Assembly: GCF_946893725.1 (NCBI RefSeq)
Contig: NZ_CAMPPE010000003.1
Span: 186,001-250,000 of the forward strand
DNA: 64,000 nucleotides
Reading direction: 5' to 3'
DNA from: Anaerococcus sp. Marseille-Q5996
Lineage (GTDB): Bacteria > Bacillota > Clostridia > Tissierellales > Peptoniphilaceae
Of this stretch, positions 1 to 64,000 are shown in pieces. A program made the translations under genes and the position numbers. The notes below the pieces were generated by a model. The model ran no database searches and was not told the DNA's origin. It saw only the letters and a list, made by a program, of their open reading frames with translations. Position 1 is the stretch's first letter. Each line of letters starts with the position of its first letter.

Positions 1-755
1 ACAAGGGCAAACAAAATTGTGCCGACTCTGTTATAATCACGCCATCCAATATTTTCATTAATCAACAATCCAAGACCTCCAGCACCTACATAACCTAAAA
101 TTGAAGCGTAGCGGACATTTCCTTCAAAGTTAAATAGGGAAGTAGAAATGTATGTTGCCATAATTGACGGGATTACTCCCTTAAAAAAAGCCATTGCTCT
201 AGTGTAGCCCATAGAAATCATTGCTTCATAAGCACCTAAATCTTGAGTTTCTATTTCTTCATACATTATCTTTCCAACATAGGCAAAGGAAAATACAAAA
301 ATCGCAAAGGTTCCAGCTAGGGTTCCTAGTCCAAAAACATATGTTGCAATTAGGGCGATAACTAGGGTTGGTAGGGTCCTTAAAATAGTAAATATTAATT
401 TAAAAAGCCAGTTTATAAATTTATTATTTACCATATTTGAAGCTGATAAAAAAGCTACTGGTAAGGCTAAGAATGCTCCTAAAAATGAACCGAAGAGTGA
501 CATTTTTATAGTATCAAAAGTTGGACCAATTACTTTAGGCAAATAATCCCAATCTGGATTAAATAAGTCTTTTAAAATAACTAATAAATTATGACCATTT
601 CGAGCTAGTATTTTGCTATTAAAACCTGTCACTTTGAGGGCAATGATTAAAAATACTAAAAGAATAAGTGATATAAGCAAAGAATTGGATTTTTTTTCTG
701 TAACTACTTTTCCATTTGAAAGAGTAATTGTTTTTGCTTTAAAAATATTATCCAT
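1..755 (-). CDS. phnE: Phosphonate-type ABC transporter permease (partial)
   Basis: Inner-membrane channel subunit of a phosphonate/phosphate-ester importer. The gene reads leftward from an ATG at 755 and leaves the window before its stop, so about 250 residues of the N-terminal side are seen. After a cytoplasmic start (MDNIFKAKTI) there is one membrane segment, then PhnE-type text such as 'LRTLPTLVIALI' and 'GTLAGTFAIF', and near the edge the glycine-rich 'YVGAGGLGLLI' typical of the permease loop that meets the ATPase. It starts 3 bases after the phnC stop and its ribosome site (GGAG) lies inside the end of phnC, so the two are co-translated. Substrate (phosphonate, phosphite or another ester) cannot be told from the permease. 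Confidence 0.9.
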   Translation of the reverse strand, partial: MDNIFKAKTITLSNGKVVTEKKSNSLLISLILLVFLIIALKVTGFNSKILARNGHNLLVILKDLFNPDWDYLPKVIGPTFDTIKMSLFGSFLGAFLALPVAFLSASNMVNNKFINWLFKLIFTILRTLPTLVIALIATYVFGLGTLAGTFAIFVFSFAYVGKIMYEEIETQDLGAYEAMISMGYTRAMAFFKGVIPSIMATYISTSLFNFEGNVRYASILGYVGAGGLGLLINENIGWRDYNRVGTILFAL

Positions 756-758
756 AAT

Positions 759-1517
759 TTACTCCACAACAATATTTTTAGGGTCTTGGCCATAGATATT
801 TCTAATTACATCTACATTTACTTCAGATGGCTTACCATCAAAAGCTAGCTGGCCTTTTTTGATTCCTAGAATCCTATCTGAATATTCTAAAGCTGTCTCA
901 ACATCATGGATATTTACAATTACAGTAATACCATTTTCACGATTTAGATTTTGAAAATAGTTCATAACTTGGCGGCTAGATACGGGGTCTAAACTTGCAA
1001 TAGGCTCATCTGCCAAGATTATTTTTGGATTTTGAACAATGGTTCTTGCAAGGGCAACTCTTTGCTTTTGTCCACCAGAAAGTGCATCTGTACGTGAGTA
1101 GGCTTTATCCAAAATATCTACACTATCCAAGGCTTCTAGAGCTTTTCTTTTCATATCATTACTATAAATGCCAAATAACTTTTGGAAAAAGTTTAGGTCT
1201 GGCACAAAAGTATTTAGTACGTTTTTTTGGGCAGTAGTTCTTTCAACTAGGTTAAAACCTTGAAAAACCATACCAATTGTTCGTCTGTAATCCCTTAGTG
1301 CCTGGCCATTTAACTTCGATACATCTTTTCCATCTACAACTAATTGTCCGCTAGAAATCTCGTGCATTTTATTAATTGTACGAATAAGGGTAGATTTACC
1401 AGCCCCTGATGATCCAATTATAGATACAAACTCTCCATCTGCAATTGTTAGATCTATATCTTTAAGTGCTAAAAATCCACCTTCATATGTTTTTGATACA
1501 TTTTTAAATTCTATCAT
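759..1517 (-). CDS. phnC: Phosphonate-type ABC transporter ATP-binding protein
   Basis: ATPase that powers uptake through PhnE. Of 252 residues: Walker A GSSGAGKS at 35-42, Q-loop near 86 (VFQGFNL), signature LSGGQ at 146-150, Walker B ILADE at 167-171, and the switch histidine in 'IVNIHDVETAL'. Length and motifs fit the PhnC family, including the 'LDPVSSRQVM' stretch after Walker B. It is the second gene of phnD-phnC-phnE, separated from phnD by 76 bases that hold an intrinsic terminator, and followed at once by phnE. No C-P lyase genes are visible here, so the pathway that would use a phosphonate is not shown. Confidence 0.95.
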   Translation of the reverse strand: MIEFKNVSKTYEGGFLALKDIDLTIADGEFVSIIGSSGAGKSTLIRTINKMHEISSGQLVVDGKDVSKLNGQALRDYRRTIGMVFQGFNLVERTTAQKNVLNTFVPDLNFFQKLFGIYSNDMKRKALEALDSVDILDKAYSRTDALSGGQKQRVALARTIVQNPKIILADEPIASLDPVSSRQVMNYFQNLNRENGITVIVNIHDVETALEYSDRILGIKKGQLAFDGKPSEVNVDVIRNIYGQDPKNIVVE

Positions 1518-1532
1518 TATAATTCCTTCATT

Positions 1533-1569
1533 AAAAAATAAGACCTAAAACCCCTTAGGGCATAGGCCT
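1533..1569 (-). terminator. Attenuator between phnD and phnC
   Basis: On the minus strand, AGGCCTA (1563-1569) pairs with TAGGTCT (1541-1547), with CCC/GGG pairs inside, followed by a run of six U (1533-1538). It sits inside the operon after phnD. It would let most transcripts end there and so make more binding protein than ATPase and permease, a common pattern in ABC importers. Partial read-through is inferred. Confidence 0.7.
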
Positions 1570-1593
1570 TTTTAGTTTTTATTTTATATGTTC

Positions 1594-2682
1594 TTAGTTA
1601 GCATCTCTTGCCATTTTTTGTACTTCACGTTCTGAATCATAGTCAGCTGGATTTGCTTTTTCATATCCATTGTGAGTATAAATAGCAATTACTTCTTTAC
1701 CTTCATCTGTGTTACCAATGTTGATAAATGCATTTTGTAAGGCTTCAATAAGCTCTGGTGTCATTTTTTCGCTTGATTCTGATACTGAGATTGTATCATT
1801 CATCATTTTATCTGTTACACCAATTACTTGAACATCTGTGAAAATATCATTTTTGCCACCAAATTCGCTTTGCCATTGATCAACAAAGTCCATTCTTGCA
1901 TCAGCATATGTTACAAGAACATCGATTTGACCTGTAGCAAGTCTTGCAAATGAAGATGGGTAAGAATCTGCTTGAACTGCATTTGATAAATCAGAAATTG
2001 TGTGTTCATAATTATTTTTTAACCAAAGTGATGGATATAGGTATCCAGCTGGAGAAGTAGGTCCCATTACTGCCCAGTTTGCAGAGTCAAGGTCTTCCCA
2101 AGATAATTTTTCACCATTATTTATTTTTGCAGCAAGTTCTTGTCCTTTTTCAGAAGGACCAGCTAATACTAGACCCCTGTAAAATGTTACTTGATCATCC
2201 ACTTTTTCTGTTGGCGCTTTGTCATTCCATTCTTTTGCATCATCAGATTCAATTGATAGTCCATTACGTGTTGCTGTAAGAATTGCTTCAACACCATCAT
2301 CATATGTTACATAAGTTCCACCTGGAATAAATCCAACATCAACTGTTCCAGCACTCATTGCTTCACCAGTTGCTTCGTATGATGTACCAACAGAAATATC
2401 TACATCTTCTACTTCGTAACCTTCTTTTGATAATTCTTCTTTTAGCATATCTTTTAGTGGTTCAGTAGCTGTGATAATTTCCTCTGGTTCACGAGATGGT
2501 ACAAATTGTACTGTTAATTTATCGATAGCTTTATTTTCTTCTGTTGTTTCTGTGCTTGCAGTTTCACTTGTGTTTGCTTCATCTGTATTTTCTGGTTGAT
2601 TATCAGCATTATTTCCACAAGCTGTAAAAGCAAGGGCTGTCATTAGTGTCATACCTAATGAGAAAATTTTATTTAATTTCAT
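1594..2682 (-). CDS. phnD: Phosphonate-type substrate-binding lipoprotein
   Basis: Extracellular solute-binding protein that delivers substrate to the PhnCE channel. The 362 residues begin with a lipoprotein signal ending in LAFTAC, so Cys22 should be lipidated and fixed to the membrane. A Glu/Thr/Asn-rich linker (about 24-52) leads to the PhnD fold, with 'LTVQFVPSREPEEI' as first strand, 'GTVDVGFIPGGTYV', and 'WAVMGPTSPAGYLYPSLWL', which matches the anion-binding part of the family. An AGGAGG ribosome site lies 5 bases before the ATG. Phosphonate, phosphite and phosphate binders share this fold, so the ligand is not settled. Confidence 0.93.
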   Translation of the reverse strand: MKLNKIFSLGMTLMTALAFTACGNNADNQPENTDEANTSETASTETTEENKAIDKLTVQFVPSREPEEIITATEPLKDMLKEELSKEGYEVEDVDISVGTSYEATGEAMSAGTVDVGFIPGGTYVTYDDGVEAILTATRNGLSIESDDAKEWNDKAPTEKVDDQVTFYRGLVLAGPSEKGQELAAKINNGEKLSWEDLDSANWAVMGPTSPAGYLYPSLWLKNNYEHTISDLSNAVQADSYPSSFARLATGQIDVLVTYADARMDFVDQWQSEFGGKNDIFTDVQVIGVTDKMMNDTISVSESSEKMTPELIEALQNAFINIGNTDEGKEVIAIYTHNGYEKANPADYDSEREVQKMARDAN

Positions 2683-2711
2683 AATTCCTCCTAAAAATTA
2701 AATCCAAGTAT

Positions 2712-2738
2712 ATTATACAATATTTTCATGACTTGTAA
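2712..2738 (-). promoter_or_regulatory. Probable phnD promoter
   Basis: A perfect minus-strand TATAAT (2712-2717) with a TTACAA element (2733-2738) 15 bases upstream. The spacer is short, so the -35 assignment is weak. The -10 lies about 30 bases before the phnD start codon. Confidence 0.45.
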
Positions 2739-2748
2739 GACATTTGTA

Positions 2749-2766
2749 TGTAAAATAAAATTTACA
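2749..2766. promoter_or_regulatory. Inverted repeat TGTAAA-N6-TTTACA
   Basis: A perfect inverted repeat between phnD (minus) and the gene at 2793 (plus), just upstream of the phnD -35. Position and symmetry suit a regulator site for one or both divergent genes. The AT-rich context makes chance symmetry possible. Confidence 0.35.
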
Positions 2767-2792
2767 TTTTTAATTAAATTTATTAGTATGAT

Positions 2793-3188
2793 ATGTATAT
2801 GAATATGAGTAAAAATAAATTATTTTATGAAAACTATAATGACTTATGTGATTGTGCATTTTGTTGTTTTTATATAGAAAATATTGAAAATCAATACCAT
2901 GATTTGTCACAAATTTTAAATAAATGGGGGATAGACATTAAAAAACCCTTTGAAGCACCCATTCCATACTTGGAGAAAGATAATATAATATTTCCTTTTG
3001 CTCAATACATTGTAATGGGTAAGTATAGTAAGGAAATAATAGAAAATATTGAAAATGAAAAAATAACTTTAGCTAGGAATTATCCAGATCCAAAAATAGA
3101 CGAGGACTATTTTATAATAGAGATTGGACCAATTTTATTTAATAAAAATCTAGCTAGAAAAGATTTATTGTTAGAACTCGGAGAATAG
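2793..3188 (+). CDS. Hypothetical protein with a CxC-xx-CC motif
   Basis: I do not recognise this 131-residue protein. It has no signal peptide or membrane segment. Near the start it has a cysteine cluster (DLCDCAFCC, Cys 19-26) that could bind a metal, then a mixed region with 'APIPYLEKDNIIFPFAQYIVMG'. Three in-frame ATGs (2793, 2799, 2805) are possible starts and none has a strong ribosome site. It ends one base before the next gene, whose ribosome site lies in its 3' end, so the pair forms a short operon. Confidence 0.7.
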   Translation: MYMNMSKNKLFYENYNDLCDCAFCCFYIENIENQYHDLSQILNKWGIDIKKPFEAPIPYLEKDNIIFPFAQYIVMGKYSKEIIENIENEKITLARNYPDPKIDEDYFIIEIGPILFNKNLARKDLLLELGE

Positions 3189-3189
3189 T

Positions 3190-3657
3190 ATGGATATGCT
3201 TAAAGAATTTTTAAGAAAAACAGGCATAGGAGTTAAAGAATTTTTAAAGGCTTCAATAATTTCTGCTGCCATTAGCTTTATTGTATTGCTAATTGGTTTA
3301 AAGATTGGAGATGTGCCTTATTATGGATTGGTGGCAATATTTATAGCAATAGTTGATCTATTGCCAGTTTTAGGAAGTGGGATTATTTTAATTCCTTGGT
3401 CAATCATTTCATATTTTATGGGGAATCCTCACTTGGCTTTAATCTTGATAATAGTCTTTGTAATAACTTTTTTAATAAAACAATTATTGCTGCCCTTACT
3501 TTTAGGAAAAAGCATTGGATTAAAACCCTTGTATACAATAATCATAACCTTAATTTCTATGATTGTTCTGACTCCAGCCATAGGTGCTATTGTTGGTTCG
3601 GTAATATCAATTATAATTGCGGTAATAATTGATATGAACAAATCTAGAAAGTTATGA
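3190..3657 (+). CDS. Short AI-2E/YtvI-family membrane protein
   Basis: Membrane protein of 155 residues resembling the C-terminal half of AI-2E-family (PF01594) transporters. The signs are 'VAIFIAIVDLLPVLGSGIILIPW' followed by a polar loop, 'IKQLLLPLLLGKSIGLKPLYTII', and a last hydrophobic pair. Family members usually have about 350 residues and eight membrane segments; this one keeps roughly four to five, with a short amphipathic N-terminus. There is no upstream frame carrying the missing half: the preceding gene is soluble and unrelated. It is either a natural half-size member or the stable remnant of a deletion. The GGAG ribosome site lies in the end of the preceding gene. Confidence 0.75.
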   Translation: MDMLKEFLRKTGIGVKEFLKASIISAAISFIVLLIGLKIGDVPYYGLVAIFIAIVDLLPVLGSGIILIPWSIISYFMGNPHLALILIIVFVITFLIKQLLLPLLLGKSIGLKPLYTIIITLISMIVLTPAIGAIVGSVISIIIAVIIDMNKSRKL

Positions 3658-3671
3658 TTTTAGAGTTTTAA

Positions 3672-3688
3672 TAAGTCTTATAGACTTA
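3672..3688. repeat. Hairpin TAAGTCT-tat-AGACTTA upstream of degV
   Basis: Seven-base-pair inverted repeat with a three-base loop. It lacks a following U-run on the plus strand. The same stem sequence recurs in the terminator after degV (4635-4664). A TATAAT (3703-3708) follows it and may be the -10 of the degV promoter. Confidence 0.5.
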
Positions 3689-3741
3689 AATATTAGATAT
3701 GATATAATATTAATTATTCGACTAGACTGAAGGAGGATTTC

Positions 3742-4641
3742 ATGGCAGATTATATTTTAAGCGCAGAATCAATCATAGACTTAAATATTGACTTTGTAAA
3801 TGAACTTGGCATAAGCATAATAAATTCAAATTACCAGCTAAATAATACAAACTACATAGATGATTTTGGACAGACACTAGATATGAAAACATTTTATGAT
3901 AACATGGCTGAAGGCAGTAATCCTTCAACTTCTAGGATAAATACTGGTGAGTATATAGATTATTTAAAACCACTATTGGAACAAGGTCAAGATGTAGTAC
4001 ACATTTGCTTATCAACAGGTATGTCAAGCCAATATGAATCTCTATTAGAAGCTATTGATTTTCTAAAAGAAGATTTCCCAGAAAGAAAAGTCTATCCAAT
4101 AGATTCTAAAATGGCATCAGCTGGCGTTGGATTATTGGTTACAAAATTATCAGAACTAAAAAATGAAGGTCTATCTGCCAAAGTACTTTATAATTGGGCA
4201 GAAAATAATAAACTTCACGTAATTAATTATACAAGTAATGAAAATTTAGAGTATGTAGCCAGAGGTGGTAGAATTTCAAAAACAGCTGCTAGTATCGGTG
4301 GAGTTTTACATATTTGCCCACTAATAGAAGTAGATAATGATGGTAAATTGATAGTTACTAGTAAAATAAGAACAAGAAAAAAACTTCTAAATACCATGGT
4401 TAATAAAATGGAAAATAATATTATCGGTGGTCAAGATTATGATGAGAAAGTATTTATATCAACAGCAGATAATATAGAAGTTGCAGAGAAACTAAAATCA
4501 ATGATAGAAGAAAAATTTCCAAATATTGATGGGGGTGTAAAAATATTTAATATTGGTCCAACGATTGGTAGTCATATAGGACCAGGAACAATTGCTCTAT
4601 TTTATTGGGGAGAAGAGAGAATGCTTGGCTATAAAAAATAA
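3742..4641 (+). CDS. DegV family fatty-acid-binding protein
   Basis: Cytoplasmic lipid-binding protein of the DegV/FakB family. These hold a fatty acid for phosphorylation by a FakA-type kinase so that exogenous fatty acids enter phospholipid synthesis. In 299 residues: 'ILSAESIIDLN' at the start, 'NPSTSRINTGEY' (about 60-70), 'VVHICLSTGMSSQYES' (about 96-110), and 'LEYVARGGRISKTAA', the conserved lipid-site segment. The ribosome site GGAGG lies 6 bases before the ATG. No kinase gene is in the window. Flanking hairpins make it a single-gene unit. Confidence 0.92.
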   Translation: MADYILSAESIIDLNIDFVNELGISIINSNYQLNNTNYIDDFGQTLDMKTFYDNMAEGSNPSTSRINTGEYIDYLKPLLEQGQDVVHICLSTGMSSQYESLLEAIDFLKEDFPERKVYPIDSKMASAGVGLLVTKLSELKNEGLSAKVLYNWAENNKLHVINYTSNENLEYVARGGRISKTAASIGGVLHICPLIEVDNDGKLIVTSKIRTRKKLLNTMVNKMENNIIGGQDYDEKVFISTADNIEVAEKLKSMIEEKFPNIDGGVKIFNIGPTIGSHIGPGTIALFYWGEERMLGYKK

Positions 4642-4664
4642 GTCTATGTTAGACTTATTTTTTT
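4635..4664. terminator. Bidirectional terminator between degV and the DUF6544-like gene
   Basis: AAATAAGTCTA pairs with TAGACTTATTT across a three-base loop, with T-runs on both strands, placed between two convergent genes. It overlaps the last bases of both coding regions. Confidence 0.85.
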
Positions 4665-5520
4665 ATTTGTATTCAAAATATTTTACATTGCCATCAAAGT
4701 AGACTAAATCACCCTCAGGATAATTCCATATAGCTTGCAATTTTTTAGGAAAATTAATTCCATCTTGATTTTTTTCATAATCACTACATTTTGCAGTCCA
4801 AGGAATATAATCGACAGATCCATTATCCTTTACTGCTGCTCGATCTTCGGTATAAAATTTTATCATTTCGTAATTTTCATTAAAAGTAAATATTCCTGAC
4901 ACGGTAATGCCATTATTTTTTATATTTGCCTTTATATTATAGGGGTCGATTTCTTCAAAATAAATATCATTTTCAAGCAGAGCTGAAGGAACAAATAAAG
5001 ACTCACCAAGATATGTACACAAGGCCCCAGCATCCATAACAGGTCCTTTTTGGTCAAAAAGAGTAATATTTTTACCAATGACACCCTTCATACCGCCCTT
5101 TCCATCATAAATATAATCATAACCTTCAAAAGGAATACCAAAAAGTGAACTTTTTATGTAAGCAATACGAGCTGGGTTTTTAGCAAAATTATACTGATTA
5201 TAATCCATTTTTAATTTTGGTTTTTCAGGATTCTGAATAAAGTCTGTTCCTGCGAAGAAAATATTAATATAATTCATTTTTTTATTACCTATATATCCAT
5301 TCTTTTCCATATATTTTTGAATGGCGGTAGGATATTCTTCAAAATCTTCTTTAGTAAAAACATCATTATCAATATTTGACTCTTGCATTATTTTTTCTAA
5401 ATCGTCATTAAATTCATTTTTTAATGGGGAGTAGGAAATGTTAAAGTAAACTAACATAGACCCAATTACTACTAGCAAGATACCAATAAAAAGCATAATA
5501 TTTTTTTTAATTCCCTTCAT
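4663..5520 (-). CDS. DUF6544-like membrane-anchored protein
   Basis: Function unknown. After a short cationic start there is one N-terminal membrane segment (IMLFIGILLVVIGSMLVYF), then a large outside domain resembling the DUF6544 family: 'MDAGALCTYLGESLFVPSALLEN' and 'NGITVSGIFTFNENYEMIKFYTEDRA' match its conserved blocks. I chose the ATG at 5520 over one at 5544 because GGAGAAAAATTAT stands just before it. The start then overlaps the marR stop by 14 bases, so the two genes are co-translated and should share control by the MarR protein. Protein length 285. Confidence 0.8.
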   Translation of the reverse strand: MKGIKKNIMLFIGILLVVIGSMLVYFNISYSPLKNEFNDDLEKIMQESNIDNDVFTKEDFEEYPTAIQKYMEKNGYIGNKKMNYINIFFAGTDFIQNPEKPKLKMDYNQYNFAKNPARIAYIKSSLFGIPFEGYDYIYDGKGGMKGVIGKNITLFDQKGPVMDAGALCTYLGESLFVPSALLENDIYFEEIDPYNIKANIKNNGITVSGIFTFNENYEMIKFYTEDRAAVKDNGSVDYIPWTAKCSDYEKNQDGINFPKKLQAIWNYPEGDLVYFDGNVKYFEYK

Positions 5521-5971
5521 ATAATTTTTCTCCGTATTCTTCAACCCTTGTTAAACCACTTTCCAATTTATTATACAAATTGAATAATTGAGTAATTTCT
5601 TCATCAGTAAAATCTTTGAATAATAAAGTCAAAGTTTCTAAATGCTTGGCTGTCATTTGATTTGAGTATTTAAAAAATTTATCAGTAACATCAATATTTA
5701 ATGAATTCTTAGATCCTTTTATAAATTTTATATATCCCTTTTCTTCTAAAGGCTTTGCCAATTTTTTAATATTTTGCCTAGAACAACCCATCATATTACC
5801 AATCTGGCTTAGATTTCTATTTTCATTCATATTTAAAGCAATTGCTAGCATTAGCCATTGCTTGATTGTGATGTCTGTTTGGATTTTTTCACAAGCTGTT
5901 TGAAGCCTATTTGATAATATAAAAATATTTGCAAAAATCATTTGTTTTGCATCTATTAAGTAATCTTCCAA
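5507..5971 (-). CDS. MarR family transcriptional regulator
   Basis: DNA-binding repressor or sensor of 154 residues. The winged helix is seen as 'TIKQWLMLAIALNMNENRNLSQIGNMMGCSRQNIKKLAKPLEEKGYIKFIKG', with the recognition helix around 'SRQNIKKLAKPLEEKGY', and a C-terminal dimer helix (LFNLYNKLESGL). It starts with TTG; a strong GGGGGAGG ribosome site five bases before it supports that start. Its promoter carries a perfect 16-base palindrome, so it probably represses itself and the divergent flavoprotein operon. The ligand is unknown. Confidence 0.9.
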   Translation of the reverse strand: MEDYLIDAKQMIFANIFILSNRLQTACEKIQTDITIKQWLMLAIALNMNENRNLSQIGNMMGCSRQNIKKLAKPLEEKGYIKFIKGSKNSLNIDVTDKFFKYSNQMTAKHLETLTLLFKDFTDEEITQLFNLYNKLESGLTRVEEYGEKLYEGN

Positions 5972-5987
5972 ATTAACCTCCCCCTTG

Positions 5988-6003
5988 TAGTAACTAGTTA
6001 CTA
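5988..6003. promoter_or_regulatory. Palindromic operator TAGTAACTAGTTACTA
   Basis: A perfect 16-base palindrome that touches the minus-strand -10 box and covers the likely transcription start of marR. MarR proteins bind such inverted repeats as dimers, so self-repression is the simplest reading. Confidence 0.75.
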
Positions 6004-6031
6004 TTATAATCTAATACGTTTTCATTGTCAA
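6003..6031 (-). promoter_or_regulatory. Consensus promoter of marR
   Basis: Minus-strand TTGACA (6026-6031), a 17-base spacer and TATAAT (6003-6008): a perfect sigma-A match. Confidence 0.9.
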
Positions 6032-6053
6032 TATTTTATTTATCGTTTATAAT
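6025..6053 (+). promoter_or_regulatory. Promoter of the PNPOx-like/DUF1576 operon
   Basis: Plus-strand TTGTCA (6025-6030), 17-base spacer, TATAAT (6048-6053). Its -35 box occupies nearly the same bases as the -35 of the divergent marR promoter, so polymerase cannot sit on both at once. Confidence 0.85.
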
Positions 6054-6088
6054 TAGATAAAATATAAGTAATAAATAAAGGAGATATT

Positions 6089-6616
6089 ATGACTGATTTT
6101 ATCGATAAAGAAAAAATTGAGCAAGCTTATAAGCTAATTGATAATGCCCAATATGCCGTTATTTCCTTAGCAAAAGATAATGAACCTTATGGTATACCAA
6201 TGTCTGTTGCTAGGATTGGTGATACTTTATATATTCATACTGGTCAACATGGCCAAAAAATCGATTATTTAAATACAAATCCTAAAGTGAATCTAACCTT
6301 TGTAGGAGAAGTTAATATTCCTAATTTATACGATAAAGACCAAGCCAATCAGATGGCAGCAGATCCTTCCAAGCATGGTAAGTTTGTAAATACTGTGTTT
6401 ACTACTAATTTTGAATCTGTTATTATTAAGGGCGCGGCTAAAGAAATTATTGATGATGATCAAAAAATAGAAGCAATGCGTGCTATTTGTCAAAAATATA
6501 CTCCTGATATGATGGATTATTTTGATATCCCTATTAAAAGAAGTTTGGGAATAACAAAAATTTTCAAAATTGAAATTAAAGATTTAAGATTAAGAAAAAA
6601 ACAAGTTAAGATTTAG
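6089..6616 (+). CDS. Pyridoxamine 5'-phosphate oxidase-like flavoprotein
   Basis: FMN-binding split-barrel protein of the NimA/PNPOx-like group. The 175 residues include 'AQYAVISLAKDNEPYGIPMSVARIGDTLYIHTG', the family's first strands, then 'GQKIDYLNTNPKVNLTFVG' and the later 'FTTNFESVIIKGAAKEI'. Such proteins often reduce nitro compounds or act in antimicrobial tolerance, but the substrate is not shown. The ribosome site AAAGGAG is well placed. It is the first gene of a unit with DUF1576, divergent from marR with overlapping promoters, so the MarR protein may control it. Confidence 0.87.
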   Translation: MTDFIDKEKIEQAYKLIDNAQYAVISLAKDNEPYGIPMSVARIGDTLYIHTGQHGQKIDYLNTNPKVNLTFVGEVNIPNLYDKDQANQMAADPSKHGKFVNTVFTTNFESVIIKGAAKEIIDDDQKIEAMRAICQKYTPDMMDYFDIPIKRSLGITKIFKIEIKDLRLRKKQVKI

Positions 6617-6620
6617 AAAT

Positions 6621-7865
6621 ATGAAAAAATTAAGCAAAATTAAGTATTTAGAATTTTATATCTTCAGCATTTTATTGATGGTTTTTGCCTTATTTTTGGA
6701 TTCTCCAATTGATATTTACAATGGGCTAGTGAAAATTCTTACTTCTCCTAGTATCTTAGTATCAGACTATATGCAAATTGGAGGAGTAGGGGCCAGTTTT
6801 ATGAACGCTGGTTTTATGCTTTTGATTTCTCTTATAATTGCAGAAAAAAGTGGAGCAGCCATTACTGGTGCCTTGATAGCAGGTTTATTTACCCTAACAG
6901 GTTTTGGTTTCTTTGGAAAAAATATCTTAAACTCTATACCACTTATGATTGGCGTTTATATTTATGCAAAAATAAAGAAATTAAGTATTGCAAATTATAT
7001 ACATGTTTTATGTTTTGTAACTGGCATAAGTCCTTTGGTGAGCTTATTTATTTTTGGTTTGGATTTTACATTAGTTCAAGGAATTATTTTAGGATTTTTA
7101 TCTGGTATAATAATAGGGATAATTATTGTTCCAATATCATCAAATTTTGTAAAGTTCCATGACGGTTATTCACTTTATAATATTGGTTTTACAATAGGTG
7201 TAATAGGAATAGTCTTTGCTGGTTTATTAAGAATGTTTAATAAAGAAATACCAAGCATATCCGTAATTTATGAAGGAAATGATATATATGCATTTGCTTT
7301 TATTCTTATATTTTGCCTAGGACTAGTAATTATTGGACTTATAAAAAATAAAGGTTTGAGTGGATACAAAGATATTTTAAACCATAGTGGTAAGCTAATT
7401 ACCGACTACACTATTGAATCAAATAGAAATCTTGTGATGATTAATATGGGTCTGACTGGTCTTATTGCAATTATTTTTGTAAAATTAAGTAATGGTATCT
7501 TCAATGGTCCTATAATAGGTGGAATTTTTACAATAATTGGATTTGCTGCATTTGGTAAACATCCACGTAATGTATTGCCAATTATGATGGGGGTATTTTT
7601 AGCTAGCAATTTAAATAAATATGAACCATCAAGCACAACTGCAGTTTTGACAGGATTATTTTCAACAACTATAGCACCCCTAGCTGGAGAATTTGGATTT
7701 TTAGCAGGGATTATTGCAGGATTTTTGCATAAAGCTGTAGCAACCAATACAGGTTTGATACATGGTGGTCTAAATTTATACAACAATGGCCTAGCAGGAG
7801 CTTTTGTTGCAGCTGTCTTGTTGCCGATATTTAGAGATTTAAAAGAAAGGCGTGAACGTGATTAA
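6621..7865 (+). CDS. DUF1576 multi-pass membrane protein
   Basis: Integral membrane protein of 414 residues with about ten hydrophobic segments and glycine-rich turns. Two similar halves are visible: 'SGAAITGALIAGLFTLTGFGFFGKNILNSIPLMIGVYIYA' in the first and 'NGPIIGGIFTIIGFAAFGKHPRNVLPIMMGVFLA' in the second. This internal repeat suits a transporter with inverted or tandem halves. The family has no assigned substrate. It starts 4 bases after the flavoprotein gene and overlaps the next gene by 14 bases. Confidence 0.88.
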   Translation: MKKLSKIKYLEFYIFSILLMVFALFLDSPIDIYNGLVKILTSPSILVSDYMQIGGVGASFMNAGFMLLISLIIAEKSGAAITGALIAGLFTLTGFGFFGKNILNSIPLMIGVYIYAKIKKLSIANYIHVLCFVTGISPLVSLFIFGLDFTLVQGIILGFLSGIIIGIIIVPISSNFVKFHDGYSLYNIGFTIGVIGIVFAGLLRMFNKEIPSISVIYEGNDIYAFAFILIFCLGLVIIGLIKNKGLSGYKDILNHSGKLITDYTIESNRNLVMINMGLTGLIAIIFVKLSNGIFNGPIIGGIFTIIGFAAFGKHPRNVLPIMMGVFLASNLNKYEPSSTTAVLTGLFSTTIAPLAGEFGFLAGIIAGFLHKAVATNTGLIHGGLNLYNNGLAGAFVAAVLLPIFRDLKERRERD

Positions 7866-8196
7866 GGAAAGAGATAAGGCAAGAAAAATTTTAAATGTAA
7901 TGGTTGAATACTTTGTCCTTAATAATTTTCAAAGTATAAATGCCAATATAAATATAGATAAAAAATCTACAAGTGTTTTCATAGAAGGAGTTATAGATCC
8001 AAAAGTTTTAAATATAGAAGAACTAAAAGACGAATTAAAAACGCCAAGAGTCTTAGCCTATGATGATTATTACGATGGGTTGATGGACTCTGATAGTGAA
8101 GAGGAATTAAAAGTTATAGGATATTTGGTTGATGAGTCTGATATAAAACTTGATGGAAATGTTTTAACTGTAAAACTAATAAGAAATCATATCTAA
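7852..8196 (+). CDS. Small soluble partner of the DUF1576 protein
   Basis: A 114-residue soluble protein, not recognised by name. It starts with GTG inside the end of the DUF1576 gene (14-base overlap), which implies coupled translation and a shared task. It has an amphipathic N-terminal helix (IKERDKARKILNVMVEYFVLNNF) and an acidic middle (DDYYDGLMDSDSEEELKV). The GTG at 7858 is a possible alternative start. No membrane segment or signal is seen. Confidence 0.75.
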   Translation: MNVIKERDKARKILNVMVEYFVLNNFQSINANINIDKKSTSVFIEGVIDPKVLNIEELKDELKTPRVLAYDDYYDGLMDSDSEEELKVIGYLVDESDIKLDGNVLTVKLIRNHI

Positions 8197-8336
8197 GAAT
8201 ATAAGAAAGCGATTAGCTTAAGTAATGGTTTTTAGTTTCAAAATTATATAAAGAAAATTACTACTAAAGAATAAAATAAAAACTGATATAGATTTGTGGT
8301 TAGAAGAAAATAATTTAATTTAGTGAAGTAAAAATT

Positions 8337-8372
8337 AAAAGGACCTGGATATTATTCAGGCCCTTTATTTTT
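8337..8372 (-). terminator. Terminator of the ppdK operon
   Basis: On the minus strand AAAGGGCCTG pairs with CAGGTCCTTT (one G-U pair) around a short AT loop, followed by U's. It lies just after the ppdK stop. Confidence 0.8.
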
Positions 8373-8377
8373 GTTTT

Positions 8378-11005
8378 TTATTTATCGTTTTTTTCAATAT
8401 CAGCTTGAGCAGCAGCTAGTTTTGCTATTGGTACTCTAAATGGTGAACAAGATGCATAATCTAAACCAACATTATATAAGTATTTTACAGTGGATGGTTC
8501 ACCGCCGTGTTCTCCACAAATTCCTAAGTGTAGATCTTTATTTGCTGATCTACCTTTTTCTACAGCTGTTTCAACTAAGAAACCTACACCTTTCTGATCT
8601 AATACTTGGAATGGATCTTTTGCAAATAAATCTTTTTCTAGGTATAAAGGTAAGAATTTGCCAGCATCATCTCTTGATAGACCAAATGTCATTTGTGTAA
8701 GGTCATTTGTACCAAAGCTAAAGAAATCTGTGATTTCTGCTATTTCGTCAGCTGTTATAGCTGCTCTAGGGATTTCTATCATTGTACCTACAAGGTATTT
8801 GATTTCTTTTCCTTTTTCTTCGAATACTTTTTGGATTTCATCATTTACTTCATCAATTACATATTTTAATTCTTTTACATCACTTGATAAAGGTATCATT
8901 ATTTCTGGAATTACTTCAATTCCTTCTTCATGGCAGTGAATTGCTGCTTGAATAATTGCTCTTGCTTGCATTCGAGAAATTTCTGGGTATCTTACTCCAA
9001 GTCTAAGTCCTCTAAAACCTAGCATTGGGTTTACTTCTTCAAGCTCACTAATTCTTTCTCTTACTCTAGCTGGCTTTATGTCAAGTTCTACAGCTAGGTC
9101 TCTGATTTCAGCTTCACCTCTTGGTAAAAATTCGTGAAGTGGTGGATCTAAAAGTCTTACTGTTACTGGTCTATCACCCATAAGTGTGTAGATTTGGTAA
9201 AAGTCATCTTCTTGCATTGGTAGGATTTTTTCTAGGGCGGACTTTCTTGTTTCTAAATCATTTGCTAAAATCATTTTACGGACTTGGAAAATCCTATCTT
9301 CTTTAAAGAACATATGCTCTGTACGGCAAAGGCCAATTCCTTCAGCCCCAAATTCTAGGGCTTGTTCAACATCTCTTGGAGTATCTGCATTTGTTCTGAT
9401 TTTCATATCTCTAAATTCATCAACCCATTCCATAAATTTGCCGAAGTTTCCTTCTAATTGAGGAGATTGAGTTTCTAGACTTCCGATATAAACTTCACCT
9501 GTAGAACCATTTAGAGAAATTGTATCATCTTTTGTATAAACTTTATCGCCAATTCTCATTGCGCCTTCATCTTCATCAATATGAATATCGCTTGCACCTG
9601 ATACACAACATTTACCCATACCACGAGCTACTACTGCTGCATGGCTTGTCATACCTCCACGAGCTGTTAATATACCGTTTGCTTTTACCATTCCTTCAAG
9701 ATCTTCTGGAGATGTCTCTTCACGAACTAGTATTACTTGCTCTCCATCTGTTGCTCTAATAGCGGCATCTTTTGCTTTAAAGGCAATTTTACCAACAGCT
9801 GCACCTGGAGATGCTGCAAGACCTTTTGTTACAGCTTCATTTGATTTTTTAGCTTCATCTGTAAAAGTAGGGTGGAGTAGACCATCTAAATCTTTTGGAT
9901 TTACTCTTAAAACAGCTTCTTTTTTATCAATTAATCCTTCATCTACCATATCTATGGCAGCTTTTACTGCAGCATGAGCTGTTCTTTTACCATTTCTTGT
10001 TTGAAGTAAGAATAATTTTCCTTCTTGGATAGTAAATTCCATATCCTGCATATCTTTGTAGTGTTCTTCAAGTTTTTTTGCAGTGTAAGAAAACTCTTGG
10101 TAAACTTCTGGCATAGCATCCTTAAGTGTTGAGATTTCTTGTGGGGTTCTAACACCAGCTACAACATCCTCACCTTGGGCATTTATCAAATATTCACCAA
10201 ATAATTTGTTTTCTCCAGTTGCTGGGTTTCTTGAAAATGCTACACCAGTTCCAGAAGTATCTCCCATATTTCCGAAAACCATGGTTTGGACATTTACAGC
10301 TGTACCCATAGAATCATCAATATCATTTAATTTTCTATAAAGAATCGCACGGTCATTTCCCCATGATTTAAATACAGCAGATATAGCTAAATCCAATTGC
10401 TCACGTGGATCTTGTGGGAAATCTTCTCCTTTAAGTTCTTTATATTTTGCTTTATATTCTTCTACTAATTCTTTAAGGTCATCTGCATTTAGGTCGGTGT
10501 CGTTTTCAACATTTCTATCCTTTTTCTTAGCAGATAATAGTTTTTCAAAATTGTTTTTATCTAGTTCCATTGCAACATCTGCAAACATTTGGATAAATCT
10601 TCTGTAAGAATCATAAGCAAATCTTTCGTTTTCAGTTTTTTTAGCCAAACCCAAAACAGCATCATCATTTAAGCCTAGGTTTAAGATGGTATCCATCATA
10701 CCTGGCATAGAAATAGGCGCTCCTGATCTTACTGAGACTAAAAGTGGATCATCTGTAGATCCAAATGTTTTTCCGTTTTCTTTTTCAAGGCCTTTGATAT
10801 GTTCTGAAACTTCGTTATTTAAGTCATCCCATAACTTTTGATCTTCCTTATAAAACCTTGTACATGCTTCAGTTGTAACGGTAAAACCATAAGGTACGCA
10901 AATACCCATTGTAGTCATTTCGGCAAGATTTGCGCCTTTACCACCCAAAAGGGCCTTCATTTCTTTGTTGCCCTCATTAAAATTATAAACATATTTTTCG
11001 GTCAT
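8378..11005 (-). CDS. ppdK: Pyruvate, phosphate dikinase
   Basis: Interconverts pyruvate, ATP and phosphate with PEP, AMP and pyrophosphate, linking glycolysis and gluconeogenesis in anaerobes. The 875 residues have the full domain order: N-terminal ATP-grasp (GGKGANLAEMTTMG, 'VSVRSGAPISMPGMMDTILNLG'), central phosphohistidine domain with 'GGMTSHAAVVARGMGK' in which the carrier is His455, and the C-terminal PEP/pyruvate barrel with 'GTNDLTQMTFGLSRDD' and 'CGEHGGEP'. His455 has the number known from the Clostridium symbiosum enzyme; Thr453, two residues before it, is the expected target of the upstream regulator. The ATG overlaps the regulator's stop by one base (TAATG). Confidence 0.98.
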   Translation of the reverse strand: MTEKYVYNFNEGNKEMKALLGGKGANLAEMTTMGICVPYGFTVTTEACTRFYKEDQKLWDDLNNEVSEHIKGLEKENGKTFGSTDDPLLVSVRSGAPISMPGMMDTILNLGLNDDAVLGLAKKTENERFAYDSYRRFIQMFADVAMELDKNNFEKLLSAKKKDRNVENDTDLNADDLKELVEEYKAKYKELKGEDFPQDPREQLDLAISAVFKSWGNDRAILYRKLNDIDDSMGTAVNVQTMVFGNMGDTSGTGVAFSRNPATGENKLFGEYLINAQGEDVVAGVRTPQEISTLKDAMPEVYQEFSYTAKKLEEHYKDMQDMEFTIQEGKLFLLQTRNGKRTAHAAVKAAIDMVDEGLIDKKEAVLRVNPKDLDGLLHPTFTDEAKKSNEAVTKGLAASPGAAVGKIAFKAKDAAIRATDGEQVILVREETSPEDLEGMVKANGILTARGGMTSHAAVVARGMGKCCVSGASDIHIDEDEGAMRIGDKVYTKDDTISLNGSTGEVYIGSLETQSPQLEGNFGKFMEWVDEFRDMKIRTNADTPRDVEQALEFGAEGIGLCRTEHMFFKEDRIFQVRKMILANDLETRKSALEKILPMQEDDFYQIYTLMGDRPVTVRLLDPPLHEFLPRGEAEIRDLAVELDIKPARVRERISELEEVNPMLGFRGLRLGVRYPEISRMQARAIIQAAIHCHEEGIEVIPEIMIPLSSDVKELKYVIDEVNDEIQKVFEEKGKEIKYLVGTMIEIPRAAITADEIAEITDFFSFGTNDLTQMTFGLSRDDAGKFLPLYLEKDLFAKDPFQVLDQKGVGFLVETAVEKGRSANKDLHLGICGEHGGEPSTVKYLYNVGLDYASCSPFRVPIAKLAAAQADIEKNDK

Positions 11006-11826
11006 TATTTTTCCCTTTCTCTATTTATATTTTCGATGTTGCTGATTATGTATTCTGAAGTTTCTTCGATTGATTTGTATGTAACATCTATTATAGTACA
11101 ATCCAAATCCTCCATTAGCTCCTTTGCATAGGCTATTTCATTTTCGATACGCTTTAAATCTGAATAATGAGAATCTGAAGAAAGGTTAATAGATTTTAGT
11201 CTTTCTTCTCTGATTTTTTGTAGCCTATGTGCATCAAGGGTCAAGCCAAAAATTTTCCTAGAATCAATTTCAAAAAGTTCACGTGGAACTTTTGCATCTA
11301 ACAAAATAGGAACATTTATGACTTTATATCCAATACTTGCTAGATATACTGAAAGAGGAGTCTTGGATGATCTTGAAACTCCTATTATACAAATATCACA
11401 ATATTTTAGTCCCTTAAAATCCCTACCATCATCATATTTTATAGCAAATTCCAAGGCATCTAAACGTTTGTAATTGTGGACTATGTCTAAATCATCATTA
11501 GAAAAACCATCAACAGGGTCTATGCCCAAAAATTCAGAAATTTTATTTAGAGAATAGCTAGCATAATTAATGGTAAGTATAGCCTTATCTTTGCCAAAAT
11601 TTTTAAGAAACTTATTGTGATCTGGGTCATTTAGAGAGTTGAAAATTATTTTATATCCGTTATTGCTATCAATTTGATCTAAAACATCTGATAAATTCTC
11701 TAATGCTCTTACATTAGCAAAGGTTTTCTCGATGTATTGTATTTCAAATTTTTCCATAGTATTATGCGCTAGCCTCGATATACCGACACCATCTGTATCT
11801 GAAATTACAAAAACAAATAAATCCAT
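11005..11826 (-). CDS. PPDK regulatory protein (kinase/pyrophosphorylase, DUF299)
   Basis: Bifunctional switch for PPDK. The family inactivates the enzyme by ADP-dependent phosphorylation of a threonine near the catalytic histidine and reactivates it by phosphate-dependent removal with pyrophosphate release. The 273 residues carry the start 'VFVISDTDGVGISRLAH' and the P-loop GVSRSSKTPLS (149-159), the family hallmark. 'GYKVINVPILLDAKVPREL' follows. It lies upstream of ppdK with a TAATG overlap, so the pair is made together. An AGGAGG ribosome site precedes the ATG. Confidence 0.95.
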   Translation of the reverse strand: MDLFVFVISDTDGVGISRLAHNTMEKFEIQYIEKTFANVRALENLSDVLDQIDSNNGYKIIFNSLNDPDHNKFLKNFGKDKAILTINYASYSLNKISEFLGIDPVDGFSNDDLDIVHNYKRLDALEFAIKYDDGRDFKGLKYCDICIIGVSRSSKTPLSVYLASIGYKVINVPILLDAKVPRELFEIDSRKIFGLTLDAHRLQKIREERLKSINLSSDSHYSDLKRIENEIAYAKELMEDLDCTIIDVTYKSIEETSEYIISNIENINREREK

Positions 11827-11852
11827 AAATTTCCTCCTCTAACCCTAGCAAT

Positions 11853-11881
11853 ATTATAACACTATTTTTTGAATATGAAAA
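11853..11881 (-). promoter_or_regulatory. Promoter of the PSRP-ppdK operon
   Basis: Minus-strand TATAAT (11853-11858) with TTTTCA (11876-11881) at a 17-base spacing. The -35 lies within a perfect palindrome (11875-11890). Confidence 0.65.
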
Positions 11882-11890
11882 TATTTTCAT
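11875..11890. promoter_or_regulatory. Palindrome ATGAAAATATTTTCAT over the ppdK operon -35
   Basis: Perfect 16-base inverted repeat with outer TGAAAA/TTTTCA arms like those of catabolite-response (cre) sites, though the central CG is TA here. A protein bound there would block polymerase. A 12-of-16 match lies at 11971-11986, upstream of the valS promoter. Confidence 0.55.
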
Positions 11891-12001
11891 AAATAATTTG
11901 TTGGCAAAAATCATTCAAAAATATTAATAAATTTAAAGATTATTTTGTAATAAATATTATATTAGAATAAGTAAAAATGTTTTCATATGCAAATAGGATT
12001 T

Positions 12002-12029
12002 TTGACAAAATAGTTTATGGTAATATAAT
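12002..12029 (+). promoter_or_regulatory. Promoter of the valS T-box transcript
   Basis: TTGACA (12002-12007), 16-base spacer, TATAAT (12024-12029). Transcription should start near 12036, just before stem I of the T-box. Confidence 0.9.
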
Positions 12030-12045
12030 GATAAATGAAAATTAA

Positions 12046-12253
12046 TATGAAATTGTAAAAGAGGAGTAAATTGTAAGTGCTTTTAGAGAAAAGATGGTTG
12101 GTGCAAATCTTTAGCTACAAGCTTTTGAAGGTTGCTTTTACATAATTTCAATGTGGTACGCATAAGTACATTAAGAGTCTTTTAATTAAAAGGAATTTAG
12201 GTGGTAACGCGATAACTCGTCCTAGAGCTATGGTCTTGCCACCTTTTTTAAAT
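12046..12253 (+). ncRNA. T-box riboswitch (valine)
   Basis: Leader RNA that senses uncharged tRNA-Val and lets transcription continue into valS. The stem I base is TGAAATTGTAAAAG (12048-12061) pairing with the CTTTTAC...TTTCA segment (12135-12150). The conserved AGGTGGTAACGCG T-box core begins at 12199, and a terminator forms between AGGTGG (12199-12204) and CCACCT ahead of a U-run ending about 12249. GTT at 12131-12133, on the 3' side of stem I, is the likely specifier and encodes valine, in agreement with the downstream gene. The specifier assignment is by inspection. Confidence 0.93.
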
Positions 12254-12273
12254 GCGAACTAAAAGGAGAAATA

Positions 12274-14913
12274 ATGGAAACAAAATATAATCCTAGTGGA
12301 TTTGAAAAAGAAATCTATAAAAAATGGGAAGATGGTGGATATTTTAAAGCAGATGTAAACAGGGATAAAAAACCATTTACTATAGTTATGCCACCACCAA
12401 ATGTTACAGGTCAATTACACCTAGGACATGCTTTAAATAATACAATCCAAGATATAATCATTCGTTACAAAAGAATGGCAGGTTTTGAAGCACTTTGGAT
12501 ACCAGGAACAGACCACGCATCTATATCTACAGAAGCAAAGGTAGTTGGCAAAATTCGTAGCGAAGGTCATACAAAAAAAGAACTAGGCCGTGAAAAATTC
12601 TTAGAAGAAGCCTGGGCTTGGACAGAAGAATACGGTGGTACTATCAAAAGACAATTAAGAACTATTGGTGTTTCTTGTGATTGGGACTATGATAGCTTTA
12701 CTATGGATGAAAATCTAACTCGTGCAGTAAAACGTGTTTTCAAAAAAATGTACGATGATGGTTTAATTTACCAAGGTAATCGAATTGTAAACTGGGATCC
12801 AGAAGCAGAAACTGCTATCTCAGATGCCGAAGTTTACCATGTAGAAAAAGAGGGCAATCTTTGGTACATCAAATACTTCTTTGAAGATAGTGACGAATAT
12901 ATTACAATTGCTACAACCCGTCCAGAAACTATGTTTGGGGACCTTGCAGTTGCAGTAAATCCAGAAGATCCTAGATTTAAAGATAAAATTGGCAAAAATT
13001 TAATTTTACCAGTAGTTGGAAGAAAAATTCCTTTAATTGAAGATGAATATGTAGATATGGAATATGGTACTGGTTGTGTAAAAATTACTCCAAGCCATGA
13101 CCCAAATGACTTTGAAGTTGGAGAACGCCACAATCTAGGCCAATGTGTAGTAATAGATACAAAAGGTCATATCACTGATGATTATGGTCAATACTCTGGC
13201 CTTGATAGATACGAAGCCCGTAAACTTTTAGTAAAACAATTAGAAGATGAAGGATATTTAGAAAAGATTGAAACTCTAACCCATGCTGTAGGATACAGTG
13301 AGAGAACAAATGTTGTTATAGAACCTCTTATTTCTAAACAATGGTTTGTAAAAATGGATGAACTTGCAAAGATGGCTGCTGAAGTTTACCAAAATGGAGA
13401 GCTAAAATTAATTCCAGATTCTTTAGGTAAAACCTATATGAACTGGCTAAACAATATAAGAGACTGGACAATTTCCCGTCAGTTATGGTGGGGACACAGG
13501 CTTCCAGTATTCTACACTGATGATGGAGAAATAATAGTTTCAGAAGAAGAGCCAGATGAAAATGGAATGCTAAACGGTGTTCATGTTACCCAAGAAGAAG
13601 ACACACTTGATACATGGTTCTCATCAGCACTTTGGCCATTTGCAACCCTTGGTTGGCCAGTAGAAAATGAAAAATTAGACTATTTCTTTCCAACAGACAT
13701 TTTAGTAACAGGTTATGACATCATATTCTTCTGGGTAATCAGAATGGTATTTGCATCCCTTTATACAACAGAAAAAGTACCATTTAACCATGTATTATTT
13801 ACAGGACTTATCCGTGACCCACAAGGCAGAAAAATGAGTAAGTCCTTAGGAAATGGTGTTGATCCAATTGATGTTGTAAACGAGCATGGTGCAGATGCAC
13901 TAAGATTTACTCTTATTACTGGAAATAGTCCAGGAAATGACATGCGTTATGATGAAAAAAGAGTAATCGCCAGCCGTAATTTTGCCAATAAATTATGGAA
14001 TGCAACTCGCTTTGTCCTAATGAATATCGAAGAAGGTGATGACCTAGACTTCTCAACCATAGAAAACCTTGCCCTAGAAGATAAATGGATTTTAAAACGC
14101 TTAAATAATGTTATAGAAGAAGTAACAAAAAACCTAGAAAAATATGAAATAGGTCTTGCAGCAAGCAGAATCGAAAACTTTATATGGGAAGAATACTGCG
14201 ACTGGTACATCGAATTTGCAAAATTAAGATTAAATGCAGATGATCAGGCAGCTAAGTCAGATGTAAAAAAAGTTTTATTATATGTACTAAATAAAATGAT
14301 AGCCTTACTTCATCCATTCATGCCATTTATCACAGAAGAAATCTACTCAGCCCTTCCAAACAAAGATGATATGCTGATAGTAGAAGAGTGGCCAAAATTC
14401 AATGAAGAGTTTGAATTTATAGATGAAGAAGCAACAGTAAATTCAGCTATAGAAGCTATTACAGCAATCAGAAACCAAAGGTCAACCTTAAATGTAGGGG
14501 CAAAAACCAAACAAGATTTAATAATCCTTGCAGAAAATGAAGATTACAAAAATCTACTAGAAAATCTAAAAGGTCAATTTAAAAATCTTGCAAATTCTAA
14601 CCAAGTGGATATATATCTAAAAGAAGAATTTGATGGAGATAAAGAAAACCTAGTAAATCTAGTATTTAATGAATTTTCTGTTCTAATGAGTCTGGATGAT
14701 TTAATGGACTATGAAAAAGAACGTGCTCGTCTAAAAGATGAGATTAAAAGACTAGAAAGCGAAATTAAAAGAGCAAGTGGTAAGTTAAATAACGAAAACT
14801 TCGTAAGCAAGGCTCCAGAAGCTGTTGTAAATGAAGAACGCGAAAAGCTTGCTAACTACGAAGATTTACTAGAAAAAACCAAGGCATCATTTGAAGAAAT
14901 CAAGGATAAGTAA
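12274..14913 (+). CDS. valS: Valyl-tRNA synthetase
   Basis: Class I synthetase that charges tRNA-Val and edits mischarged threonine. The 879 residues show the HIGH motif as HLGHAL (49-54), the editing domain with 'TIATTRPETMFGDLAVAVNP', the KMSKS loop (520-524), the anticodon-binding helical domain ('NKLWNATRFVLMNIEEG'), and a C-terminal coiled-coil arm (about 810-875, rich in Lys/Glu) that contacts tRNA. It follows the T-box directly and has an AAAGGAG ribosome site. Its stop overlaps the next ATG (TAATG). Confidence 0.99.
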   Translation: METKYNPSGFEKEIYKKWEDGGYFKADVNRDKKPFTIVMPPPNVTGQLHLGHALNNTIQDIIIRYKRMAGFEALWIPGTDHASISTEAKVVGKIRSEGHTKKELGREKFLEEAWAWTEEYGGTIKRQLRTIGVSCDWDYDSFTMDENLTRAVKRVFKKMYDDGLIYQGNRIVNWDPEAETAISDAEVYHVEKEGNLWYIKYFFEDSDEYITIATTRPETMFGDLAVAVNPEDPRFKDKIGKNLILPVVGRKIPLIEDEYVDMEYGTGCVKITPSHDPNDFEVGERHNLGQCVVIDTKGHITDDYGQYSGLDRYEARKLLVKQLEDEGYLEKIETLTHAVGYSERTNVVIEPLISKQWFVKMDELAKMAAEVYQNGELKLIPDSLGKTYMNWLNNIRDWTISRQLWWGHRLPVFYTDDGEIIVSEEEPDENGMLNGVHVTQEEDTLDTWFSSALWPFATLGWPVENEKLDYFFPTDILVTGYDIIFFWVIRMVFASLYTTEKVPFNHVLFTGLIRDPQGRKMSKSLGNGVDPIDVVNEHGADALRFTLITGNSPGNDMRYDEKRVIASRNFANKLWNATRFVLMNIEEGDDLDFSTIENLALEDKWILKRLNNVIEEVTKNLEKYEIGLAASRIENFIWEEYCDWYIEFAKLRLNADDQAAKSDVKKVLLYVLNKMIALLHPFMPFITEEIYSALPNKDDMLIVEEWPKFNEEFEFIDEEATVNSAIEAITAIRNQRSTLNVGAKTKQDLIILAENEDYKNLLENLKGQFKNLANSNQVDIYLKEEFDGDKENLVNLVFNEFSVLMSLDDLMDYEKERARLKDEIKRLESEIKRASGKLNNENFVSKAPEAVVNEEREKLANYEDLLEKTKASFEEIKDK

Positions 14914-15644
14914 TGTACGAATATTTTTCTTATATATATGATAAATTAAGCTTTGATATAGACTATGAAGGCTATGCGAAAAACATCTTAAATCTTTTAG
15001 ATAAGTACAATAATAAAAGAGAAAACATGCTGGAGCTTGCTGCAGGCTCTGGTATGCTTACTCATTATTTTTTTGATGAGTTTAAGAATATTGATGCCTT
15101 GGATATTTCACCAGATATGCTAAATGTTTTTGCTGAAAAATATGATAATGACAATGTAAATTTGATTTATTACGATATGGTCGAGTTTGAAAATCCTGAT
15201 AAATATGATTTGATAGTAATCCTACTAGATTCCATAAATTATGTAACAGACCCAAAAGAATTACAAAAACTTTTTGACAATTGCTATAAAAATCTTAAAG
15301 ATAATGGATTATTAGTTTTTGATATAAATTCAGAATATAAGATGAAAGAAGTTTTTGGTTCAAATTGTTATGTTTATGAGTATGAAGATATTTTCTATAC
15401 TTGGGACAACTTTTATGAAGATGATTTGATAGATATGCATTTGAATTTTTTTGTGGAGAATAAAGATGGTTGCTATGATAGGATTTACGAATATCAGTTG
15501 GAACGAGTGTATACTGTAGATCAAGTAAGTCAAAAAGTAAAAGAAGCTGGCTTTCATGATATAAAAACCTATGATGAAGATGATTTTGGTCCGGTTAAAG
15601 CAGATAGTTTACGAATTTTATTTAGTGCAGTAAAGGAAAAATAA
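14913..15644 (+). CDS. Class I SAM-dependent methyltransferase
   Basis: Methyltransferase of 243 residues; target unknown. SAM site: 'MLELAAGSGMLTHYFFDEF' (motif I, about 38-56), acidic residue at the end of strand 2 in 'NIDALDISPDML', then 'DLIVILLDSINYVTDPKELQ' (motif IV region) and 'LLVFDINSEYKM'. The fold resembles small-molecule or tRNA-modifying enzymes. It is coupled to valS upstream and to a cold-shock gene downstream by one-base TAATG overlaps, so all three share a transcript that may be governed by the T-box. Confidence 0.85.
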   Translation: MYEYFSYIYDKLSFDIDYEGYAKNILNLLDKYNNKRENMLELAAGSGMLTHYFFDEFKNIDALDISPDMLNVFAEKYDNDNVNLIYYDMVEFENPDKYDLIVILLDSINYVTDPKELQKLFDNCYKNLKDNGLLVFDINSEYKMKEVFGSNCYVYEYEDIFYTWDNFYEDDLIDMHLNFFVENKDGCYDRIYEYQLERVYTVDQVSQKVKEAGFHDIKTYDEDDFGPVKADSLRILFSAVKEK

Positions 15645-15850
15645 TGACAAAGGGAATTGTAAAATTTTTTGATAACGAAAAAGGATATGGTTTTATAAAT
15701 TCTGATAATGTAGATTATTTTGTTCACTTTTCTAATATTATTTCAGATGAAGATTACAAAAAATTATCTGAGGGCGATCAAGTTTGTTTTGAAATTATCG
15801 ATCAGCCTCGCGGTCCTTCTGCAATAAATGTCCAAAAAGTGGAGGAGTAG
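15644..15850 (+). CDS. Cold-shock domain protein
   Basis: Small single-strand nucleic-acid-binding protein of 68 residues. RNP1 is seen as KGYGFI and RNP2 as VDYFVHFS; the start 'TKGIVKFFDNEKGYGF' is the typical first strand. The family acts as an RNA chaperone or antiterminator. It is embedded between a methyltransferase and a lipase-like gene and overlaps the former by one base, so it is co-expressed with valS and not a free-standing cold-shock unit. Confidence 0.92.
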   Translation: MTKGIVKFFDNEKGYGFINSDNVDYFVHFSNIISDEDYKKLSEGDQVCFEIIDQPRGPSAINVQKVEE

Positions 15851-15852
15851 AC

Positions 15853-16857
15853 ATGCTTGATTATTTATTTCCTATACTAATAATATTATTATTTTTACCT
15901 CAAATTCATTATTTCAAAAAAACTCGTGATTACAAAAAAATGAATGTAGGAAGAAAATGGTTTGTAAAGCTAAAACAAACTTTCGATGACCATAGTGAAA
16001 TGTACATTACAAATACAGACGGTCATGATATTTTCGTAAGATTATATGAAAATGAAAATCCAAAGGGAATTGTACAAATTGTCCATGGTATGGCCGAGCA
16101 TTCTTACAATTATTTAGATTTTATAAAATTTTTAGTAGATAATGGATACACAGTTATATCCCACGACCATAGGGGACATGGCAAAAGTATTTCTGAAAAA
16201 TATCCAAATGGGTATATGAGACTATCTGAAGAACTAATTGATGATACCTATGTAGTTAATAAATTTGTACAAAGCAAACATCCATACTTGCCAGTTTATA
16301 TGATTGGTCATTCAATGGGATCGATGGTTGCTCGAACCTACTTACAAAATCATGATGATTCTATCGATAAATTAATTCTAATAGGAACAGTCGAGCATAG
16401 CAAAATTGCTGGGTTTGGAGTATTTTTAGGAAATATTATCTCTTTTTATTTTGGTGAATACCAGGCAGCTATTCTTTCACCACTATTGCCGGGAGATGGT
16501 AGAGATACATGGATTTCTTACAATATGGACAATGTTATAGAAAAAAGAAATGATAGCTTTAGGGTATTTCAATTTTTAGAAAGAGGAGTTGTTACAATTA
16601 TTGACTTAAATAATAAGATGTCAAAGGTTAATGATTACAAACTACAAAATCCTAAGCTTAAAATTCATTCAGCAACTGGTGCAGATGATATAGTAACAGG
16701 ATCTGACATTGGCCTAGAAAGTTCTATAAAAACTTTAAGACAAGCTGGCTATAATAATATCAGCCAGAAAGTCTACCCAGAAATGCAACATGAAATTTTA
16801 AATGAAAACAACAAAGAAATAGTCTATGAAGACATTTTAGAGTTCTTAGATGAATAA
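15853..16857 (+). CDS. Alpha/beta hydrolase, monoacylglycerol-lipase-like
   Basis: Serine hydrolase of 334 residues with an N-terminal hydrophobic anchor (LDYLFPILIILLFLPQI). The core has the oxyanion-hole text 'GIVQIVHGMAEHSYNY', 'VISHDHRGHGKS', the nucleophile elbow GHSMGS with Ser154, an aspartate in 'TGADDIVTG', and a late histidine in 'MQHEIL', giving a full catalytic triad. The pattern matches lysophospholipase/monoacylglycerol lipase (Hydrolase_4) proteins. The membrane anchor suggests work on membrane lipids. The ribosome site GGAGG lies just before the ATG. Confidence 0.88.
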   Translation: MLDYLFPILIILLFLPQIHYFKKTRDYKKMNVGRKWFVKLKQTFDDHSEMYITNTDGHDIFVRLYENENPKGIVQIVHGMAEHSYNYLDFIKFLVDNGYTVISHDHRGHGKSISEKYPNGYMRLSEELIDDTYVVNKFVQSKHPYLPVYMIGHSMGSMVARTYLQNHDDSIDKLILIGTVEHSKIAGFGVFLGNIISFYFGEYQAAILSPLLPGDGRDTWISYNMDNVIEKRNDSFRVFQFLERGVVTIIDLNNKMSKVNDYKLQNPKLKIHSATGADDIVTGSDIGLESSIKTLRQAGYNNISQKVYPEMQHEILNENNKEIVYEDILEFLDE

Positions 16858-16858
16858 A

Positions 16859-16892
16859 TAAAGCTCCTAGATAGTTCTAGGAGTTTTATTTT
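16859..16892. terminator. Bidirectional terminator after the hydrolase and rhodanese genes
   Basis: GCTCCTAGA pairs with TCTAGGAGT around a short loop, flanked by A's and T's. It sits between the convergent genes ending at 16857 and 16886. Confidence 0.82.
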
Positions 16893-17182
16893 GTCATTTT
16901 ATATTCGTAAAGTCTGACACCTGGGGCGATTGTTATATCAGATATGTTTGCATGGCTTAGCATATCAGCAGCAAATTCACTGCGTCTAGTAGATCCACAA
17001 TAAAGAACTAGAGATTTATCAGTATCTATCTTGTCAAGATTTTCTAAAATCTCATAATAGGGAATATTTATAGACCCAGGAACGTGTCCATCCAAATACT
17101 CGTCTCTTGTCCTAACATCTATTATAAAATATTTTTCTAAATTATTTTCCAGTTCATTCCCGCTTATTAATTTGTATTCCAT
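16886..17182 (-). CDS. Rhodanese-like sulfurtransferase
   Basis: Single-domain rhodanese of 98 residues. 'YFIIDVRTRDEYLDGHVPGSINIPY' is the conserved first half, and the active loop 'YCGSTRRS' keeps Cys62, so it should carry persulfide sulfur. The loop size fits sulfur transfer rather than Cdc25-like phosphatase use. It stands alone between terminators, with no sulfur-metabolism gene nearby. A GGAG-type ribosome site precedes the ATG. Confidence 0.9.
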   Translation of the reverse strand: MEYKLISGNELENNLEKYFIIDVRTRDEYLDGHVPGSINIPYYEILENLDKIDTDKSLVLYCGSTRRSEFAADMLSHANISDITIAPGVRLYEYKMTK

Positions 17183-17287
17183 ATTTTCTCCTTAAAACCA
17201 TTATACCAGGAAATTCGATTGCTATAAATCGCTGAGTTTTATATAATAAATTATAATAAATAAGGAATATAAAATAAGGAGTTCATA

Positions 17288-17751
17288 ATGAATTATATAC
17301 AATTAAACGAAAATATTCACAAAGAAGTAAAGGATTTAATCGAAAAGGTGAAGTCTTCTACAGCTAGGACAAAAGAAAATGCCTTTTATGAATTATATGC
17401 ACTTTTAGCAGGCCACCACGAGGCTGAAGAAAAAGTAATTTTTCCAAAAGCACTTGAAAATGTGAAAAACAAGATGATAAAGACACAACATTAGAAATGC
17501 CAGAAGAACATTCTTTACTCATGTTTCAATTAGGAGTTTTAAATAATACTCCCTTTGATAATGAAACATGGGATGCAAAATTTAGTGTACTTGAAGAAGT
17601 AGGTACCCACCACATGGATGAAGAGGAAGAAGAATTTGCAAAAGTAGCTAAAAAATTATTTACTGAGCAAGAATTGGAAGAGTTAGGCGATCAAGTAGAA
17701 AAAGAAATGAATGCCATCAAAAAAGAATGGATAGATAAACTTAAAAAGTAA
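17288..17751 (+). pseudogene. Hemerythrin HHE-domain protein, split by a frameshift
   Basis: Two adjacent frames together make one hemerythrin: 17288-17494 (68 residues) and 17497-17751 (84 residues). The first holds His in 'NIHKEV' and 'HHEAEEKVIFP'; the second holds 'PEEHSLL' and 'THHMDEEEEEF'. The di-iron ligands are thus shared out, and neither half can fold alone. Translating the second frame upstream gives CEKQDDKDTTLE before 'MPEEHS', so the break lies near 17455-17470. One lost base restores the frame, most simply in the A-run of 'GAAAATG' at about 17456-17461. It could be a true mutation, a sequencing error at a homopolymer, or less likely a -1 slip at GAAAAAC (17464-17470). Intact, it would bind oxygen, NO or iron. 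Confidence 0.8.
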
Positions 17752-17776
17752 AAAAAGATAAATTTAGTCTTTTTAT
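17749..17776 (+). terminator. Weak terminator after the hemerythrin gene
   Basis: AAAAAGA pairs with TCTTTTT around a nine-base AT loop. The stem contains one G-C pair only. Confidence 0.4.
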
Positions 17777-17813
17777 TTTGTAAGTATTTTAGCATTATTT
17801 AACATACATTACA

Positions 17814-17842
17814 TTGACTTTTTATAAAAAATATCTTATTAT
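17814..17842 (+). promoter_or_regulatory. Promoter of the DUF969-DUF979-pcp operon
   Basis: TTGACT (17814-17819), 17-base spacer, TATTAT (17837-17842), 28 bases before the start codon. Confidence 0.7.
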
Positions 17843-17869
17843 TATACAATATTCAATAGGAGGATTTAT

Positions 17870-18535
17870 ATGGAATATTTAAAACTTATAGGTATTCTGA
17901 TAATTGTACTTGGATTTATTTTCAAATTAAATATCGTATTTACAGTTATATTATCAGGATTTGTCACAGCTATGGTTGCTGGAATTTCTATCCCAGAATT
18001 TCTAACCATACTTGGCGAAAATTTTGTAAATCAAAGAATAGTAACTCTATTTATCATAACCCTACCAGTAATTGGTTTATCTGAACAATTTGGTTTAAAG
18101 CAATCGGCAGAAAAATTAGTTAAAAAACGAGAAAATCTATCAGCAGGTGCTTTATTCAGCGTTTACTTAGTCTTTAGGGAACTAGCAGGATTCTTATCTA
18201 TGAGAATCTATGGTCTAGTGCAATTTGTAAGACCAATCATTTTCCCAATGGCAGAAGCAGCAGTTGAAAAACAAAATGGAAAGTTAACTCCAGAACAAAG
18301 CGAAAAATTAAAAGCACGTGCTACATCCATGGAAAACTTTGGTAACTTCTTTGCCCAAAATACTTTTATTGGTGCAGGTGGCGTACTTTTAATTACCGGT
18401 CAAATGGAATCATTAGGTTATCCAGTGACAAATGCAGACATTGCATCAAAATCCCTACCAATTGCCTTAATTTGTTTAGTACTTGGAGTTATTAAAAATA
18501 TAATTGATGATAGAAAATTAAAGGAGGCTAAATAA
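17870..18535 (+). CDS. DUF969 membrane protein
   Basis: Integral membrane protein of 221 residues, about six segments. The family blocks 'QRIVTLFIITLPVIGLSEQFGLKQSAEKLV' and 'ATSMENFGNFFAQNTFIGAGGVLLI' are clear. DUF969 and DUF979 proteins occur as a pair and next to pyroglutamyl peptidase, which suggests a two-part carrier for pyroglutamate or small peptides; this is inference from context. AGGAGG precedes the ATG, and the stop overlaps the DUF979 start by one base. Confidence 0.93.
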   Translation: MEYLKLIGILIIVLGFIFKLNIVFTVILSGFVTAMVAGISIPEFLTILGENFVNQRIVTLFIITLPVIGLSEQFGLKQSAEKLVKKRENLSAGALFSVYLVFRELAGFLSMRIYGLVQFVRPIIFPMAEAAVEKQNGKLTPEQSEKLKARATSMENFGNFFAQNTFIGAGGVLLITGQMESLGYPVTNADIASKSLPIALICLVLGVIKNIIDDRKLKEAK

Positions 18536-19482
18536 TGCAAACAATATTTGGAATTCCAACAGCAGACTTTTTCCCAATGTTCTTAGAATTTATATTTGTA
18601 TTAATAGGCCTACAATTTTTCTTTACAGCATTTAGGGTAGCAAGATCAGAAGATGGTGAAAAGAAATTTACAACAGTATTGTTCTGGCTTATCCTAGGTA
18701 CACTTTTTGCCTTTGGAAAATTGATACCATCTATGGTTTCTGGAATATTAGTAGTAATCATTGGAATTATTTCACTTATGAATGGAATCATGGTAAAAGG
18801 TGCCATCGTTAATGATCAAAGAGTAGAAGTAGAAGGCTCAGACAGACTTGGAAACAAAATATTTATCCCAGTTATAGTTATGGCAGTCCTTGCAATTATC
18901 CTTGCAAAACTTATCCCAGATTCTTCATCATCTATCCTTGGTTTTACAGCAATAGTTGCAATTATTGTTGTAATGATAATGACCAAATCAGGCTTTGGTG
19001 ATATGATGAAACAATCTGATAGAATGGTTCAACAAGTAGGGGCGGTTGCAATTTTACCACAACTTTTAGCAGCCCTAGGAGCTATCTTTGCAGCAGCAGG
19101 TGTTGGTGATGTTATTGCATCTATAATAGGTGGTATGATACCAACAGTAAATCCATGGACAGGATCTATAGCTTATGTACTAGGTATGGTAATATTTACA
19201 GCAATTATGGGTAATGCCTTTGCAGCCTTTACTGTAATTACAGCAGGAATTGGTGTTCCATTTGTAATAGCCCAAGGAGCAGATCCGGCAATTGCTGCAG
19301 CACTCGCCATGACAGCAGGATATTGTGGTACACTTATGACACCAATGGCTGGTAACTTTAACGTACTTCCAGTAGGATTATTAGATATGAAAGATAGAAA
19401 TGGGGTAATAAAAGAACAAGCACCATTCTCAATATTGATGATAATTGCCCACATACTATTAATGAGATTTTGGGCGTTTTAG
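18535..19482 (+). CDS. DUF979 membrane protein
   Basis: Partner of the DUF969 protein, 315 residues with about nine membrane segments. Characteristic text: 'FFPMFLEFIFVLIGLQFFFTAFR', 'AVAILPQLLAALGAIFAAAGVGDVIASIIGG', and the C-terminal 'MTAGYCGTLMTPMAGNFNVLPVGLLDMKDRNGVIK'. The glycine- and alanine-rich loops resemble ion-coupled carriers of the GntP/CitM type. Coupled to DUF969 (TAATG) and followed 9 bases later by pcp with its own GGAGG site, so the three act together. Confidence 0.93.
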   Translation: MQTIFGIPTADFFPMFLEFIFVLIGLQFFFTAFRVARSEDGEKKFTTVLFWLILGTLFAFGKLIPSMVSGILVVIIGIISLMNGIMVKGAIVNDQRVEVEGSDRLGNKIFIPVIVMAVLAIILAKLIPDSSSSILGFTAIVAIIVVMIMTKSGFGDMMKQSDRMVQQVGAVAILPQLLAALGAIFAAAGVGDVIASIIGGMIPTVNPWTGSIAYVLGMVIFTAIMGNAFAAFTVITAGIGVPFVIAQGADPAIAAALAMTAGYCGTLMTPMAGNFNVLPVGLLDMKDRNGVIKEQAPFSILMIIAHILLMRFWAF

Positions 19483-19491
19483 GAGGAATAA

Positions 19492-20136
19492 ATGAAAATT
19501 TTAGTAACAGGATTTGACCCATTTGGTGGAGAACCAACAAATCCAGCTATAGAATCAGTAAAAAGAATAGATGACAATATCGAGGGAGCAGAAATAATTA
19601 AACTTGAAATACCAACAGTATTTCATAAAGCTGCAGATGTTGTTGAAGAAAAAATCAAAGAAGTAAAGCCAGATGTAGTTTTATCAATCGGCCAAGCAGG
19701 TGGTAGATATGGTATTACAGTAGAAAGAGTAGCAATAAACCAAGATGACGCTCGTATAGAAGATAACGAAGGTAAACAACCAATTGATGTAGTTATCAGA
19801 GAAGATGGTGCTCCAGCATATTTCTCAACCCTACCAATCAAAGCAATGGTAGAAGAAATCAAAAAAGAAAACCTACCAGCAAGTGTATCAAACACAGCAG
19901 GTACCTTTGTTTGTAACCACATAATGTATCAAGATTTATACTTGGCAGAAAAATATGGAAATATAAAAGCAGGATTTATCCACGTACCATTTTTAACAGA
20001 ACAAGTAGTAGATAAAAAAGATACTGCATCAATGAGCCTTGAAGATATTGTAAAAGGTCTAAATGCAGCTATTCGTGCAATAGTAAAATATAACGATAAA
20101 GAAGACCTAAGCGTAACAGGCGGAGCAACCCACTAA
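19492..20136 (+). CDS. pcp: Pyroglutamyl-peptidase I
   Basis: Cysteine peptidase that removes N-terminal pyroglutamate (5-oxoproline) from peptides. The 214 residues match the family length, with '[14 protein letters not shown]' at the start, 'LSIGQAGGR', and the catalytic triad Glu79, Cys141 (NTAGTFVCN) and His164 (FIHVPF). It is the last gene of the DUF969-DUF979 operon, which fits a task in importing and salvaging pyroglutamyl peptides. A strong terminator follows. Confidence 0.97.
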
Positions 20137-20137
20137 A

Positions 20138-20164
20138 ATAAAAGACCCCTTAGGGGTCTTTTAA
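20138..20164 (+). terminator. Terminator after pcp
   Basis: AAAAGACCCC pairs with GGGGTCTTTT around a very short loop: a strong GC-rich stem with flanking A/T runs. Confidence 0.92.
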
Positions 20165-20213
20165 AATACAAAAATAGGGGTATATTTTATAAAAGATATA
20201 AAGGAGCATCAAT

Positions 20214-20459
20214 ATGGAAAACAATAAAGAAAAATTAGTATATGAAACAGATGATTTAGAAAAAGAAGACAAAGTAAATTACGAAAAAACAAATGAAGAG
20301 ATTGAAAAGATTAAAGAATATCAAGAGTCAATCGTAGAAGACGTACCAATGAGTAACGGTGAAAACTGTGGAATAGTAGAATTTGAAGGCCAAAGAATAA
20401 ACACCTGCAAAGGCGAAAAAATAGTTAAAAACGGATACGAAAATCCAGACAAACGTTAA
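20214..20459 (+). CDS. Small acidic hypothetical protein
   Basis: Unrecognised 81-residue soluble protein. The N-terminal half is charged and helical (Glu/Lys-rich, about 1-45). The C-terminal half has 'GENCGIVEFEGQRINTCKGEKIV', with two cysteines about 14 residues apart that could pair or bind metal. The ribosome site AAAGGAG lies 8 bases before the ATG, so translation is credible. It sits alone between the pcp terminator and a hairpin at 20621. Confidence 0.7.
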   Translation: MENNKEKLVYETDDLEKEDKVNYEKTNEEIEKIKEYQESIVEDVPMSNGENCGIVEFEGQRINTCKGEKIVKNGYENPDKR

Positions 20460-20620
20460 TAATATTTGTAGGAAATTAAAATATAAATGCTAGGAATATG
20501 TGACATAAACTTCTAAATACATGCACCATGACAAACATTTATATGTAATAAACTATGCCAGCAAAAATAATATTACTACCATATCCTAGTAAAGAATAAT
20601 TAAATGATAAATTATTTTAA

Positions 20621-20650
20621 GAAACTAGAATGAAAGTTCTAGTTTTTTTT
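20621..20650 (+). terminator. Terminator in the region before the G5 protein gene
   Basis: AAACTAGAA pairs with TTCTAGTTT around a six-base loop, then a run of T. It may end the transcript of the gene at 20214, 160 bases upstream, or insulate the large surface-protein gene. Confidence 0.75.
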
Positions 20651-20709
20651 ATCCTCTAATTTGAGTACATATGAATTATAAAGAAATTATGAATTTTTGA
20701 AAAACCTAG

Positions 20710-20715
20710 TATAAT
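20710..20715 (+). promoter_or_regulatory. Probable -10 box of the G5 surface-protein gene
   Basis: TATAAT with no good -35 at normal distance; TTATGA at an 18-base spacing is the nearest. It would give an untranslated leader of about 90 bases. Confidence 0.5.
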
Positions 20716-20813
20716 ACTAATAATTATATTAATGTAACTCATATTAAATAATAAAATCTCAATTAATACGATTCTATAAAAAAAAACCAGGTGTAAAGCC
20801 GGAAAGGAAAGCC

Positions 20814-23800
20814 ATGCCAAAGAAGAAAAACAAAAATAAGTTTATAATAGGTCTATCATCTACCATGCTAGGTGCATTGATGATAGCATCAGCTCCAGAT
20901 GCTCACGCTGCTGAAGCTACAAATATAGTTTATGAAATCAATGAAAATGCTGATTTTATTGAGCCTACAACTACTGAAGAAGATAGCGGATATAGCACTA
21001 ATGACACTACTGCTGAAGAAGAATCCACCAGCGAAGAAACTACATTGGTAGAAGAATCATCAAAAAGTGAAAATTTAATAGATTCAGAAGCTGATGCCCT
21101 AAATCTTGAAGACTCAGCAGAAGAGGCCAATACTCAAAAAGTTAGCAACGAAAATAATGAGGAATTTACAGATAAAACTGACCCAGTGGATGAGTCAATT
21201 GAAACCTCATCTGATACTAGTGATGACCTTATTAACCAAGATCCCGAAGAAAAGAGTCAATCCATTGATTCAAACCGAAGTGCTGCAGAAACTGATTTTG
21301 CTACAGCAACGGATGCAGTTGACAAATCCAATACAGAAGATAATACAAATGCTCTGAAAGATATACCAGCAGACAATGAAGCCATAAAGGAATCTGAATC
21401 TGGAGATAGTCCAGAAGACTCTTCAGTGGAAGGGGGACTTAAAAAAGACACAGAGGCAGGTGACGACCCACTATTAGAAGAAGACGATAAGCTTCCTAAA
21501 ACATCTGAAGGTGCACAATTGCCATCAGAAGAAGGTGCAGAAGTTTTAGCTGAAAAAAAACTAGAAATTTCAGAAGAAAAGACACCTCAAGCCCAACAAG
21601 CCGGGGAAGGCGAAGAAGCAACTGAACCAAATTATGCCGAAGACGAAAAGAAGATCAAAGACTATAGTGGCGAAGAACGCTATCGTTCAACCGAGATGGA
21701 ACAAGGTAATGGCACAGCTGCCAACTTTATTCCACCTGATGAAATGAATGAATTTGTAGATGGTTACCGCTATCATAGCTCAGAACCGTCTGCAGCAAGT
21801 GAAGACAAGACCCAATGGGGAGTCGAGATTGAAATCGACAAGGAAAAAGGTCAAAGAACATACACTGACTTTTATTTTACCAATACTGGTAATATGGGAG
21901 GAGTGCTTGATACCGGTAATGTTTCTGCTAATGAAGCAGGTGATAAAATTGCTGGAGGAGAGAAAGATCCAAATTATAAGGCTACATCTGAGATAAAAAT
22001 AGACGGAAGAAGAGATCAGAGGAACTTAAATCTCTATGCCACTGAAGATGATATAAAACATATAAATAACATAGATAATACCAACACAACAATGGCTTGG
22101 CAAGGTAAGTATAAAAAAGACCACTATGTTAAACCTAATGCTACTGAGGGAGCCAGTGCTCAATTTAGTTTCACAGTCAACCCTTGGCCAAATGAGAACG
22201 ACAAGCTTAGCCTTATCAAACTAAACGGAAGTCATGACCAAAAAGAATTTGTCCAAGGCCAAACTATTACAACTGGAGTCAAGGTTGAAAACCTAGATGA
22301 CAATGCTAGGGAAAGACTTGTAGGCCAAGTCTACAATCCTATTACAGGTGAAGTTGTCAAAGGAGCTAAAGCCTATATTGATGAAAATGACAATGTAGTA
22401 GTCAAAATGCCTGATGGTGCCCTAAAGAAAGACGCTAATGGCAAGACTGTTATCAATGAAGATTCTATCTTCAATACACCTGAATACAAGAATCTTCAAA
22501 ATCTAGAAGTCAAATTCTTTGCCCGTCCAAGAACGGCAGAAGAATTTAAAGCTATAGTTGAGGGTAATGGCAATGGCTATTACACAGAAACAGGTGCCGG
22601 CACAGCTACAATTAACCACAATGGTAAAGATGTTGTAATTGACAAGCAAGGCATCGACCGTTACGACCACTATAACCTTATCGGTGACTTCAAGCTAAAC
22701 CTAGATGACACACGCTACTATGACCAAGACTTTAAAGATCAAGAAGGAAAAAAACTTGATGACCATACTTCTACAAAGGTATTTCCCGGTAATGACTTTA
22801 GTGTCGAGATACAAGATCCGGCAGAAACTGGTGGAACTCAAAAAACTGGTGGAGAGATGGACGGCGCTTATAGTCGTGGAGAAGCATCAGGTAAACTAAA
22901 AGAAGAATTCCTTGATATAGCCAACAAGCAAATTGCTGATGATTTGGGAGTTGATTATGATGAATTTATCACAAGCGAGGATTACGCAGACAAACGCTGG
23001 ATAGTTGATGGTAAGTCTGACAATATTTCAAAGTTTACAATAAGAGCTCCAAAACAAGCTAAGGCCGGGGACTTCTTAGCCCTACCTGTTGAATACACTT
23101 ATACAAATGGATCTACAGACACCCACTGGTTCCACTTTGTTGTCCAAGAAACCAACAACAATAGACCGGAATACCTGGCAGAGGTAGGACCACAAGGAAA
23201 TACCTTAGTCAATAAGCCAATCATTACAAAAAGTGAAGAGGACTTAAAGAAAAACCAACCTCAGTCCTACGAACTTATTGGAAATACCTTTAAGGACAAC
23301 AAGGGAAATGTTTGGAATGTATCTATTGACCAAGAAACAGGTGCTGTAACAGCGACTCTTCCAACAAATCTTCCTGATGGAAAGGAAATAAATGGAGGGG
23401 AAAAATTAACTGTTCCTGTTAAAGTAAAATATACTGACCAAACGACAGGTGAAGAAAAAACTGAAGAAATCAAAGCTCAATTTATTGCCACAAAGCAACA
23501 TAAGACTTTAACCAATGAAACAAAGACATCTGAAATACCTTATGAAACAGAGGTCGTATACGACGAAAATCTTCCAGAAGGTCACTTCCAAGAAACACAA
23601 GCTGGTCAAAAGGGAGAACTAAAGATAACTTTCGTCCAAGATACCCTAAATGGTAAAAAAGGTATTTTCCAACAAGATGGAACTTTTAAAGAAGGCGAAA
23701 GCAAAATTGAAGCAGTAGTTACTAAGGAAGCGACACCAAGAATTATAAAAATTGGTACAAAACCTGCTTCAACTACAGTAGAAATTCCATTTGATACAGA

Positions 23801-26800
23801 ATATGTTCCTGATAACACATTGGATGTAGGAAAAACCGAACTTATTAATGATGGTGAAAAGGGTGAAGTGACCATCACCACAACAAGAAATGAAGATGGA
23901 ACAATTACTGTAAATAAAAATGTTACTAAAGATGCAAAAAATAAGAAGGTCAAAATCGGTACCAAGACTCAAGGTCAAATTGTCGATACAGACAAGATTC
24001 CATTTGGATACAAGGTAGAATTTGATCCTGACTTCTACAAAAATTATCCAGACGCTACTGAAAACTACAAGATTGTAACTCCAGGAAAAGAAGGAGAAAA
24101 CACAAAGACTTGGACTATTGTCAATTCAGAAAAAGTTGGCGATCCAGAAGTTAAAATAACAGATCCAGTAGACGCTGTAATTAAAGTTGGTCAAAAAGCC
24201 TACAATGGTACCGTTACAAATACAGTTACAAAAGAAATTCCATATACTGTAAAGGTAGTAAAAAATCCGGAACTAGAAGCAGGCAAATCCAATGTTAAGC
24301 AAAAAGGTGTTGCCGGTTCAAGAACTTATGAATACACTGGTGAGATTGTAAATGGAAACTTAAAAGAAGGTTCTACATTTACAGAAAAAGAACTTACTGA
24401 TAAGTATGTTGCACCAAAAGAAGAGATAATCGAAATTGGTACAAAGCCAGCTGAAAATAGTAAAACTATTGATAGTGATGTTGAAGTGGATGTTGATATT
24501 ATCTATGATCCAACAATAGACAAGGGAGTAGTAAACATAGGAGATCTCAAACCTGGAACCGTAACAACTGTAGTTAAGAATGAATATGATCCAGAAACAG
24601 GAGAAATCAAAACTACAGAAGATACTGTTGTTACAAACCCATCAAGGAAAGTAGTTATTGGGACAAAAGATCTTACAGCATCTTATACAGAAGAAGATAA
24701 TGAAATAATTCCATTTAAGACTGAAATAGAATTTGATCCTAATTTAGAAGCTGGGAAACGAGAAACTAAACAAGTAGGTATTGACGGAGTAAGGACTACA
24801 AAAACTGATGTAAAGGTAGTAAATGGTGTAGTTACAAAGGGAAATCCAGTAGTAACAGAGTCTCAACCTCAAAATCAAATTATCAGAGTTGGTACAATGA
24901 CTGAAGGTAAGCACTCACACGAAGAAAAGATTCCGTTTAAGTATGAAATCGAATATGATTCCAACTTAAAGGCTGGAGAATATGTAGTAGATGTTGAGGG
25001 CAAAGAAGGCTCAAGAACTACTGAATGGACTATAAAGAATTCTGAAGTAGTTAAAGACTCTGCAAGTGTAACTAAAGAAGAAAAGCCTGTTAATGCACAA
25101 ATAAGAGTTGGAAAGAAAGACTTTACAGGAAATGTAAGCCACGAAGTGACAGAGGAAATTCCTTACGATGTAAAAGTAATTGAAGATCCAAATATGATAG
25201 CCGGCACAAGTGAGATTGTGACACAAGGTGTTGCAGGTTCTAAGACAACAAAATACACTCAAGCAGTCAAAAACGGCGAAGCTGATGGCGAACTTACTTC
25301 TGAAGTAACATCAACAACAAATCCTACTCAACAGGTAATTAAAGTTGGTACAAAACCAGCTGAAAATAATAAAGACTATTCAAAAGACGTAAATGTTAAA
25401 GTTGAATATGTTTACGACGAAAATTTAGACAAGGGTGTAGTCAAGGTTGGCGATCTAACCAAGGGCAAGGTAGAAATAAAGACTGTCAACAAATACGATC
25501 CAAAGACAGGGGAAGTAACAACTACTGAAGAAGAAAAAGTCACAGAAGCTACTCAAAAGATTATTGTAGGTACAAAAGACTTTACAGGAACTTACAAGTA
25601 CGATAAAACTTGTCCGATTCCATTTGAAGTAACAATTACGGAAGATCCAAATCTTGCTAAAGGTGAAAAAGTAGTTGATCAAGAAGGCCAAGCTGGCTCT
25701 AAGACAACTTATTATGAACAAGATATTAAAAATGGTCAACCAGATGGAGATCCAAAGAAACTAAACGAAAAAATAAACTCTCAACCTAAGAACCATATTG
25801 TCCGCATAGGTACAAAAGTTTCAGAAAGCTCAACAGTAAAAACTGTAGATAGAGAAATACCTTTTGAAACAGAATATATTTATGACGATACTATGGATGC
25901 AGGAAGTGAAAAAGTAGAAAGCGAAGGCAAAGTCGGTAAAGAAAAAGTAACCATTACTACAAAAATTACTGACGGTACCGGAGAAACTTCTGAAGAAACT
26001 AAGACTATCACAGAAAAAGAAGACAGGGTAGTTAGAATTGGTACAAAACCAGTTACTAAAGAAACTGAACTTCCTTCAAATACTGAATACCGCTACAATC
26101 CAGAACTTCCTGCTGGTGAAACTAAGGTTGTTGAAGAGGGAACGCCAGGTAAGTTAACCTATACCACAAGTTTCAACAAGGAAACTGGTAAGCTTGAAGT
26201 AACAGAAGAAAGAACTGAACCTACAAATAAGGTCGTAGAATATGGGTCTAAGACAGAAGGAACAGTAACTGTAGAAAGTGACATACCTTTTGAAGTAGAA
26301 ATCCAAGAAGATCCAGAATTAGAAGCTGGTACAACTAAAGTTGTTCAAGAAGGTGCGTTAGGTAAAAAGGAAACTACTATTACTATAGAAAATAGTAAGG
26401 AAGTTTCTAGGGAGGATAAGACAATAGCAGAGCCAACTAAGAAAATAATCAAAGTTGGAACCAAAAATGTCTGCGAAATCCCACCAGTAGATCCAACTGA
26501 TCCAACTGATCCGACCGACCCAACCGAACCTACAGATCCGGAAGAGCCAGGCGAAGAAGATCCGACAGATCCGCAAGACCCAGGTGAAGAAAATCCAACG
26601 GACCCAACCGAACCTACAGATCCGACAGATCCAACAAAACCTGAAGAACCAGGCAAACCAAACGAACCAGGTACTCCAGGAGAGACTACAGAAGATCCAG
26701 GTAAATCAAACGAATCAGATACTCCAGGAGAAACTCCAGAAGAGCCAGGTAAGCCAAACGAACCAGGTATTCCAGGCGAAGATCCAAAACCAGAAGATCC

Positions 26801-27236
26801 AACAACTGAAAAGCCAGATGATAAACTAACACCAGAAGAAATTCCTGGACATAATTCAGAATCAGAAGCAACTGAAAAACCAGAAACTCCTGATAAGTCA
26901 GACAAAACTGAACAGACAGGTAAGGATGACAAAACTGAAGATGGTGAAAAACCAGAAGAAACTGACAAGCTAGATACTAAAGATAAGACCGAGATAGAAA
27001 ACGAAGATAATGATATATCATCAGACAAGCTAAGAGTGCCAAGCCCATCAACATCTATCTCGTCTAACAACCAAGTAAGCTCACCTACTAGAAGTGTAGT
27101 TACTAAATCATCTGATAAAGGTGCAAGTAACAACGTAAAAACTGGTGTGAGCGGTGCTATTAATGTAGCGTCTATATTAGCTCTTGCTGGTGCTGGTTTA
27201 TACGCTACTAGAAATAAAGAAAACGAAGAAGAATAG
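20814..27236 (+). CDS. Giant G5-repeat cell-wall surface protein
   Basis: Secreted adhesin-like protein of 2140 residues. A lysine-rich start and hydrophobic segment end at AHA-AE (about 31-33), a signal peptide. Residues 34-290 are an acidic Ser/Thr/Glu-rich stalk. Residues about 300-880 form the apical domains, ending with a Rib-like module (SYELIGNTFKDNKG). From about 895 to 1886 there are 13 G5-type repeats, each ending near 'IKVGTK'; four of them are duplicated as a block. A Pro/Asp/Thr wall-spanning region (1890-2010) follows. The C-terminus has a hydrophobic stretch and charged tail preceded by NVKTG (2107-2111), a sorting motif with Val in place of Pro. Only two cysteines occur (1600, 1887). 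The architecture resembles SasG/Aap biofilm proteins. The ribosome site is GGAAAGGA. Confidence 0.93.
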   Translation: MPKKKNKNKFIIGLSSTMLGALMIASAPDAHAAEATNIVYEINENADFIEPTTTEEDSGYSTNDTTAEEESTSEETTLVEESSKSENLIDSEADALNLEDSAEEANTQKVSNENNEEFTDKTDPVDESIETSSDTSDDLINQDPEEKSQSIDSNRSAAETDFATATDAVDKSNTEDNTNALKDIPADNEAIKESESGDSPEDSSVEGGLKKDTEAGDDPLLEEDDKLPKTSEGAQLPSEEGAEVLAEKKLEISEEKTPQAQQAGEGEEATEPNYAEDEKKIKDYSGEERYRSTEMEQGNGTAANFIPPDEMNEFVDGYRYHSSEPSAASEDKTQWGVEIEIDKEKGQRTYTDFYFTNTGNMGGVLDTGNVSANEAGDKIAGGEKDPNYKATSEIKIDGRRDQRNLNLYATEDDIKHINNIDNTNTTMAWQGKYKKDHYVKPNATEGASAQFSFTVNPWPNENDKLSLIKLNGSHDQKEFVQGQTITTGVKVENLDDNARERLVGQVYNPITGEVVKGAKAYIDENDNVVVKMPDGALKKDANGKTVINEDSIFNTPEYKNLQNLEVKFFARPRTAEEFKAIVEGNGNGYYTETGAGTATINHNGKDVVIDKQGIDRYDHYNLIGDFKLNLDDTRYYDQDFKDQEGKKLDDHTSTKVFPGNDFSVEIQDPAETGGTQKTGGEMDGAYSRGEASGKLKEEFLDIANKQIADDLGVDYDEFITSEDYADKRWIVDGKSDNISKFTIRAPKQAKAGDFLALPVEYTYTNGSTDTHWFHFVVQETNNNRPEYLAEVGPQGNTLVNKPIITKSEEDLKKNQPQSYELIGNTFKDNKGNVWNVSIDQETGAVTATLPTNLPDGKEINGGEKLTVPVKVKYTDQTTGEEKTEEIKAQFIATKQHKTLTNETKTSEIPYETEVVYDENLPEGHFQETQAGQKGELKITFVQDTLNGKKGIFQQDGTFKEGESKIEAVVTKEATPRIIKIGTKPASTTVEIPFDTEYVPDNTLDVGKTELINDGEKGEVTITTTRNEDGTITVNKNVTKDAKNKKVKIGTKTQGQIVDTDKIPFGYKVEFDPDFYKNYPDATENYKIVTPGKEGENTKTWTIVNSEKVGDPEVKITDPVDAVIKVGQKAYNGTVTNTVTKEIPYTVKVVKNPELEAGKSNVKQKGVAGSRTYEYTGEIVNGNLKEGSTFTEKELTDKYVAPKEEIIEIGTKPAENSKTIDSDVEVDVDIIYDPTIDKGVVNIGDLKPGTVTTVVKNEYDPETGEIKTTEDTVVTNPSRKVVIGTKDLTASYTEEDNEIIPFKTEIEFDPNLEAGKRETKQVGIDGVRTTKTDVKVVNGVVTKGNPVVTESQPQNQIIRVGTMTEGKHSHEEKIPFKYEIEYDSNLKAGEYVVDVEGKEGSRTTEWTIKNSEVVKDSASVTKEEKPVNAQIRVGKKDFTGNVSHEVTEEIPYDVKVIEDPNMIAGTSEIVTQGVAGSKTTKYTQAVKNGEADGELTSEVTSTTNPTQQVIKVGTKPAENNKDYSKDVNVKVEYVYDENLDKGVVKVGDLTKGKVEIKTVNKYDPKTGEVTTTEEEKVTEATQKIIVGTKDFTGTYKYDKTCPIPFEVTITEDPNLAKGEKVVDQEGQAGSKTTYYEQDIKNGQPDGDPKKLNEKINSQPKNHIVRIGTKVSESSTVKTVDREIPFETEYIYDDTMDAGSEKVESEGKVGKEKVTITTKITDGTGETSEETKTITEKEDRVVRIGTKPVTKETELPSNTEYRYNPELPAGETKVVEEGTPGKLTYTTSFNKETGKLEVTEERTEPTNKVVEYGSKTEGTVTVESDIPFEVEIQEDPELEAGTTKVVQEGALGKKETTITIENSKEVSREDKTIAEPTKKIIKVGTKNVCEIPPVDPTDPTDPTDPTEPTDPEEPGEEDPTDPQDPGEENPTDPTEPTDPTDPTKPEEPGKPNEPGTPGETTEDPGKSNESDTPGETPEEPGKPNEPGIPGEDPKPEDPTTEKPDDKLTPEEIPGHNSESEATEKPETPDKSDKTEQTGKDDKTEDGEKPEETDKLDTKDKTEIENEDNDISSDKLRVPSPSTSISSNNQVSSPTRSVVTKSSDKGASNNVKTGVSGAINVASILALAGAGLYATRNKENEEE
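23967..24899 (+). repeat. First copy of a four-repeat G5 block
   Basis: Four successive G5-type repeats (types D, A, B, C) of 933 bases. Type D opens with 'TQGQIVDTDKIPFGYKVEFD', type A with 'AYNGTV', type B with 'PAENSK' and contains 'DKGVVNIGDLKPG', type C opens with 'DLTASY'. The order and type of repeats recur in the next 918 bases. Confidence 0.8.
24900..25817 (+). repeat. Second copy of the four-repeat G5 block
   Basis: Repeats D', A', B', C' in the same order: D' opens with 'TEGKHSHEEKIPFKYEIEYD', A' with 'DFTGNV', B' with 'PAENNK' and contains 'DKGVVKVGDLTKG', C' opens with 'DFTGTY'. Each matches its counterpart in the first block better than its neighbours, as expected from a tandem duplication of the whole block followed by divergence. 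Confidence 0.8.
26490..26815 (+). repeat. Low-complexity Pro/Asp/Thr and Pro/Gly/Glu coding repeat
   Basis: Short tandem units encoding DPT/EPT triplets and then 'PGKPNEPG'-type units. This is the wall-spanning part of the G5 protein. It also produces a long spurious open frame on the minus strand. Confidence 0.85.
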
Positions 27237-27264
27237 AAAATCTTTCTGATTCGTAGAAACTAAA

Positions 27265-27300
27265 AAAGACCCTAAGTTTTGATAAACTTAGGGTTTTTCT
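27265..27300 (+). terminator. Terminator after the G5 surface protein
   Basis: ACCCTAAGTTT pairs with AAACTTAGGGT around a four-base loop, followed by T's. Confidence 0.9.
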
Positions 27301-27315
27301 TTGCAAAATATCATA

Positions 27316-27345
27316 AAAAAGATGGACTATCAAGCCCATCTTTTT
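27316..27345 (-). terminator. Terminator of the small lipoprotein gene
   Basis: AAAAAGATGG pairs with CCATCTTTTT, T-runs on both strands. It lies 14 bases beyond the minus-strand lipoprotein stop and may also back up the G5-protein terminator. Confidence 0.8.
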
Positions 27346-27359
27346 GATTATTAATCTTA

Positions 27360-27638
27360 TTAGTTATTTGTTTTTTCTGTAGCTTCTTCTTCAGCTTCTG
27401 TTGCTGCTTCATCAGCATTTTCTTCAGCTTCTTTAGCTTCGTCAGCTGCTTCTTCTGCTTTGTTTTCAGCTTCGTCAGCTTTGTCTTCAGCTTCTTTTGC
27501 GTCTGTAGCTTCGTCTACTGCTGGTTCTGTAACAGTTGTGTCTGTTGTTGGTTCAGCTTCTTTTGTTTCTGCATTGTTTCCACATCCTGCAAATGCGAAT
27601 GTTCCTGCTAATGCTAATGCGATTAATTTTTTGTTCAT
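27360..27638 (-). CDS. Small Ala/Glu-rich lipoprotein
   Basis: 92-residue lipoprotein of unknown role. The signal ends in FAGC, so Cys19 should be lipidated. The mature part is a Thr-rich linker followed by an uninterrupted charged helix built of 'EAEDKADEAENKAEEAADEAKEAEE' type units, a heptad-like pattern that could form a coiled coil or extended rod at the membrane. It has its own consensus promoter (27676-27704), AAGGAG site and terminator, so it is probably abundant. Confidence 0.85.
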   Translation of the reverse strand: MNKKLIALALAGTFAFAGCGNNAETKEAEPTTDTTVTEPAVDEATDAKEAEDKADEAENKAEEAADEAKEAEENADEAATEAEEEATEKTNN

Positions 27639-27675
27639 AATACTCTCCTTTTTTGTTAATTATCTTAACAGCGTT

Positions 27676-27704
27676 ATTATAGCCTCATAGGGCGTATTTG
27701 TCAA
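27676..27704 (-). promoter_or_regulatory. Consensus promoter of the small lipoprotein gene
   Basis: Minus-strand TTGACA (27699-27704), 17-base spacer, TATAAT (27676-27681): a perfect sigma-A match. Confidence 0.92.
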
Positions 27705-27771
27705 ATAAGCTTATTATTTATACAATTTATGTAAATGATTGCTATTTATCATCAATAAAGGAAGATATTAA

Positions 27772-27803
27772 AAAAAACCCTACTTATATATAGTAGGAGT
27801 TTT
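27772..27803 (-). terminator. Terminator of the 5'-nucleotidase gene
   Basis: On the minus strand AACTCCTACTA pairs with TAGTAGGGTT-like text around an AT loop, followed by seven U's. Confidence 0.75.
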
Positions 27804-27812
27804 AAATAATAT

Positions 27813-29771
27813 CTAAGCTGCTTTGTCTGCTGCTGTAGCTTGACTTATATCTGTCATTCTGTTGTCTATTTGTGGATTGATTTCTCCATCGTTTCTGATA
27901 GCATTTTCAAAGATTTCTGAGATTAGTTCATATTCTCCAGTTCTTTGATATACCTTAAACATTTCATATCCATCTCCACCAATTGACATAAAGTCGTTTG
28001 TAACTAGGGTGTAGGTTTTGTTTGGATCCATAGCTTCACCAGCAATTGTTATTTCTGTTACTCTGTCACCGGTTTGTCTTGTAGAATCATATTTTACCAT
28101 CATTCCACCAATTTGTGGGAATTTTCCAGCTGAGTTAGGTGCATCTGTTAGACCGTGTTCTAGAGCTTCTTTGATTACTGATCCTGGTACTTCTAAAGTT
28201 ACTGCAAAGTTGGTGAATGGGAATACTGTTAGTACATCACCTTTTGTGATATTTCCAGCTGAGATTGAATCTCTAATTCCACCACCGTTTGTAATTGCTA
28301 CATCTGCACCGGTTGCTTTTATCATTGCATCTGTTATATAGTTACCAAGGTTTGTTTCGCGAGTTCTTACCATTTCACGAGCACCTTCTAGGTCAACACT
28401 TGTTTGCCCAACGTTTTGGTCAAGTACTTTTTTGTTTTCATTTGAAACTGCTTCTATTTGTGCCAGTGTTTCTTTGTTTGCGTATAGGTGTTTCATTCTA
28501 GCGTATGGTTTTAGGCTAGCGCTTTTTGCAACGATTTTGTTATCTTTGTCTAATAGAAGTGTAACATCACCGATAAAATATCCGTGCGCCTTTGCTTGAG
28601 CAATAAGTGTGTTACCTACATATCTACCATTTTGTAATTCTGTGTGTGAGTGACCGTCGATTATTAGATCAATACCTTCTACATTTTCAGCAATCATTGT
28701 TGAAGTTTCTTTGCTTTCTTTATCTTCTCCTAGGTGAGATAGGCAGATAATGATTTGTGCACCTTGATTTCTTAAGTTATTAACTTCGTTTTGAGCTGTT
28801 TCTATAGTGTTTGCAAATGTTAGTCCTTCTGTATTTGCTGGAGAAGATTTTGTTTTTGTTTCTTCAGTAGCTAGACCAAAGATACCAACTTTTACTCCAT
28901 CAACATCGATGATGCTATTTGAATCTATAATATTATTACCATCTTGGTTAGTAACATTTGCAGCAAAGATTGGGAAATTTGCTCTGTTATTTAGTTCTAC
29001 TAGTCTTTGGTATCCGTAGTTAAAATCGTGGTTACCAGCTGCCATTGCATCAAATCCCATTTGGTTCATCACATCGATTACACTCTCACCACGAGATATT
29101 GTGGCAAAAGTTGTACCGTGGACAACATCACCTGCGTTTAATAGTAGGGCATTATTATTTGTATTTCTGTTATCAAAATATGTTTTTAACTTAGCAAAAC
29201 CAAGTTCGCCATTTTTTTCATTTTCTTCGATTCTACCGTGAGTATCATTTACATGGACAATTGAAATTGTTTTGTAGCCACGAAGTTTGTTTAATTTGTA
29301 TTCTGCTTTTCCTTGGGCTGTCATAGAGTCATTTACCATTTTAGTAAATTTATCTTTGCTATTTTCGATTTTATTTGGTGTTAGTTCAAATAATAGGAAA
29401 ACTGACTCTGCTTTTACCTTGTTATTAAATACGGCATTGTCTAATTTTTTGATGCTTTCATCTTCATTTGCTCTTTCTGGATGTAGGGCATCTACAACTG
29501 GTTTTGATTTTTTAAGTGCTTCATCTGATTTTTTTACAAGATCACTAAGTTGAGATTCAGCACCATTTGCAAGGTTAGGATACTCATTTAAAAGCATTTT
29601 ACTAGCTTTATTAGATACATTGTTGTTAAAGTACGATGTTTCAAGTTGAGCTTTTTTGCCATCATCTGGAATTGCATAAGCATCGTTAACTGATGTAACT
29701 AGGCCTGATGCAAGAAGTGCAAAACTTAGTGCAGCTGTAAAAATTGGTTTTACTTTTTTATTGTTTAACAT
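27813..29771 (-). CDS. Secreted 5'-nucleotidase / UDP-sugar hydrolase family protein
   Basis: Exported metallophosphoesterase of 652 residues. The signal peptide ends near 'NDAYA'. An N-terminal helical region (about 40-165) is unrelated to the catalytic part. The metal site is intact: 'HVNDTHGRIEE', 'NAGDVVHGTTFA', 'AAGNHDFNYG', 'DGHSHTEL'. The C-terminal nucleotide-binding domain shows 'ITNGGGIRDS' and 'NDFMSIGGDGYEMF'. Such enzymes dephosphorylate external nucleotides for salvage; in some pathogens they make adenosine that dampens host defence. No wall-sorting signal is present, so it is likely released or held by its N-terminal part. Confidence 0.93.
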   Translation of the reverse strand: MLNNKKVKPIFTAALSFALLASGLVTSVNDAYAIPDDGKKAQLETSYFNNNVSNKASKMLLNEYPNLANGAESQLSDLVKKSDEALKKSKPVVDALHPERANEDESIKKLDNAVFNNKVKAESVFLLFELTPNKIENSKDKFTKMVNDSMTAQGKAEYKLNKLRGYKTISIVHVNDTHGRIEENEKNGELGFAKLKTYFDNRNTNNNALLLNAGDVVHGTTFATISRGESVIDVMNQMGFDAMAAGNHDFNYGYQRLVELNNRANFPIFAANVTNQDGNNIIDSNSIIDVDGVKVGIFGLATEETKTKSSPANTEGLTFANTIETAQNEVNNLRNQGAQIIICLSHLGEDKESKETSTMIAENVEGIDLIIDGHSHTELQNGRYVGNTLIAQAKAHGYFIGDVTLLLDKDNKIVAKSASLKPYARMKHLYANKETLAQIEAVSNENKKVLDQNVGQTSVDLEGAREMVRTRETNLGNYITDAMIKATGADVAITNGGGIRDSISAGNITKGDVLTVFPFTNFAVTLEVPGSVIKEALEHGLTDAPNSAGKFPQIGGMMVKYDSTRQTGDRVTEITIAGEAMDPNKTYTLVTNDFMSIGGDGYEMFKVYQRTGEYELISEIFENAIRNDGEINPQIDNRMTDISQATAADKAA

Positions 29772-29805
29772 AGATCCTCCAAAAATTTATTTATATATCT
29801 ATCAT

Positions 29806-29833
29806 ATAATATTTTCAAAGTAAGTATTGTAAA
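29806..29833 (-). promoter_or_regulatory. Probable promoter of the 5'-nucleotidase gene
   Basis: Minus-strand TTTACA (29828-29833), 16-base spacer, TATTAT (29806-29811), 34 bases before the start. Confidence 0.5.
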
Positions 29834-29918
29834 ATTTATTTTATATTTGTATGAGTTTGTAAAATCTAAGTAAGGGTAAAAGATAAGAAAGAATAGGTAA
29901 GCTAGAAAGGAATATACT

Positions 29919-30770
29919 ATGGAAAAGTTTATAGGAAATTTGCCGATTGAAGTAACAGATATTAGGGCCAGCCGTGGTGGTGATGTCAATGATGCATACA
30001 AAATATATTCGGCTGATAAATTATATTATATGTTGGTTCAAAAAAATTGTTATGATAGTTTTTATGATGGTGAGATAGCTGGACTAAAACTTTTTGAAGA
30101 AATTGGCATAAATGCTCCTAGGGTAATTGACCATGGATTTGTTGATGGAGATGCTTATTTGCTTTTATCCTTTTTAGAAGAAGCTAGCAAAGGATCACAA
30201 AGTGAGCTTGCTGAAGTAGTTGCTAAGATGCACCAAAAGAAAAGCCCTAATGGAAAATTTGGTTTTGATTATCCTTACAGGGGGTCACAAACTACATTTT
30301 CAAATGATTGGAAGGATACTTGGGCAGAAGTTTTTTTAGAAGAGCGTATGAATGTATTAGCCAAACAATTAATGGATATGGATTTGTGGACTGACTATGA
30401 TTATGAAAAGTTTGAGAAGGTATACCTGATAATGGACAATGAACTTAAAAATCAGAAATCTCAAGCATCTCTACTTCATGGTGACCTATGGGGTGGCAAC
30501 TATATGTTTTTAAGCGATGGGTCACCAGCCTTATTTGATCCTAGTCCATTTTATGGCGATAGGGAATTTGATATAGGAATAACAACAGTTTTTGGCGAAT
30601 TTACTGATGAATTTTACCAAAGATATAATGAAATCTATCCATTAGAAGATGGATATAGATTGCGATTAGAATTTTACAGGCTTTACTTATATATGGTGCA
30701 CCTTGTAAAATTTGGAGAAATGTATGAGTCTTCAGTAAATGCTATTATGGAAAATATACTTAATTTTTGA
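29919..30770 (+). CDS. Fructosamine/ketosamine-3-kinase family protein
   Basis: Kinase of 283 residues with the FN3K fold. These enzymes phosphorylate sugar amines on glycated proteins or metabolites, leading to deglycation. Seen: 'SRGGDVNDAYKIYS' at the nucleotide loop, the catalytic 'LLHGDLWGGNYMF', and the metal-binding 'FDPSPFYGDREFDIG', all intact. A GAAAGGAA ribosome site precedes the ATG. Two small paralogous genes follow at once, the first starting 8 bases after its stop. Confidence 0.92.
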   Translation: MEKFIGNLPIEVTDIRASRGGDVNDAYKIYSADKLYYMLVQKNCYDSFYDGEIAGLKLFEEIGINAPRVIDHGFVDGDAYLLLSFLEEASKGSQSELAEVVAKMHQKKSPNGKFGFDYPYRGSQTTFSNDWKDTWAEVFLEERMNVLAKQLMDMDLWTDYDYEKFEKVYLIMDNELKNQKSQASLLHGDLWGGNYMFLSDGSPALFDPSPFYGDREFDIGITTVFGEFTDEFYQRYNEIYPLEDGYRLRLEFYRLYLYMVHLVKFGEMYESSVNAIMENILNF

Positions 30771-30778
30771 GGTGAATT

Positions 30779-31012
30779 ATGACATTGATAGAAAAGAGCA
30801 AGGAAAAAGTATTAGACTTTGTACAAAACGAATATGACGGCTATACAGATATAGATTATCTAGGTGAGTGGGAGAGCTATGATTGCTATGTAGTAAATAC
30901 TGATGATGATACAGACGGAGTAGGAGCCTTTGCCTTAGTAAATGATGAAGGCGTTCGCATAGCTGATAGCGATGAAGATTATGAGATAGTCCACTTTTTT
31001 GATATAGATTAG
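30779..31012 (+). CDS. Small acidic hypothetical protein, paralogue 1
   Basis: 77 residues, rich in Asp/Glu, no signal peptide. It shares its plan with the next gene: an N-terminal helix, then 'YLGEWESYDCYVVNTDDD', an acidic turn, and 'FALVNDEGVRIADSDED'. It has a GAGGTGAA ribosome site directly after the kinase stop. Function unknown; the pattern of short strands looks like a small beta-rich fold. Confidence 0.75.
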   Translation: MTLIEKSKEKVLDFVQNEYDGYTDIDYLGEWESYDCYVVNTDDDTDGVGAFALVNDEGVRIADSDEDYEIVHFFDID

Positions 31013-31019
31013 GAGAATT

Positions 31020-31250
31020 ATGGAAAATAAATATTATGACCAAGCCTTGGAATTTACAATAAAGGAATTTGAGGAAGATAGTGAAATTGCATTTCTTGGA
31101 GTCTACGAGGGTTATGAGGTCTATAGGATAAAAAATAATGATGATGAAAGCAATTTTTTAGTAGATGAATACATCTTGGCAAATGAAGATGGAGTAGCTA
31201 AATCCTATTATCACGAGTCAGTAGATATTGCTAGAAAATTTGGAATATAA
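31020..31250 (+). CDS. Small acidic hypothetical protein, paralogue 2
   Basis: 76 residues. It aligns by eye with the preceding protein: 'FLGVYEGYEVYRIKNNDDE' and 'YILANEDGVAKSYYHES' stand at the same places. The pair therefore arose by tandem duplication. It has its own AGGAG site 7 bases after the upstream stop and is followed by a terminator, which closes the kinase operon. Confidence 0.75.
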   Translation: MENKYYDQALEFTIKEFEEDSEIAFLGVYEGYEVYRIKNNDDESNFLVDEYILANEDGVAKSYYHESVDIARKFGI

Positions 31251-31255
31251 GAAAT

Positions 31256-31279
31256 ACGCTAGGAAACTAGCGTTTTTTT
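31256..31279 (+). terminator. Terminator of the kinase/paralogue operon
   Basis: CGCTAG pairs with CTAGCG around a GAAA tetraloop, then seven T's. Confidence 0.9.
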
Positions 31280-31302
31280 AAGCAAAAAATACCCAAGGAC
31301 GG

Positions 31303-31308
31303 TATAAT
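31303..31308 (+). promoter_or_regulatory. -10 box of the TerB-C operon
   Basis: TATAAT 29 bases before the GTG start. No convincing -35; the expected place lies at the end of the upstream terminator, so the promoter is weak, needs an activator, or relies on read-through. Confidence 0.55.
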
Positions 31309-31337
31309 GTTATTTAGATTAAATTAAGGGGGCTTAT

Positions 31338-33080
31338 GTGAAATACGAAGACATCAAAAAAATGATTGATAATATAGCAAGCGATATTTCTAAGCTTCAA
31401 AATAATGAAAAACATACATTTAAGAGAAAAATAGAAGCTGGAGATATGAAGGGTGTCATCGATATAAGCCTAGATAAAGAAGTCAAAATTCCTGAAAAAT
31501 TGCCAGATGAAAAACCAATCATAAAAGACTATAGATATTGGATTTTAAAACTTGACCGCCAATATAAGTCAAAAGCAATGAGAGTAAATCAATTAAATGT
31601 AGCTGCCCTTAAGATGTATGCGAAGCTTTGTGAAAAATTAGAAATTTTCCTAAATGAACAAGGAACAACTGTTGCTAGGAAGGTATCAAGCCTTCGTAGA
31701 GAAGGTCTGAATTTTGATTTATACTACACGATTTATCTGATAGCAGAAACTTATGTAATTAATTTTTATAACCCCTTATCCCAAAAAACAGCAGATAGGT
31801 CATTTAAAATTGTAGAAAATAATGTAGGTCATGAAGCAAGAAATATTATAGAAAATGAAGCTGAAAGATTAACTAGGGAATTAAAGCCTGCTGATAAGCA
31901 AACTCGTGAGTATTTTAAATTAACAGATAGTAATAAAGTATCCTTGTGGTGGGATGCGGATGGCTCTTTAAGAAAAAAATATAATTTTTCTAAAGATGAG
32001 CAAATTGCCATAGATCAGATTTCAAAACGTACTAATGTGCTTTGGAGAAATAAAAACGTATTTAATATCCTAATGGACCTTTATCTATCAACTCTAAGGG
32101 CCTTGTTTGACTATGAACAAATAAAAACTGATAGGCTAATAAAAATTATTAAACCCTATCAACAGTCCAAGGATATTTTAGATGCGATTTTGGTAATTTC
32201 TGAGAAAAATCTACGTGAAAAATTTACTTTTTATGGTTGGATTTCTACAAACAAGGCTAGGGATTTGCTAAAAGAAGAAGTTAATGAGGATATATATTTA
32301 TTTATAAAAAAATACCAAACAGACTACTTAAATAACTTGGATGAAGAATTGGTAGATGAAATATATAGGGAATATTTCGAAAAAAACCCCAATAAGATTC
32401 AAGATTTTATAAACTATTTGATAGGGCTTGATACAAAAAAACAAATCACTCTTATAAAAGATTACGAAAACAAAGAAAATTTTGAAAGAATCTTAAATGA
32501 ACTTGTAAAATCTTATGATGAAGAAAATAAAATTATTGGCTTGTTCTATTTTTATAAGAAGGGAATTAATAAAAAGAGTACAGAAAAATATTTATTTGAA
32601 GTTATTAACAAAGAAAACTATGATAAATTTTTAAATCTTGTAAATCAAAATGAACTTAGTGAAGAACTAATAGATGAGATAAGGGATTTAGAAAAAATTG
32701 CCCCTAAAAAAATAAAAGTCGATAGTAAAAAAATAGATATTTCTCGTAAAAATCTAGACAAAACTGTAAGTATGGTCAATGATTTTTATGAAGATGTGGA
32801 AATCAAAGAGGAAGAAACCCTAGAAAAAACTTTGACAACAAATAATGAAAATAATTATGATGGCATACTAATAAAAATTTTGGATCAGGGTTTTATTAGC
32901 ACAGATGAACTTGAAAGTTTAGGCAAAGAAAAGGGCTTGACTTTAAACTCATTTTTAAGCAATATAAACGAATCCTTATTTGATTACATAGGTGATCAGA
33001 CCTTACTAATTGATGGCGAAAAAGTAATTATAGATGAATTTTATGTAGATATGATAAAGGAGTATGTAGATGGCAAATAG
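31338..33080 (+). CDS. TerB-N/TerB-C domain protein
   Basis: First gene of the candidate defence/stress island, 580 residues. The N-terminal part (about 60-280) resembles the TerB-N module ('YRYWILKLDRQYKSKAMRV', 'VARKVSSLRREG'). The middle is helical and Lys/Glu-rich, and the last 70 residues match TerB-C ('LIKILDQGFISTDELESLGKEKGL' to 'LIDGEKVIIDEFYV'). These domains belong to the tellurite-resistance-linked Ter group and are thought to act as metal-sensing or scaffold modules. Start is GTG at 31338 with an AGGGGG site; the ATG two bases earlier is out of frame. The end overlaps the next gene by 11 bases. No TerC, TerD or TerZ gene is near, so tellurite resistance is not implied. Confidence 0.82.
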   Translation: MKYEDIKKMIDNIASDISKLQNNEKHTFKRKIEAGDMKGVIDISLDKEVKIPEKLPDEKPIIKDYRYWILKLDRQYKSKAMRVNQLNVAALKMYAKLCEKLEIFLNEQGTTVARKVSSLRREGLNFDLYYTIYLIAETYVINFYNPLSQKTADRSFKIVENNVGHEARNIIENEAERLTRELKPADKQTREYFKLTDSNKVSLWWDADGSLRKKYNFSKDEQIAIDQISKRTNVLWRNKNVFNILMDLYLSTLRALFDYEQIKTDRLIKIIKPYQQSKDILDAILVISEKNLREKFTFYGWISTNKARDLLKEEVNEDIYLFIKKYQTDYLNNLDEELVDEIYREYFEKNPNKIQDFINYLIGLDTKKQITLIKDYENKENFERILNELVKSYDEENKIIGLFYFYKKGINKKSTEKYLFEVINKENYDKFLNLVNQNELSEELIDEIRDLEKIAPKKIKVDSKKIDISRKNLDKTVSMVNDFYEDVEIKEEETLEKTLTTNNENNYDGILIKILDQGFISTDELESLGKEKGLTLNSFLSNINESLFDYIGDQTLLIDGEKVIIDEFYVDMIKEYVDGK

Positions 33081-34395
33081 AATAAATCCCAAAGAGGCAT
33101 CAATTATCATAAAATCTTTAGAGGGTGGGGTTGTACCCAATTTGGGAGTTCAACATCTTTTAGTAGGCAGAAATAGAGAAGTTGAAGAAGTAATCAAAAT
33201 TTTAGATAATGTAGCTGATGGAGAAAGTGATATTCGCTTTTGGGTTGGTGATTTTGGTTCTGGAAAAAGCTTTATGCTTGCTACAATCGAGCAAATTGCC
33301 CTGCAAAAAAACTTTGTTGTTTCGACATTGGATTTAAATCCATCTAGAAGATTTTATGCAACAGATAGGAAAGCTGTTGCCCTTTATACAGAGATAATAG
33401 ATAATATTAAAACTAAAACCCTAAAAAGCGGGAATGTTTTAAGTTCTATAATAGAAGAATGGCTAAACCAAATTTTTTCAAGAGTTTCTGAAGACCTTAA
33501 TGTAGAAGCATCAGAAATAATAGAGGGAAATTATCAAAAAGAGGTTACCAATGAGATTTTAAATATCATTGGTGATTTCTCAGCAGTTGGCTTGTCCTAT
33601 GAATTTGCTCAGGCCATTGTCAAGTTTTATGAAGGATTCATAAATGATAATAGACTGTTAAAAACAAATGCCATCAGATGGTTAAGGGGAGATGTCACAA
33701 CCAAGACCGAAGCCAAAAAAGAACTTTCTATTAATCAAATAATCAATGATGACAATTGGTTTGACGCTTTAAAAAATATGAGTGAGCTATTATTGGGAAT
33801 AGGCTACAGTGGATTTGTAGTAAATTTTGATGAGGCAGTTAATTTATACAAAATCCCTCAATCAGTGACCCGTGAGAGAAATTATGAACGTATTTTAAAT
33901 ATCTATAATGAAGCTAAATCAAATATTGCCAAGGGTTTATTTATTAATTTCGGGGCCACTCGTAAAACAATTTTTGATGAAAATCGTGGTCTATCTTCCT
34001 ATGGAGCGCTTAAAGGCAGACTTGGTAATGAAGATAGTATGGACAATAAATTAGTAAATACAAATCGTACAGTCCTTGGGCTTAAACCACTTTCTAATGA
34101 GGAAATCTATACACTTTTAGAAAATTTGGTAAATGTTTATAATGTCCACTATAAAGAATCAATTCAAATTAGCGAAAAAGAAATAATTACCTATATGGAA
34201 GGTCAATTAAATAGACCAGGGGCTGATGAATTTTTAACCCCTCGTGCAGTAATAAAAGATTTTATAGAAATACTTGACCTAAAAAGACAAAATTCAAATG
34301 TGGATTTGATGGACATAATCAGTGAGAGATTTAAAGATGTTTTAGAAATTAGCAAAGATCCAGCCGATATGGATGATGAGATTGAAATAATATGA
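33070..34395 (+). CDS. BrxD-like ATP-binding protein (DUF2791)
   Basis: P-loop ATPase of 441 residues like BrxD of type 2 BREX phage-defence loci. 'GGVVPNLGVQHLLVGRNREV' (19-38) is the family's opening block, Walker A GDFGSGKS spans 60-67, and Walker B is 'GFVVNFDEAVNLY'. The 'GLFINFGATRKTIFDE' text and 'LTPRAVIKDFIEIL' near the end also fit. The family is predicted to load or drive a partner helicase, which here is the next gene (ATGA overlap). The other BREX parts (PglZ, BrxC, methylase) are absent from the window. Confidence 0.88.
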   Translation: MANRINPKEASIIIKSLEGGVVPNLGVQHLLVGRNREVEEVIKILDNVADGESDIRFWVGDFGSGKSFMLATIEQIALQKNFVVSTLDLNPSRRFYATDRKAVALYTEIIDNIKTKTLKSGNVLSSIIEEWLNQIFSRVSEDLNVEASEIIEGNYQKEVTNEILNIIGDFSAVGLSYEFAQAIVKFYEGFINDNRLLKTNAIRWLRGDVTTKTEAKKELSINQIINDDNWFDALKNMSELLLGIGYSGFVVNFDEAVNLYKIPQSVTRERNYERILNIYNEAKSNIAKGLFINFGATRKTIFDENRGLSSYGALKGRLGNEDSMDNKLVNTNRTVLGLKPLSNEEIYTLLENLVNVYNVHYKESIQISEKEIITYMEGQLNRPGADEFLTPRAVIKDFIEILDLKRQNSNVDLMDIISERFKDVLEISKDPADMDDEIEII

Positions 34396-36521
34396 CAGAT
34401 TCATTTTCTTTACTAAATCGTGAACTTAGATTTTATATTCATGAAAAAGGTTGGCCAGCGCTTACAAAAATTCAAAATGCTTCTATAAAAGCATTTTTTA
34501 GTACAGACAATAACTTGATACTATCAGCAGCTACAGCATCGGGCAAAACTGAAGCTGCATTTTTGCCTGCCATTAGCAAGGTCACTTCTTGGGATAAGGG
34601 TGTAAAAATTTTATATATTTCACCCCTAATAGCTCTAATAAATGACCAGTTTAAACGTATAAATGATATGTGTTTTGATATGAATATCCCCATCACATCT
34701 TGGTATGGGGAAGCAAGCAAGGCAAAAAAAGACAATCTTATTGAAAGCCCAAGGGGAATTTTGCTTATTACCCCAGAATCTATCGAAGCTTTATTATCTG
34801 GAAAACCAGAAATTGCTAAGATTCTTTTTGATGACCTTGAATACATAATAATAGATGAAATCCATAGTTTTTTATCTGGTAATCGCGGTTTGCAGTTAAA
34901 ATCGCTTTTAGACCGCATCTTGCGTTTTACCTATGAAATACCAAGAATGATTGGTCTTTCTGCAACCATAGGGGATTTAAATTATGGTTTAGCAAAATCT
35001 TTTTTCAACAATGGTCGTGAAACAATCATTTTGCTTGACAAATCACAAAATGAATTTGAATATACTTTTGATTTGACAGAAGACATCAACTTATCAAATG
35101 AATACCTAAATCTTATGCATGATTATTCTTTAGAGGGGCCTATGCTTATTTTCCCAAATTCTAGGGAAAAAGTAGAACTAATTGCAGTCCAGCTAGCTAA
35201 TATTTATAAGAGCCTCAATGAAGACATAAAAATATTTGCCCACCACTCGTCAGTTAGCAAAAATCGCAGACAAGAAATAGAAGAATTTGCAAAAGAAGCC
35301 CGAAGTGAAAAATATGTCATAGTTGCCACCTCTACCTTAGAATTAGGCATTGACATAGGATCTGTGACATCAGTGGTTCAATTTGGAGCTGCTCATTCAG
35401 TTTTATCACTTGCCCAAAGATTAGGAAGAAGTGGTAGAAAAACTCACAAATCAATTCTCCATCAAATAAATATCGGAGTCTATGATGCCCTACAATCAAT
35501 GGCAGCTATTAGCCTTTTTGAAGAAGGGTTCTTAGATAAAATAGAAGTAAGCAAAAAAGCTTATGATGTTTTTGCCCACCAAGTTTTATCTACACTTTTA
35601 GAAAATTATGGTCTAGCAATTGAAGAATATAAGTATTTAAATAAGACTTTATCCACTTTTTCTGATATTAATGATGAGGAATTTGAGCAAATTACAGATT
35701 TTATGGCCCAAGAAGGTTTTATAGAGATACTAGAAAATGAAGTAATAACAGGGATAAATTTAGATAATTTAATGTTTATGGGCAGATTTTACAATCAATT
35801 TTTAACCGCCCAAGCATTTACAGTTTATAATGAGTCTGGCAAAGTAGGAGAAATAGAGATTAGACCAGAAATTCAAGAAGAAGCAAATATATTTTTAGCA
35901 GGACAGGTCTGGAAGATTGAAAAAATATATAGGGATAGCAAAAAAATTAGAGTTTCAACTGCCAATGAAGGGGCTCCTCCTAAATTTTTATCAGCTGGAG
36001 ATGTAGATGTAAGCCCAATTATTAGACAGCGAATGAGATATATAATTGATAATCCGAAAGATTTTGAATTTGATGAAGAGTCCAAAAAATACATTTATGA
36101 GCTCCATGATGTCTTAAAGGATTACCAATATCCATTTTCAATTGAGAATGATTATATAGGCCTAATTACTTTTCAATCTACAAAAGTAAATAGGACTCTT
36201 GCCATAATGTTTAATATTATAAGCAAATCGACTTCATATTTTATTTCTGAAGCAGATAGTATGGTTTGTGGGCCAAAAACCCCAGAAGTTTTTGACGAAT
36301 GTAGGATAAATCCAGTAAGAAGAGATAGAATTTTTAATTTTTTAATGAAAGAAAAAACTTTGCTTGATGCATATCTAAGCTCAAACAAATATATGATTTT
36401 AGTTCCAGAAAATTTACGCGCAGATTATGTAATAAATAATTATCTTGATATTGATGGAGCTTATAAGTATTTGGAGTTAGATATTAATAATGTTGATACA
36501 AAAAATCAGCAAACTTATTAA
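34392..36521 (+). CDS. Lhr-like DEAD/DEAH-box helicase
   Basis: Superfamily 2 helicase of 709 residues, like BrxHI that pairs with BrxD. Q-motif region 'PALTKIQNASI', Walker A ATASGKT (47-53), DEIH (155-158), SAT (190-192), motif V 'TSTLELGIDIGS', motif VI 'QRLGRSGRKTH'. The C-terminal third (about 440-700) is a winged-helix and accessory region without a recognised enzyme. All ATPase motifs look intact. It is translationally coupled to the ATPase upstream (4-base ATGA overlap), so the three first genes form one unit. Confidence 0.9.
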   Translation: MTDSFSLLNRELRFYIHEKGWPALTKIQNASIKAFFSTDNNLILSAATASGKTEAAFLPAISKVTSWDKGVKILYISPLIALINDQFKRINDMCFDMNIPITSWYGEASKAKKDNLIESPRGILLITPESIEALLSGKPEIAKILFDDLEYIIIDEIHSFLSGNRGLQLKSLLDRILRFTYEIPRMIGLSATIGDLNYGLAKSFFNNGRETIILLDKSQNEFEYTFDLTEDINLSNEYLNLMHDYSLEGPMLIFPNSREKVELIAVQLANIYKSLNEDIKIFAHHSSVSKNRRQEIEEFAKEARSEKYVIVATSTLELGIDIGSVTSVVQFGAAHSVLSLAQRLGRSGRKTHKSILHQINIGVYDALQSMAAISLFEEGFLDKIEVSKKAYDVFAHQVLSTLLENYGLAIEEYKYLNKTLSTFSDINDEEFEQITDFMAQEGFIEILENEVITGINLDNLMFMGRFYNQFLTAQAFTVYNESGKVGEIEIRPEIQEEANIFLAGQVWKIEKIYRDSKKIRVSTANEGAPPKFLSAGDVDVSPIIRQRMRYIIDNPKDFEFDEESKKYIYELHDVLKDYQYPFSIENDYIGLITFQSTKVNRTLAIMFNIISKSTSYFISEADSMVCGPKTPEVFDECRINPVRRDRIFNFLMKEKTLLDAYLSSNKYMILVPENLRADYVINNYLDIDGAYKYLELDINNVDTKNQQTY

Positions 36522-36572
36522 CCATACTATTTATGGTAAAATATAGATAAAATGATAATTAAAGGATATTTA

Positions 36573-37589
36573 ATGAAGAAATTTTTGTATATACTTACAT
36601 TATTAATACTAACTGCCTGTGGCAACATGGCTAAGGAGGGGGGAGTTCCTCCTATTACCAATAGTGGTGAAGATGAAGTTGTCGATCAGTCAAATATTTC
36701 TTTGGAGGATATTAAACCCAAAAGCCCCACTTTAAAACAACCTATCTTTGAGCCTCATGAACTTGACTATGAGATAAATAAACCGGGATTTTTGCTTAAG
36801 GAAAGGTTTGCTGACTTAGAAACTCAAGACAAATATGCCGTCAAAATGATGGAATACTACGATCAAGAAGATGAAATGTTTTATGTAAGTCGAATTATAA
36901 CTGAAGCCCTCCAAGACCCAAAGGTTACGCTTACAAATGATTTTGATGATAAGATGAAGTTTGCAAGTGACCTTTTTTTGCTAAGCCCATATTATTCAGA
37001 AGGTAGGATGGAACCCTATATTTATGCCAATTATTGGTTTGATGAAGAGACTTTTAAAATAGTTCCAAGATACAAAATCGAAGAAAATACCAAAACTTAT
37101 ATGACTGAAGAGCAAAAAGCTCAGGTTGAAAATCAGTTAGATGTACTAGTAGATTATGCTAATGAAAATTATGATAATGATTATGATAAGGCTTATTATT
37201 TTGCCCAATGGCTTGCTGAAAATAATGAATATCAATTTGTGTCAGATCAAGATAATTTAATAGAAAATAATATGTACGGAGCTATGGTCAAAGGACTATC
37301 TCAATGCTCTGGTTTTGCTCAAAGTTTTGCAATTCTTTGCCAAAGAGTGGGCATACCCGCATATTCAGTTACTGGAAATACAAATGAGAAAAATAGACCA
37401 GATGGATACTCTGGAGAACACCAGTGGAATGTTGTAAAACTAAACGATAATTGGTCATATGTTGATGTTACGGGCATGGTAGCAAATGGAAGACCTTATT
37501 ATTTTTATTATTTTGACAGGTCAAAAGAAGAATTTGTAGATTATTATGTGAGCAGCTTTTTTAATGATATAGAGGAGTATATAAGATGA
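36573..37589 (+). CDS. Transglutaminase-fold lipoprotein
   Basis: Surface lipoprotein of 338 residues. The ATG at 36573 is preferred to one at 36552 because AAAGGA precedes it and the signal peptide then begins as MKKFLYILTL; the lipobox LTAC gives Cys16. The C-terminal half is a transglutaminase-like domain with the triad Cys245 (QCSGFAQ), His283 (GEHQWNV) and Asp298 (YVDVTG), the arrangement of bacterial peptidase or cross-linking members. It starts 51 bases after the helicase stop; a TTGATA and TATTAA pair (36494-36522) could be a separate promoter. It shares an ATGA overlap with the next gene. Confidence 0.87.
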   Translation: MKKFLYILTLLILTACGNMAKEGGVPPITNSGEDEVVDQSNISLEDIKPKSPTLKQPIFEPHELDYEINKPGFLLKERFADLETQDKYAVKMMEYYDQEDEMFYVSRIITEALQDPKVTLTNDFDDKMKFASDLFLLSPYYSEGRMEPYIYANYWFDEETFKIVPRYKIEENTKTYMTEEQKAQVENQLDVLVDYANENYDNDYDKAYYFAQWLAENNEYQFVSDQDNLIENNMYGAMVKGLSQCSGFAQSFAILCQRVGIPAYSVTGNTNEKNRPDGYSGEHQWNVVKLNDNWSYVDVTGMVANGRPYYFYYFDRSKEEFVDYYVSSFFNDIEEYIR

Positions 37590-38002
37590 TTGTAAATCCT
37601 TACAGTGAATTAATTTCTTTGCATGACATGGATATCATAGATTTTGTAGTAGAAGATGGCAAGGCTATTATAAAACTTAGCCAAGCCTTTTTGTTTTCAG
37701 CTAGGGCAGATTATGTCCTTGATAATCCTGTAGTGATAGCAAATGATTTGATAGAAATTAAAGCTAATGAAGATTATCCTATAAGAATAAAACTAATAAA
37801 TAATGATAAAATACTTAGCTTAAGTGTTAATGATTTTAAGGATTACAGATTTAATATACTAGAAGAGGCATACGGATTTGGGCTAGTTCATTTTTATGGG
37901 ATAGCTACAAAACTTGACAAGGCATATGATTGCTTTATCGACATACATTATTGTGGAGACTTAGAAATAAATTGGGACAACAAGGTATTAGTAGAGGTAT
38001 AA
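37586..38002 (+). CDS. Hypothetical protein between lipoprotein and macro-domain genes
   Basis: Unrecognised soluble protein of 138 residues. It looks like a beta-rich fold ('KAIIKLSQAFLFSARADYV', 'LIEIKANEDYPIRIKLIN') with a C-terminal part 'CFIDIHYCGDLEINWDNKVLVEV'. Start overlaps the preceding stop (ATGA) and it ends one base before the macro-domain gene, so it is translated in series with both. No catalytic motif is evident. Confidence 0.75.
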   Translation: MIVNPYSELISLHDMDIIDFVVEDGKAIIKLSQAFLFSARADYVLDNPVVIANDLIEIKANEDYPIRIKLINNDKILSLSVNDFKDYRFNILEEAYGFGLVHFYGIATKLDKAYDCFIDIHYCGDLEINWDNKVLVEV

Positions 38003-38003
38003 G

Positions 38004-38501
38004 ATGAGTTTTCAAATTATAAGTAAAGATATTACAAAACTTGATGTAGATGCAATAGTAAATGCTTCAAATACTTCTTTACAAATGGGAGGGGGAGTCT
38101 GTGGAGCAATTTTTAGGGCAGCTGGAGCTGATCAATTGCGAAAAGCTTGTGATATGATTGGCCCAATAAAAACAGGTCAAGCAGTAATGACAGATGGATA
38201 TAATTTAAAAGCAAAACATATAATCCATACTGCAGGACCAGTTTTTGACTCTCAACATCCAGAGAAATCTAAAGAATTACTAGAAAATTCTTATAAAAAT
38301 TCCTTAAATTTAGCAAGAAAGCACAATTTTAAATCAATAGCCTTTCCACTTATTTCTGCAGGCATTTATGGTTATCCTAAAAAAGAAGCATTTGATATTG
38401 CTAAAAATACTATTAATAAAATTTTAATAGATAATGATACGGATGTTTATCTTACAATAATCGATAAAGATTTGTTAGATAGTGTAGCTAAGGTAGATTA
38501 A
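38004..38501 (+). CDS. Macro-domain protein (ADP-ribose binding)
   Basis: Single macro domain of 165 residues. The ADP-ribose pocket is clear: Asp9 in 'ISKDITKLDVDAIVNASN', Asn20/Asn23, glycine loop GGGV (29-32), and the phosphate loop 'LISAGIYGYP' (117-125). In MacroD/YmdB-type hydrolases the first loop reads GGGVDGAIH; here it reads GGGVCGAIF, so the usual Asp (33) is Cys and the usual His (37) is Phe. It should still bind ADP-ribose, but hydrolysis by the MacroD mechanism is doubtful. It could remove or read ADP-ribose from proteins or nucleic acids. One base separates it from both the gene before and the HEPN gene after. Confidence 0.92.
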   Translation: MSFQIISKDITKLDVDAIVNASNTSLQMGGGVCGAIFRAAGADQLRKACDMIGPIKTGQAVMTDGYNLKAKHIIHTAGPVFDSQHPEKSKELLENSYKNSLNLARKHNFKSIAFPLISAGIYGYPKKEAFDIAKNTINKILIDNDTDVYLTIIDKDLLDSVAKVD

Positions 38502-38502
38502 T

Positions 38503-39423
38503 ATGCAACTTACAGACAAATTTACCTACGACAATTGCAAAAATAAAACTAAATATCAAATCAAACACCAAGAAATTCCCATTAGTCTAAGTAAAGAACT
38601 AAGAGAGGGGATTTACTATCTTTTATGGTATGTTCCAAATATAAAATCAGAACAATCTGAAAAAAATGAACTTCTTTTAAATCCCCAATACGATGATTTT
38701 ATTTTTATAGAACTTATGAATGCAATGGATTTAGCAGATGAGGATGTTTTATTTACAGAAACTATAACAAATCATATGATTAGCCCATTTTTAGAAGAGA
38801 TTTGTACAAAATGCCCCAAAATAATGATGACTATTGCTGGTGGGGAAACAAAAACTATGGCCCTTTTAAGGCACATAAGAAATGCCATTGCCCATGGAAA
38901 TTTTAATGTAATTGGAAATATGGTAGTGGGTTTTGACTTACAAAGATATGAAGATAAGGTCGAATATCGAGGATTTTTTAAGATTAATCCTAATAGGCTA
39001 CTGGATGCCTTAAGAAAAATTCAGTTTGATTATAATTCTCAGCAATTAATCAAAGAGGCTTTTAACAACACGGGATATTTTATTGAAGCCTATCAAGAAA
39101 AATATAAGAGAAGCCATGATTTCGAACTATTTGCTAGAAAAAATAATAAAAAATACGCAATTGATATAAAAAATTATAAGTATGATAAAGTGGTAGATCA
39201 AGATTTTGTTAAACAACTTATTATACAATATGAGGGGTTAATCAATGATATTACTCCAATTTTGATTATTAATACTTCTTTTCTCGATGATCCTAGCAAA
39301 AAAGAATTATTGACTCACAATGTAATAATCTTAGATGTAAAAAATATTCAAAAAATGATAAAGGGCCGTGATATGGTCGCTGAAATAGAACGTGCACAAG
39401 TGGTTAATCAAAGCTTAAAATAA
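38503..39423 (+). CDS. HEPN-like protein with C-terminal restriction-nuclease-like domain
   Basis: Protein of 306 residues with two nuclease signatures. The helical N-terminal part holds RNAIAH (126-131), the R-x4-H motif of HEPN ribonucleases, in the usual setting 'LLRHIRNAIAHGNF'. The C-terminal part has 'KKYAIDIKNYKYD': Asp221-x-Lys223, with Asp206 before it, which fits a PD-(D/E)xK nuclease core like those of Mrr-type enzymes. HEPN proteins are common effectors in phage defence and toxin systems. It is the last gene of the seven-gene run and joined by TAATATG to the macro-domain gene. HEPN is fairly firm; the second domain rests on a short motif. Confidence 0.72.
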   Translation: MQLTDKFTYDNCKNKTKYQIKHQEIPISLSKELREGIYYLLWYVPNIKSEQSEKNELLLNPQYDDFIFIELMNAMDLADEDVLFTETITNHMISPFLEEICTKCPKIMMTIAGGETKTMALLRHIRNAIAHGNFNVIGNMVVGFDLQRYEDKVEYRGFFKINPNRLLDALRKIQFDYNSQQLIKEAFNNTGYFIEAYQEKYKRSHDFELFARKNNKKYAIDIKNYKYDKVVDQDFVKQLIIQYEGLINDITPILIINTSFLDDPSKKELLTHNVIILDVKNIQKMIKGRDMVAEIERAQVVNQSLK

Positions 39424-39575
39424 TATTTAAAATTAAATTTTAATTATTATAAAAATAAAATTTGCTTTAATAAAATTTGATTTAAAATTATAAATGTTTG
39501 AATTTACTAATATATGGGTATTATATCTAAGTAACAAAATTAATTATTTATTTGTTATCATTATAAGGAGGAATT

Positions 39576-40784
39576 ATGACAGATAGAAAAAATAATGATC
39601 CAAAAGTTGATACTTTTGAGACAGAAACAACTGTTGAAAGATCAAATAATCGCCAAACAGGCAGAGCGCCACGTAGAGGCGAAAGAGTAGAACGAACTGA
39701 AAGAGTTGAAAGACATAGAGAAGGTGTTCCGGTTTACGAAAGAGCAACAAGCGTACTTCCAGCAGGAAATAACCTTTCATGGGGATCAATCCTAGCAGGT
39801 GCTGTAACAGCAGCAGCAGTTTTTGCAACACTTAGCTTAATTACAGCAGCATTAGGATTTGGATTATTTTCACCAACTACAAATGACCCACTTTCAGGTG
39901 TAGGAGTTGGTACAGGAATTTGGACAGCAATCACACTTATTCTTTCATTCTTATGTGGTGGATACATCGCTGGTTATTCAGCTAGATCTACAGGTAAACT
40001 ACACGGTGCAATTACTTGGGCGGTAACACTTTTACTATTACTAACCCTAGTATTAAATGCTATTTCTTCAGTTTTAGGAACAGCTGCTAACGTTGCAGGT
40101 AGTGTAGCTGGTGGAGTAGGAAATGTAGCAGGTTCTGCAATCACAGCAACAAGTGATGCTATTGGTTCAGGATTTGAATCAGCAGGTAATGCTATAGAAG
40201 ATGTAAATGTTGATAATGAAGAAGTACAAGCAGATATCGAAAAATATCTATCAGATACAGATATTCCTGAACTACAACCAGATTATCTAAAAAGTCAACT
40301 TCAAGAATCAAGAGATCTAATCGCATCTGCAGCTAAAAATGTTGCTCTTAACCCAGATTCAGCAAATGCTGAGATTGATAGAGTTTCTAAAGATTTAGCT
40401 GATAGAGCTCAAACTATAGCTGACTCAGCTGATAGAGATGCAATTGCAAATGCAGTTGAAGCTAACTCTGATCTAACACAAGAGGAAGCTGAACAAGTTA
40501 CAGATAATATCTATAATGGTTTACAAGATGCTAATAAACAAGCACAAGAAACACTTGATGATGCATCTGTAAAAGTACAACAACTTGCTAACCAAACAGA
40601 AAGAACAGTTGATGAAACTGTTGAAGGTGCTAAAAAAGGAGCAGAAGATGCTTCTAACAAACTTTCAGCTGGTTCTGTAATCACATTTATCGGCCTACTT
40701 GCAGCTTTAGCTTTATCAGCTTGGGGTGGACAACTAGGTGAAGAAAAAGCAAAAGAACTAGTTAGAAGAGAAACAATTAGATAA
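39576..40784 (+). CDS. Membrane protein with extended helical region
   Basis: Function unknown, 402 residues. A charged Arg/Glu-rich cytoplasmic start (1-65, with 'RVERTERVERHRE') precedes two or three membrane segments at about 68-165. A long Ala/Asp/Gln-rich helical region (about 200-365), which looks coiled or apolipophorin-like, is followed by one more membrane segment near the C-terminus ('VITFIGLLAALALSAWGG'). The 'WGSILAGAVTAAAVFATLSLITAALGFG' text recurs in a group of uncharacterised bacterial membrane proteins. The strong AAGGAGG site and codon use suggest high expression. Confidence 0.82.
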   Translation: MTDRKNNDPKVDTFETETTVERSNNRQTGRAPRRGERVERTERVERHREGVPVYERATSVLPAGNNLSWGSILAGAVTAAAVFATLSLITAALGFGLFSPTTNDPLSGVGVGTGIWTAITLILSFLCGGYIAGYSARSTGKLHGAITWAVTLLLLLTLVLNAISSVLGTAANVAGSVAGGVGNVAGSAITATSDAIGSGFESAGNAIEDVNVDNEEVQADIEKYLSDTDIPELQPDYLKSQLQESRDLIASAAKNVALNPDSANAEIDRVSKDLADRAQTIADSADRDAIANAVEANSDLTQEEAEQVTDNIYNGLQDANKQAQETLDDASVKVQQLANQTERTVDETVEGAKKGAEDASNKLSAGSVITFIGLLAALALSAWGGQLGEEKAKELVRRETIR

Positions 40785-40791
40785 TAATATA

Positions 40792-40819
40792 AAAGAAGGC
40801 ATTAGCCTTCTTTTTTTGT
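40792..40819 (+). terminator. Terminator after the membrane protein at 39576
   Basis: AAAGAAGGC pairs with GCCTTCTTT around ATTA, followed by T's. Confidence 0.92.
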
Positions 40820-40893
40820 GTAAAATTTTCTTAAAACTTTAAAGTATTTGTGGTAGTATTATTATAGAAATTAAAATTGGGGAGATGGATTAT

Positions 40894-41652
40894 ATGAAAA
40901 TTTCTTTATTAAATTATACTATGGGTGCTGAACAAACGATTGCCCAAGCCGGCAAACTTTGTTATTCAAACGTAGGTGTTGAAGATATAAAAGAAAAATT
41001 AGATGAGGATTCCATAAAAAAATATATAAATATGTTAATTTCTATGGGACATTTATCTCCAGTAGAACATGCTAGTTTCACTTTTGCAGTTGAAGGGGTA
41101 TCTAGGTCGCTAACCCATCAGTTAGTAAGACATAGGATTGCTTCTTATTCTCAACAATCACAAAGATATGTAAAATTTGATGATTTTGATTACATAATTC
41201 CACCTGCAATAGACAATAATGAATCTGCAAAAAAGTTATATATTGAGACTATGGAAAAATGTAATGAAGCATACTTAAAGATAAGCCAAGAATTATATGA
41301 TAATTATTACAAAATAAACTTAGAAGATGGATTAGATGAAAAAAAGGCTAGATCAAAAGCAGAAAAGTCAGCTATAGAAGACGCTAGGTATGTATTTCCT
41401 AATGCAAGTGAGAGTAAAATTGTATTTACAATGAATGCTAGAAGCTTGCTACATTTTTTCTCTCTTAGATGCTGCAATAGAGCTCAGTGGGAGATAAGGG
41501 AGATGGCTTTTGAGATGGTGAAAATATGCAAGGAAATATATCCAAATTTATTTCAAAGTGCAGGACCAAATTGTGTAAATGGGCCATGTCCTGAGGGGAA
41601 GATGACTTGTGGAAAAATCAACGAAGTAAGAAAAAAATATAAAAATATTTAG
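40894..41652 (+). CDS. thyX: FAD-dependent thymidylate synthase
   Basis: Makes dTMP from dUMP with methylene-tetrahydrofolate and FAD/NADPH, replacing ThyA. The 252 residues carry the ThyX signature [13 protein letters not shown] (79-91, RHRxxSx4SxR), and '[16 protein letters not shown]' before it. A cysteine-rich tail '[16 protein letters not shown]' is seen at the end. I chose the ATG at 40894 instead of 40885 because the GGGGAG site would touch the earlier one. It is a single gene between terminators. Confidence 0.97.
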
Positions 41653-41657
41653 ACTAT

Positions 41658-41694
41658 AAAAAAGCACTCTTTTTTTAAATAAGAGTGCTTTTTA
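41658..41694. terminator. Bidirectional terminator between thyX and the S41-like gene
   Basis: AAAAAGCACTCTT pairs with AAGAGTGCTTTTT around an AT loop; both strands end in T-runs. It separates convergent genes. Confidence 0.92.
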
Positions 41695-41697
41695 AAT

Positions 41698-43074
41698 TTA
41701 ATTAATTATATCTAATATAGTTGAAATAGGATCTTTTGAGTTTATCCTCTCATCATAATTTAAATAAAGACTTTCATCATCTTTGCTGTAAGCGCTATTT
41801 AGACTTAGGACTAGACCAGAATGTTCCATGACGTATAAATCAGATCTAAAATTATAAATCACATCTTTAGAGGTAATTGCAGTATCAAAAGTATTCTTTA
41901 CAATATATGCTCCATTTTCTTTTAAAATCTTAGCTAATTTAATAGCCTCATTTGCTGTATTATCGTTAGTTAAGACATATATTTTCCTATTCGAAAAGTC
42001 TTGATTTTTATTTATATTTAGGCTTACTTCATCGTAGTAGCTGTAGTTTTCTAAATCAATATTTTCTATTTCTTCACTATATTTTGATGCCAAGTTTTTT
42101 ACATTAGCTGTACTATAATAACCATTTTCATTATCTTTTATAGAATCTAGACTTTTGCTTGCTAGATTACCCCTATAGAAAATTAGATTACTTTTATTAT
42201 AATTTTCATGAATTAGAATTTCTAAAAGTTTATTTATATATATATCGTCAATAGAAGAGTTATTTGATAGGTCTAAAATGATTGCACTTATTGGTGGATT
42301 ATTTAAAAATATTTCCACCAGATTCTCTAAATCCTTGTCAAACTCATTTGGTTTGAAATCAGGAAGAGTGATAGATAAAACACCTTCTCTTTCTATATTT
42401 GCAATCATAGATGGTTTTTTTGCATTGCTAGAGGTAATTAATCTTTTGTATCTATCAACGGCTTGGGGGTTTTCTAAAACAAGTTTTCTTGCCTTATCAT
42501 TACTTTTTCTGTAGTATTCGAACAAGCTATCATAAGTTTCTTTATCTATGATAAATGTTCTATTATCATTTAATACTTCTAAATACTGGCCTATTAGTTT
42601 GAAATATTCTTGATCAGTTTTTGAAGCATAAACTTTTTTTCTAAATTCGTTGTAAGAGCTAATAAACTTTTCAAAATCTTCCTCGTTGAGATTATCAACT
42701 GCATAATTTCTTTGGATGGTATTAAATAAATCATCAAAATCAGTTACTTTTTCTGCAGTGCTTAAGCTTCTGCCTTCAGAAGAAGATACAAACACTTCAT
42801 TGCCCATATCATTTAAAACTTCATCGCGAAAATCTGGATAACCCATTATTTTGTATCTATTTGCAGCATTTACTATAAAATTTATCAAAAAAGCTAATAG
42901 GATTAGAAATATTATTAAAAGCCCTATTCGCCTTCTTCTAAACTTTTTTTGCTTTTGAATTTTTTTCTGCTTGGCTCTTTTTTCACTTGAAGAATATGAA
43001 GTTGTTTTTTGACTTCTAGTTCTTCTATTAGATCTATTTGATTTTTTAGAAGAACTGGAGTTTCTTTTTGCCAT
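41698..43074 (-). CDS. Membrane-anchored S41-peptidase-like protein, catalytic serine missing
   Basis: 458 residues: a very basic Ser/Arg/Lys-rich cytoplasmic start (1-49), one membrane segment (50-70), then an outside domain. The back half follows the tail-specific protease (S41) plan: 'VLSITLPDF' (232-240), 'ISAIILDLSNNSSIDD' in place of the usual LDLRGNGGG, and 'KIYVLTNDNTANEAIKLA' in place of the active 'TNxxTASASE'. The residue aligned with the nucleophile Ser is Asn375, so it is probably not a protease but a binding or sensing protein. It is the third gene of a two-component operon, 11 bases after the kinase. Confidence 0.75.
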   Translation of the reverse strand: MAKRNSSSSKKSNRSNRRTRSQKTTSYSSSEKRAKQKKIQKQKKFRRRRIGLLIIFLILLAFLINFIVNAANRYKIMGYPDFRDEVLNDMGNEVFVSSSEGRSLSTAEKVTDFDDLFNTIQRNYAVDNLNEEDFEKFISSYNEFRKKVYASKTDQEYFKLIGQYLEVLNDNRTFIIDKETYDSLFEYYRKSNDKARKLVLENPQAVDRYKRLITSSNAKKPSMIANIEREGVLSITLPDFKPNEFDKDLENLVEIFLNNPPISAIILDLSNNSSIDDIYINKLLEILIHENYNKSNLIFYRGNLASKSLDSIKDNENGYYSTANVKNLASKYSEEIENIDLENYSYYDEVSLNINKNQDFSNRKIYVLTNDNTANEAIKLAKILKENGAYIVKNTFDTAITSKDVIYNFRSDLYVMEHSGLVLSLNSAYSKDDESLYLNYDERINSKDPISTILDIIN

Positions 43075-43085
43075 ATTATTAACCT

Positions 43086-44408
43086 TTATTTAGTAAATGT
43101 AAGAATAAAAGTCGTTCCTACATTTTCCTCAGATTCTACTTCTATTTTGCCACCTAGGGCATCTACAAAGTTTTTTGTAATAGATAAGCCCAAACCGTGG
43201 CCATTTTCTTTGGTATTTCTAGCATCTTCGATTCTATAAAATCTTTCAAAAATACGATCTATTTTATCTTCTGCAATTCCTACACCATCATCTGATATTT
43301 TTAAATTAATTTCATTTGTGTCTGCAGATAAATAAACATCAATCTCACCATTTTGGCCAATTGCTTTTATAGCATTTGAGATAAGATTTTGTAAAATTTG
43401 ACTATATTTTTCACCGTCAGAATAAAATTCAATATTTTCCTGGATAAAAGTATTAATTTTTATATTTTTCTTATCAGCATTGGCCATAAAACTTTGAACA
43501 ACACTTTCAGTAAGCTCAGATATATTGAAATCTTCTTTTTTTAACTCAAGATATTCTACATTTTCATCAAAAGTTTTTTTCAAACCTTCTATTAAACCTT
43601 CCAGCCTGTTTACATCTTCTAGCAAAACTGCCATGGTGTTTTCATCAGGCTCTACTACTCCATCTTTAATAGCTTCAATGTATAGTTGAAGATTAGTTAG
43701 GGGAGTGCGTAGCTCGTGAGAGATATCTTGGGCATATTGTTTTCTAATTTCTTCTTGTTTTTTTAAGTTGTTTGAAAGATAATTTATATTTGTTTGCAGG
43801 GTTTCTATTTCTTTTATATCAGTAAGCCTATCATCCATATCATAATTTCCATCTTTTAGGTTGATAGTTTCATCACTAATTTTCATAATAGGTTCTGAAA
43901 TATTTTCTGAAAGAATTAGGGAAATTATAAAACCAATTAGTAAGGAAATACTTAGGGAGTAAACTATTGCTCTAGAAAAATCTCTCTGCATTTTTTTTAC
44001 AGGTTCAAAGTTTGCGTTATAAACTACATGCAAGGTACCAGACCTACGACTTCTATTTATATTAAATACTGGAAATCTTTTTTCTTCTCTAAGATATTCA
44101 TTTTCTTTACTTCTACCATAAGCTGGATAGGAAATAGTTCCATTTGGTTCTTCAAAGTAAACATCTACTTCTAAGTCTCTAGCTAGATTTTCAAGACCAT
44201 CTTGCATATCCTCTTTGGAGTAGGATGGGTCGTTGTTTACTTTTTTAAACCAATTACTTACCTGGGTTGGTCTGGAGTCTAGATTTTTTTTAATTAGCTC
44301 TTGGTAGTTAAATGTTACAAAGAGGGTAACTAAAATTGAAAAAACTAAAACGCAGGCGAGTATACCTGCAGTAAAGTTTCTTATAATCTTACTCTTTAAT
44401 GTAATCAT
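43086..44408 (-). CDS. Sensor histidine kinase
   Basis: Membrane kinase of 440 residues partnered with the regulator upstream. Two membrane segments (about 9-31 and 148-167) bracket an outside sensor of roughly 115 residues; HAMP (about 167-220) follows. The phospho-acceptor motif is 'DISHELRTPLTNLQLYIEA', the ATP domain has 'QNLISNAIKAI' (N box), 'DDGVGIAEDKI' (G1), 'FERFYRIEDAR' and 'GHGLGLSI' (G2). All needed residues are present. It overlaps the regulator gene by 20 bases. The signal is unknown; the wall-related neighbourhood hints at envelope stress. Confidence 0.95.
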   Translation of the reverse strand: MITLKSKIIRNFTAGILACVLVFSILVTLFVTFNYQELIKKNLDSRPTQVSNWFKKVNNDPSYSKEDMQDGLENLARDLEVDVYFEEPNGTISYPAYGRSKENEYLREEKRFPVFNINRSRRSGTLHVVYNANFEPVKKMQRDFSRAIVYSLSISLLIGFIISLILSENISEPIMKISDETINLKDGNYDMDDRLTDIKEIETLQTNINYLSNNLKKQEEIRKQYAQDISHELRTPLTNLQLYIEAIKDGVVEPDENTMAVLLEDVNRLEGLIEGLKKTFDENVEYLELKKEDFNISELTESVVQSFMANADKKNIKINTFIQENIEFYSDGEKYSQILQNLISNAIKAIGQNGEIDVYLSADTNEINLKISDDGVGIAEDKIDRIFERFYRIEDARNTKENGHGLGLSITKNFVDALGGKIEVESEENVGTTFILTFTK

Positions 44409-45102
44409 CTATTCCGCCTGATTTGTATCCCATACCATAAATTGTTTTGATGTACATTGGTTTTTTGGGATTATCTTCGATTTTTGATCTGATATTTTTT
44501 ATGTGGGTATCAATAGCCCTATCATAAGCATCATAATCAAAACCAAAGGTTAACTCTATAATCTCATCTCTGGAATAAATTTTGTTTGGATTTGAGAAAA
44601 TCGTTTTAAGGATTTGAAATTCATTTTTTGTAAGCAAGATTTCCTTGCCATCCTTAAAAATCCTGTTGTATTCAAGGTCCATTTCCAGTCTTCCATCACT
44701 TGTCTTAATAATATCAGCTCTTGGAATATTGTATTTTTCTATACGTCTTAGTACAGCCTTGACTCTTTCTACTAATTCTTTTGGAGAAAATGGTTTGGTC
44801 ACATAATCATCTGCGCCCAATCTTAGTCCATCAACTCTATTGTCTTCTTCAACCTTTGCTGAAACCATTATTACAGGAACTTGAGATTGATTTCTAATTT
44901 CTTTTATTATTTCTTCACCTGATAATTTTGGTAGCATAAGATCTAGGATAACTAAGTCTATACTTTCTTGGTTGAATATTTTCAAGCCTTCTTCTCCATC
45001 ATAGGCTTGGTATACTTTATATCCTTCTTTTTCAAAGTATGACTTCATTATCATTGAAATTTTTTCTTCATCTTCTATTATTAAAATTGTAATATCATTC
45101 AT
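44389..45102 (-). CDS. OmpR-family response regulator
   Basis: DNA-binding partner of the histidine kinase, 237 residues. The start at 45102 (MNDITIL) is chosen because GAGGTGAAGG lies just before it; a longer frame has no ribosome site. Receiver domain: 'ILIIEDEEKIS', phospho-Asp in 'LVILDLMLPKLSG', switch residues in 'VMVSAKVEEDNRV' and 'ADDYVTKPFSPKEL'. Winged helix: 'LTKNEFQILKTIFSNPNKIYSRDEI' and 'DRAIDTHIKNIRSKI'. It is the first gene of the operon. Confidence 0.96.
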   Translation of the reverse strand: MNDITILIIEDEEKISMIMKSYFEKEGYKVYQAYDGEEGLKIFNQESIDLVILDLMLPKLSGEEIIKEIRNQSQVPVIMVSAKVEEDNRVDGLRLGADDYVTKPFSPKELVERVKAVLRRIEKYNIPRADIIKTSDGRLEMDLEYNRIFKDGKEILLTKNEFQILKTIFSNPNKIYSRDEIIELTFGFDYDAYDRAIDTHIKNIRSKIEDNPKKPMYIKTIYGMGYKSGGIDDYIKE

Positions 45103-45120
45103 GGCCTTCACCTCAAAAAT

Positions 45121-45126
45121 ATTATA
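45121..45126 (-). promoter_or_regulatory. Extended -10 promoter of the two-component operon
   Basis: TGGTATAAT on the minus strand (TATAAT at 45121-45126), an extended -10 that explains the lack of a good -35. Confidence 0.65.
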
Positions 45127-45252
45127 CCACAAGTGTCTAAAATTGATTAAAAGATAAAGTTTTTGTTTAAAATATAAGAAATCGGATATATACATAGTGT
45201 AATAATTTTTATTTTTATTACGAAATTATTTTAAATATTGAGAGGAGTAAGT

Positions 45253-45555
45253 ATGTTTTCAACACAAAATATTATTATGACACTTATCCTAGGTGCTCTT
45301 GCTGGATGGATTGCTAGTATGATCATGGGCAAGGATGCACAAATGGGATCTATTGCAAATATTATTGTAGGTATTATTGGTTCTATGATTGGTGGATGGA
45401 TTTACAATGCATTCTTCCTAAATGGAGCAGCTCCAAATACATTTATACAAATTATTTGGGCAGTAATTGGTGCATGTATCTTACTATGGATTATCAACCT
45501 AATCACAAGAAACAGCAACAAAGCAAACACTACAAACAAAACAAAAAGATACTAA
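45253..45555 (+). CDS. GlsB/YeaQ/YmgE family membrane protein
   Basis: Small three-segment membrane protein of 100 residues, transglycosylase-associated family. 'ILGALAGWIASMIMGKDAQMGSIANIIVGIIGSMIGGWIYN' is the family core, with glycine-rich helices. Members are induced in envelope and general stress; the biochemical role is open. I use the ATG at 45253, which follows GAGAGGAG; a TTG at 45238 has no such site. It stands divergent from the two-component operon and may be its target, by position only. Confidence 0.9.
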   Translation: MFSTQNIIMTLILGALAGWIASMIMGKDAQMGSIANIIVGIIGSMIGGWIYNAFFLNGAAPNTFIQIIWAVIGACILLWIINLITRNSNKANTTNKTKRY

Positions 45556-45558
45556 AAT

Positions 45559-45589
45559 TTAAATCAGGGCTTTGACCCTGATTTTTTTG
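45559..45589 (+). terminator. Terminator after the GlsB-family gene
   Basis: AAATCAGGG pairs with CCCTGATTT around a six-base loop, then T's. Confidence 0.92.
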
Positions 45590-45631
45590 TCCAGATTTTT
45601 AAATACGATTATAATTAATATTTTTGTAATT

Positions 45632-45664
45632 AAAAAAACAAGCTGATTTTAAAGTCAGCTTGTT
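45632..45664 (-). terminator. Terminator of the PBP1A gene
   Basis: On the minus strand AACAAGCTGA pairs with TCAGCTTGTT, followed by a run of U. It lies just beyond the PBP stop. Confidence 0.88.
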
Positions 45665-45668
45665 CTTT

Positions 45669-48638
45669 TTATCTGTTATTACCAGAGCTAGCACCTTCGT
45701 ATGGTATGACTGGTTGATCTAAAGTTTGATTTCTCCTGGAATCTCGGTTTGGATTTATTTCAGGAATTATGTTTCCATCTTCTTTAGGATTTGGAGGATT
45801 ATCTCCGCCCTCATCTTTGTCTTCTTTATCATCCTCGTCTTCATCTTCTTCGTCTTCCTCAGGTAGAGGCTCTACATAAATTAAATCTGAATACTCAGTT
45901 GGTGCTCTAAAATCCCAGTCTCTAGGTAAGATGTTATTAAATTCTTTTGGATCGTAATTACTTTTTGATTTTAAGTAGGATACTTGTGCCATGGCCCAAC
46001 TTGGCGTTACATCTGAGGCTAGGAGATTATTTCTAGTATCAATTGTAACTAGGGTGTGGACATCATCATCTTCTGTTGGTTTATTTTTTGGACCAAATAT
46101 TTCTGTTTTTACAGTACCTCGTGTATCCATGTATGAAAGTTCTGTTGGAAGTTTACCACTCATAGTATCTACTTCCATTTCTACAATACTATCTGGTCTT
46201 TCAAACTCTGCTATTTCATAACCATCTAAGATTTGATTATTGATAGTATTCCACATCAGCGCAGCTCTTTCAACAGAATTACCATTCATTCTTATATTTT
46301 GATCATCTGCACCCATCCAAATTCCAACTGTGTAGTATGGAGTATATCCCACGCACCAGAAGTCAACATAATCATCAGTAGTACCAGTCTTAGTTGCAAA
46401 GTCTGTTCCATTTAAGTTGATGTTACCATAATATTGACCAGTAGATTGTAGGGCGGATGTCATTTGATATGCAGTTTCTTCGCTAGTAACTTGGTGAGTA
46501 ATTACATTATCACTATCAAATAATACTTCACCTGTAGAATCTTCAATTTTTGAAAATGTAAGTGGTTCTTTGTATTCACCCTTATTTGCTAGGGCTGCAT
46601 AGGCTGCAGTCATTTCTAGGTTAGTCAATCCACGGGTCATGGCACCAACCCCTAGAGCTGCTAGGTTTTCATCATTTGTTTGATTATTTTCAGAGGCGGT
46701 TACAAAGTTATCATTTCCGTCATCTTTGATAATACCAAAATTTTTAAGGTAATCTATACTAGTTTGGATGCCTACTTCATTTAAAGTACGAACGGCAATT
46801 GTATTTATTGATCTTTCGATAGCTGTTCTTATAGGAACAATTCCTTCATAGTAATTGTATACATTTTTTGGCCAAGCTTCATCATCTTCATTCATCATCA
46901 AAGGCACATCATCCATACCAGTAGCTAAGTTATATCCATTATCTAAGGCTGGAGTATAAGTTGCAATTGGTTTTATAGAAGAACCTGGCTGACGAGGTAT
47001 AGCAGATGCTCGGTCTAAAAGCCTTACTCCAGACTGGTCACGACCACCCATAATTGCTTTTATTTCTCCAGTATCCTGGTCAATTACTACTGTGGATGAT
47101 TGTGGTTGTATAACACCATTTAAATCTATATCATAAAAGTCTTTATTTACAGAAAATGTCTCATCGTCATAGTAGGTAAATAAATCTGGATTTTTTTCTA
47201 AATAGCCTTTTGAAATAACAATATTTTTATCATCATCAAGTCTTATATCTTCATTAGTATTAAATGAAATGAATCCAGTTTTGTGAGTGCGTAGATTTTT
47301 ATTTTCCTCATCTAGAGAATAATAATTTCTAAATATAAGTTTAGTTTGATCAAGATATGCCTTACGGGTAGATAGAACAATATTTCCATTTTCGTCAAAC
47401 CATGCTTCATCATTTCTTAGTCTTATGTCATTATTTTCATTTAATAGATTTGATTTGCTGTAATATAATAAATTTCCTTCACCATTTACAATATTGCCAT
47501 AATCATCATATCTTAAGTCAAGTAGGGGAGCAGTATTCCATCCAGAAGTATCTCCCATAAGATATGAGGAAAAATCAGAATAAATGGCTTCTAATTGTTT
47601 TTGCATATCAGGGTCTATGGCTGTTGTTATTCTTAAACCACCATAGTAAAGTCTATCCCAAGCTTGGTTTTCACTCATGTTGTATGTTTCCATAAGTTTG
47701 TTAACAACTTGTTTTTCAAGTAGGGAGTTATAGTAACTAGCAATTTCAGTATTTTTTCTTTCGGCTGGGACAATTGATGCTGCTACATCAAACTCCTTTG
47801 CTTCCTTGTATTGTTTTCTAGAAATGTAACCACGTTCTAGCATTTTGTCCAAAACATATATTTCCCTATCAAAAGGTGCTTGGTTATAAACAGCAGCGTA
47901 CTTTTCTCCATCTATGCTAAACTCACCCAAAACTCTTTGGTCGGTAACTTCGCTAGTTTTTATTGCCTTATACAATGAATTTTCTGATGGTGATTGGACA
48001 ATACCAGCTAGTGCTGCACACTGGGCAAGGTTTAATTCGGATACATCTTTATCAAAATAGGTTCTTGCTGCAGCTTGTACACCGTAGGAGTTTTGCCCCA
48101 TAAACACACGATTTAAATAAGCTCCCAGAATTTCATTTTTACTTAGATTTTGCTCAATTTCTAAGGCTAGATATATTTCTCTAATCTTTCTTTCGTAAGT
48201 TTGGTCATTGTTTAAGTAGGTATTACGGGCTAACTGTTGGGTAATGGTAGAACCACCACGTACAATGCCTCCAGCTTTGAAGTTTTCAATAGCTGAACCA
48301 ATTATTGACTGTGGATCTAGACCAGGGTGATTGTAAAATCTTTCGTCTTCAACAGCTACAAATGCATATTTTAGATATTCTGGAATTTGATCATAGCCTA
48401 TAATTTCCCTGTATTCACTGGTTGCAATCGAGTCAACTTCATTTCCATCTTCATCAACTATAGTAGAGTTTTGGCTCATTTCGTACTTTATAATATTTGC
48501 ATCAATCTCAGGCGCAGTCTTCATAACCTCTAGAATTGCACCACCACTTAGGCCTGCAAAAACAACACCTATAGACATTAATATTAAAAATACTATTAAA
48601 ATAAGCTTAAGCACTATAGAGCTAACTTTTTTAACCAT
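45669..48638 (-). CDS. Class A penicillin-binding protein (PBP1A family)
   Basis: Bifunctional wall synthase of 989 residues. The start at 48638 is supported by AGGAGG. A membrane anchor (about 5-30) precedes the GT51 glycosyltransferase ('FVAVEDERFYNHPG', 'RGGSTITQQLARN', 'NRVFMGQNSYGVQAAA'). The transpeptidase has the active Ser in 'PGSSIKPIATYTP', SIN in 'RSINTIAVR', and KTGT in 'ATKTGTTDDYVD'. Between them lies an inserted, Asp/Asn-rich segment of about 150 residues (near 375-525) that is unusual for the family. The tail is a run of Glu/Asp with prolines. It stands alone, divergent from hflX. Confidence 0.95.
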   Translation of the reverse strand: MVKKVSSIVLKLILIVFLILMSIGVVFAGLSGGAILEVMKTAPEIDANIIKYEMSQNSTIVDEDGNEVDSIATSEYREIIGYDQIPEYLKYAFVAVEDERFYNHPGLDPQSIIGSAIENFKAGGIVRGGSTITQQLARNTYLNNDQTYERKIREIYLALEIEQNLSKNEILGAYLNRVFMGQNSYGVQAAARTYFDKDVSELNLAQCAALAGIVQSPSENSLYKAIKTSEVTDQRVLGEFSIDGEKYAAVYNQAPFDREIYVLDKMLERGYISRKQYKEAKEFDVAASIVPAERKNTEIASYYNSLLEKQVVNKLMETYNMSENQAWDRLYYGGLRITTAIDPDMQKQLEAIYSDFSSYLMGDTSGWNTAPLLDLRYDDYGNIVNGEGNLLYYSKSNLLNENNDIRLRNDEAWFDENGNIVLSTRKAYLDQTKLIFRNYYSLDEENKNLRTHKTGFISFNTNEDIRLDDDKNIVISKGYLEKNPDLFTYYDDETFSVNKDFYDIDLNGVIQPQSSTVVIDQDTGEIKAIMGGRDQSGVRLLDRASAIPRQPGSSIKPIATYTPALDNGYNLATGMDDVPLMMNEDDEAWPKNVYNYYEGIVPIRTAIERSINTIAVRTLNEVGIQTSIDYLKNFGIIKDDGNDNFVTASENNQTNDENLAALGVGAMTRGLTNLEMTAAYAALANKGEYKEPLTFSKIEDSTGEVLFDSDNVITHQVTSEETAYQMTSALQSTGQYYGNINLNGTDFATKTGTTDDYVDFWCVGYTPYYTVGIWMGADDQNIRMNGNSVERAALMWNTINNQILDGYEIAEFERPDSIVEMEVDTMSGKLPTELSYMDTRGTVKTEIFGPKNKPTEDDDVHTLVTIDTRNNLLASDVTPSWAMAQVSYLKSKSNYDPKEFNNILPRDWDFRAPTEYSDLIYVEPLPEEDEEDEDEDDKEDKDEGGDNPPNPKEDGNIIPEINPNRDSRRNQTLDQPVIPYEGASSGNNR

Positions 48639-48727
48639 TGTGCCTCCTAAAATTTTCATATCTTAAAATTAAACAGTTATTTATAAATTGTATCATTTTT
48701 TTGCCATTTATTCCATATTGCCTATTC

Positions 48728-48756
48728 TTTATAAATTTTAACTTTAAACGTATAAT
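48728..48756 (+). promoter_or_regulatory. Promoter of the hflX operon
   Basis: TTTATA (48728-48733), 17-base spacer, TATAAT (48751-48756), 22 bases before the start. Confidence 0.55.
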
Positions 48757-48777
48757 CAATCTGAAGAAGGGAAGTTT

Positions 48778-50016
48778 ATGCAAGAAGTAATACAAGTAAA
48801 TGTCTTAAAAAGAGACGATGATGAAGAGAATAAAATTTATGAATTAGAATCATTAATTAATACAGCAGGTGGGACTACACTTGCCTATGTTAGCCAGGTT
48901 GTAGAGAAAGTAAATCCTAGATTTTACATAGGAAGGGGAAAGGTAGCAGAAATCAAAGATCTAGCTGAGAAATTAGAAGTTAAAACAGTAATATTTGATG
49001 TAGAACTATCTGCTAGCCAATTATACAATTTGGAAGAAGAACTAAAACTCCATGTTGTAGATTGGACAACATTAATTTTAGATATTTTTGCCCTAAGAGC
49101 AAATACTAAGGAAAGCCGCTTAAAAATAAAATTAGCCCAACTAAAATACCAATTACCTAGGCTTAACAAATGGTTTTCTTACCTATCTCGTCAGGCAGGT
49201 GGAATAGGTACTAGAGGTCCGGGAGAGACCATGCTTGAAACCGATAGGCGTGCTGTAGTTCGTGATATAAAATCACTGGAAAGGCAGCTTAAAGATATTG
49301 AAAAAACCAAAAGAATTAATAGGCAAGCTCGTAAAAATATTACAAATATTTCTTTATTGGGTTACACAAATGCAGGCAAATCTACCATTTTAAATGGGAT
49401 GATGCATCTATATGGCAAAGATAAGTTTGTTTATTCTGATGACTTATTATTTGCAACACTAGATACATCAACTAGGAGACTAGATTTTTCTAATACAAAA
49501 GTAACTTTGACAGATACTGTTGGTTTTATTGACAATTTATCTAAAGAACTTAACGATTCTTTTTTGACAACTCTTGACGAAATAAAATTTGCAGATATGC
49601 TTTTAGTTGTAATTGATTCAAGCCACAATATAGAACACCAAATCCATGCCATTGAAACTGCTATTTCTGACATAGATATGGCAGAAAAAGAAGTATTATA
49701 CGTCTTTAACAAAATGGATAAAGTAGAAAATGAACTGGCTGTAAAATTATTTAAAAGGGACCAAGAAAGAATCTATATTTCTGCTAGAGATGAAGAAGAT
49801 CTCGAAAGATTGAAAGAAAAAATAGTAAGTATGATTAAGGAAAATTATCAAAAAGTCACCATGCATATACCATTTGCTCACGGTGAAATTCTTGATTATA
49901 TGATGACTAATTATGATATTTTAAAAACAGAATATGACGAAAATGGCACAAGTATAGAATTTGAAATTTCAAAAGAGGATATGGAAAAATATGGAAAATA
50001 TATCCAAGGCTTATAA
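48778..50016 (+). CDS. hflX: GTPase HflX
   Basis: Ribosome-associated GTPase that splits stalled or hibernating 70S ribosomes under stress. The 412 residues have the HflX N-terminal domain ('NPRFYIGRGKVAEI'), the glycine-rich 'GGIGTRGPGETMLETDRR' linker, then the G domain with G1 GYTNAGKST (about 195-203), G3 'TDTVGFI', and G4 NKMD. The C-terminal part is normal in size. It leads a plus-strand series hflX-yigZ-yebC-lgt with short or negative gaps. Confidence 0.96.
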   Translation: MQEVIQVNVLKRDDDEENKIYELESLINTAGGTTLAYVSQVVEKVNPRFYIGRGKVAEIKDLAEKLEVKTVIFDVELSASQLYNLEEELKLHVVDWTTLILDIFALRANTKESRLKIKLAQLKYQLPRLNKWFSYLSRQAGGIGTRGPGETMLETDRRAVVRDIKSLERQLKDIEKTKRINRQARKNITNISLLGYTNAGKSTILNGMMHLYGKDKFVYSDDLLFATLDTSTRRLDFSNTKVTLTDTVGFIDNLSKELNDSFLTTLDEIKFADMLLVVIDSSHNIEHQIHAIETAISDIDMAEKEVLYVFNKMDKVENELAVKLFKRDQERIYISARDEEDLERLKEKIVSMIKENYQKVTMHIPFAHGEILDYMMTNYDILKTEYDENGTSIEFEISKEDMEKYGKYIQGL

Positions 50017-50626
50017 AACTATCAAAGGCACCATACAAAGGGAATTTGAAGAAGAAAAATCACGCTTTATAACTACAATTTCTCACGTAGCAAGTGAAAA
50101 AGAAGCAAATGATTTTATAGATGAAATCTCAGAAAAGTATAAGGATGCCACCCACAACTGCACAGCCTTTATAATTAATGAAACACCTGTTATTAAAAGA
50201 TATAATGATAATGGCGAGCCCCAAGGCTCTGCAGGATTACCCATGCTTTCAGTTTTAGAAAAAGAAAATCTTACAAACATTTGTGCTGTGGTCACAAGAT
50301 ATTTTGGGGGCAAACTATTAGGAAAGGGTGGCTTAGTTCGTGCCTATGGCAGGGGAGTAAGTGAGACTTTAGAAAATAATATAATTTACAAAAGACCATT
50401 TTTTGTAGTAGAATTAATTCATTCTTATGAGCTACTAGGTATAATTGAAAATTATATAAATGAAAAAAAATTCCAAGTAATAGATAAGGAATATACAGAC
50501 AAAGTAAAAATTTCTTTATATGTTAGAGAAGAAGATTTTGAAAAAACTAAATCTGATTTAATAAATATGACCAGTAGCAATATTGAAATAACCAATGATA
50601 AAGCGGTAATGCTTTTTAGTAAATAG
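49991..50626 (+). CDS. YigZ/IMPACT family protein
   Basis: Conserved protein of 211 residues, IMPACT family. 'KSRFITTISHVASEKEANDFIDEI' and 'DATHNCTAFI' open the domain and 'DNGEPQGSAGLPMLSVL' and 'VVTRYFGGKLLGKGGLVRAYG' are its hallmarks; a C-terminal DUF1949 region follows. The role is linked to translation or RNA binding in studied members. The ATG at 49991 fits the family length; a TTG at 49961 would add ten unusual residues. It overlaps hflX by 26 bases, so its translation depends on hflX. Confidence 0.9.
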   Translation: MENISKAYKTIKGTIQREFEEEKSRFITTISHVASEKEANDFIDEISEKYKDATHNCTAFIINETPVIKRYNDNGEPQGSAGLPMLSVLEKENLTNICAVVTRYFGGKLLGKGGLVRAYGRGVSETLENNIIYKRPFFVVELIHSYELLGIIENYINEKKFQVIDKEYTDKVKISLYVREEDFEKTKSDLINMTSSNIEITNDKAVMLFSK

Positions 50627-50634
50627 GAGGTTTT

Positions 50635-51369
50635 ATGTCAGGACATAATAAGTGGAGCAAGATTAAAAATAAAAAAGGAAACGAAGATGCTAAAAGAGGC
50701 AAAATCTTTACCAAACATGCTAGAAATATTACAGTAGCAGCAAGACAAGGTGGAGACAATCCAGATTATAACCCAGCATTAAAACAAGCAATAGATAAGG
50801 CAAAATCTGACAATATGCCAAATGATAATATCGAAAGAGCAATCAAAAAAGCATCTGGAGAAGGAGCAGGAGATAATTTCCAAAGAGTAATCTATGAGGG
50901 ATATGGCCCAGGCGGAGTTGCTGTAATTGTAGATTGCCTTACAGATAACGTTCAAAGAACTGCACCAGATGTACGCCATGCCTTTGATAAAAACGGAGGA
51001 AATCTAGGAACAGACGGTTCAGTTATGTTTATGTTTGATCACAAGGGTCAAATTTTTGTAAATAGTAAAGAAAAAGATTTTGACCAATTTATGATGGATG
51101 CCTTAGAAGCTGGTGCTGATGATGTCATCGAAGAAGATGAGTACTTTGAAGCAATAACTAGCATCGATGCATACAATGATGCAGTAGAAAATCTTAAAAA
51201 TTTGGGATATACAATAGAGCGCTCAGACATTGCTTACATTGCTCAAAATGATATAGAAGTTGATAGTGACCATCACGTAAAACTTGAGAAATTGATTGAC
51301 ACTCTTGAAGATAATGATGATGTCCAAGAAGTTTATACAAACTGGGAACAACCAAGAGAGGAAGAATAA
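50635..51369 (+). CDS. yebC: YebC/PmpR family regulatory protein
   Basis: Conserved protein of 244 residues. 'SGHNKWSKIKNKKGNEDAKRGKIFTKHARNI' is the family's opening, and 'YEGYGPGGVAVIVDCLTDN' and 'GSVMFMFDHKG' follow. The family includes transcription regulators and, more recently, factors that ease ribosome stalling at proline stretches. That second role would suit this genome's proline-rich wall protein, by inference. An AGGAGG site precedes the ATG, and the stop overlaps the lgt start by one base. Confidence 0.96.
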   Translation: MSGHNKWSKIKNKKGNEDAKRGKIFTKHARNITVAARQGGDNPDYNPALKQAIDKAKSDNMPNDNIERAIKKASGEGAGDNFQRVIYEGYGPGGVAVIVDCLTDNVQRTAPDVRHAFDKNGGNLGTDGSVMFMFDHKGQIFVNSKEKDFDQFMMDALEAGADDVIEEDEYFEAITSIDAYNDAVENLKNLGYTIERSDIAYIAQNDIEVDSDHHVKLEKLIDTLEDNDDVQEVYTNWEQPREEE

Positions 51370-52172
51370 TGGAATTTAATTTTGATCCGGTAGCATTTTC
51401 TATTTTTGGCATAGAAATACGTTGGTATGCCATAATAATAATTGCAGGTATGCTTTTAGGAACATATTTTGCAAAAAAAGAATTTATTAGACGTGGTTTT
51501 GATGAAGATTTTATATATGACATATTATTTGTTATTATCCCTATTGGTATAATTGGAGCTAGATTGTGGTATGTCCTATTTAAGTGGGAATTCTATTCAC
51601 AAAACCCAATTCAAATCTTAAATATCCGTGGTGGGGGACTTGCTATCCACGGAGGAATAATTTTCGGTGCCCTTGCCCTATATTTTTATAGTAAAAAACA
51701 TATGGTACCTTTTTTGGATATGACAGATATTTTAACACCATCACTTGCCCTAGCCCAAGGAATTGGCCGTTGGGGAAATTTTATAAACCAAGAAGCGCAT
51801 GGTGGTCCAACCGACTTACCTTGGGGGATAATTATTGATGGAGTAAAAGTACATCCCACTTTCCTCTACGAATCATTAGGGGATATAATTATTTTTTTAT
51901 TTTTGATAAATGCAATAAAAAGAAATCCTGACAAAGGAAAGATAAGTGCTGCTTATTTAATATCCTATGGGGTTTTAAGATATTTTGTAGAAGGACTAAG
52001 AACTGATTCTCTTTATTGGGGACCATTTAGAACAGCTCAACTAATCTCCCTAGCATTTATTGTCCTAGGTATAGCTTTATTCTTCTACGCAAACAAAAAA
52101 AATCTCCCACCTTATTTTAGACCAAAAAATACAAAAAAAGAAAAAGAAGCAAAGATTATTAAATTTCAATAA
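51369..52172 (+). CDS. lgt: Prolipoprotein diacylglyceryl transferase
   Basis: Membrane enzyme that moves diacylglycerol from phosphatidylglycerol to the lipobox cysteine of prelipoproteins, the first step of lipoprotein maturation. The 267 residues have about seven membrane segments, with 'GGGLAIHGGIIFG', the signature 'GRWGNFINQEAHGGP' and 'HPTFLYESL'. It would process at least PhnD, the small lipoprotein at 27360 and the transglutaminase lipoprotein at 36573. A terminator follows. Confidence 0.97.
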   Translation: MEFNFDPVAFSIFGIEIRWYAIIIIAGMLLGTYFAKKEFIRRGFDEDFIYDILFVIIPIGIIGARLWYVLFKWEFYSQNPIQILNIRGGGLAIHGGIIFGALALYFYSKKHMVPFLDMTDILTPSLALAQGIGRWGNFINQEAHGGPTDLPWGIIIDGVKVHPTFLYESLGDIIIFLFLINAIKRNPDKGKISAAYLISYGVLRYFVEGLRTDSLYWGPFRTAQLISLAFIVLGIALFFYANKKNLPPYFRPKNTKKEKEAKIIKFQ

Positions 52173-52204
52173 TTAGATACAAATAAATAAGATAATATTT
52201 CTTG

Positions 52205-52232
52205 AAATCGGTTAGAAATAACCGATTTTTTT
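52205..52232 (+). terminator. Terminator after lgt
   Basis: AAATCGGTT pairs with AACCGATTT around six bases, then T's. It separates the hflX-lgt run from the division cluster. Confidence 0.92.
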
Positions 52233-52234
52233 GT

Positions 52235-52261
52235 TTGATTTTTTCTCATTTATGGTATAAA
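52235..52261 (+). promoter_or_regulatory. Probable promoter of the division/wall cluster
   Basis: TATAAA (52256-52261) with TTGATT (52235-52240) at 15 bases or TTTGAT at 16. Either -35 follows directly on the T-run of the upstream terminator. Confidence 0.5.
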
Positions 52262-52269
52262 ATGATTAT

Positions 52270-52299
52270 AAAGTGGATTAAAGTGGTGAAAGGTGGTAA
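52270..52299 (+). promoter_or_regulatory. Three phased MraZ boxes
   Basis: Three 10-base units in direct tandem, AAAGTGGATT, AAAGTGGTGA and AAGGTGGTAA, match the AAAGTGkNNN repeat bound by MraZ in low-GC bacteria. They lie between the -10 box and the mraZ start, where MraZ would repress its own cluster. The third unit also forms part of the mraZ ribosome site. Confidence 0.88.
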
Positions 52300-52303
52300 G
52301 GAA

Positions 52304-52717
52304 TTGTTTTTAGGCGAATTCACTCATAAATTAGATTCTAAAAATAGAATAATGATGCCAAGTGAATTTCGTGATGGACTAACTAATGAATTTTTTATCA
52401 CAAAAGGACCTGAAAACTCTCTAGTAATCTACACAGAAGAAGAGTTTGAAAGACAAAGTAAAAGACTTGATGAACTTGTTAATGAAAACAAAAAAAACAG
52501 GGCCATCAAAAGATTGTTTTTCTCATCCACTGTCAAAACAAGCCTTGATAAGCAAGGCAGGGTTTTGCTAAATAAAAATTTGAGAGACTATGCCCATATT
52601 GAAAATGAGGCCATGATTATTGGTAACAACTTAACAATAGAAATATGGGATATGAACCAATGGCAAGAATATATAAATGAAGTTGAGGTGAATTTATCCG
52701 ACATAATGGATGAATAA
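52304..52717 (+). CDS. mraZ: Transcriptional regulator MraZ
   Basis: DNA-binding repressor of the division/wall cluster, forming rings that contact repeated boxes. The 137 residues hold the two MraZ half-domains with their DxxxR signatures: 'HKLDSKNRIMMPSEFR' (about 9-24) and 'TSLDKQGRVLLNKNLR' (about 84-99). The start is TTG at 52304, giving the family opening FLGEFTHKLD; a longer frame from 52202 would run through the promoter and MraZ boxes and is rejected. GGTGGTAAGGA serves as ribosome site. Confidence 0.95.
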   Translation: MFLGEFTHKLDSKNRIMMPSEFRDGLTNEFFITKGPENSLVIYTEEEFERQSKRLDELVNENKKNRAIKRLFFSSTVKTSLDKQGRVLLNKNLRDYAHIENEAMIIGNNLTIEIWDMNQWQEYINEVEVNLSDIMDE

Positions 52718-52718
52718 T

Positions 52719-53639
52719 ATGGAATTTAAACATATATCAGTTTTAGCTGATGAAGTAATAGAAAATTTAAATATAAAACCTGATGGAATTTATGTAGATC
52801 TTACCCTAGGAAAAGGCGGACACAGTAAGAGAATTTTGGAAAATCTATCTGAAAATGGTAGATTAATCGCCCTAGATCAGGACCAAGATGCGTTAAATGC
52901 CGCTAAGGAAAATCTATCTGACTTTTCGAATGTAATTTTTGTAAAAAGCAATTTTGAAAATATTGATAGGGTCTTAGATGATTTAGGAATTAGTAAAATT
53001 GATGGTGCTTTGATGGACATAGGTGTCAGTTCATATCAGATAGATAATGCTGATCGTGGATTTTCTTATATGCACGATGGGCCACTTGATATGAGAATGG
53101 ACACAGGCAATGAGTTAACAGCAGAAAAAATTGTAAACGACTACTCTTTGGATGAGCTTCAAAAAATATTTTCTAACTATGGCGAAGAAAGATTTTCAAG
53201 AACAATAGCTAGAAAAATTGTAGAAACTAGAGATGAACAGCGAATTGATACTACTTTTAAGCTAAGAGATTTGATTAACAAATCTGTTAGGTCAAATGAG
53301 GCTCATCCTGAAAAAAGAGTTTTTCAAGCACTAAGAATTGAAGTTAATAGAGAATTAGAAGTTTTAGAAAATACACTCGATAAGGTCATTGACCGCCTAA
53401 ATATAGGTGGGAGACTATGCGTGATTACCTTTCACTCACTAGAAGATCGTATCGTTAAAAATACATTTAAGGAACTAGAAAAAGATTGTATTTGCCCACC
53501 AGGATTACCAGTTTGTATATGTGACCATGAGGCGAAAGTTAAGACAATCAATAAAAAACCAATTATAGCAGGAAAGAAGGAATTAAAAGAGAACTCTAGG
53601 GCGAAAAGTGCAAAACTTAGAGTTTGCCAAAGGATTTAA
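52719..53639 (+). CDS. rsmH: 16S rRNA m4C1402 methyltransferase
   Basis: Methylates N4 of C1402 in 16S rRNA. The 306 residues open with 'MEFKHISVLADEVIENL'. SAM site 'YVDLTLGKGGHSKRIL', then 'DGALMDIGVSSYQIDNADRGFSY' and 'MRMDTGNELTAEKIV', and 'ITFHSLEDRIVK' are all typical. A cysteine trio 'DCICPPGLPVCIC' lies near the end. I chose the ATG at 52719, one base after the mraZ stop, which forms the TAATATG junction used by many genes here; an ATG at 52710 is possible. Confidence 0.96.
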   Translation: MEFKHISVLADEVIENLNIKPDGIYVDLTLGKGGHSKRILENLSENGRLIALDQDQDALNAAKENLSDFSNVIFVKSNFENIDRVLDDLGISKIDGALMDIGVSSYQIDNADRGFSYMHDGPLDMRMDTGNELTAEKIVNDYSLDELQKIFSNYGEERFSRTIARKIVETRDEQRIDTTFKLRDLINKSVRSNEAHPEKRVFQALRIEVNRELEVLENTLDKVIDRLNIGGRLCVITFHSLEDRIVKNTFKELEKDCICPPGLPVCICDHEAKVKTINKKPIIAGKKELKENSRAKSAKLRVCQRI

Positions 53640-53640
53640 T

Positions 53641-54033
53641 ATGGCTGAGAGAATTGATAGGCAAAAAATTGCCAAAAACACAAATCACAATAGAATAAGA
53701 CTTAAGGTTAGGGAAAATCCCAAAGCTAGAAGAAAAAATCAAATCAAAATTCAAAGAAAAAAAGACAGAAGATTTAAAATGCTTATTAGTTTTCTAACCC
53801 TTGCTATAGTTATTACTCTAGGTTATTTTACCTTTAATACTAGAAATGAATTGATGGCAAAACGAAGTGAATACAAAGAATTGACAAGTGATGCTGTTAG
53901 TAAAGAATTAAAAAGAGATAGACTAAAAGCAAAACTTGAGAACACAGTGGACTTAAACCGTATTCAAAGGTATGCTTTAGAGGAACTAGGAATGGTATAT
54001 GAAAAAACCGGAGTAGAAAGAATAGATAACTAA
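53641..54033 (+). CDS. ftsL: FtsL-like cell-division protein
   Basis: Small bitopic protein of 130 residues: basic cytoplasmic start (Lys/Arg-rich, 1-46), one membrane segment (MLISFLTLAIVITLGYFTF), then an outside coiled coil (about 72-105) ending in 'NRIQRYALEELGMVY', the conserved tail of FtsL/DivIC proteins. It would join DivIB in the divisome. The ATG at 53641 follows the rsmH stop by one base. Sequence is weakly conserved, so the name rests on position and topology. Confidence 0.82.
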   Translation: MAERIDRQKIAKNTNHNRIRLKVRENPKARRKNQIKIQRKKDRRFKMLISFLTLAIVITLGYFTFNTRNELMAKRSEYKELTSDAVSKELKRDRLKAKLENTVDLNRIQRYALEELGMVYEKTGVERIDN

Positions 54034-54034
54034 T

Positions 54035-54985
54035 ATGGATCAAATATTTAAAATAATTATTGCAAGCATAATTTCAACAATAGTCTTAGGCTACGCTATT
54101 TTACCAATCTTAAAAAATATGAAGGTTGGACAAAATATTAGGAAAGAAGGACCTAAAAGTCACTACCAAAAAGCGGGAACACCTACTATGGGTGGGATAA
54201 TTTTTTTAATAGCTGCTTTTTTGATGACACTTATTTTCGTTCCCTTTGATATGAGTACAGCAATTTTGTTGCTGTGTACTGTGGGATACGGAGCAATAGG
54301 ATTTGTAGATGATTTTAGAAAATTGGTACTAAAGCAGTCTGAGGGACTTAAACCTAAGGAAAAAATTATCTTACAATTTGGCTTGGCAATACTTATTACA
54401 ATATTAGCATTTATTAATGACAAGGAAAGTGTTACTAGCTTAACAATTCCATTTTCAAATTATAGCCTGCCAGTAAGTATTTTAGGTTTTCCTATATTGG
54501 TATTTATCATAGTTGGAACTACTAATGCAGTAAATCTTACCGATGGGCTGGATGGACTTGCTACAAGTGTATCACTTCCAGTATTTATCTGCTTGTTTTT
54601 GATAGCAACTACTGATACAACTAGGATGTTTTCAGTAATTTTATTTGGATCTTTATTAGGATTTTTATATTTTAACTCTTATCCAGCTTCTGTATTTATG
54701 GGAGATACAGGATCTATGGCGATTGGTGGTGCGGTTGTTGCCCTAGCAATATTAGAAAAAATGCCAATTTATCTTGTTATTTTTGGTGGCGTTTATGTTT
54801 TAGAAACTTTATCTGTTATCATTCAAGTTTTATCTTATAGACACAGAAACAAGAAAAGAGTATTCTTAATGACCCCAATACATCATCATTTTGAGTTAAA
54901 GGGCTACAAAGAACCTCAAATTGTAACAGCATTTTCTATAGTTTCAGTATTATTATGTTTAATAACTTTGGTGGCAGTATTATGA
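54035..54985 (+). CDS. mraY: Phospho-MurNAc-pentapeptide transferase
   Basis: Membrane enzyme that makes lipid I from UDP-MurNAc-pentapeptide and undecaprenyl phosphate. The 316 residues have ten membrane segments and the signature loops 'KAGTPTMGGIIFL', 'GFVDDFRKL', 'TNAVNLTDGLDGLA', 'FMGDTGSMAIGG' and 'PIHHHFELKGYKE', with catalytic Asp residues in place. It is joined to ftsL by TAATATG and to murD by ATGA. The penicillin-binding protein and murE/F genes that often precede it are missing. Confidence 0.97.
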   Translation: MDQIFKIIIASIISTIVLGYAILPILKNMKVGQNIRKEGPKSHYQKAGTPTMGGIIFLIAAFLMTLIFVPFDMSTAILLLCTVGYGAIGFVDDFRKLVLKQSEGLKPKEKIILQFGLAILITILAFINDKESVTSLTIPFSNYSLPVSILGFPILVFIIVGTTNAVNLTDGLDGLATSVSLPVFICLFLIATTDTTRMFSVILFGSLLGFLYFNSYPASVFMGDTGSMAIGGAVVALAILEKMPIYLVIFGGVYVLETLSVIIQVLSYRHRNKKRVFLMTPIHHHFELKGYKEPQIVTAFSIVSVLLCLITLVAVL

Positions 54986-56307
54986 GAAAAGTTTTAGTTT
55001 ATGGACTAGGTGTTAGCGGAATATCTACAGTAAAAACACTTTCAAAATTAGGATATGAAGTTTATACTTTTGACAAAAATAAAGAAAAAGTTGATCAATT
55101 AAAGGGCTATGACTATAGCCCTATTTCTCTTTTAAATATTGGTGAAATCAACTATAAGTATGTTGTAAAGTCACCTGGTATTAAACCTAGTGATGATATT
55201 TTGCAAAAATTAGCAAAAAAATATGAAATCATAAGTGATATTGAATTATCATATAGAATTTTCCCCGATAAGAAAATCCTTGCAGTAACAGGTACAAATG
55301 GCAAAACTTCTACAACTTCAATGATTACCCATATCTTAAATGAATCTGGAGTAAAAGCAATTTCTGTTGGCAATATTGGTGAAGGTATTTTATGGCAAAT
55401 GTATAATAATGATGCAGTTTTTGTTGAAGAGCTTTCATCTTTTCAACTTAAAAATACATTTGATTTTCATCCACATATTGCTTCAATTCTTAATATTACA
55501 GAAGATCATTTGGATTGGCACAAGGATTTTGATGATTATATAAATTCAAAATTAAATATTGCAAAAAATCAAACAAACAAAGATTATATTGTGATTGATA
55601 AAAATGATGAAATTTTACAAAAAAATATAGAAAGATTTCAGGGTCAAATTTACGAATTTTCGTCTGTGGGACCAGTAAAAAGAGGTTTATATCTTAAAAA
55701 TAATAAGATTTATTATATAGATGAAAAAGAAAGTTATGAACTTCTGAATACGAGTGATTTAAGAATCATTGGTAATCATAATTATGAAAACCTAATGGCG
55801 GCTATGTTAGAGGCTTATTTATTTGGAATAGATTTCGAAAAAATAATTGAAGCCGGCAAAACATTTGTTTCAATAGAGCATAGATTAGAATTTGTCGACG
55901 AAGTGAAAGGAGTTAAAATTTATAATGACTCCAAGGCTACAAATGTAGACAGTGCAGTAAAAGCAATTAAGAGTTTTACTAATCCTATAATAATTATAGC
56001 TGGTGGCTATGATAAAAAAATCGATTATAGTGATTATGTAAAAGAATTTAAAAATAATGGTAAGCTAATGATCATCATGGGTGATACCAAAACACAAATT
56101 AAAAATCTTTGTGAGGATTATGGTGTGAAATATATTTTAGCAGATGATATGGATTATGCAGTCAAGAAAGCAATAGATAATGCAAAATCTAATGACACTA
56201 TTTTGTTATCTCCAGCAAGTGCAAGCTGGGATATGTACCCTTCATATGAAGTGCGTGGTAAAGATTTTAAAGAAAAAATCGAAAAGTATAAAGGAATGAT
56301 AAAATGA
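54982..56307 (+). CDS. murD: UDP-MurNAc-alanine:D-glutamate ligase
   Basis: Adds D-Glu to the growing wall peptide in the cytoplasm. The 441 residues have an N-terminal Rossmann part ('VLVYGLGVSGISTVKTL'), the ATP loop 'TGTNGKTSTT', 'NITEDHLDWH' with the metal-binding residues, and C-terminal 'IEHRLEFVDEVKGVKIYNDSKATN' and 'LLSPASASWDMY'. The ATG at 54982 overlaps the mraY stop (ATGA); a longer frame upstream would extend deep into mraY. Confidence 0.96.
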   Translation: MRKVLVYGLGVSGISTVKTLSKLGYEVYTFDKNKEKVDQLKGYDYSPISLLNIGEINYKYVVKSPGIKPSDDILQKLAKKYEIISDIELSYRIFPDKKILAVTGTNGKTSTTSMITHILNESGVKAISVGNIGEGILWQMYNNDAVFVEELSSFQLKNTFDFHPHIASILNITEDHLDWHKDFDDYINSKLNIAKNQTNKDYIVIDKNDEILQKNIERFQGQIYEFSSVGPVKRGLYLKNNKIYYIDEKESYELLNTSDLRIIGNHNYENLMAAMLEAYLFGIDFEKIIEAGKTFVSIEHRLEFVDEVKGVKIYNDSKATNVDSAVKAIKSFTNPIIIIAGGYDKKIDYSDYVKEFKNNGKLMIIMGDTKTQIKNLCEDYGVKYILADDMDYAVKKAIDNAKSNDTILLSPASASWDMYPSYEVRGKDFKEKIEKYKGMIK

Positions 56308-57389
56308 ATGTGATTATTTCAGGTGGGGGAACAGGCGGACATATTTATCCTGCCATTGCCATCGCCCAAAAAATCCAAGAAAATATTGAAGATGTTAATA
56401 TATTATATGTTGGAATCAAAGGCGGACCTGAAGAAGCTATTGCTAAAAAATATGGATATAAATTTGCTCCAATCGAAGGCATGGGCATGCCAAGGAAAAT
56501 TAATAAAAGATTTTTCAAATCAATCTCCACAAACCTAAAAGGTTTCAGTTCTGCAAGAAGAATTATTAAAGAATTTAAACCGGATTTAGCCATTGGTACT
56601 GGTGGATATGTTTGTGGACCAATAATTTATCAAGCTGCTAAGCTAAAAGTGCCAACCATAATTCATGAGTCAAATTCTTATCCAGGAATCACTTCAAAGT
56701 ACTTATCGAAAAAAGTAGATTACCTTTGTATTTCCTATGCCGAAGCCATTAAACACTTTAAGCACAAAGAAAGAATAGTAGTGACAGGAAATCCTGTTAG
56801 AAATAATTTTTCTAATGAATTTAGTAATGAAGATTTAGAAAAACTAGGCATAGACAAGTCAAAACCAGTAGTATTTTCTTTTGGAGGATCAAATGGATCA
56901 GCCTCTATGAATAAAGCTGTCAAAGAAATGGCAGAAAGCCTTCATGGAGATTTTTATATTCTTCACCAAACTGGAAAAAGAAATTATGATAATTTTGTAA
57001 AAGAATTACCAGAAAATAAATACTTAAAAGTATTTCCTTATATAGACAATATTGATTTGTTTTATGCAGTAAGTGATTTGGTAATTGCTTCAAGCGGTGC
57101 AATGAGCCTTGCTGAAATATCAAGTGTAAAAAAACCTTCAATACTCATTCCAAAGGCATACACAACTGAAAATCACCAGCAATTCAATGCCGAAACATAT
57201 GTAAAAAATGGTGCTTCACTTATGATTTTAGAAAAAGATCTAAATGGTAAAGTGTTGTATAATAATATTATGAGCATCATAAGTGATGAAGAAAAACTAA
57301 AAATAATGGGAGAAAATAGTGCTAAGCTTGCGCAAGATGGGGCGAGTGATGCAATTCTAGAACTTGTTTTAAAATTAACTGAGAAATAA
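56304..57389 (+). CDS. murG: UDP-GlcNAc transferase making lipid II
   Basis: Glycosyltransferase on the inner membrane face that turns lipid I into lipid II. The 361 residues have 'SGGGTGGHIYPAIAIA' at 6-21, 'AIGTGGYVCGPII', 'HESNSYPG', and the UDP-GlcNAc site 'VIASSGAMSLAEI' with 'PKAYTTENHQQFNAE'. It overlaps murD by four bases. ftsW, normally between murD and murG, is not present. Confidence 0.97.
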   Translation: MNVIISGGGTGGHIYPAIAIAQKIQENIEDVNILYVGIKGGPEEAIAKKYGYKFAPIEGMGMPRKINKRFFKSISTNLKGFSSARRIIKEFKPDLAIGTGGYVCGPIIYQAAKLKVPTIIHESNSYPGITSKYLSKKVDYLCISYAEAIKHFKHKERIVVTGNPVRNNFSNEFSNEDLEKLGIDKSKPVVFSFGGSNGSASMNKAVKEMAESLHGDFYILHQTGKRNYDNFVKELPENKYLKVFPYIDNIDLFYAVSDLVIASSGAMSLAEISSVKKPSILIPKAYTTENHQQFNAETYVKNGASLMILEKDLNGKVLYNNIMSIISDEEKLKIMGENSAKLAQDGASDAILELVLKLTEK

Positions 57390-57390
57390 T

Positions 57391-58221
57391 ATGCAAAATT
57401 CAAACGATGACAGATACTTTAAAAAAGATGGAAGAACAGTAAATAAAAATTATATTGCAAAAAAACATAGCAAGGAAAAAGATAAGAAATTATTTAGTAA
57501 ATGGTTTGTGATTTTTCTTATTTTTTTAACTTTAGCTTCTATTGTCTATAGCATTTACTCCCACGCCTACATGAAAATTTCTGAGATATACATAAGTGGA
57601 AATAATATAACTTCTGATGCTGAAATAATAGCTCAACTAGGGAATCCTATAGGTGAAAATATTTTATTATACAAAACTGATATGGATGATAGTAATATTA
57701 GTAAATTACCTTATATTGATAAAGTTAGTGTAAAAAAGGTTTTTCCAAATCTATTAAGTATAAATGTAGATGAAGATTATCCAACTTTTTTTCAAAACAG
57801 CGATGGAAAAAAATATTATATCTCAAATAAAGGTATCTTGCTTGGAGATGACTTAAATGATTTTGATGAAAGTCTTTTAAAGGAGATACAAGGAGCAAAT
57901 CTTAAGAAAACAGTAGGAGAAAACTTCACAGGATCAGAAGCAAGTTTAAATTTTATAAAGGCAATTCAGGTATTTTCATATTTTAACGAGGTAAAACAAT
58001 TAAATTTGGAAAATAAAGCTGATATTGGTATAATGATAAATGATATAGATGTGAAATTCGGTGATTTGAACGACATAGACTATAAGCTTAAAATTTTAGA
58101 TAATATCTTAAATGATGCAAGGGAAAAATCTATTACGGTTACATCAATAGATTTGAACAATGGCAAAAATCCTATTGTAAATGTTAGCCCTGATTCATAT
58201 AGTGAAAATCTAAATTATTAA
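57391..58221 (+). CDS. divIB: Cell-division protein DivIB/FtsQ
   Basis: Divisome membrane protein of 276 residues. Cytoplasmic basic part (1-36), one membrane segment (37-56), then a POTRA domain 'MKISEIYISGNNITSDAEIIAQLG' and the beta domain ('LPYIDKVSVKKVFPNLLSINVDEDYP', 'YISNKGILLGDD'). This is the standard DivIB plan. It is joined to murG by TAATATG with no clear ribosome site. Confidence 0.9.
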   Translation: MQNSNDDRYFKKDGRTVNKNYIAKKHSKEKDKKLFSKWFVIFLIFLTLASIVYSIYSHAYMKISEIYISGNNITSDAEIIAQLGNPIGENILLYKTDMDDSNISKLPYIDKVSVKKVFPNLLSINVDEDYPTFFQNSDGKKYYISNKGILLGDDLNDFDESLLKEIQGANLKKTVGENFTGSEASLNFIKAIQVFSYFNEVKQLNLENKADIGIMINDIDVKFGDLNDIDYKLKILDNILNDAREKSITVTSIDLNNGKNPIVNVSPDSYSENLNY

Positions 58222-58251
58222 AAAACATCAAACTAGAACACGGGGGAAGAT

Positions 58252-59364
58252 ATGGCAAATATTAATATGGAAATGGATGACAACTCTTTAGCGAAGATAA
58301 AAGTTATCGGAGTTGGTGGTGGTGGAAATAATGCTATCAGCCGAATGAGAGATAACGGATTATCAGGAGTTGAGTTTGTTGCTGTAAATACAGACTTACA
58401 AACACTTCAAGAATCAAATGCTGATTTAAGATTACAAATCGGAGAAAAACTTACTAGAGGACTAGGAGCTGGTGCTAACCCATCTGTTGGGGAAAAAGCA
58501 GCTGAAGAGTCTAAAAATGATATTACAGAAGCTCTAAAAGGAGCTGACATGGTATTTATCACTGCTGGTATGGGTGGTGGTACTGGTACAGGTGCTGCTC
58601 CAGTTGTCGCAGGTGTTGCAAAAGACATGGATATCCTTACAGTAGGTGTAGTTACAAAACCATTTACTTTTGAGGGTAGAAAAAGACAATCCCAAGCAGA
58701 AGCTGGTATTGAAAGACTTAAAGAAAATGTAGATACACTTATTACTATCCCAAATGATAGACTTCTACAAATTGTTGAAAAAAGAACATCAATGGTAGAT
58801 GCATTTAAACTAGCTGATAATGTACTAATGGATGCAGTAAGTGGTATTTCAGAGCTAATTGCTATACCAAACGTAATCAACCTAGACTTTGCAGATGTTG
58901 AATCAATCATGTCTGACCAAGGAATCGCACATATGGGTATTGGGCGAGCTACAGGAGAAAACAGAGCTGTTGATGCTGCAAAAGCTGCAGTTAACTCACC
59001 ACTTCTTGAAACATCAATTGAAGGTGCAAAAGCTGTATTACTTAACGTTACTGCTGCAGAAGTTGGTCTTATGGAAGCAAATGAAGCTGCTGAACTTATC
59101 CGCGATAATATCGACTCTGATGCAAATATTATCTTTGGTGTTGGTTCTGATGAATCACTTGGTGATGAAATCAAAATTACAGTTATTGCGACAGGATTTG
59201 ATAATCAAGGCAGATCACAATCTCGTTCTAGTGAAATGAATGCTCCAAGCAGAAATTCTAGACAAGAATATGAATCTCAAACTAGAACAACTCGTCCAGC
59301 TGAAGAAAAAAGAAAAAGCTCAAATCCATTTGACGATATAGATCTACCAGATTTCTTAAAATAA
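58252..59364 (+). CDS. ftsZ: Cell-division GTPase FtsZ
   Basis: Tubulin-like protein that forms the Z ring. The 370 residues have '[17 protein letters not shown]', the tubulin signature [10 protein letters not shown] (108-117), the T7 loop '[14 protein letters not shown]', and a linker followed by the C-terminal binding peptide '[10 protein letters not shown]' that docks membrane tethers. ftsA, which usually precedes it and tethers it, is absent; another tether must serve. A GGGGGA ribosome site precedes the ATG after a 30-base gap. Confidence 0.99.
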
Positions 59365-59365
59365 T

Positions 59366-59839
59366 ATGAAATGCCCGTATTGTCATTCAAATAACACAAA
59401 AGTACTCGACTCAAGAACCACTGAAGATGATACAGCTATTAGACGCAGAAGACTTTGTGAAGATTGTAGCAAGAGATTTTCAACCTACGAACGCTATGAA
59501 GACATAACCATCATGGTAATAAAAAAGGATGAAACTCGTGAAGCCTATGACCGATCCAAAATCATAAATGGCATTGTAAAAAGCTGTCAAAAAAGACCCG
59601 TGTCTCTGGATCAAATTGAGCAAGTAGCTAAAAATGTGGAAATTAAAATTAACCATACAGGCAAAAAAGAAGTTACATCGACCTATATCGGTGAGCTTGT
59701 CATGGATGAGCTAAAAGATTTAGATCCTGTGGCATATGTTAGATTTGCTTCAGTTTATAGAGAATTTAAAGATGTCGATTCATTTTACAATGAAATTATA
59801 AATTTAAGAGATAAAAAAGATGCCAGTATTGAGCAGTAG
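59366..59839 (+). CDS. nrdR: Transcriptional repressor NrdR
   Basis: Repressor of ribonucleotide reductase genes, 157 residues. The zinc ribbon has Cys3, Cys6, Cys31 and Cys34, and the ATP-cone follows ('VIKKDETREAYDRSKIINGIVKSC', 'PVAYVRFASVYREFKDVDSF'), which reads ATP/dATP levels. No nrd gene is in the window. It is joined to ftsZ by TAATATG with no ribosome site, so its level follows ftsZ. Its 3' end carries the arm of a terminator. Confidence 0.97.
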   Translation: MKCPYCHSNNTKVLDSRTTEDDTAIRRRRLCEDCSKRFSTYERYEDITIMVIKKDETREAYDRSKIINGIVKSCQKRPVSLDQIEQVAKNVEIKINHTGKKEVTSTYIGELVMDELKDLDPVAYVRFASVYREFKDVDSFYNEIINLRDKKDASIEQ

Positions 59840-59863
59840 TTGCTTATAGCTGCATCTTTTTTT
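59813..59863 (+). terminator. Terminator overlapping the nrdR end
   Basis: AAAAAAGATGC (59813-59823, inside nrdR) pairs with GCATCTTTTTT (59852-59862); a 28-base loop can form a smaller inner stem (AGCA/TGCT). It closes the division cluster 17 bases before rarA. Confidence 0.75.
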
Positions 59864-59880
59864 GTACTAGAAAGGCTAAA

Positions 59881-61200
59881 ATGGATTTATTTGAGTTAAA
59901 TAAGCAAAGACAATTAGAAAAATCTGCACCACTGGCAGATAGGCTTAGACCAAAAAGTCTTGAAAATTATATAGGTCAAGAACATTTGGTAGGGGATGGT
60001 AGAATAATTAGCCGTATGATAAAGGCTGATAGAATTTATTCAATGATTTTTTATGGACCACCTGGTGTAGGAAAAACAACCTTAGCAAAAATCATCTCAG
60101 AAACTACCCACATGGCCTATGAAGAACTTTCTGCAGTAACAAGTGGGATTGCAGATGTAAAAAAGAAAATAGAAATTGCTAAAGACAATTTAAAATATGA
60201 AAATAAAAAAACTATTTTATTCATAGACGAGATACATAGATTTAATAAATCTCAACAAGACTATCTATTGCCATTTGTAGAGGATTCTACAATTATTCTA
60301 ATTGGTGCAACAACAGAAAACCCATATTTTGAAGTAAATAAGGCCCTTATATCTCGCATGTATGTTTTTGAGCTTAAATCATTAAGCAAATCTGACCTTG
60401 AAAGACTTATTGATATGGCAATAACTAAGGATCCGATTTTACAAAATAAAAATGTAAATATAGATGCTGATGCCAGGGAAGTTTTAATTAAATATTCGAA
60501 TGGAGATAGCAGGGCACTTTTAAATGCCTTAGAAATTGCTATATTTTCAGAAAATGAGAAAGATGGTAAAATAAATATAGGCAAAGATACAATCGAAAAT
60601 TCTATTCAAAAAAAGATTGCAATCTATGATAAAAAGGGCGACAGACATTATGATACCATCTCAGCCTTTATTAAGTCTATGAGAGGATCAGATCCTGATG
60701 CTGCCCTGTATTATTTGGCAAAAATACTTGAATCTGGTGAGGATATAAAATTTATTGCCCGTCGTATGATTATTTTTGCATCAGAAGATATTTCAAATGC
60801 AGATCCATTTGCTTTGGTACTTGCTACTAGTACTTTTGATGCAATTAATACTGTAGGCATGCCGGAGGCAAGAATTATTTTGGCACAGACTGTTACCTAT
60901 TTGTGCTTAGCTGACAAAAGCAATTCTACTTATTTGGCTATTGACAAAGCCATGCAATTTGTAAGAGAAAATCGTGACAAAGAAGTGCCTAATAAATTAA
61001 AGGATGCCCACTATCCTGGTAGTAAAAATTTAATTCACGATAAGTATCTTTACCCACATTCATTTGGGGGATATGTAGATCAGGATTATCTGCCTGATGA
61101 TTTTGTGAATGAAAAATTTTACCAGGCCTTAGATATAGGGCATGAAAAAGAACTAAATGACAAACTTAAAAAAAGGAAGGATGGAACTAATGAAGATTAG
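59881..61200 (+). CDS. rarA: Replication-associated recombination protein RarA (MgsA)
   Basis: AAA+ clamp-loader-like ATPase acting at stalled replication forks. The 439 residues have '[21 protein letters not shown]', Walker [10 protein letters not shown] (59-67), Walker B '[20 protein letters not shown]', sensor 1 'LIGATTENP', the arginine finger 'ISRMYVF', and the C-terminal tetramer domain ('[22 protein letters not shown]', '[16 protein letters not shown]'). Its end overlaps asnS by 11 bases. Confidence 0.96.
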
Positions 61201-62578
61201 AGAAATTTTAAATGATGTTGATTCGTATATAGACAAGGAAGTTGTTGTAAATGGTTGGATTAGAAATTCTAGATTTGGTAAAAATGTAGGATTTATCGAA
61301 CTAAATGATGGAAGTACTTTTAAAAATTTACAAATTGTAATTGGAACTGATGCACCAAATTATGAAGAACTTTCTCATCAATTCTTATCAACAAGCCTTG
61401 AAGTAAGCGGAAAATTAGTTGCCACTGGTAATAATAAAACACCATACGAAATTCAAGCAAGTGAAGTTAAAATTTTAGGCGAATCTTCAGATAAATTCCC
61501 AATTCAAAAACAAAGACAAACACTAGAATATATGAGAACTATCCCTCATCTTCGTCCAAGAACTAATACTTATAGAGCTGTATTTAAAGTAAGAAGCTCA
61601 CTAGCATTTGCACTTCATCAATTTTTCCAAGAACGTGGATTTTTATATGTAAACCCACCAATTGTAACAGGATCTGATGCTGAGGGTGCAGGAGAAATGT
61701 TTAATATAACAACAATTGATCCAAGTGATGCTCCAATGAATGAAGAAAATCAAGTAGATTATAACAAAGACTTCTTTGGTAAAAAATCTTATTTAACAGT
61801 ATCTGGACAATTAGAGGCAGAAGACTATGCACTTGCTTTTGGTGATGTATATACTTTTGGCCCTACATTTAGAGCAGAATTATCAAATACACCAAGACAC
61901 GCTGCAGAGTTCTGGATGCTAGAACCTGAAATGGCCTTTGCAGATTATAACCAAGCCATGGATGTTGCTGAAGATATGATTAAATATGTAATCGACTATC
62001 TACTCGAAAACAACAAAGATGAAATGGAATTTTTCAATAGATTTATAGATGAAGAATTATTTGAAAGACTTGACCAAGTAAGAAGTAAAGAATTTGCAAG
62101 AGTTACTTATACTGATGCGATTGAAAAGCTAAAAGAAAGTGGTCAAGACTTTGAATTCCCGGTTGAATGGGGCATGGACTTACAAACAGAACATGAAAGA
62201 TACTTATCTGAAGTTATTGTAAATGGTCCAGTATTTGTAACTGATTATCCAAAAGATATTAAGGCTTTCTACATGAAAAGAAATGCTGATGGCAAAACAG
62301 TAGCGGCATTTGATATGCTAGTTCCTGGAGTAGGTGAACTAATCGGCGGATCTCAAAGGGAAGAAAATATCGATGAATTATTAAAATCTTTTGAAGATAA
62401 CGGACTTAAAGAAGAAGACTATCAAAATTACTTAGACTTAAGAAGGTTTGGTACAGTTGTACACTCAGGATTTGGATTAGGTTTTGAAAGAGCGGTTATG
62501 TATGTTACAGGTATGAAAAATATCCGTGACGTAATTTCTTATCCAAGATATGTAAACGCACTTGCAAGCCAAAACTAG
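61190..62578 (+). CDS. asnS: Asparaginyl-tRNA synthetase
   Basis: Class II synthetase charging tRNA-Asn, 462 residues. OB-fold anticodon domain ('[25 protein letters not shown]'), motif 2 '[28 protein letters not shown]', motif 3 '[15 protein letters not shown]'. The ATG at 61190 is chosen because it gives the family opening MKIREILND and is preceded by AAGGAAGGA; upstream in-frame starts lie within the rarA end. Its presence suggests direct charging of tRNA-Asn. leuS follows 8 bases later. Confidence 0.97.
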
Positions 62579-62586
62579 GAGATATA

Positions 62587-64000
62587 ATGACAGAAAATTA
62601 TTCTAATATTCCAGAATATAATCCCAATGCCATTGAGAAAAAATGGCAAAAAATTTGGGATGAAGATAAAACTTTCCATAGCGAAATAGACCATGATAAG
62701 GAAAAATTCTATGGCCTTGTTGAATTTCCTTATCCATCTGGTCAAGGACTACACGTTGGTCACCCAAGACCATATACAGCACTTGATGTGGTTTCTAGAA
62801 AAAGAAGATTAGAAGGATACAACGTACTTTATCCGATGGGGTGGGATGCCTTTGGTCTACCAACAGAAAACTATGCAATTAAAAATAAAATCCACCCAGC
62901 AATAGTAACAGAAAATAACATAAAAAACTTTAAAGCTCAATTAAAATCAATTGGTTTTTCTTTTGACTGGGATAGGGAAGTAAATACAACTGACCCAGAC
63001 TATTATAAATGGAGCCAATGGATTTTTATCCAACTATATAAACACGGTTTGGCTTACAAAAATGAAATGAGCGTAAACTGGTGTCCTTCCTGCCAGGTTG
63101 GTCTTGCTAACGAAGAAGTAGTAGATGGCAAATGTGAAAGATGTGGTACAGAAGTAGTTCATAAGATGAAAAATCAATGGATGCTTAAAATCACAGAATA
63201 TGCTGATAGGTTAATCGATGACCTAGATGATGTAGATTATGAAGATAGGATTAAAGCCCAACAAATTAACTGGATAGGTAGATCTAAGGGAGCAAATGTA
63301 AATTTTGCAATTAAAGATTCAGATTATAAATTAACAGTTTATACAACAAGACCAGATACTATATTTGGAGTATCCTACATGGTAATTTCTCCAGAACATC
63401 CAGCATTAAATGAATTTAAAGAAAAAATTACTAATTTTGATGAGGTTGTATCATACCAAGAAGAAGCTCGTAAAAAATCTGATTTTGAAAGAGCAGAATT
63501 AAACAAAGATAAAACTGGGGTAATGCTAGAGGGAATCACTGCTATAAACCCATTATCAGGTAAGGAAATTCCAATTTGGGTTTCAGATTATGTTTTAATG
63601 TCTTATGGTACTGGAGCTATTATGGCAGTGCCAGCTCATGATAGCAGAGATTTTGAATTTGCAAAAAAATTTGATATGCCAATTGTCCAAGTTTATGAAA
63701 CAGAAGGGGAAGCTGAGCTACCTTTAACAGATATAAACAAAGGAAGAGCAATTAATTCTGAATTCTTAAATGGACTTGAAGTAGCGGATGCAAAACAAAA
63801 AGCAATAGAATTCATAGAAGAAAATAATCTAGGTGAAGCTACAACAAACTTTAAATTACGTGACTGGGTCTTCTCACGTCAAAGATATTGGGGTGAGCCA
63901 ATTCCAATGATTTATTGTGAAGAACACGGTTGGAATCCAGTTGATGAAAGTGAACTTCCTATAAAATTACCAGAAGTAGAAACTTACGAACCAACAGCTA
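62587..64000 (+). CDS. leuS: Leucyl-tRNA synthetase (partial)
   Basis: Class I synthetase cut by the window end; 471 residues are visible of about 800. Seen: the HIGH-equivalent HVGH in '[19 protein letters not shown]', '[15 protein letters not shown]', a zinc-type pair 'NWCPSCQVG' and 'CERCGTEV', the editing-domain start '[14 protein letters not shown]', '[19 protein letters not shown]', and '[15 protein letters not shown]'. The ATG at 62587 has AGGAGATATA before it. No T-box stands in the 8-base gap, so any tRNA control must act on an upstream promoter shared with asnS. Confidence 0.97.

Follow-up and report, generated by a model that had tools for sequence, protein, structure and literature searches.

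Seven open reading frames (ORFs) follow one another on the + strand between positions 31338 and 39423 of a 64,000-nucleotide stretch of DNA from Anaerococcus sp. Marseille-Q5996 (the window; Table 1), and the question raised by this locus is whether they encode one multi-part system or units that merely stand side by side. A preliminary description of the sequence gave the positions, strand and domains of these genes, with junctions of -4, +1 and +1 bases among the last four (4/5, 5/6 and 6/7), and all of this agrees with the ORF list and with Pfam, where the cut-offs of TerB_C, BrxC_BrxD, DEAD/Helicase_C, Transglut_core and Macro are exceeded by proteins of the window. All seven ORFs have orthologues within Anaerococcus among the genomes searched or compared, and dN/dS against relatives is well below 1 where it could be computed, a rough estimate because dS was mostly above 1. 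The seven genes, their domains and their conservation are thus more than chance; the joining of the two halves is not more than a chance neighbourhood, and the locus is very probably composed of two adjacent, independently started units, the antiphage system Shango (sngABC) and a second unit that ends in a gene for a HEPN-PD-(D/E)XK protein.

Table 1. Features of the seven-gene region, in positions of the window
Feature	Position	Strand	Basis
Terminator-like hairpin and T run just before sngA	31256..31273	+	Pattern scan, consensus match only
sngA -10 element TATAAT, followed by G	31303..31308	+	35 bases before sngA start
sngA, TerB-C protein of Shango, 580 aa	31338..33080	+	PADLOC SngA, Pfam TerB_C
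sngB, BrxC/D-type ATPase of Shango, 441 aa	33070..34395	+	PADLOC SngB; Walker A/B
sngC, Lhr/BrxHI-like SF2 helicase of Shango, 709 aa	34392..36521	+	PADLOC SngC; helicase motifs
Predicted extended -10 promoter element TGGTAAAAT of the second unit (-10 hexamer 36537-36542)	36534..36542	+	Conserved motif, 9/9 genomes
Gene 4, transglutaminase-core lipoprotein, 338 aa from ATG 36573 (frame open from 36552)	36573..37589	+	Pfam Transglut_core
Gene 5, 138-aa protein, no convincing family	37586..38002	+	Orthologues in 9/31 Anaerococcus
Gene 6, macro-domain protein, 165 aa, O-acetyl-ADP-ribose deacetylase-like	38004..38501	+	Pfam Macro
Gene 7, HEPN and PD-(D/E)XK (Mrr-like) protein, 306 aa	38503..39423	+	Motifs, relatives, AlphaFold2 model

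The first three genes had been noted as a TerB-C/BrxD/Lhr core in a combination not recognised as a described system; the core itself is a described one, since by their profile matches the genes are SngA, SngB and SngC of Shango, an antiphage system that has been reported from E. coli and from Pseudomonas aeruginosa cDHS1 and for which phage protection was demonstrated in other hosts (PMC10250203). Both Shango and the Anaerococcus locus have a TerB-type protein, a BrxC/D ATPase and an Lhr/BrxHI-like helicase, matched by the PADLOC models in identical gene order, and the order sngA-sngB-sngC is the same in all 19 Anaerococcus loci that have SngB. The ATPase matches SngB at 2.7e-143 and BrxD at 4.2e-41, and the helicase matches SngC at 9.3e-164 and BrxHI at 8.9e-103. 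Walker A and B are kept in 21 of 21 SngB sequences, and motif I GKT, DExH and QxxGRSGR in 21 of 21 SngC sequences, with motif III (SAT/SAS) in 20 of the 21. SngA is divergent: the PADLOC model matches only its C-terminal half (residues 281-575; 1.6e-15, 55.7 bits), and whereas a TerB domain (PF05099) is given for Shango (PMC10952713), the window copy has Pfam TerB_C (8e-8). All 12 aligned sngA members match the SngA model and contain TerB_C, and none of these 12 has a TerB (PF05099) match at E up to 1. A second difference from Shango as described is that the system is inherited vertically here at one site, and not found in a shuffled defence hotspot. Among the papers listed by literature searches on TerB/DUF2791, none added to the mechanism of Shango.

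SngB and SngC are homologous to the BrxD-BrxHI dyad of type 2 BREX, but the scores for BrxD and BrxHI are far below those for SngB and SngC. A BREX assignment was rejected, as the ATPase reached 141.2 bits against a BrxD NCBIfam equivalog cut-off of 350 bits, and no profile match to PglX, PglZ or BrxC was found among 39 window proteins scanned (nine at E up to 0.1, with the best 25 of 61 rows for sngC, and 30 at 1e-10), a subset of the window ORFs that took in all nine + strand ORFs of at least 130 aa between 29.9 and 40.8 kb.

The start of the Shango unit is marked by the sequence TATAATG, which every one of the 19 Anaerococcus sngA genes has near its start: in 16 it is upstream, at -22 to -48, and in three it falls 26-38 bases inside what we take for over-long ORF calls. 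The window copy of this element was not flagged in a two-hexamer promoter scan, and the terminator-like hairpin listed in Table 1 stands between sngA and the fructosamine-kinase gene that precedes it. No Rfam family was found at 29-46 kb of the window at gathering score.

The boundary between the halves lies at 36.5 kb, where the preliminary description, rightly, allowed for two adjacent operons. The mechanical ORF of gene 4 opens at 36552, which would leave 30 bases after sngC; because the alternative ATG at 36573 has AAAGGA (36561-36566) six bases upstream and begins a lipoprotein signal (MKKFLYILTLLILTAC), the 51-base gap reported earlier is the better reading. This gap contains the motif GGTA[AC]AAT. 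All nine genomes with the lipoprotein gene have it, beginning 33-38 bases ahead of that gene and maintained across three kinds of upstream gene; these nine genomes form one clade and are not independent trials. The same motif precedes 3 of 636 other ORFs, and 2 of 36 HEPN genes, which were counted apart. Genes 4-7 are accordingly predicted from sequence to begin at their own promoter, separate from sngABC. The two-hexamer scan did not flag 36534-36542, which lacks a -35 match, and its 64 sites across the region are no excess over the 62.2 in shuffles; the -10 motif alone is weak, with 9 of its 10 window copies inside ORFs. GGGTAAA before many HEPN genes was also considered as a sigma-B-like element, a reading that was dropped with no -35 half evident by eye. 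A promoter and a terminator in the gap had been named in advance as signs of chance adjacency: a conserved promoter-like element is present, and a pattern scan found no terminator between sngC and gene 4. Because of the latter, read-through from sngC is possible, and part of the second unit may ride on sngABC transcription, which is a point against two fully separate units.

Gene 7 had been called HEPN/REase-like, and its relatives bear this out. The window copy matches no Pfam family; among 32 aligned relatives, 31 match HEPN pEK499_p136 (best 3.2e-5) and 12 match Mrr_cat, both at E up to 1, and fold searches with an AlphaFold2 model (pLDDT 81.8) recover a PD-(D/E)XK fold. No HEPN structure was among the matches listed in these searches, where the nuclease half fills the list, and against PDB sequences the HEPN profile drew only weak, unconvincing matches (best E 0.0052, to interferon-inducible GTPases). 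Of 66 copies, 65 have the motif R126-N-A-x-A-H131 (R-x4-H), and the other is gapped there and most likely a split ORF (L122). L119, which has a stop in its translation, and L132 were excluded from the alignment, and stops reported inside HEPN copies were disregarded, as profile ends may overrun the true stop. The nuclease residues E208, D221 and K223 are all present in the window copy. The nuclease domains of Can2, Cdn1 and Card1, and AF1548, we take to be Mrr-like / PD-(D/E)XK nucleases; gene 7 and its relatives differ in that no CARF sensor domain is among the Pfam matches listed and in that the catalytic lysine is kept in 44 of 66 copies and replaced in 22. With the HEPN pEK499_p136 family the protein shares a near-invariant R-x4-H motif, the Pfam matches of its relatives and a gene adjoining Macro; it differs in having an Mrr-like PD-(D/E)XK C-terminal domain on the same chain, where a passage of the table in a published survey gives restriction-modification genes as operon neighbours and not such a fusion (Anantharaman et al. 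2013; PMC3710099), and in behaving as a vertically kept core gene. The idea of a mobile or phage gene was set aside: 28 IMG/VR stretches matched the pattern and none was confirmed, and no PHROG matched at E up to 0.1. Of the papers listed for HEPN together with the core genome, a macro domain or Peptoniphilus, none was relevant by title and abstract.

Among the neighbours of gene 7, the macro protein (Pfam Macro, 5.1e-42) has as its best NCBIfam model one that it matches at 158.8 bits, under the cut-off of 200. DarT-DarG was rejected as an identity, the macro protein matching DarG at just 0.0066 and DarT being absent from the matches listed for the other genes of the locus. It is a tentative possibility that genes 6 and 7 work as a pair, independently of Shango, in the form of an RNase module under ADP-ribose control. 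Of the 16 Anaerococcus genomes that contain both a macro and a HEPN gene, 14 have them within 5 kb of each other, as do 9 of 12 in genus g57, in different orientations, and the 2013 survey notes the HEPN pEK499_p136 family in operons with Macro and Pgl components (PMC3710099). This proximity in two genera, in agreement with the survey, gives some support to the macro-HEPN link drawn in the preliminary description and is the one link worth keeping. Against a pair, the two genes are within 5 kb in 0 of 17 genomes of other genera that have both (11 of the 17 have them on different contigs, so that their distance is unmeasurable), and 15 of 31 Anaerococcus genomes have the HEPN gene without a full-length macro gene. 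These distances were counted over 67 genomes rather than 68, a partial HEPN match (G082) being left out, and omit macro fragments along with several weak macro matches.

The two halves of the run are distributed differently across the genus, the family and more distant Shango loci. All 31 Anaerococcus genomes and 68 of the 130 of the family have the HEPN-PD-(D/E)XK gene, against 19 of the 31 and 26 of the 130 for Shango (by SngB); all 12 Anaerococcus genomes that lack Shango retain the HEPN gene, and none of the seven Shango (SngB) genomes of the family outside Anaerococcus has a HEPN match. Homologues of genes 4, 5 and 7 were found at 0 of 27 Shango loci outside Anaerococcus, drawn from 20 of the 44 genomes of the class with any SngB match, five of the family, and L079 and L080; 1.0-7.9 kb downstream of sngC was covered in 26 of the 27, and no sngC was found in the other (L184). 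It had been proposed that halves never found together would be mere neighbours: outside Anaerococcus they are indeed apart in the genomes seen, but inside the genus they share a locus.

Within Anaerococcus, all 19 Shango copies lie upstream of the HEPN gene, on the same strand and at the HEPN locus, a co-occurrence compatible with a functional tie specific to the genus. According to such a reading, sngABC is linked to the HEPN gene only, a core nuclease having been adopted as the Shango effector, which would account for the constant position of Shango. In five of the 19 the HEPN gene comes directly after sngC (at 3-167 bases), and the SngB and HEPN proteins, which both look purifying-selected, track each other in distance (r 0.91, n=19). 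The tie is nevertheless improbable. SngB distances also track a flanking core gene (c3; r 0.93, n=17) and the fructosamine-kinase gene (r 0.95), so plain vertical inheritance explains the correlation, and 11 of the 19 genomes have at least five other ORFs between sngC and the HEPN gene. By our reading sngC is followed in these 11 by a five-gene transporter/two-component cluster, and opposite-strand genes also intervene in four of them. At empty sites the fructosamine-kinase gene is followed after 61 bases by the HEPN gene (G023 and G026), or one ORF lies between them (G010). On a tree of the 31 genomes the Shango label changes two times, both forced by starred branches. The sngABC genes are gained or lost as a block and otherwise vertically inherited.

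A role for the 138-aa protein as antitoxin to the HEPN protein, or as its immunity partner, is quite unlikely. Its orthologues, found in nine of 31 Anaerococcus genomes, stand in every case immediately before the HEPN gene or with just the macro gene between, as a partner might; against this, 22 of the 31 have the HEPN gene without it, profile searches gave no convincing family, and paralogous HEPN copies in three genomes come after an unrelated 158-aa gene (hhalign probability of a relationship 0.1). The gene upstream of HEPN varies over the 31 Anaerococcus and 30 other loci, with no constant antitoxin partner.

We know of no nuclease for Shango, and a bolder proposal, very unlikely in our estimate, is that the HEPN-PD-(D/E)XK protein is a genus-wide, chromosomally fixed RNA/DNA double nuclease, a resident suicide effector that ADP-ribosylation keeps in check and the macro protein releases or resets, and that it is wired to Shango in the Shango clade; if true, a vertically kept core nuclease, and not a mobile cassette, would supply the killing step of Shango. 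Least credible is one seven-gene defence in which Shango senses the invader, the HEPN/PD-(D/E)XK protein is a toxic effector tuned by the macro protein and the lipoprotein guards the surface: a shared strand, short gaps, the missing terminator, the complete order in two genomes (G000 and G013) and the Macro and Pgl associations of the HEPN family (PMC3710099) speak for it, and against it stand the restriction of that order to 2 of 31 genomes, in one of which (G013) the lipoprotein ORF is open at 305 aa and lacks ~30 residues including the His stretch, the predicted promoter of genes 4-7, the 12 of 31 genomes with HEPN and no Shango, and the lack of HEPN in the seven family genomes and at the 27 outside loci.

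The two-unit reading is preferred because the PADLOC scores for SngA, SngB and SngC are far above the BREX alternatives, the promoter element is conserved, gene order is variable (sngC is directly followed by the lipoprotein gene in three of the 19 Shango genomes) and the HEPN gene and Shango differ in distribution. In the simplest account, sngABC would have been acquired by the ancestor of a clade of 22 Anaerococcus genomes, inherited vertically at one chromosomal site and lost once. SngB probably loads the SngC helicase onto invading DNA or licenses it there, by analogy with BrxD and BrxHI, which are tightly linked and for which helicase loading has been suggested (PMC12839542), and SngA may act as an adaptor or sensor. 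From its predicted extended -10 element, the second unit would express a surface transglutaminase-fold lipoprotein (Transglut_core 1.3e-12, with a lipobox and Cys, His and Asp stretches visible in the window copy), the 138-aa protein, a macro ADP-ribose hydrolase and the HEPN-PD-(D/E)XK protein. Only the last appears to be genus-wide, the others being lineage-specific genes placed between it and whatever lies upstream. The HEPN protein is most likely a regulated RNase that acts alone, in line with its near-invariant R-x4-H motif, and has an Mrr-like domain that may bind or cut DNA; the macro protein may strip ADP-ribose from the HEPN protein or from its targets.

The comparison of 31 genomes removes a false lead, as what appeared to be a new seven-gene system is probably not one, and is better read as Shango and a separately started neighbour. 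It also suggests that Shango can be stable and vertically inherited in a genus, most simply by one gain and one loss over these genomes. Proteins of the HEPN-PD-(D/E)XK type are usually filed under mobile defence; the presence of this one in all 31 Anaerococcus and about half of the family is the behaviour of a core gene.

The first three genes of the seven-gene run are the Shango system, and genes 4–7 (lipoprotein, 138-aa, macro and HEPN-PD-(D/E)XK genes, the last called HEPN here) form another unit, centred on HEPN as a core gene. The preliminary description had linked all seven, while allowing for two adjacent operons: the seven plus-strand ORFs (31338–39423) were borne out by ORF calls in this 1.65 Mb genome of 15 contigs, and Pfam matches over cut-off (TerB_C, BrxC_BrxD, DEAD/Helicase_C, Transglut_core and Macro) agree with the domains it saw, the window copies of genes 5 and 7 alone giving no convincing match, but a single seven-gene system did not survive the analysis of gene order, promoter and occurrence. 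The 51-base gap reported before gene 4 is upheld: of two candidate starts the ATG at 36573 is preferred, since it has AAAGGA six bases 5′ and opens a lipoprotein signal.

The proposal that the core belongs to no described system falls, since PADLOC assigns genes 1–3 to SngA (1.6e-15), SngB (2.7e-143) and SngC (9.3e-164) of Shango. PMC10250203 describes Shango as acting against phages and as made up of a TerB-like gene, an ATPase gene and a helicase gene; SngC is also treated in PMC12278908. BrxD and BrxHI, considered for the ATPase and helicase genes, had PADLOC scores far behind SngB and SngC. Walker A and B of SngB and the GKT, DExH and QxxGRSGR motifs of SngC are kept in 21/21 copies, and SAT/SAS of SngC in 20/21. 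SngA is the weak part of the match: only residues 281–575 fit the PADLOC model, and TerB_C, not TerB, is seen in 12 aligned members. When 27 Shango loci from outside the genus were searched with an Anaerococcus SngA profile, just 12 gave an SngA match, a low recovery that suggests how far SngA of Anaerococcus has drifted. As a separate observation, no other Shango protein changes as fast here as SngA (mean distance 0.60 vs 0.28 for SngB), and in five genomes it has 453–473 aa instead of ~580, an N-proximal stretch being absent (alignment A2).

Neighbourhoods of ~20 kb were compared in 31 Anaerococcus genomes, 19 of which contain sngABC. The gene directly after sngC is the lipoprotein gene in three (G000, G013, G012) and the HEPN gene in five (G022, G004, G005, G019, G006), while in 11 a five-gene cluster follows, which we read as an ABC transporter plus a two-component system; four of these clusters are followed by two or three ORFs on the opposite strand and then by the lipoprotein gene. 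The full order without insertion or loss is found in 2/31 genomes (G000 and G013, the latter with a lipoprotein ~30 residues short). The lipoprotein and 138-aa genes each occur in 9/31 genomes, a full-length macro gene in 16/31 and the HEPN gene in 31/31. In many Shango genomes the gene before sngA encodes a fructosamine kinase. G023 and G026 have HEPN only 61 bases 3′ of this kinase gene, which is an empty site of sngABC alone, and in G010, the third member of their clade, one ORF separates the two genes. A gene for a 402-aa glycine-rich membrane-type protein follows HEPN, directly or past one small ORF, in 30/31 genomes, and it may share the HEPN transcript, since a terminator-like site is found only 3′ of it.

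Features of the window
Feature	Position	Strand	Remark
sngA	31338-33080	+	
sngB	33070-34395	+	
sngC	34392-36521	+	
Extended -10 of unit 2 (genes 4–7)	36534-36542	+	TGGTAAAAT, GGTA[AC]AAT match
402-aa protein gene	39576-40784		
Terminator-like site	40791-40814		
2140-aa surface-type protein	20814-27236		long acidic N-terminal part, repeats, Pro-Gly-rich C-terminal part
Partial PADLOC MADS match	14913-15644		mad2; isolated gene
Partial PADLOC MADS match	759-1517		mad3 and mad8; isolated gene

GGTA[AC]AAT starts 33–38 bases 5′ of the lipoprotein start in 9/9 genomes, which form one clade, so the count is not nine independent trials. The gene upstream is of three kinds (sngC, a histidine-kinase gene by our reading, or a divergent gene), and the weight of the promoter case lies on position and on this changing upstream context. 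At the same position the motif precedes 3/636 other ORFs of the loci compared, the three belonging to a single cluster out of 193, and, counted apart, 2/36 HEPN genes. It is common as such (10 in the window vs 1.8 expected, 9 of 10 inside ORFs), and a two-hexamer scan left the window site unflagged, with no -35 box match. sngA has its own TATAATG, ~35 bases 5′ in most copies. Read-through from sngC into unit 2 is possible, because a pattern scan found no plus-strand terminator in the gap. Many HEPN genes lacking an upstream lipoprotein gene (e.g., at loci L064, L066–L069, L071 and L072) have GGGTA[AT] at -52 to -26 (15/36 HEPN copies), an element resembling the lipoprotein-gene promoter; the other unit 2 genes may have been inserted between such a promoter and HEPN.

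Occurrence separates the two units as well. Among 130 Peptoniphilaceae genomes, 68 match the HEPN profile (G082 weakly and in part) and 26 have SngB; HEPN is in all 19 SngB-bearing Anaerococcus and in the 12 without SngB, and the profile search gave no match in the seven SngB genomes of the family outside the genus. Across the class, SngB was found in 46/391 genomes at E up to 0.001, some weakly. Beyond the genus, 0/27 Shango loci had a homologue of HEPN, the lipoprotein or the 138-aa gene at E up to 0.01, whereas a macro gene was found at one (locus L174, ~2.6 kb 3′ of sngC), with downstream flanks covered for 1.0–7.9 kb, so that genes further off would be missed.

The macro–HEPN link of the preliminary description has some footing apart from Shango, given proximity in two genera and a 2013 survey (PMC3710099) that lists R-M genes, ART, Macro and Pgl components as operon partners of this HEPN family (pEK499_p136). 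The two genes lie within 5 kb in 23/45 genomes having both: 14/16 in Anaerococcus (the other two ~10 kb apart), 9/12 in another genus of the family, taken as Peptoniphilus, where their orientation differs from that in Anaerococcus, and 0/17 in the other genera, with the two genes on different contigs, and so at undefined distance, in 11 of these 17 genomes. Lone 67-aa C-terminal macro-domain fragments occur away from the HEPN locus in G012, G015, G021 and G022. Three genomes (G002, G020, G016) have a second, diverged HEPN-PD-(D/E)XK copy (L081, L082 and L083, respectively). In each, a 158-aa gene (called as 209 aa in G002) stands 6 bases before this copy; we read it as hotdog/thioesterase-like, and it has no relation to the 138-aa gene. 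We suspect that the MADS matches come from widely shared domains and do not mark a MADS system.

SngB distances track those of genes on both sides, namely the core gene that flanks the locus downstream (r 0.93, n=17) and the fructosamine-kinase gene upstream (r 0.95, n=14). Placing the Shango label on the HEPN tree takes two changes, both forced by starred branches, vs a shuffle mean of 9.8. Provided that the midpoint root (two long outgroup branches) is right, the simplest account is a single gain in a 22-genome clade and a single loss in G010/G023/G026. Shango therefore looks, on these sequence comparisons, vertically inherited within Anaerococcus.
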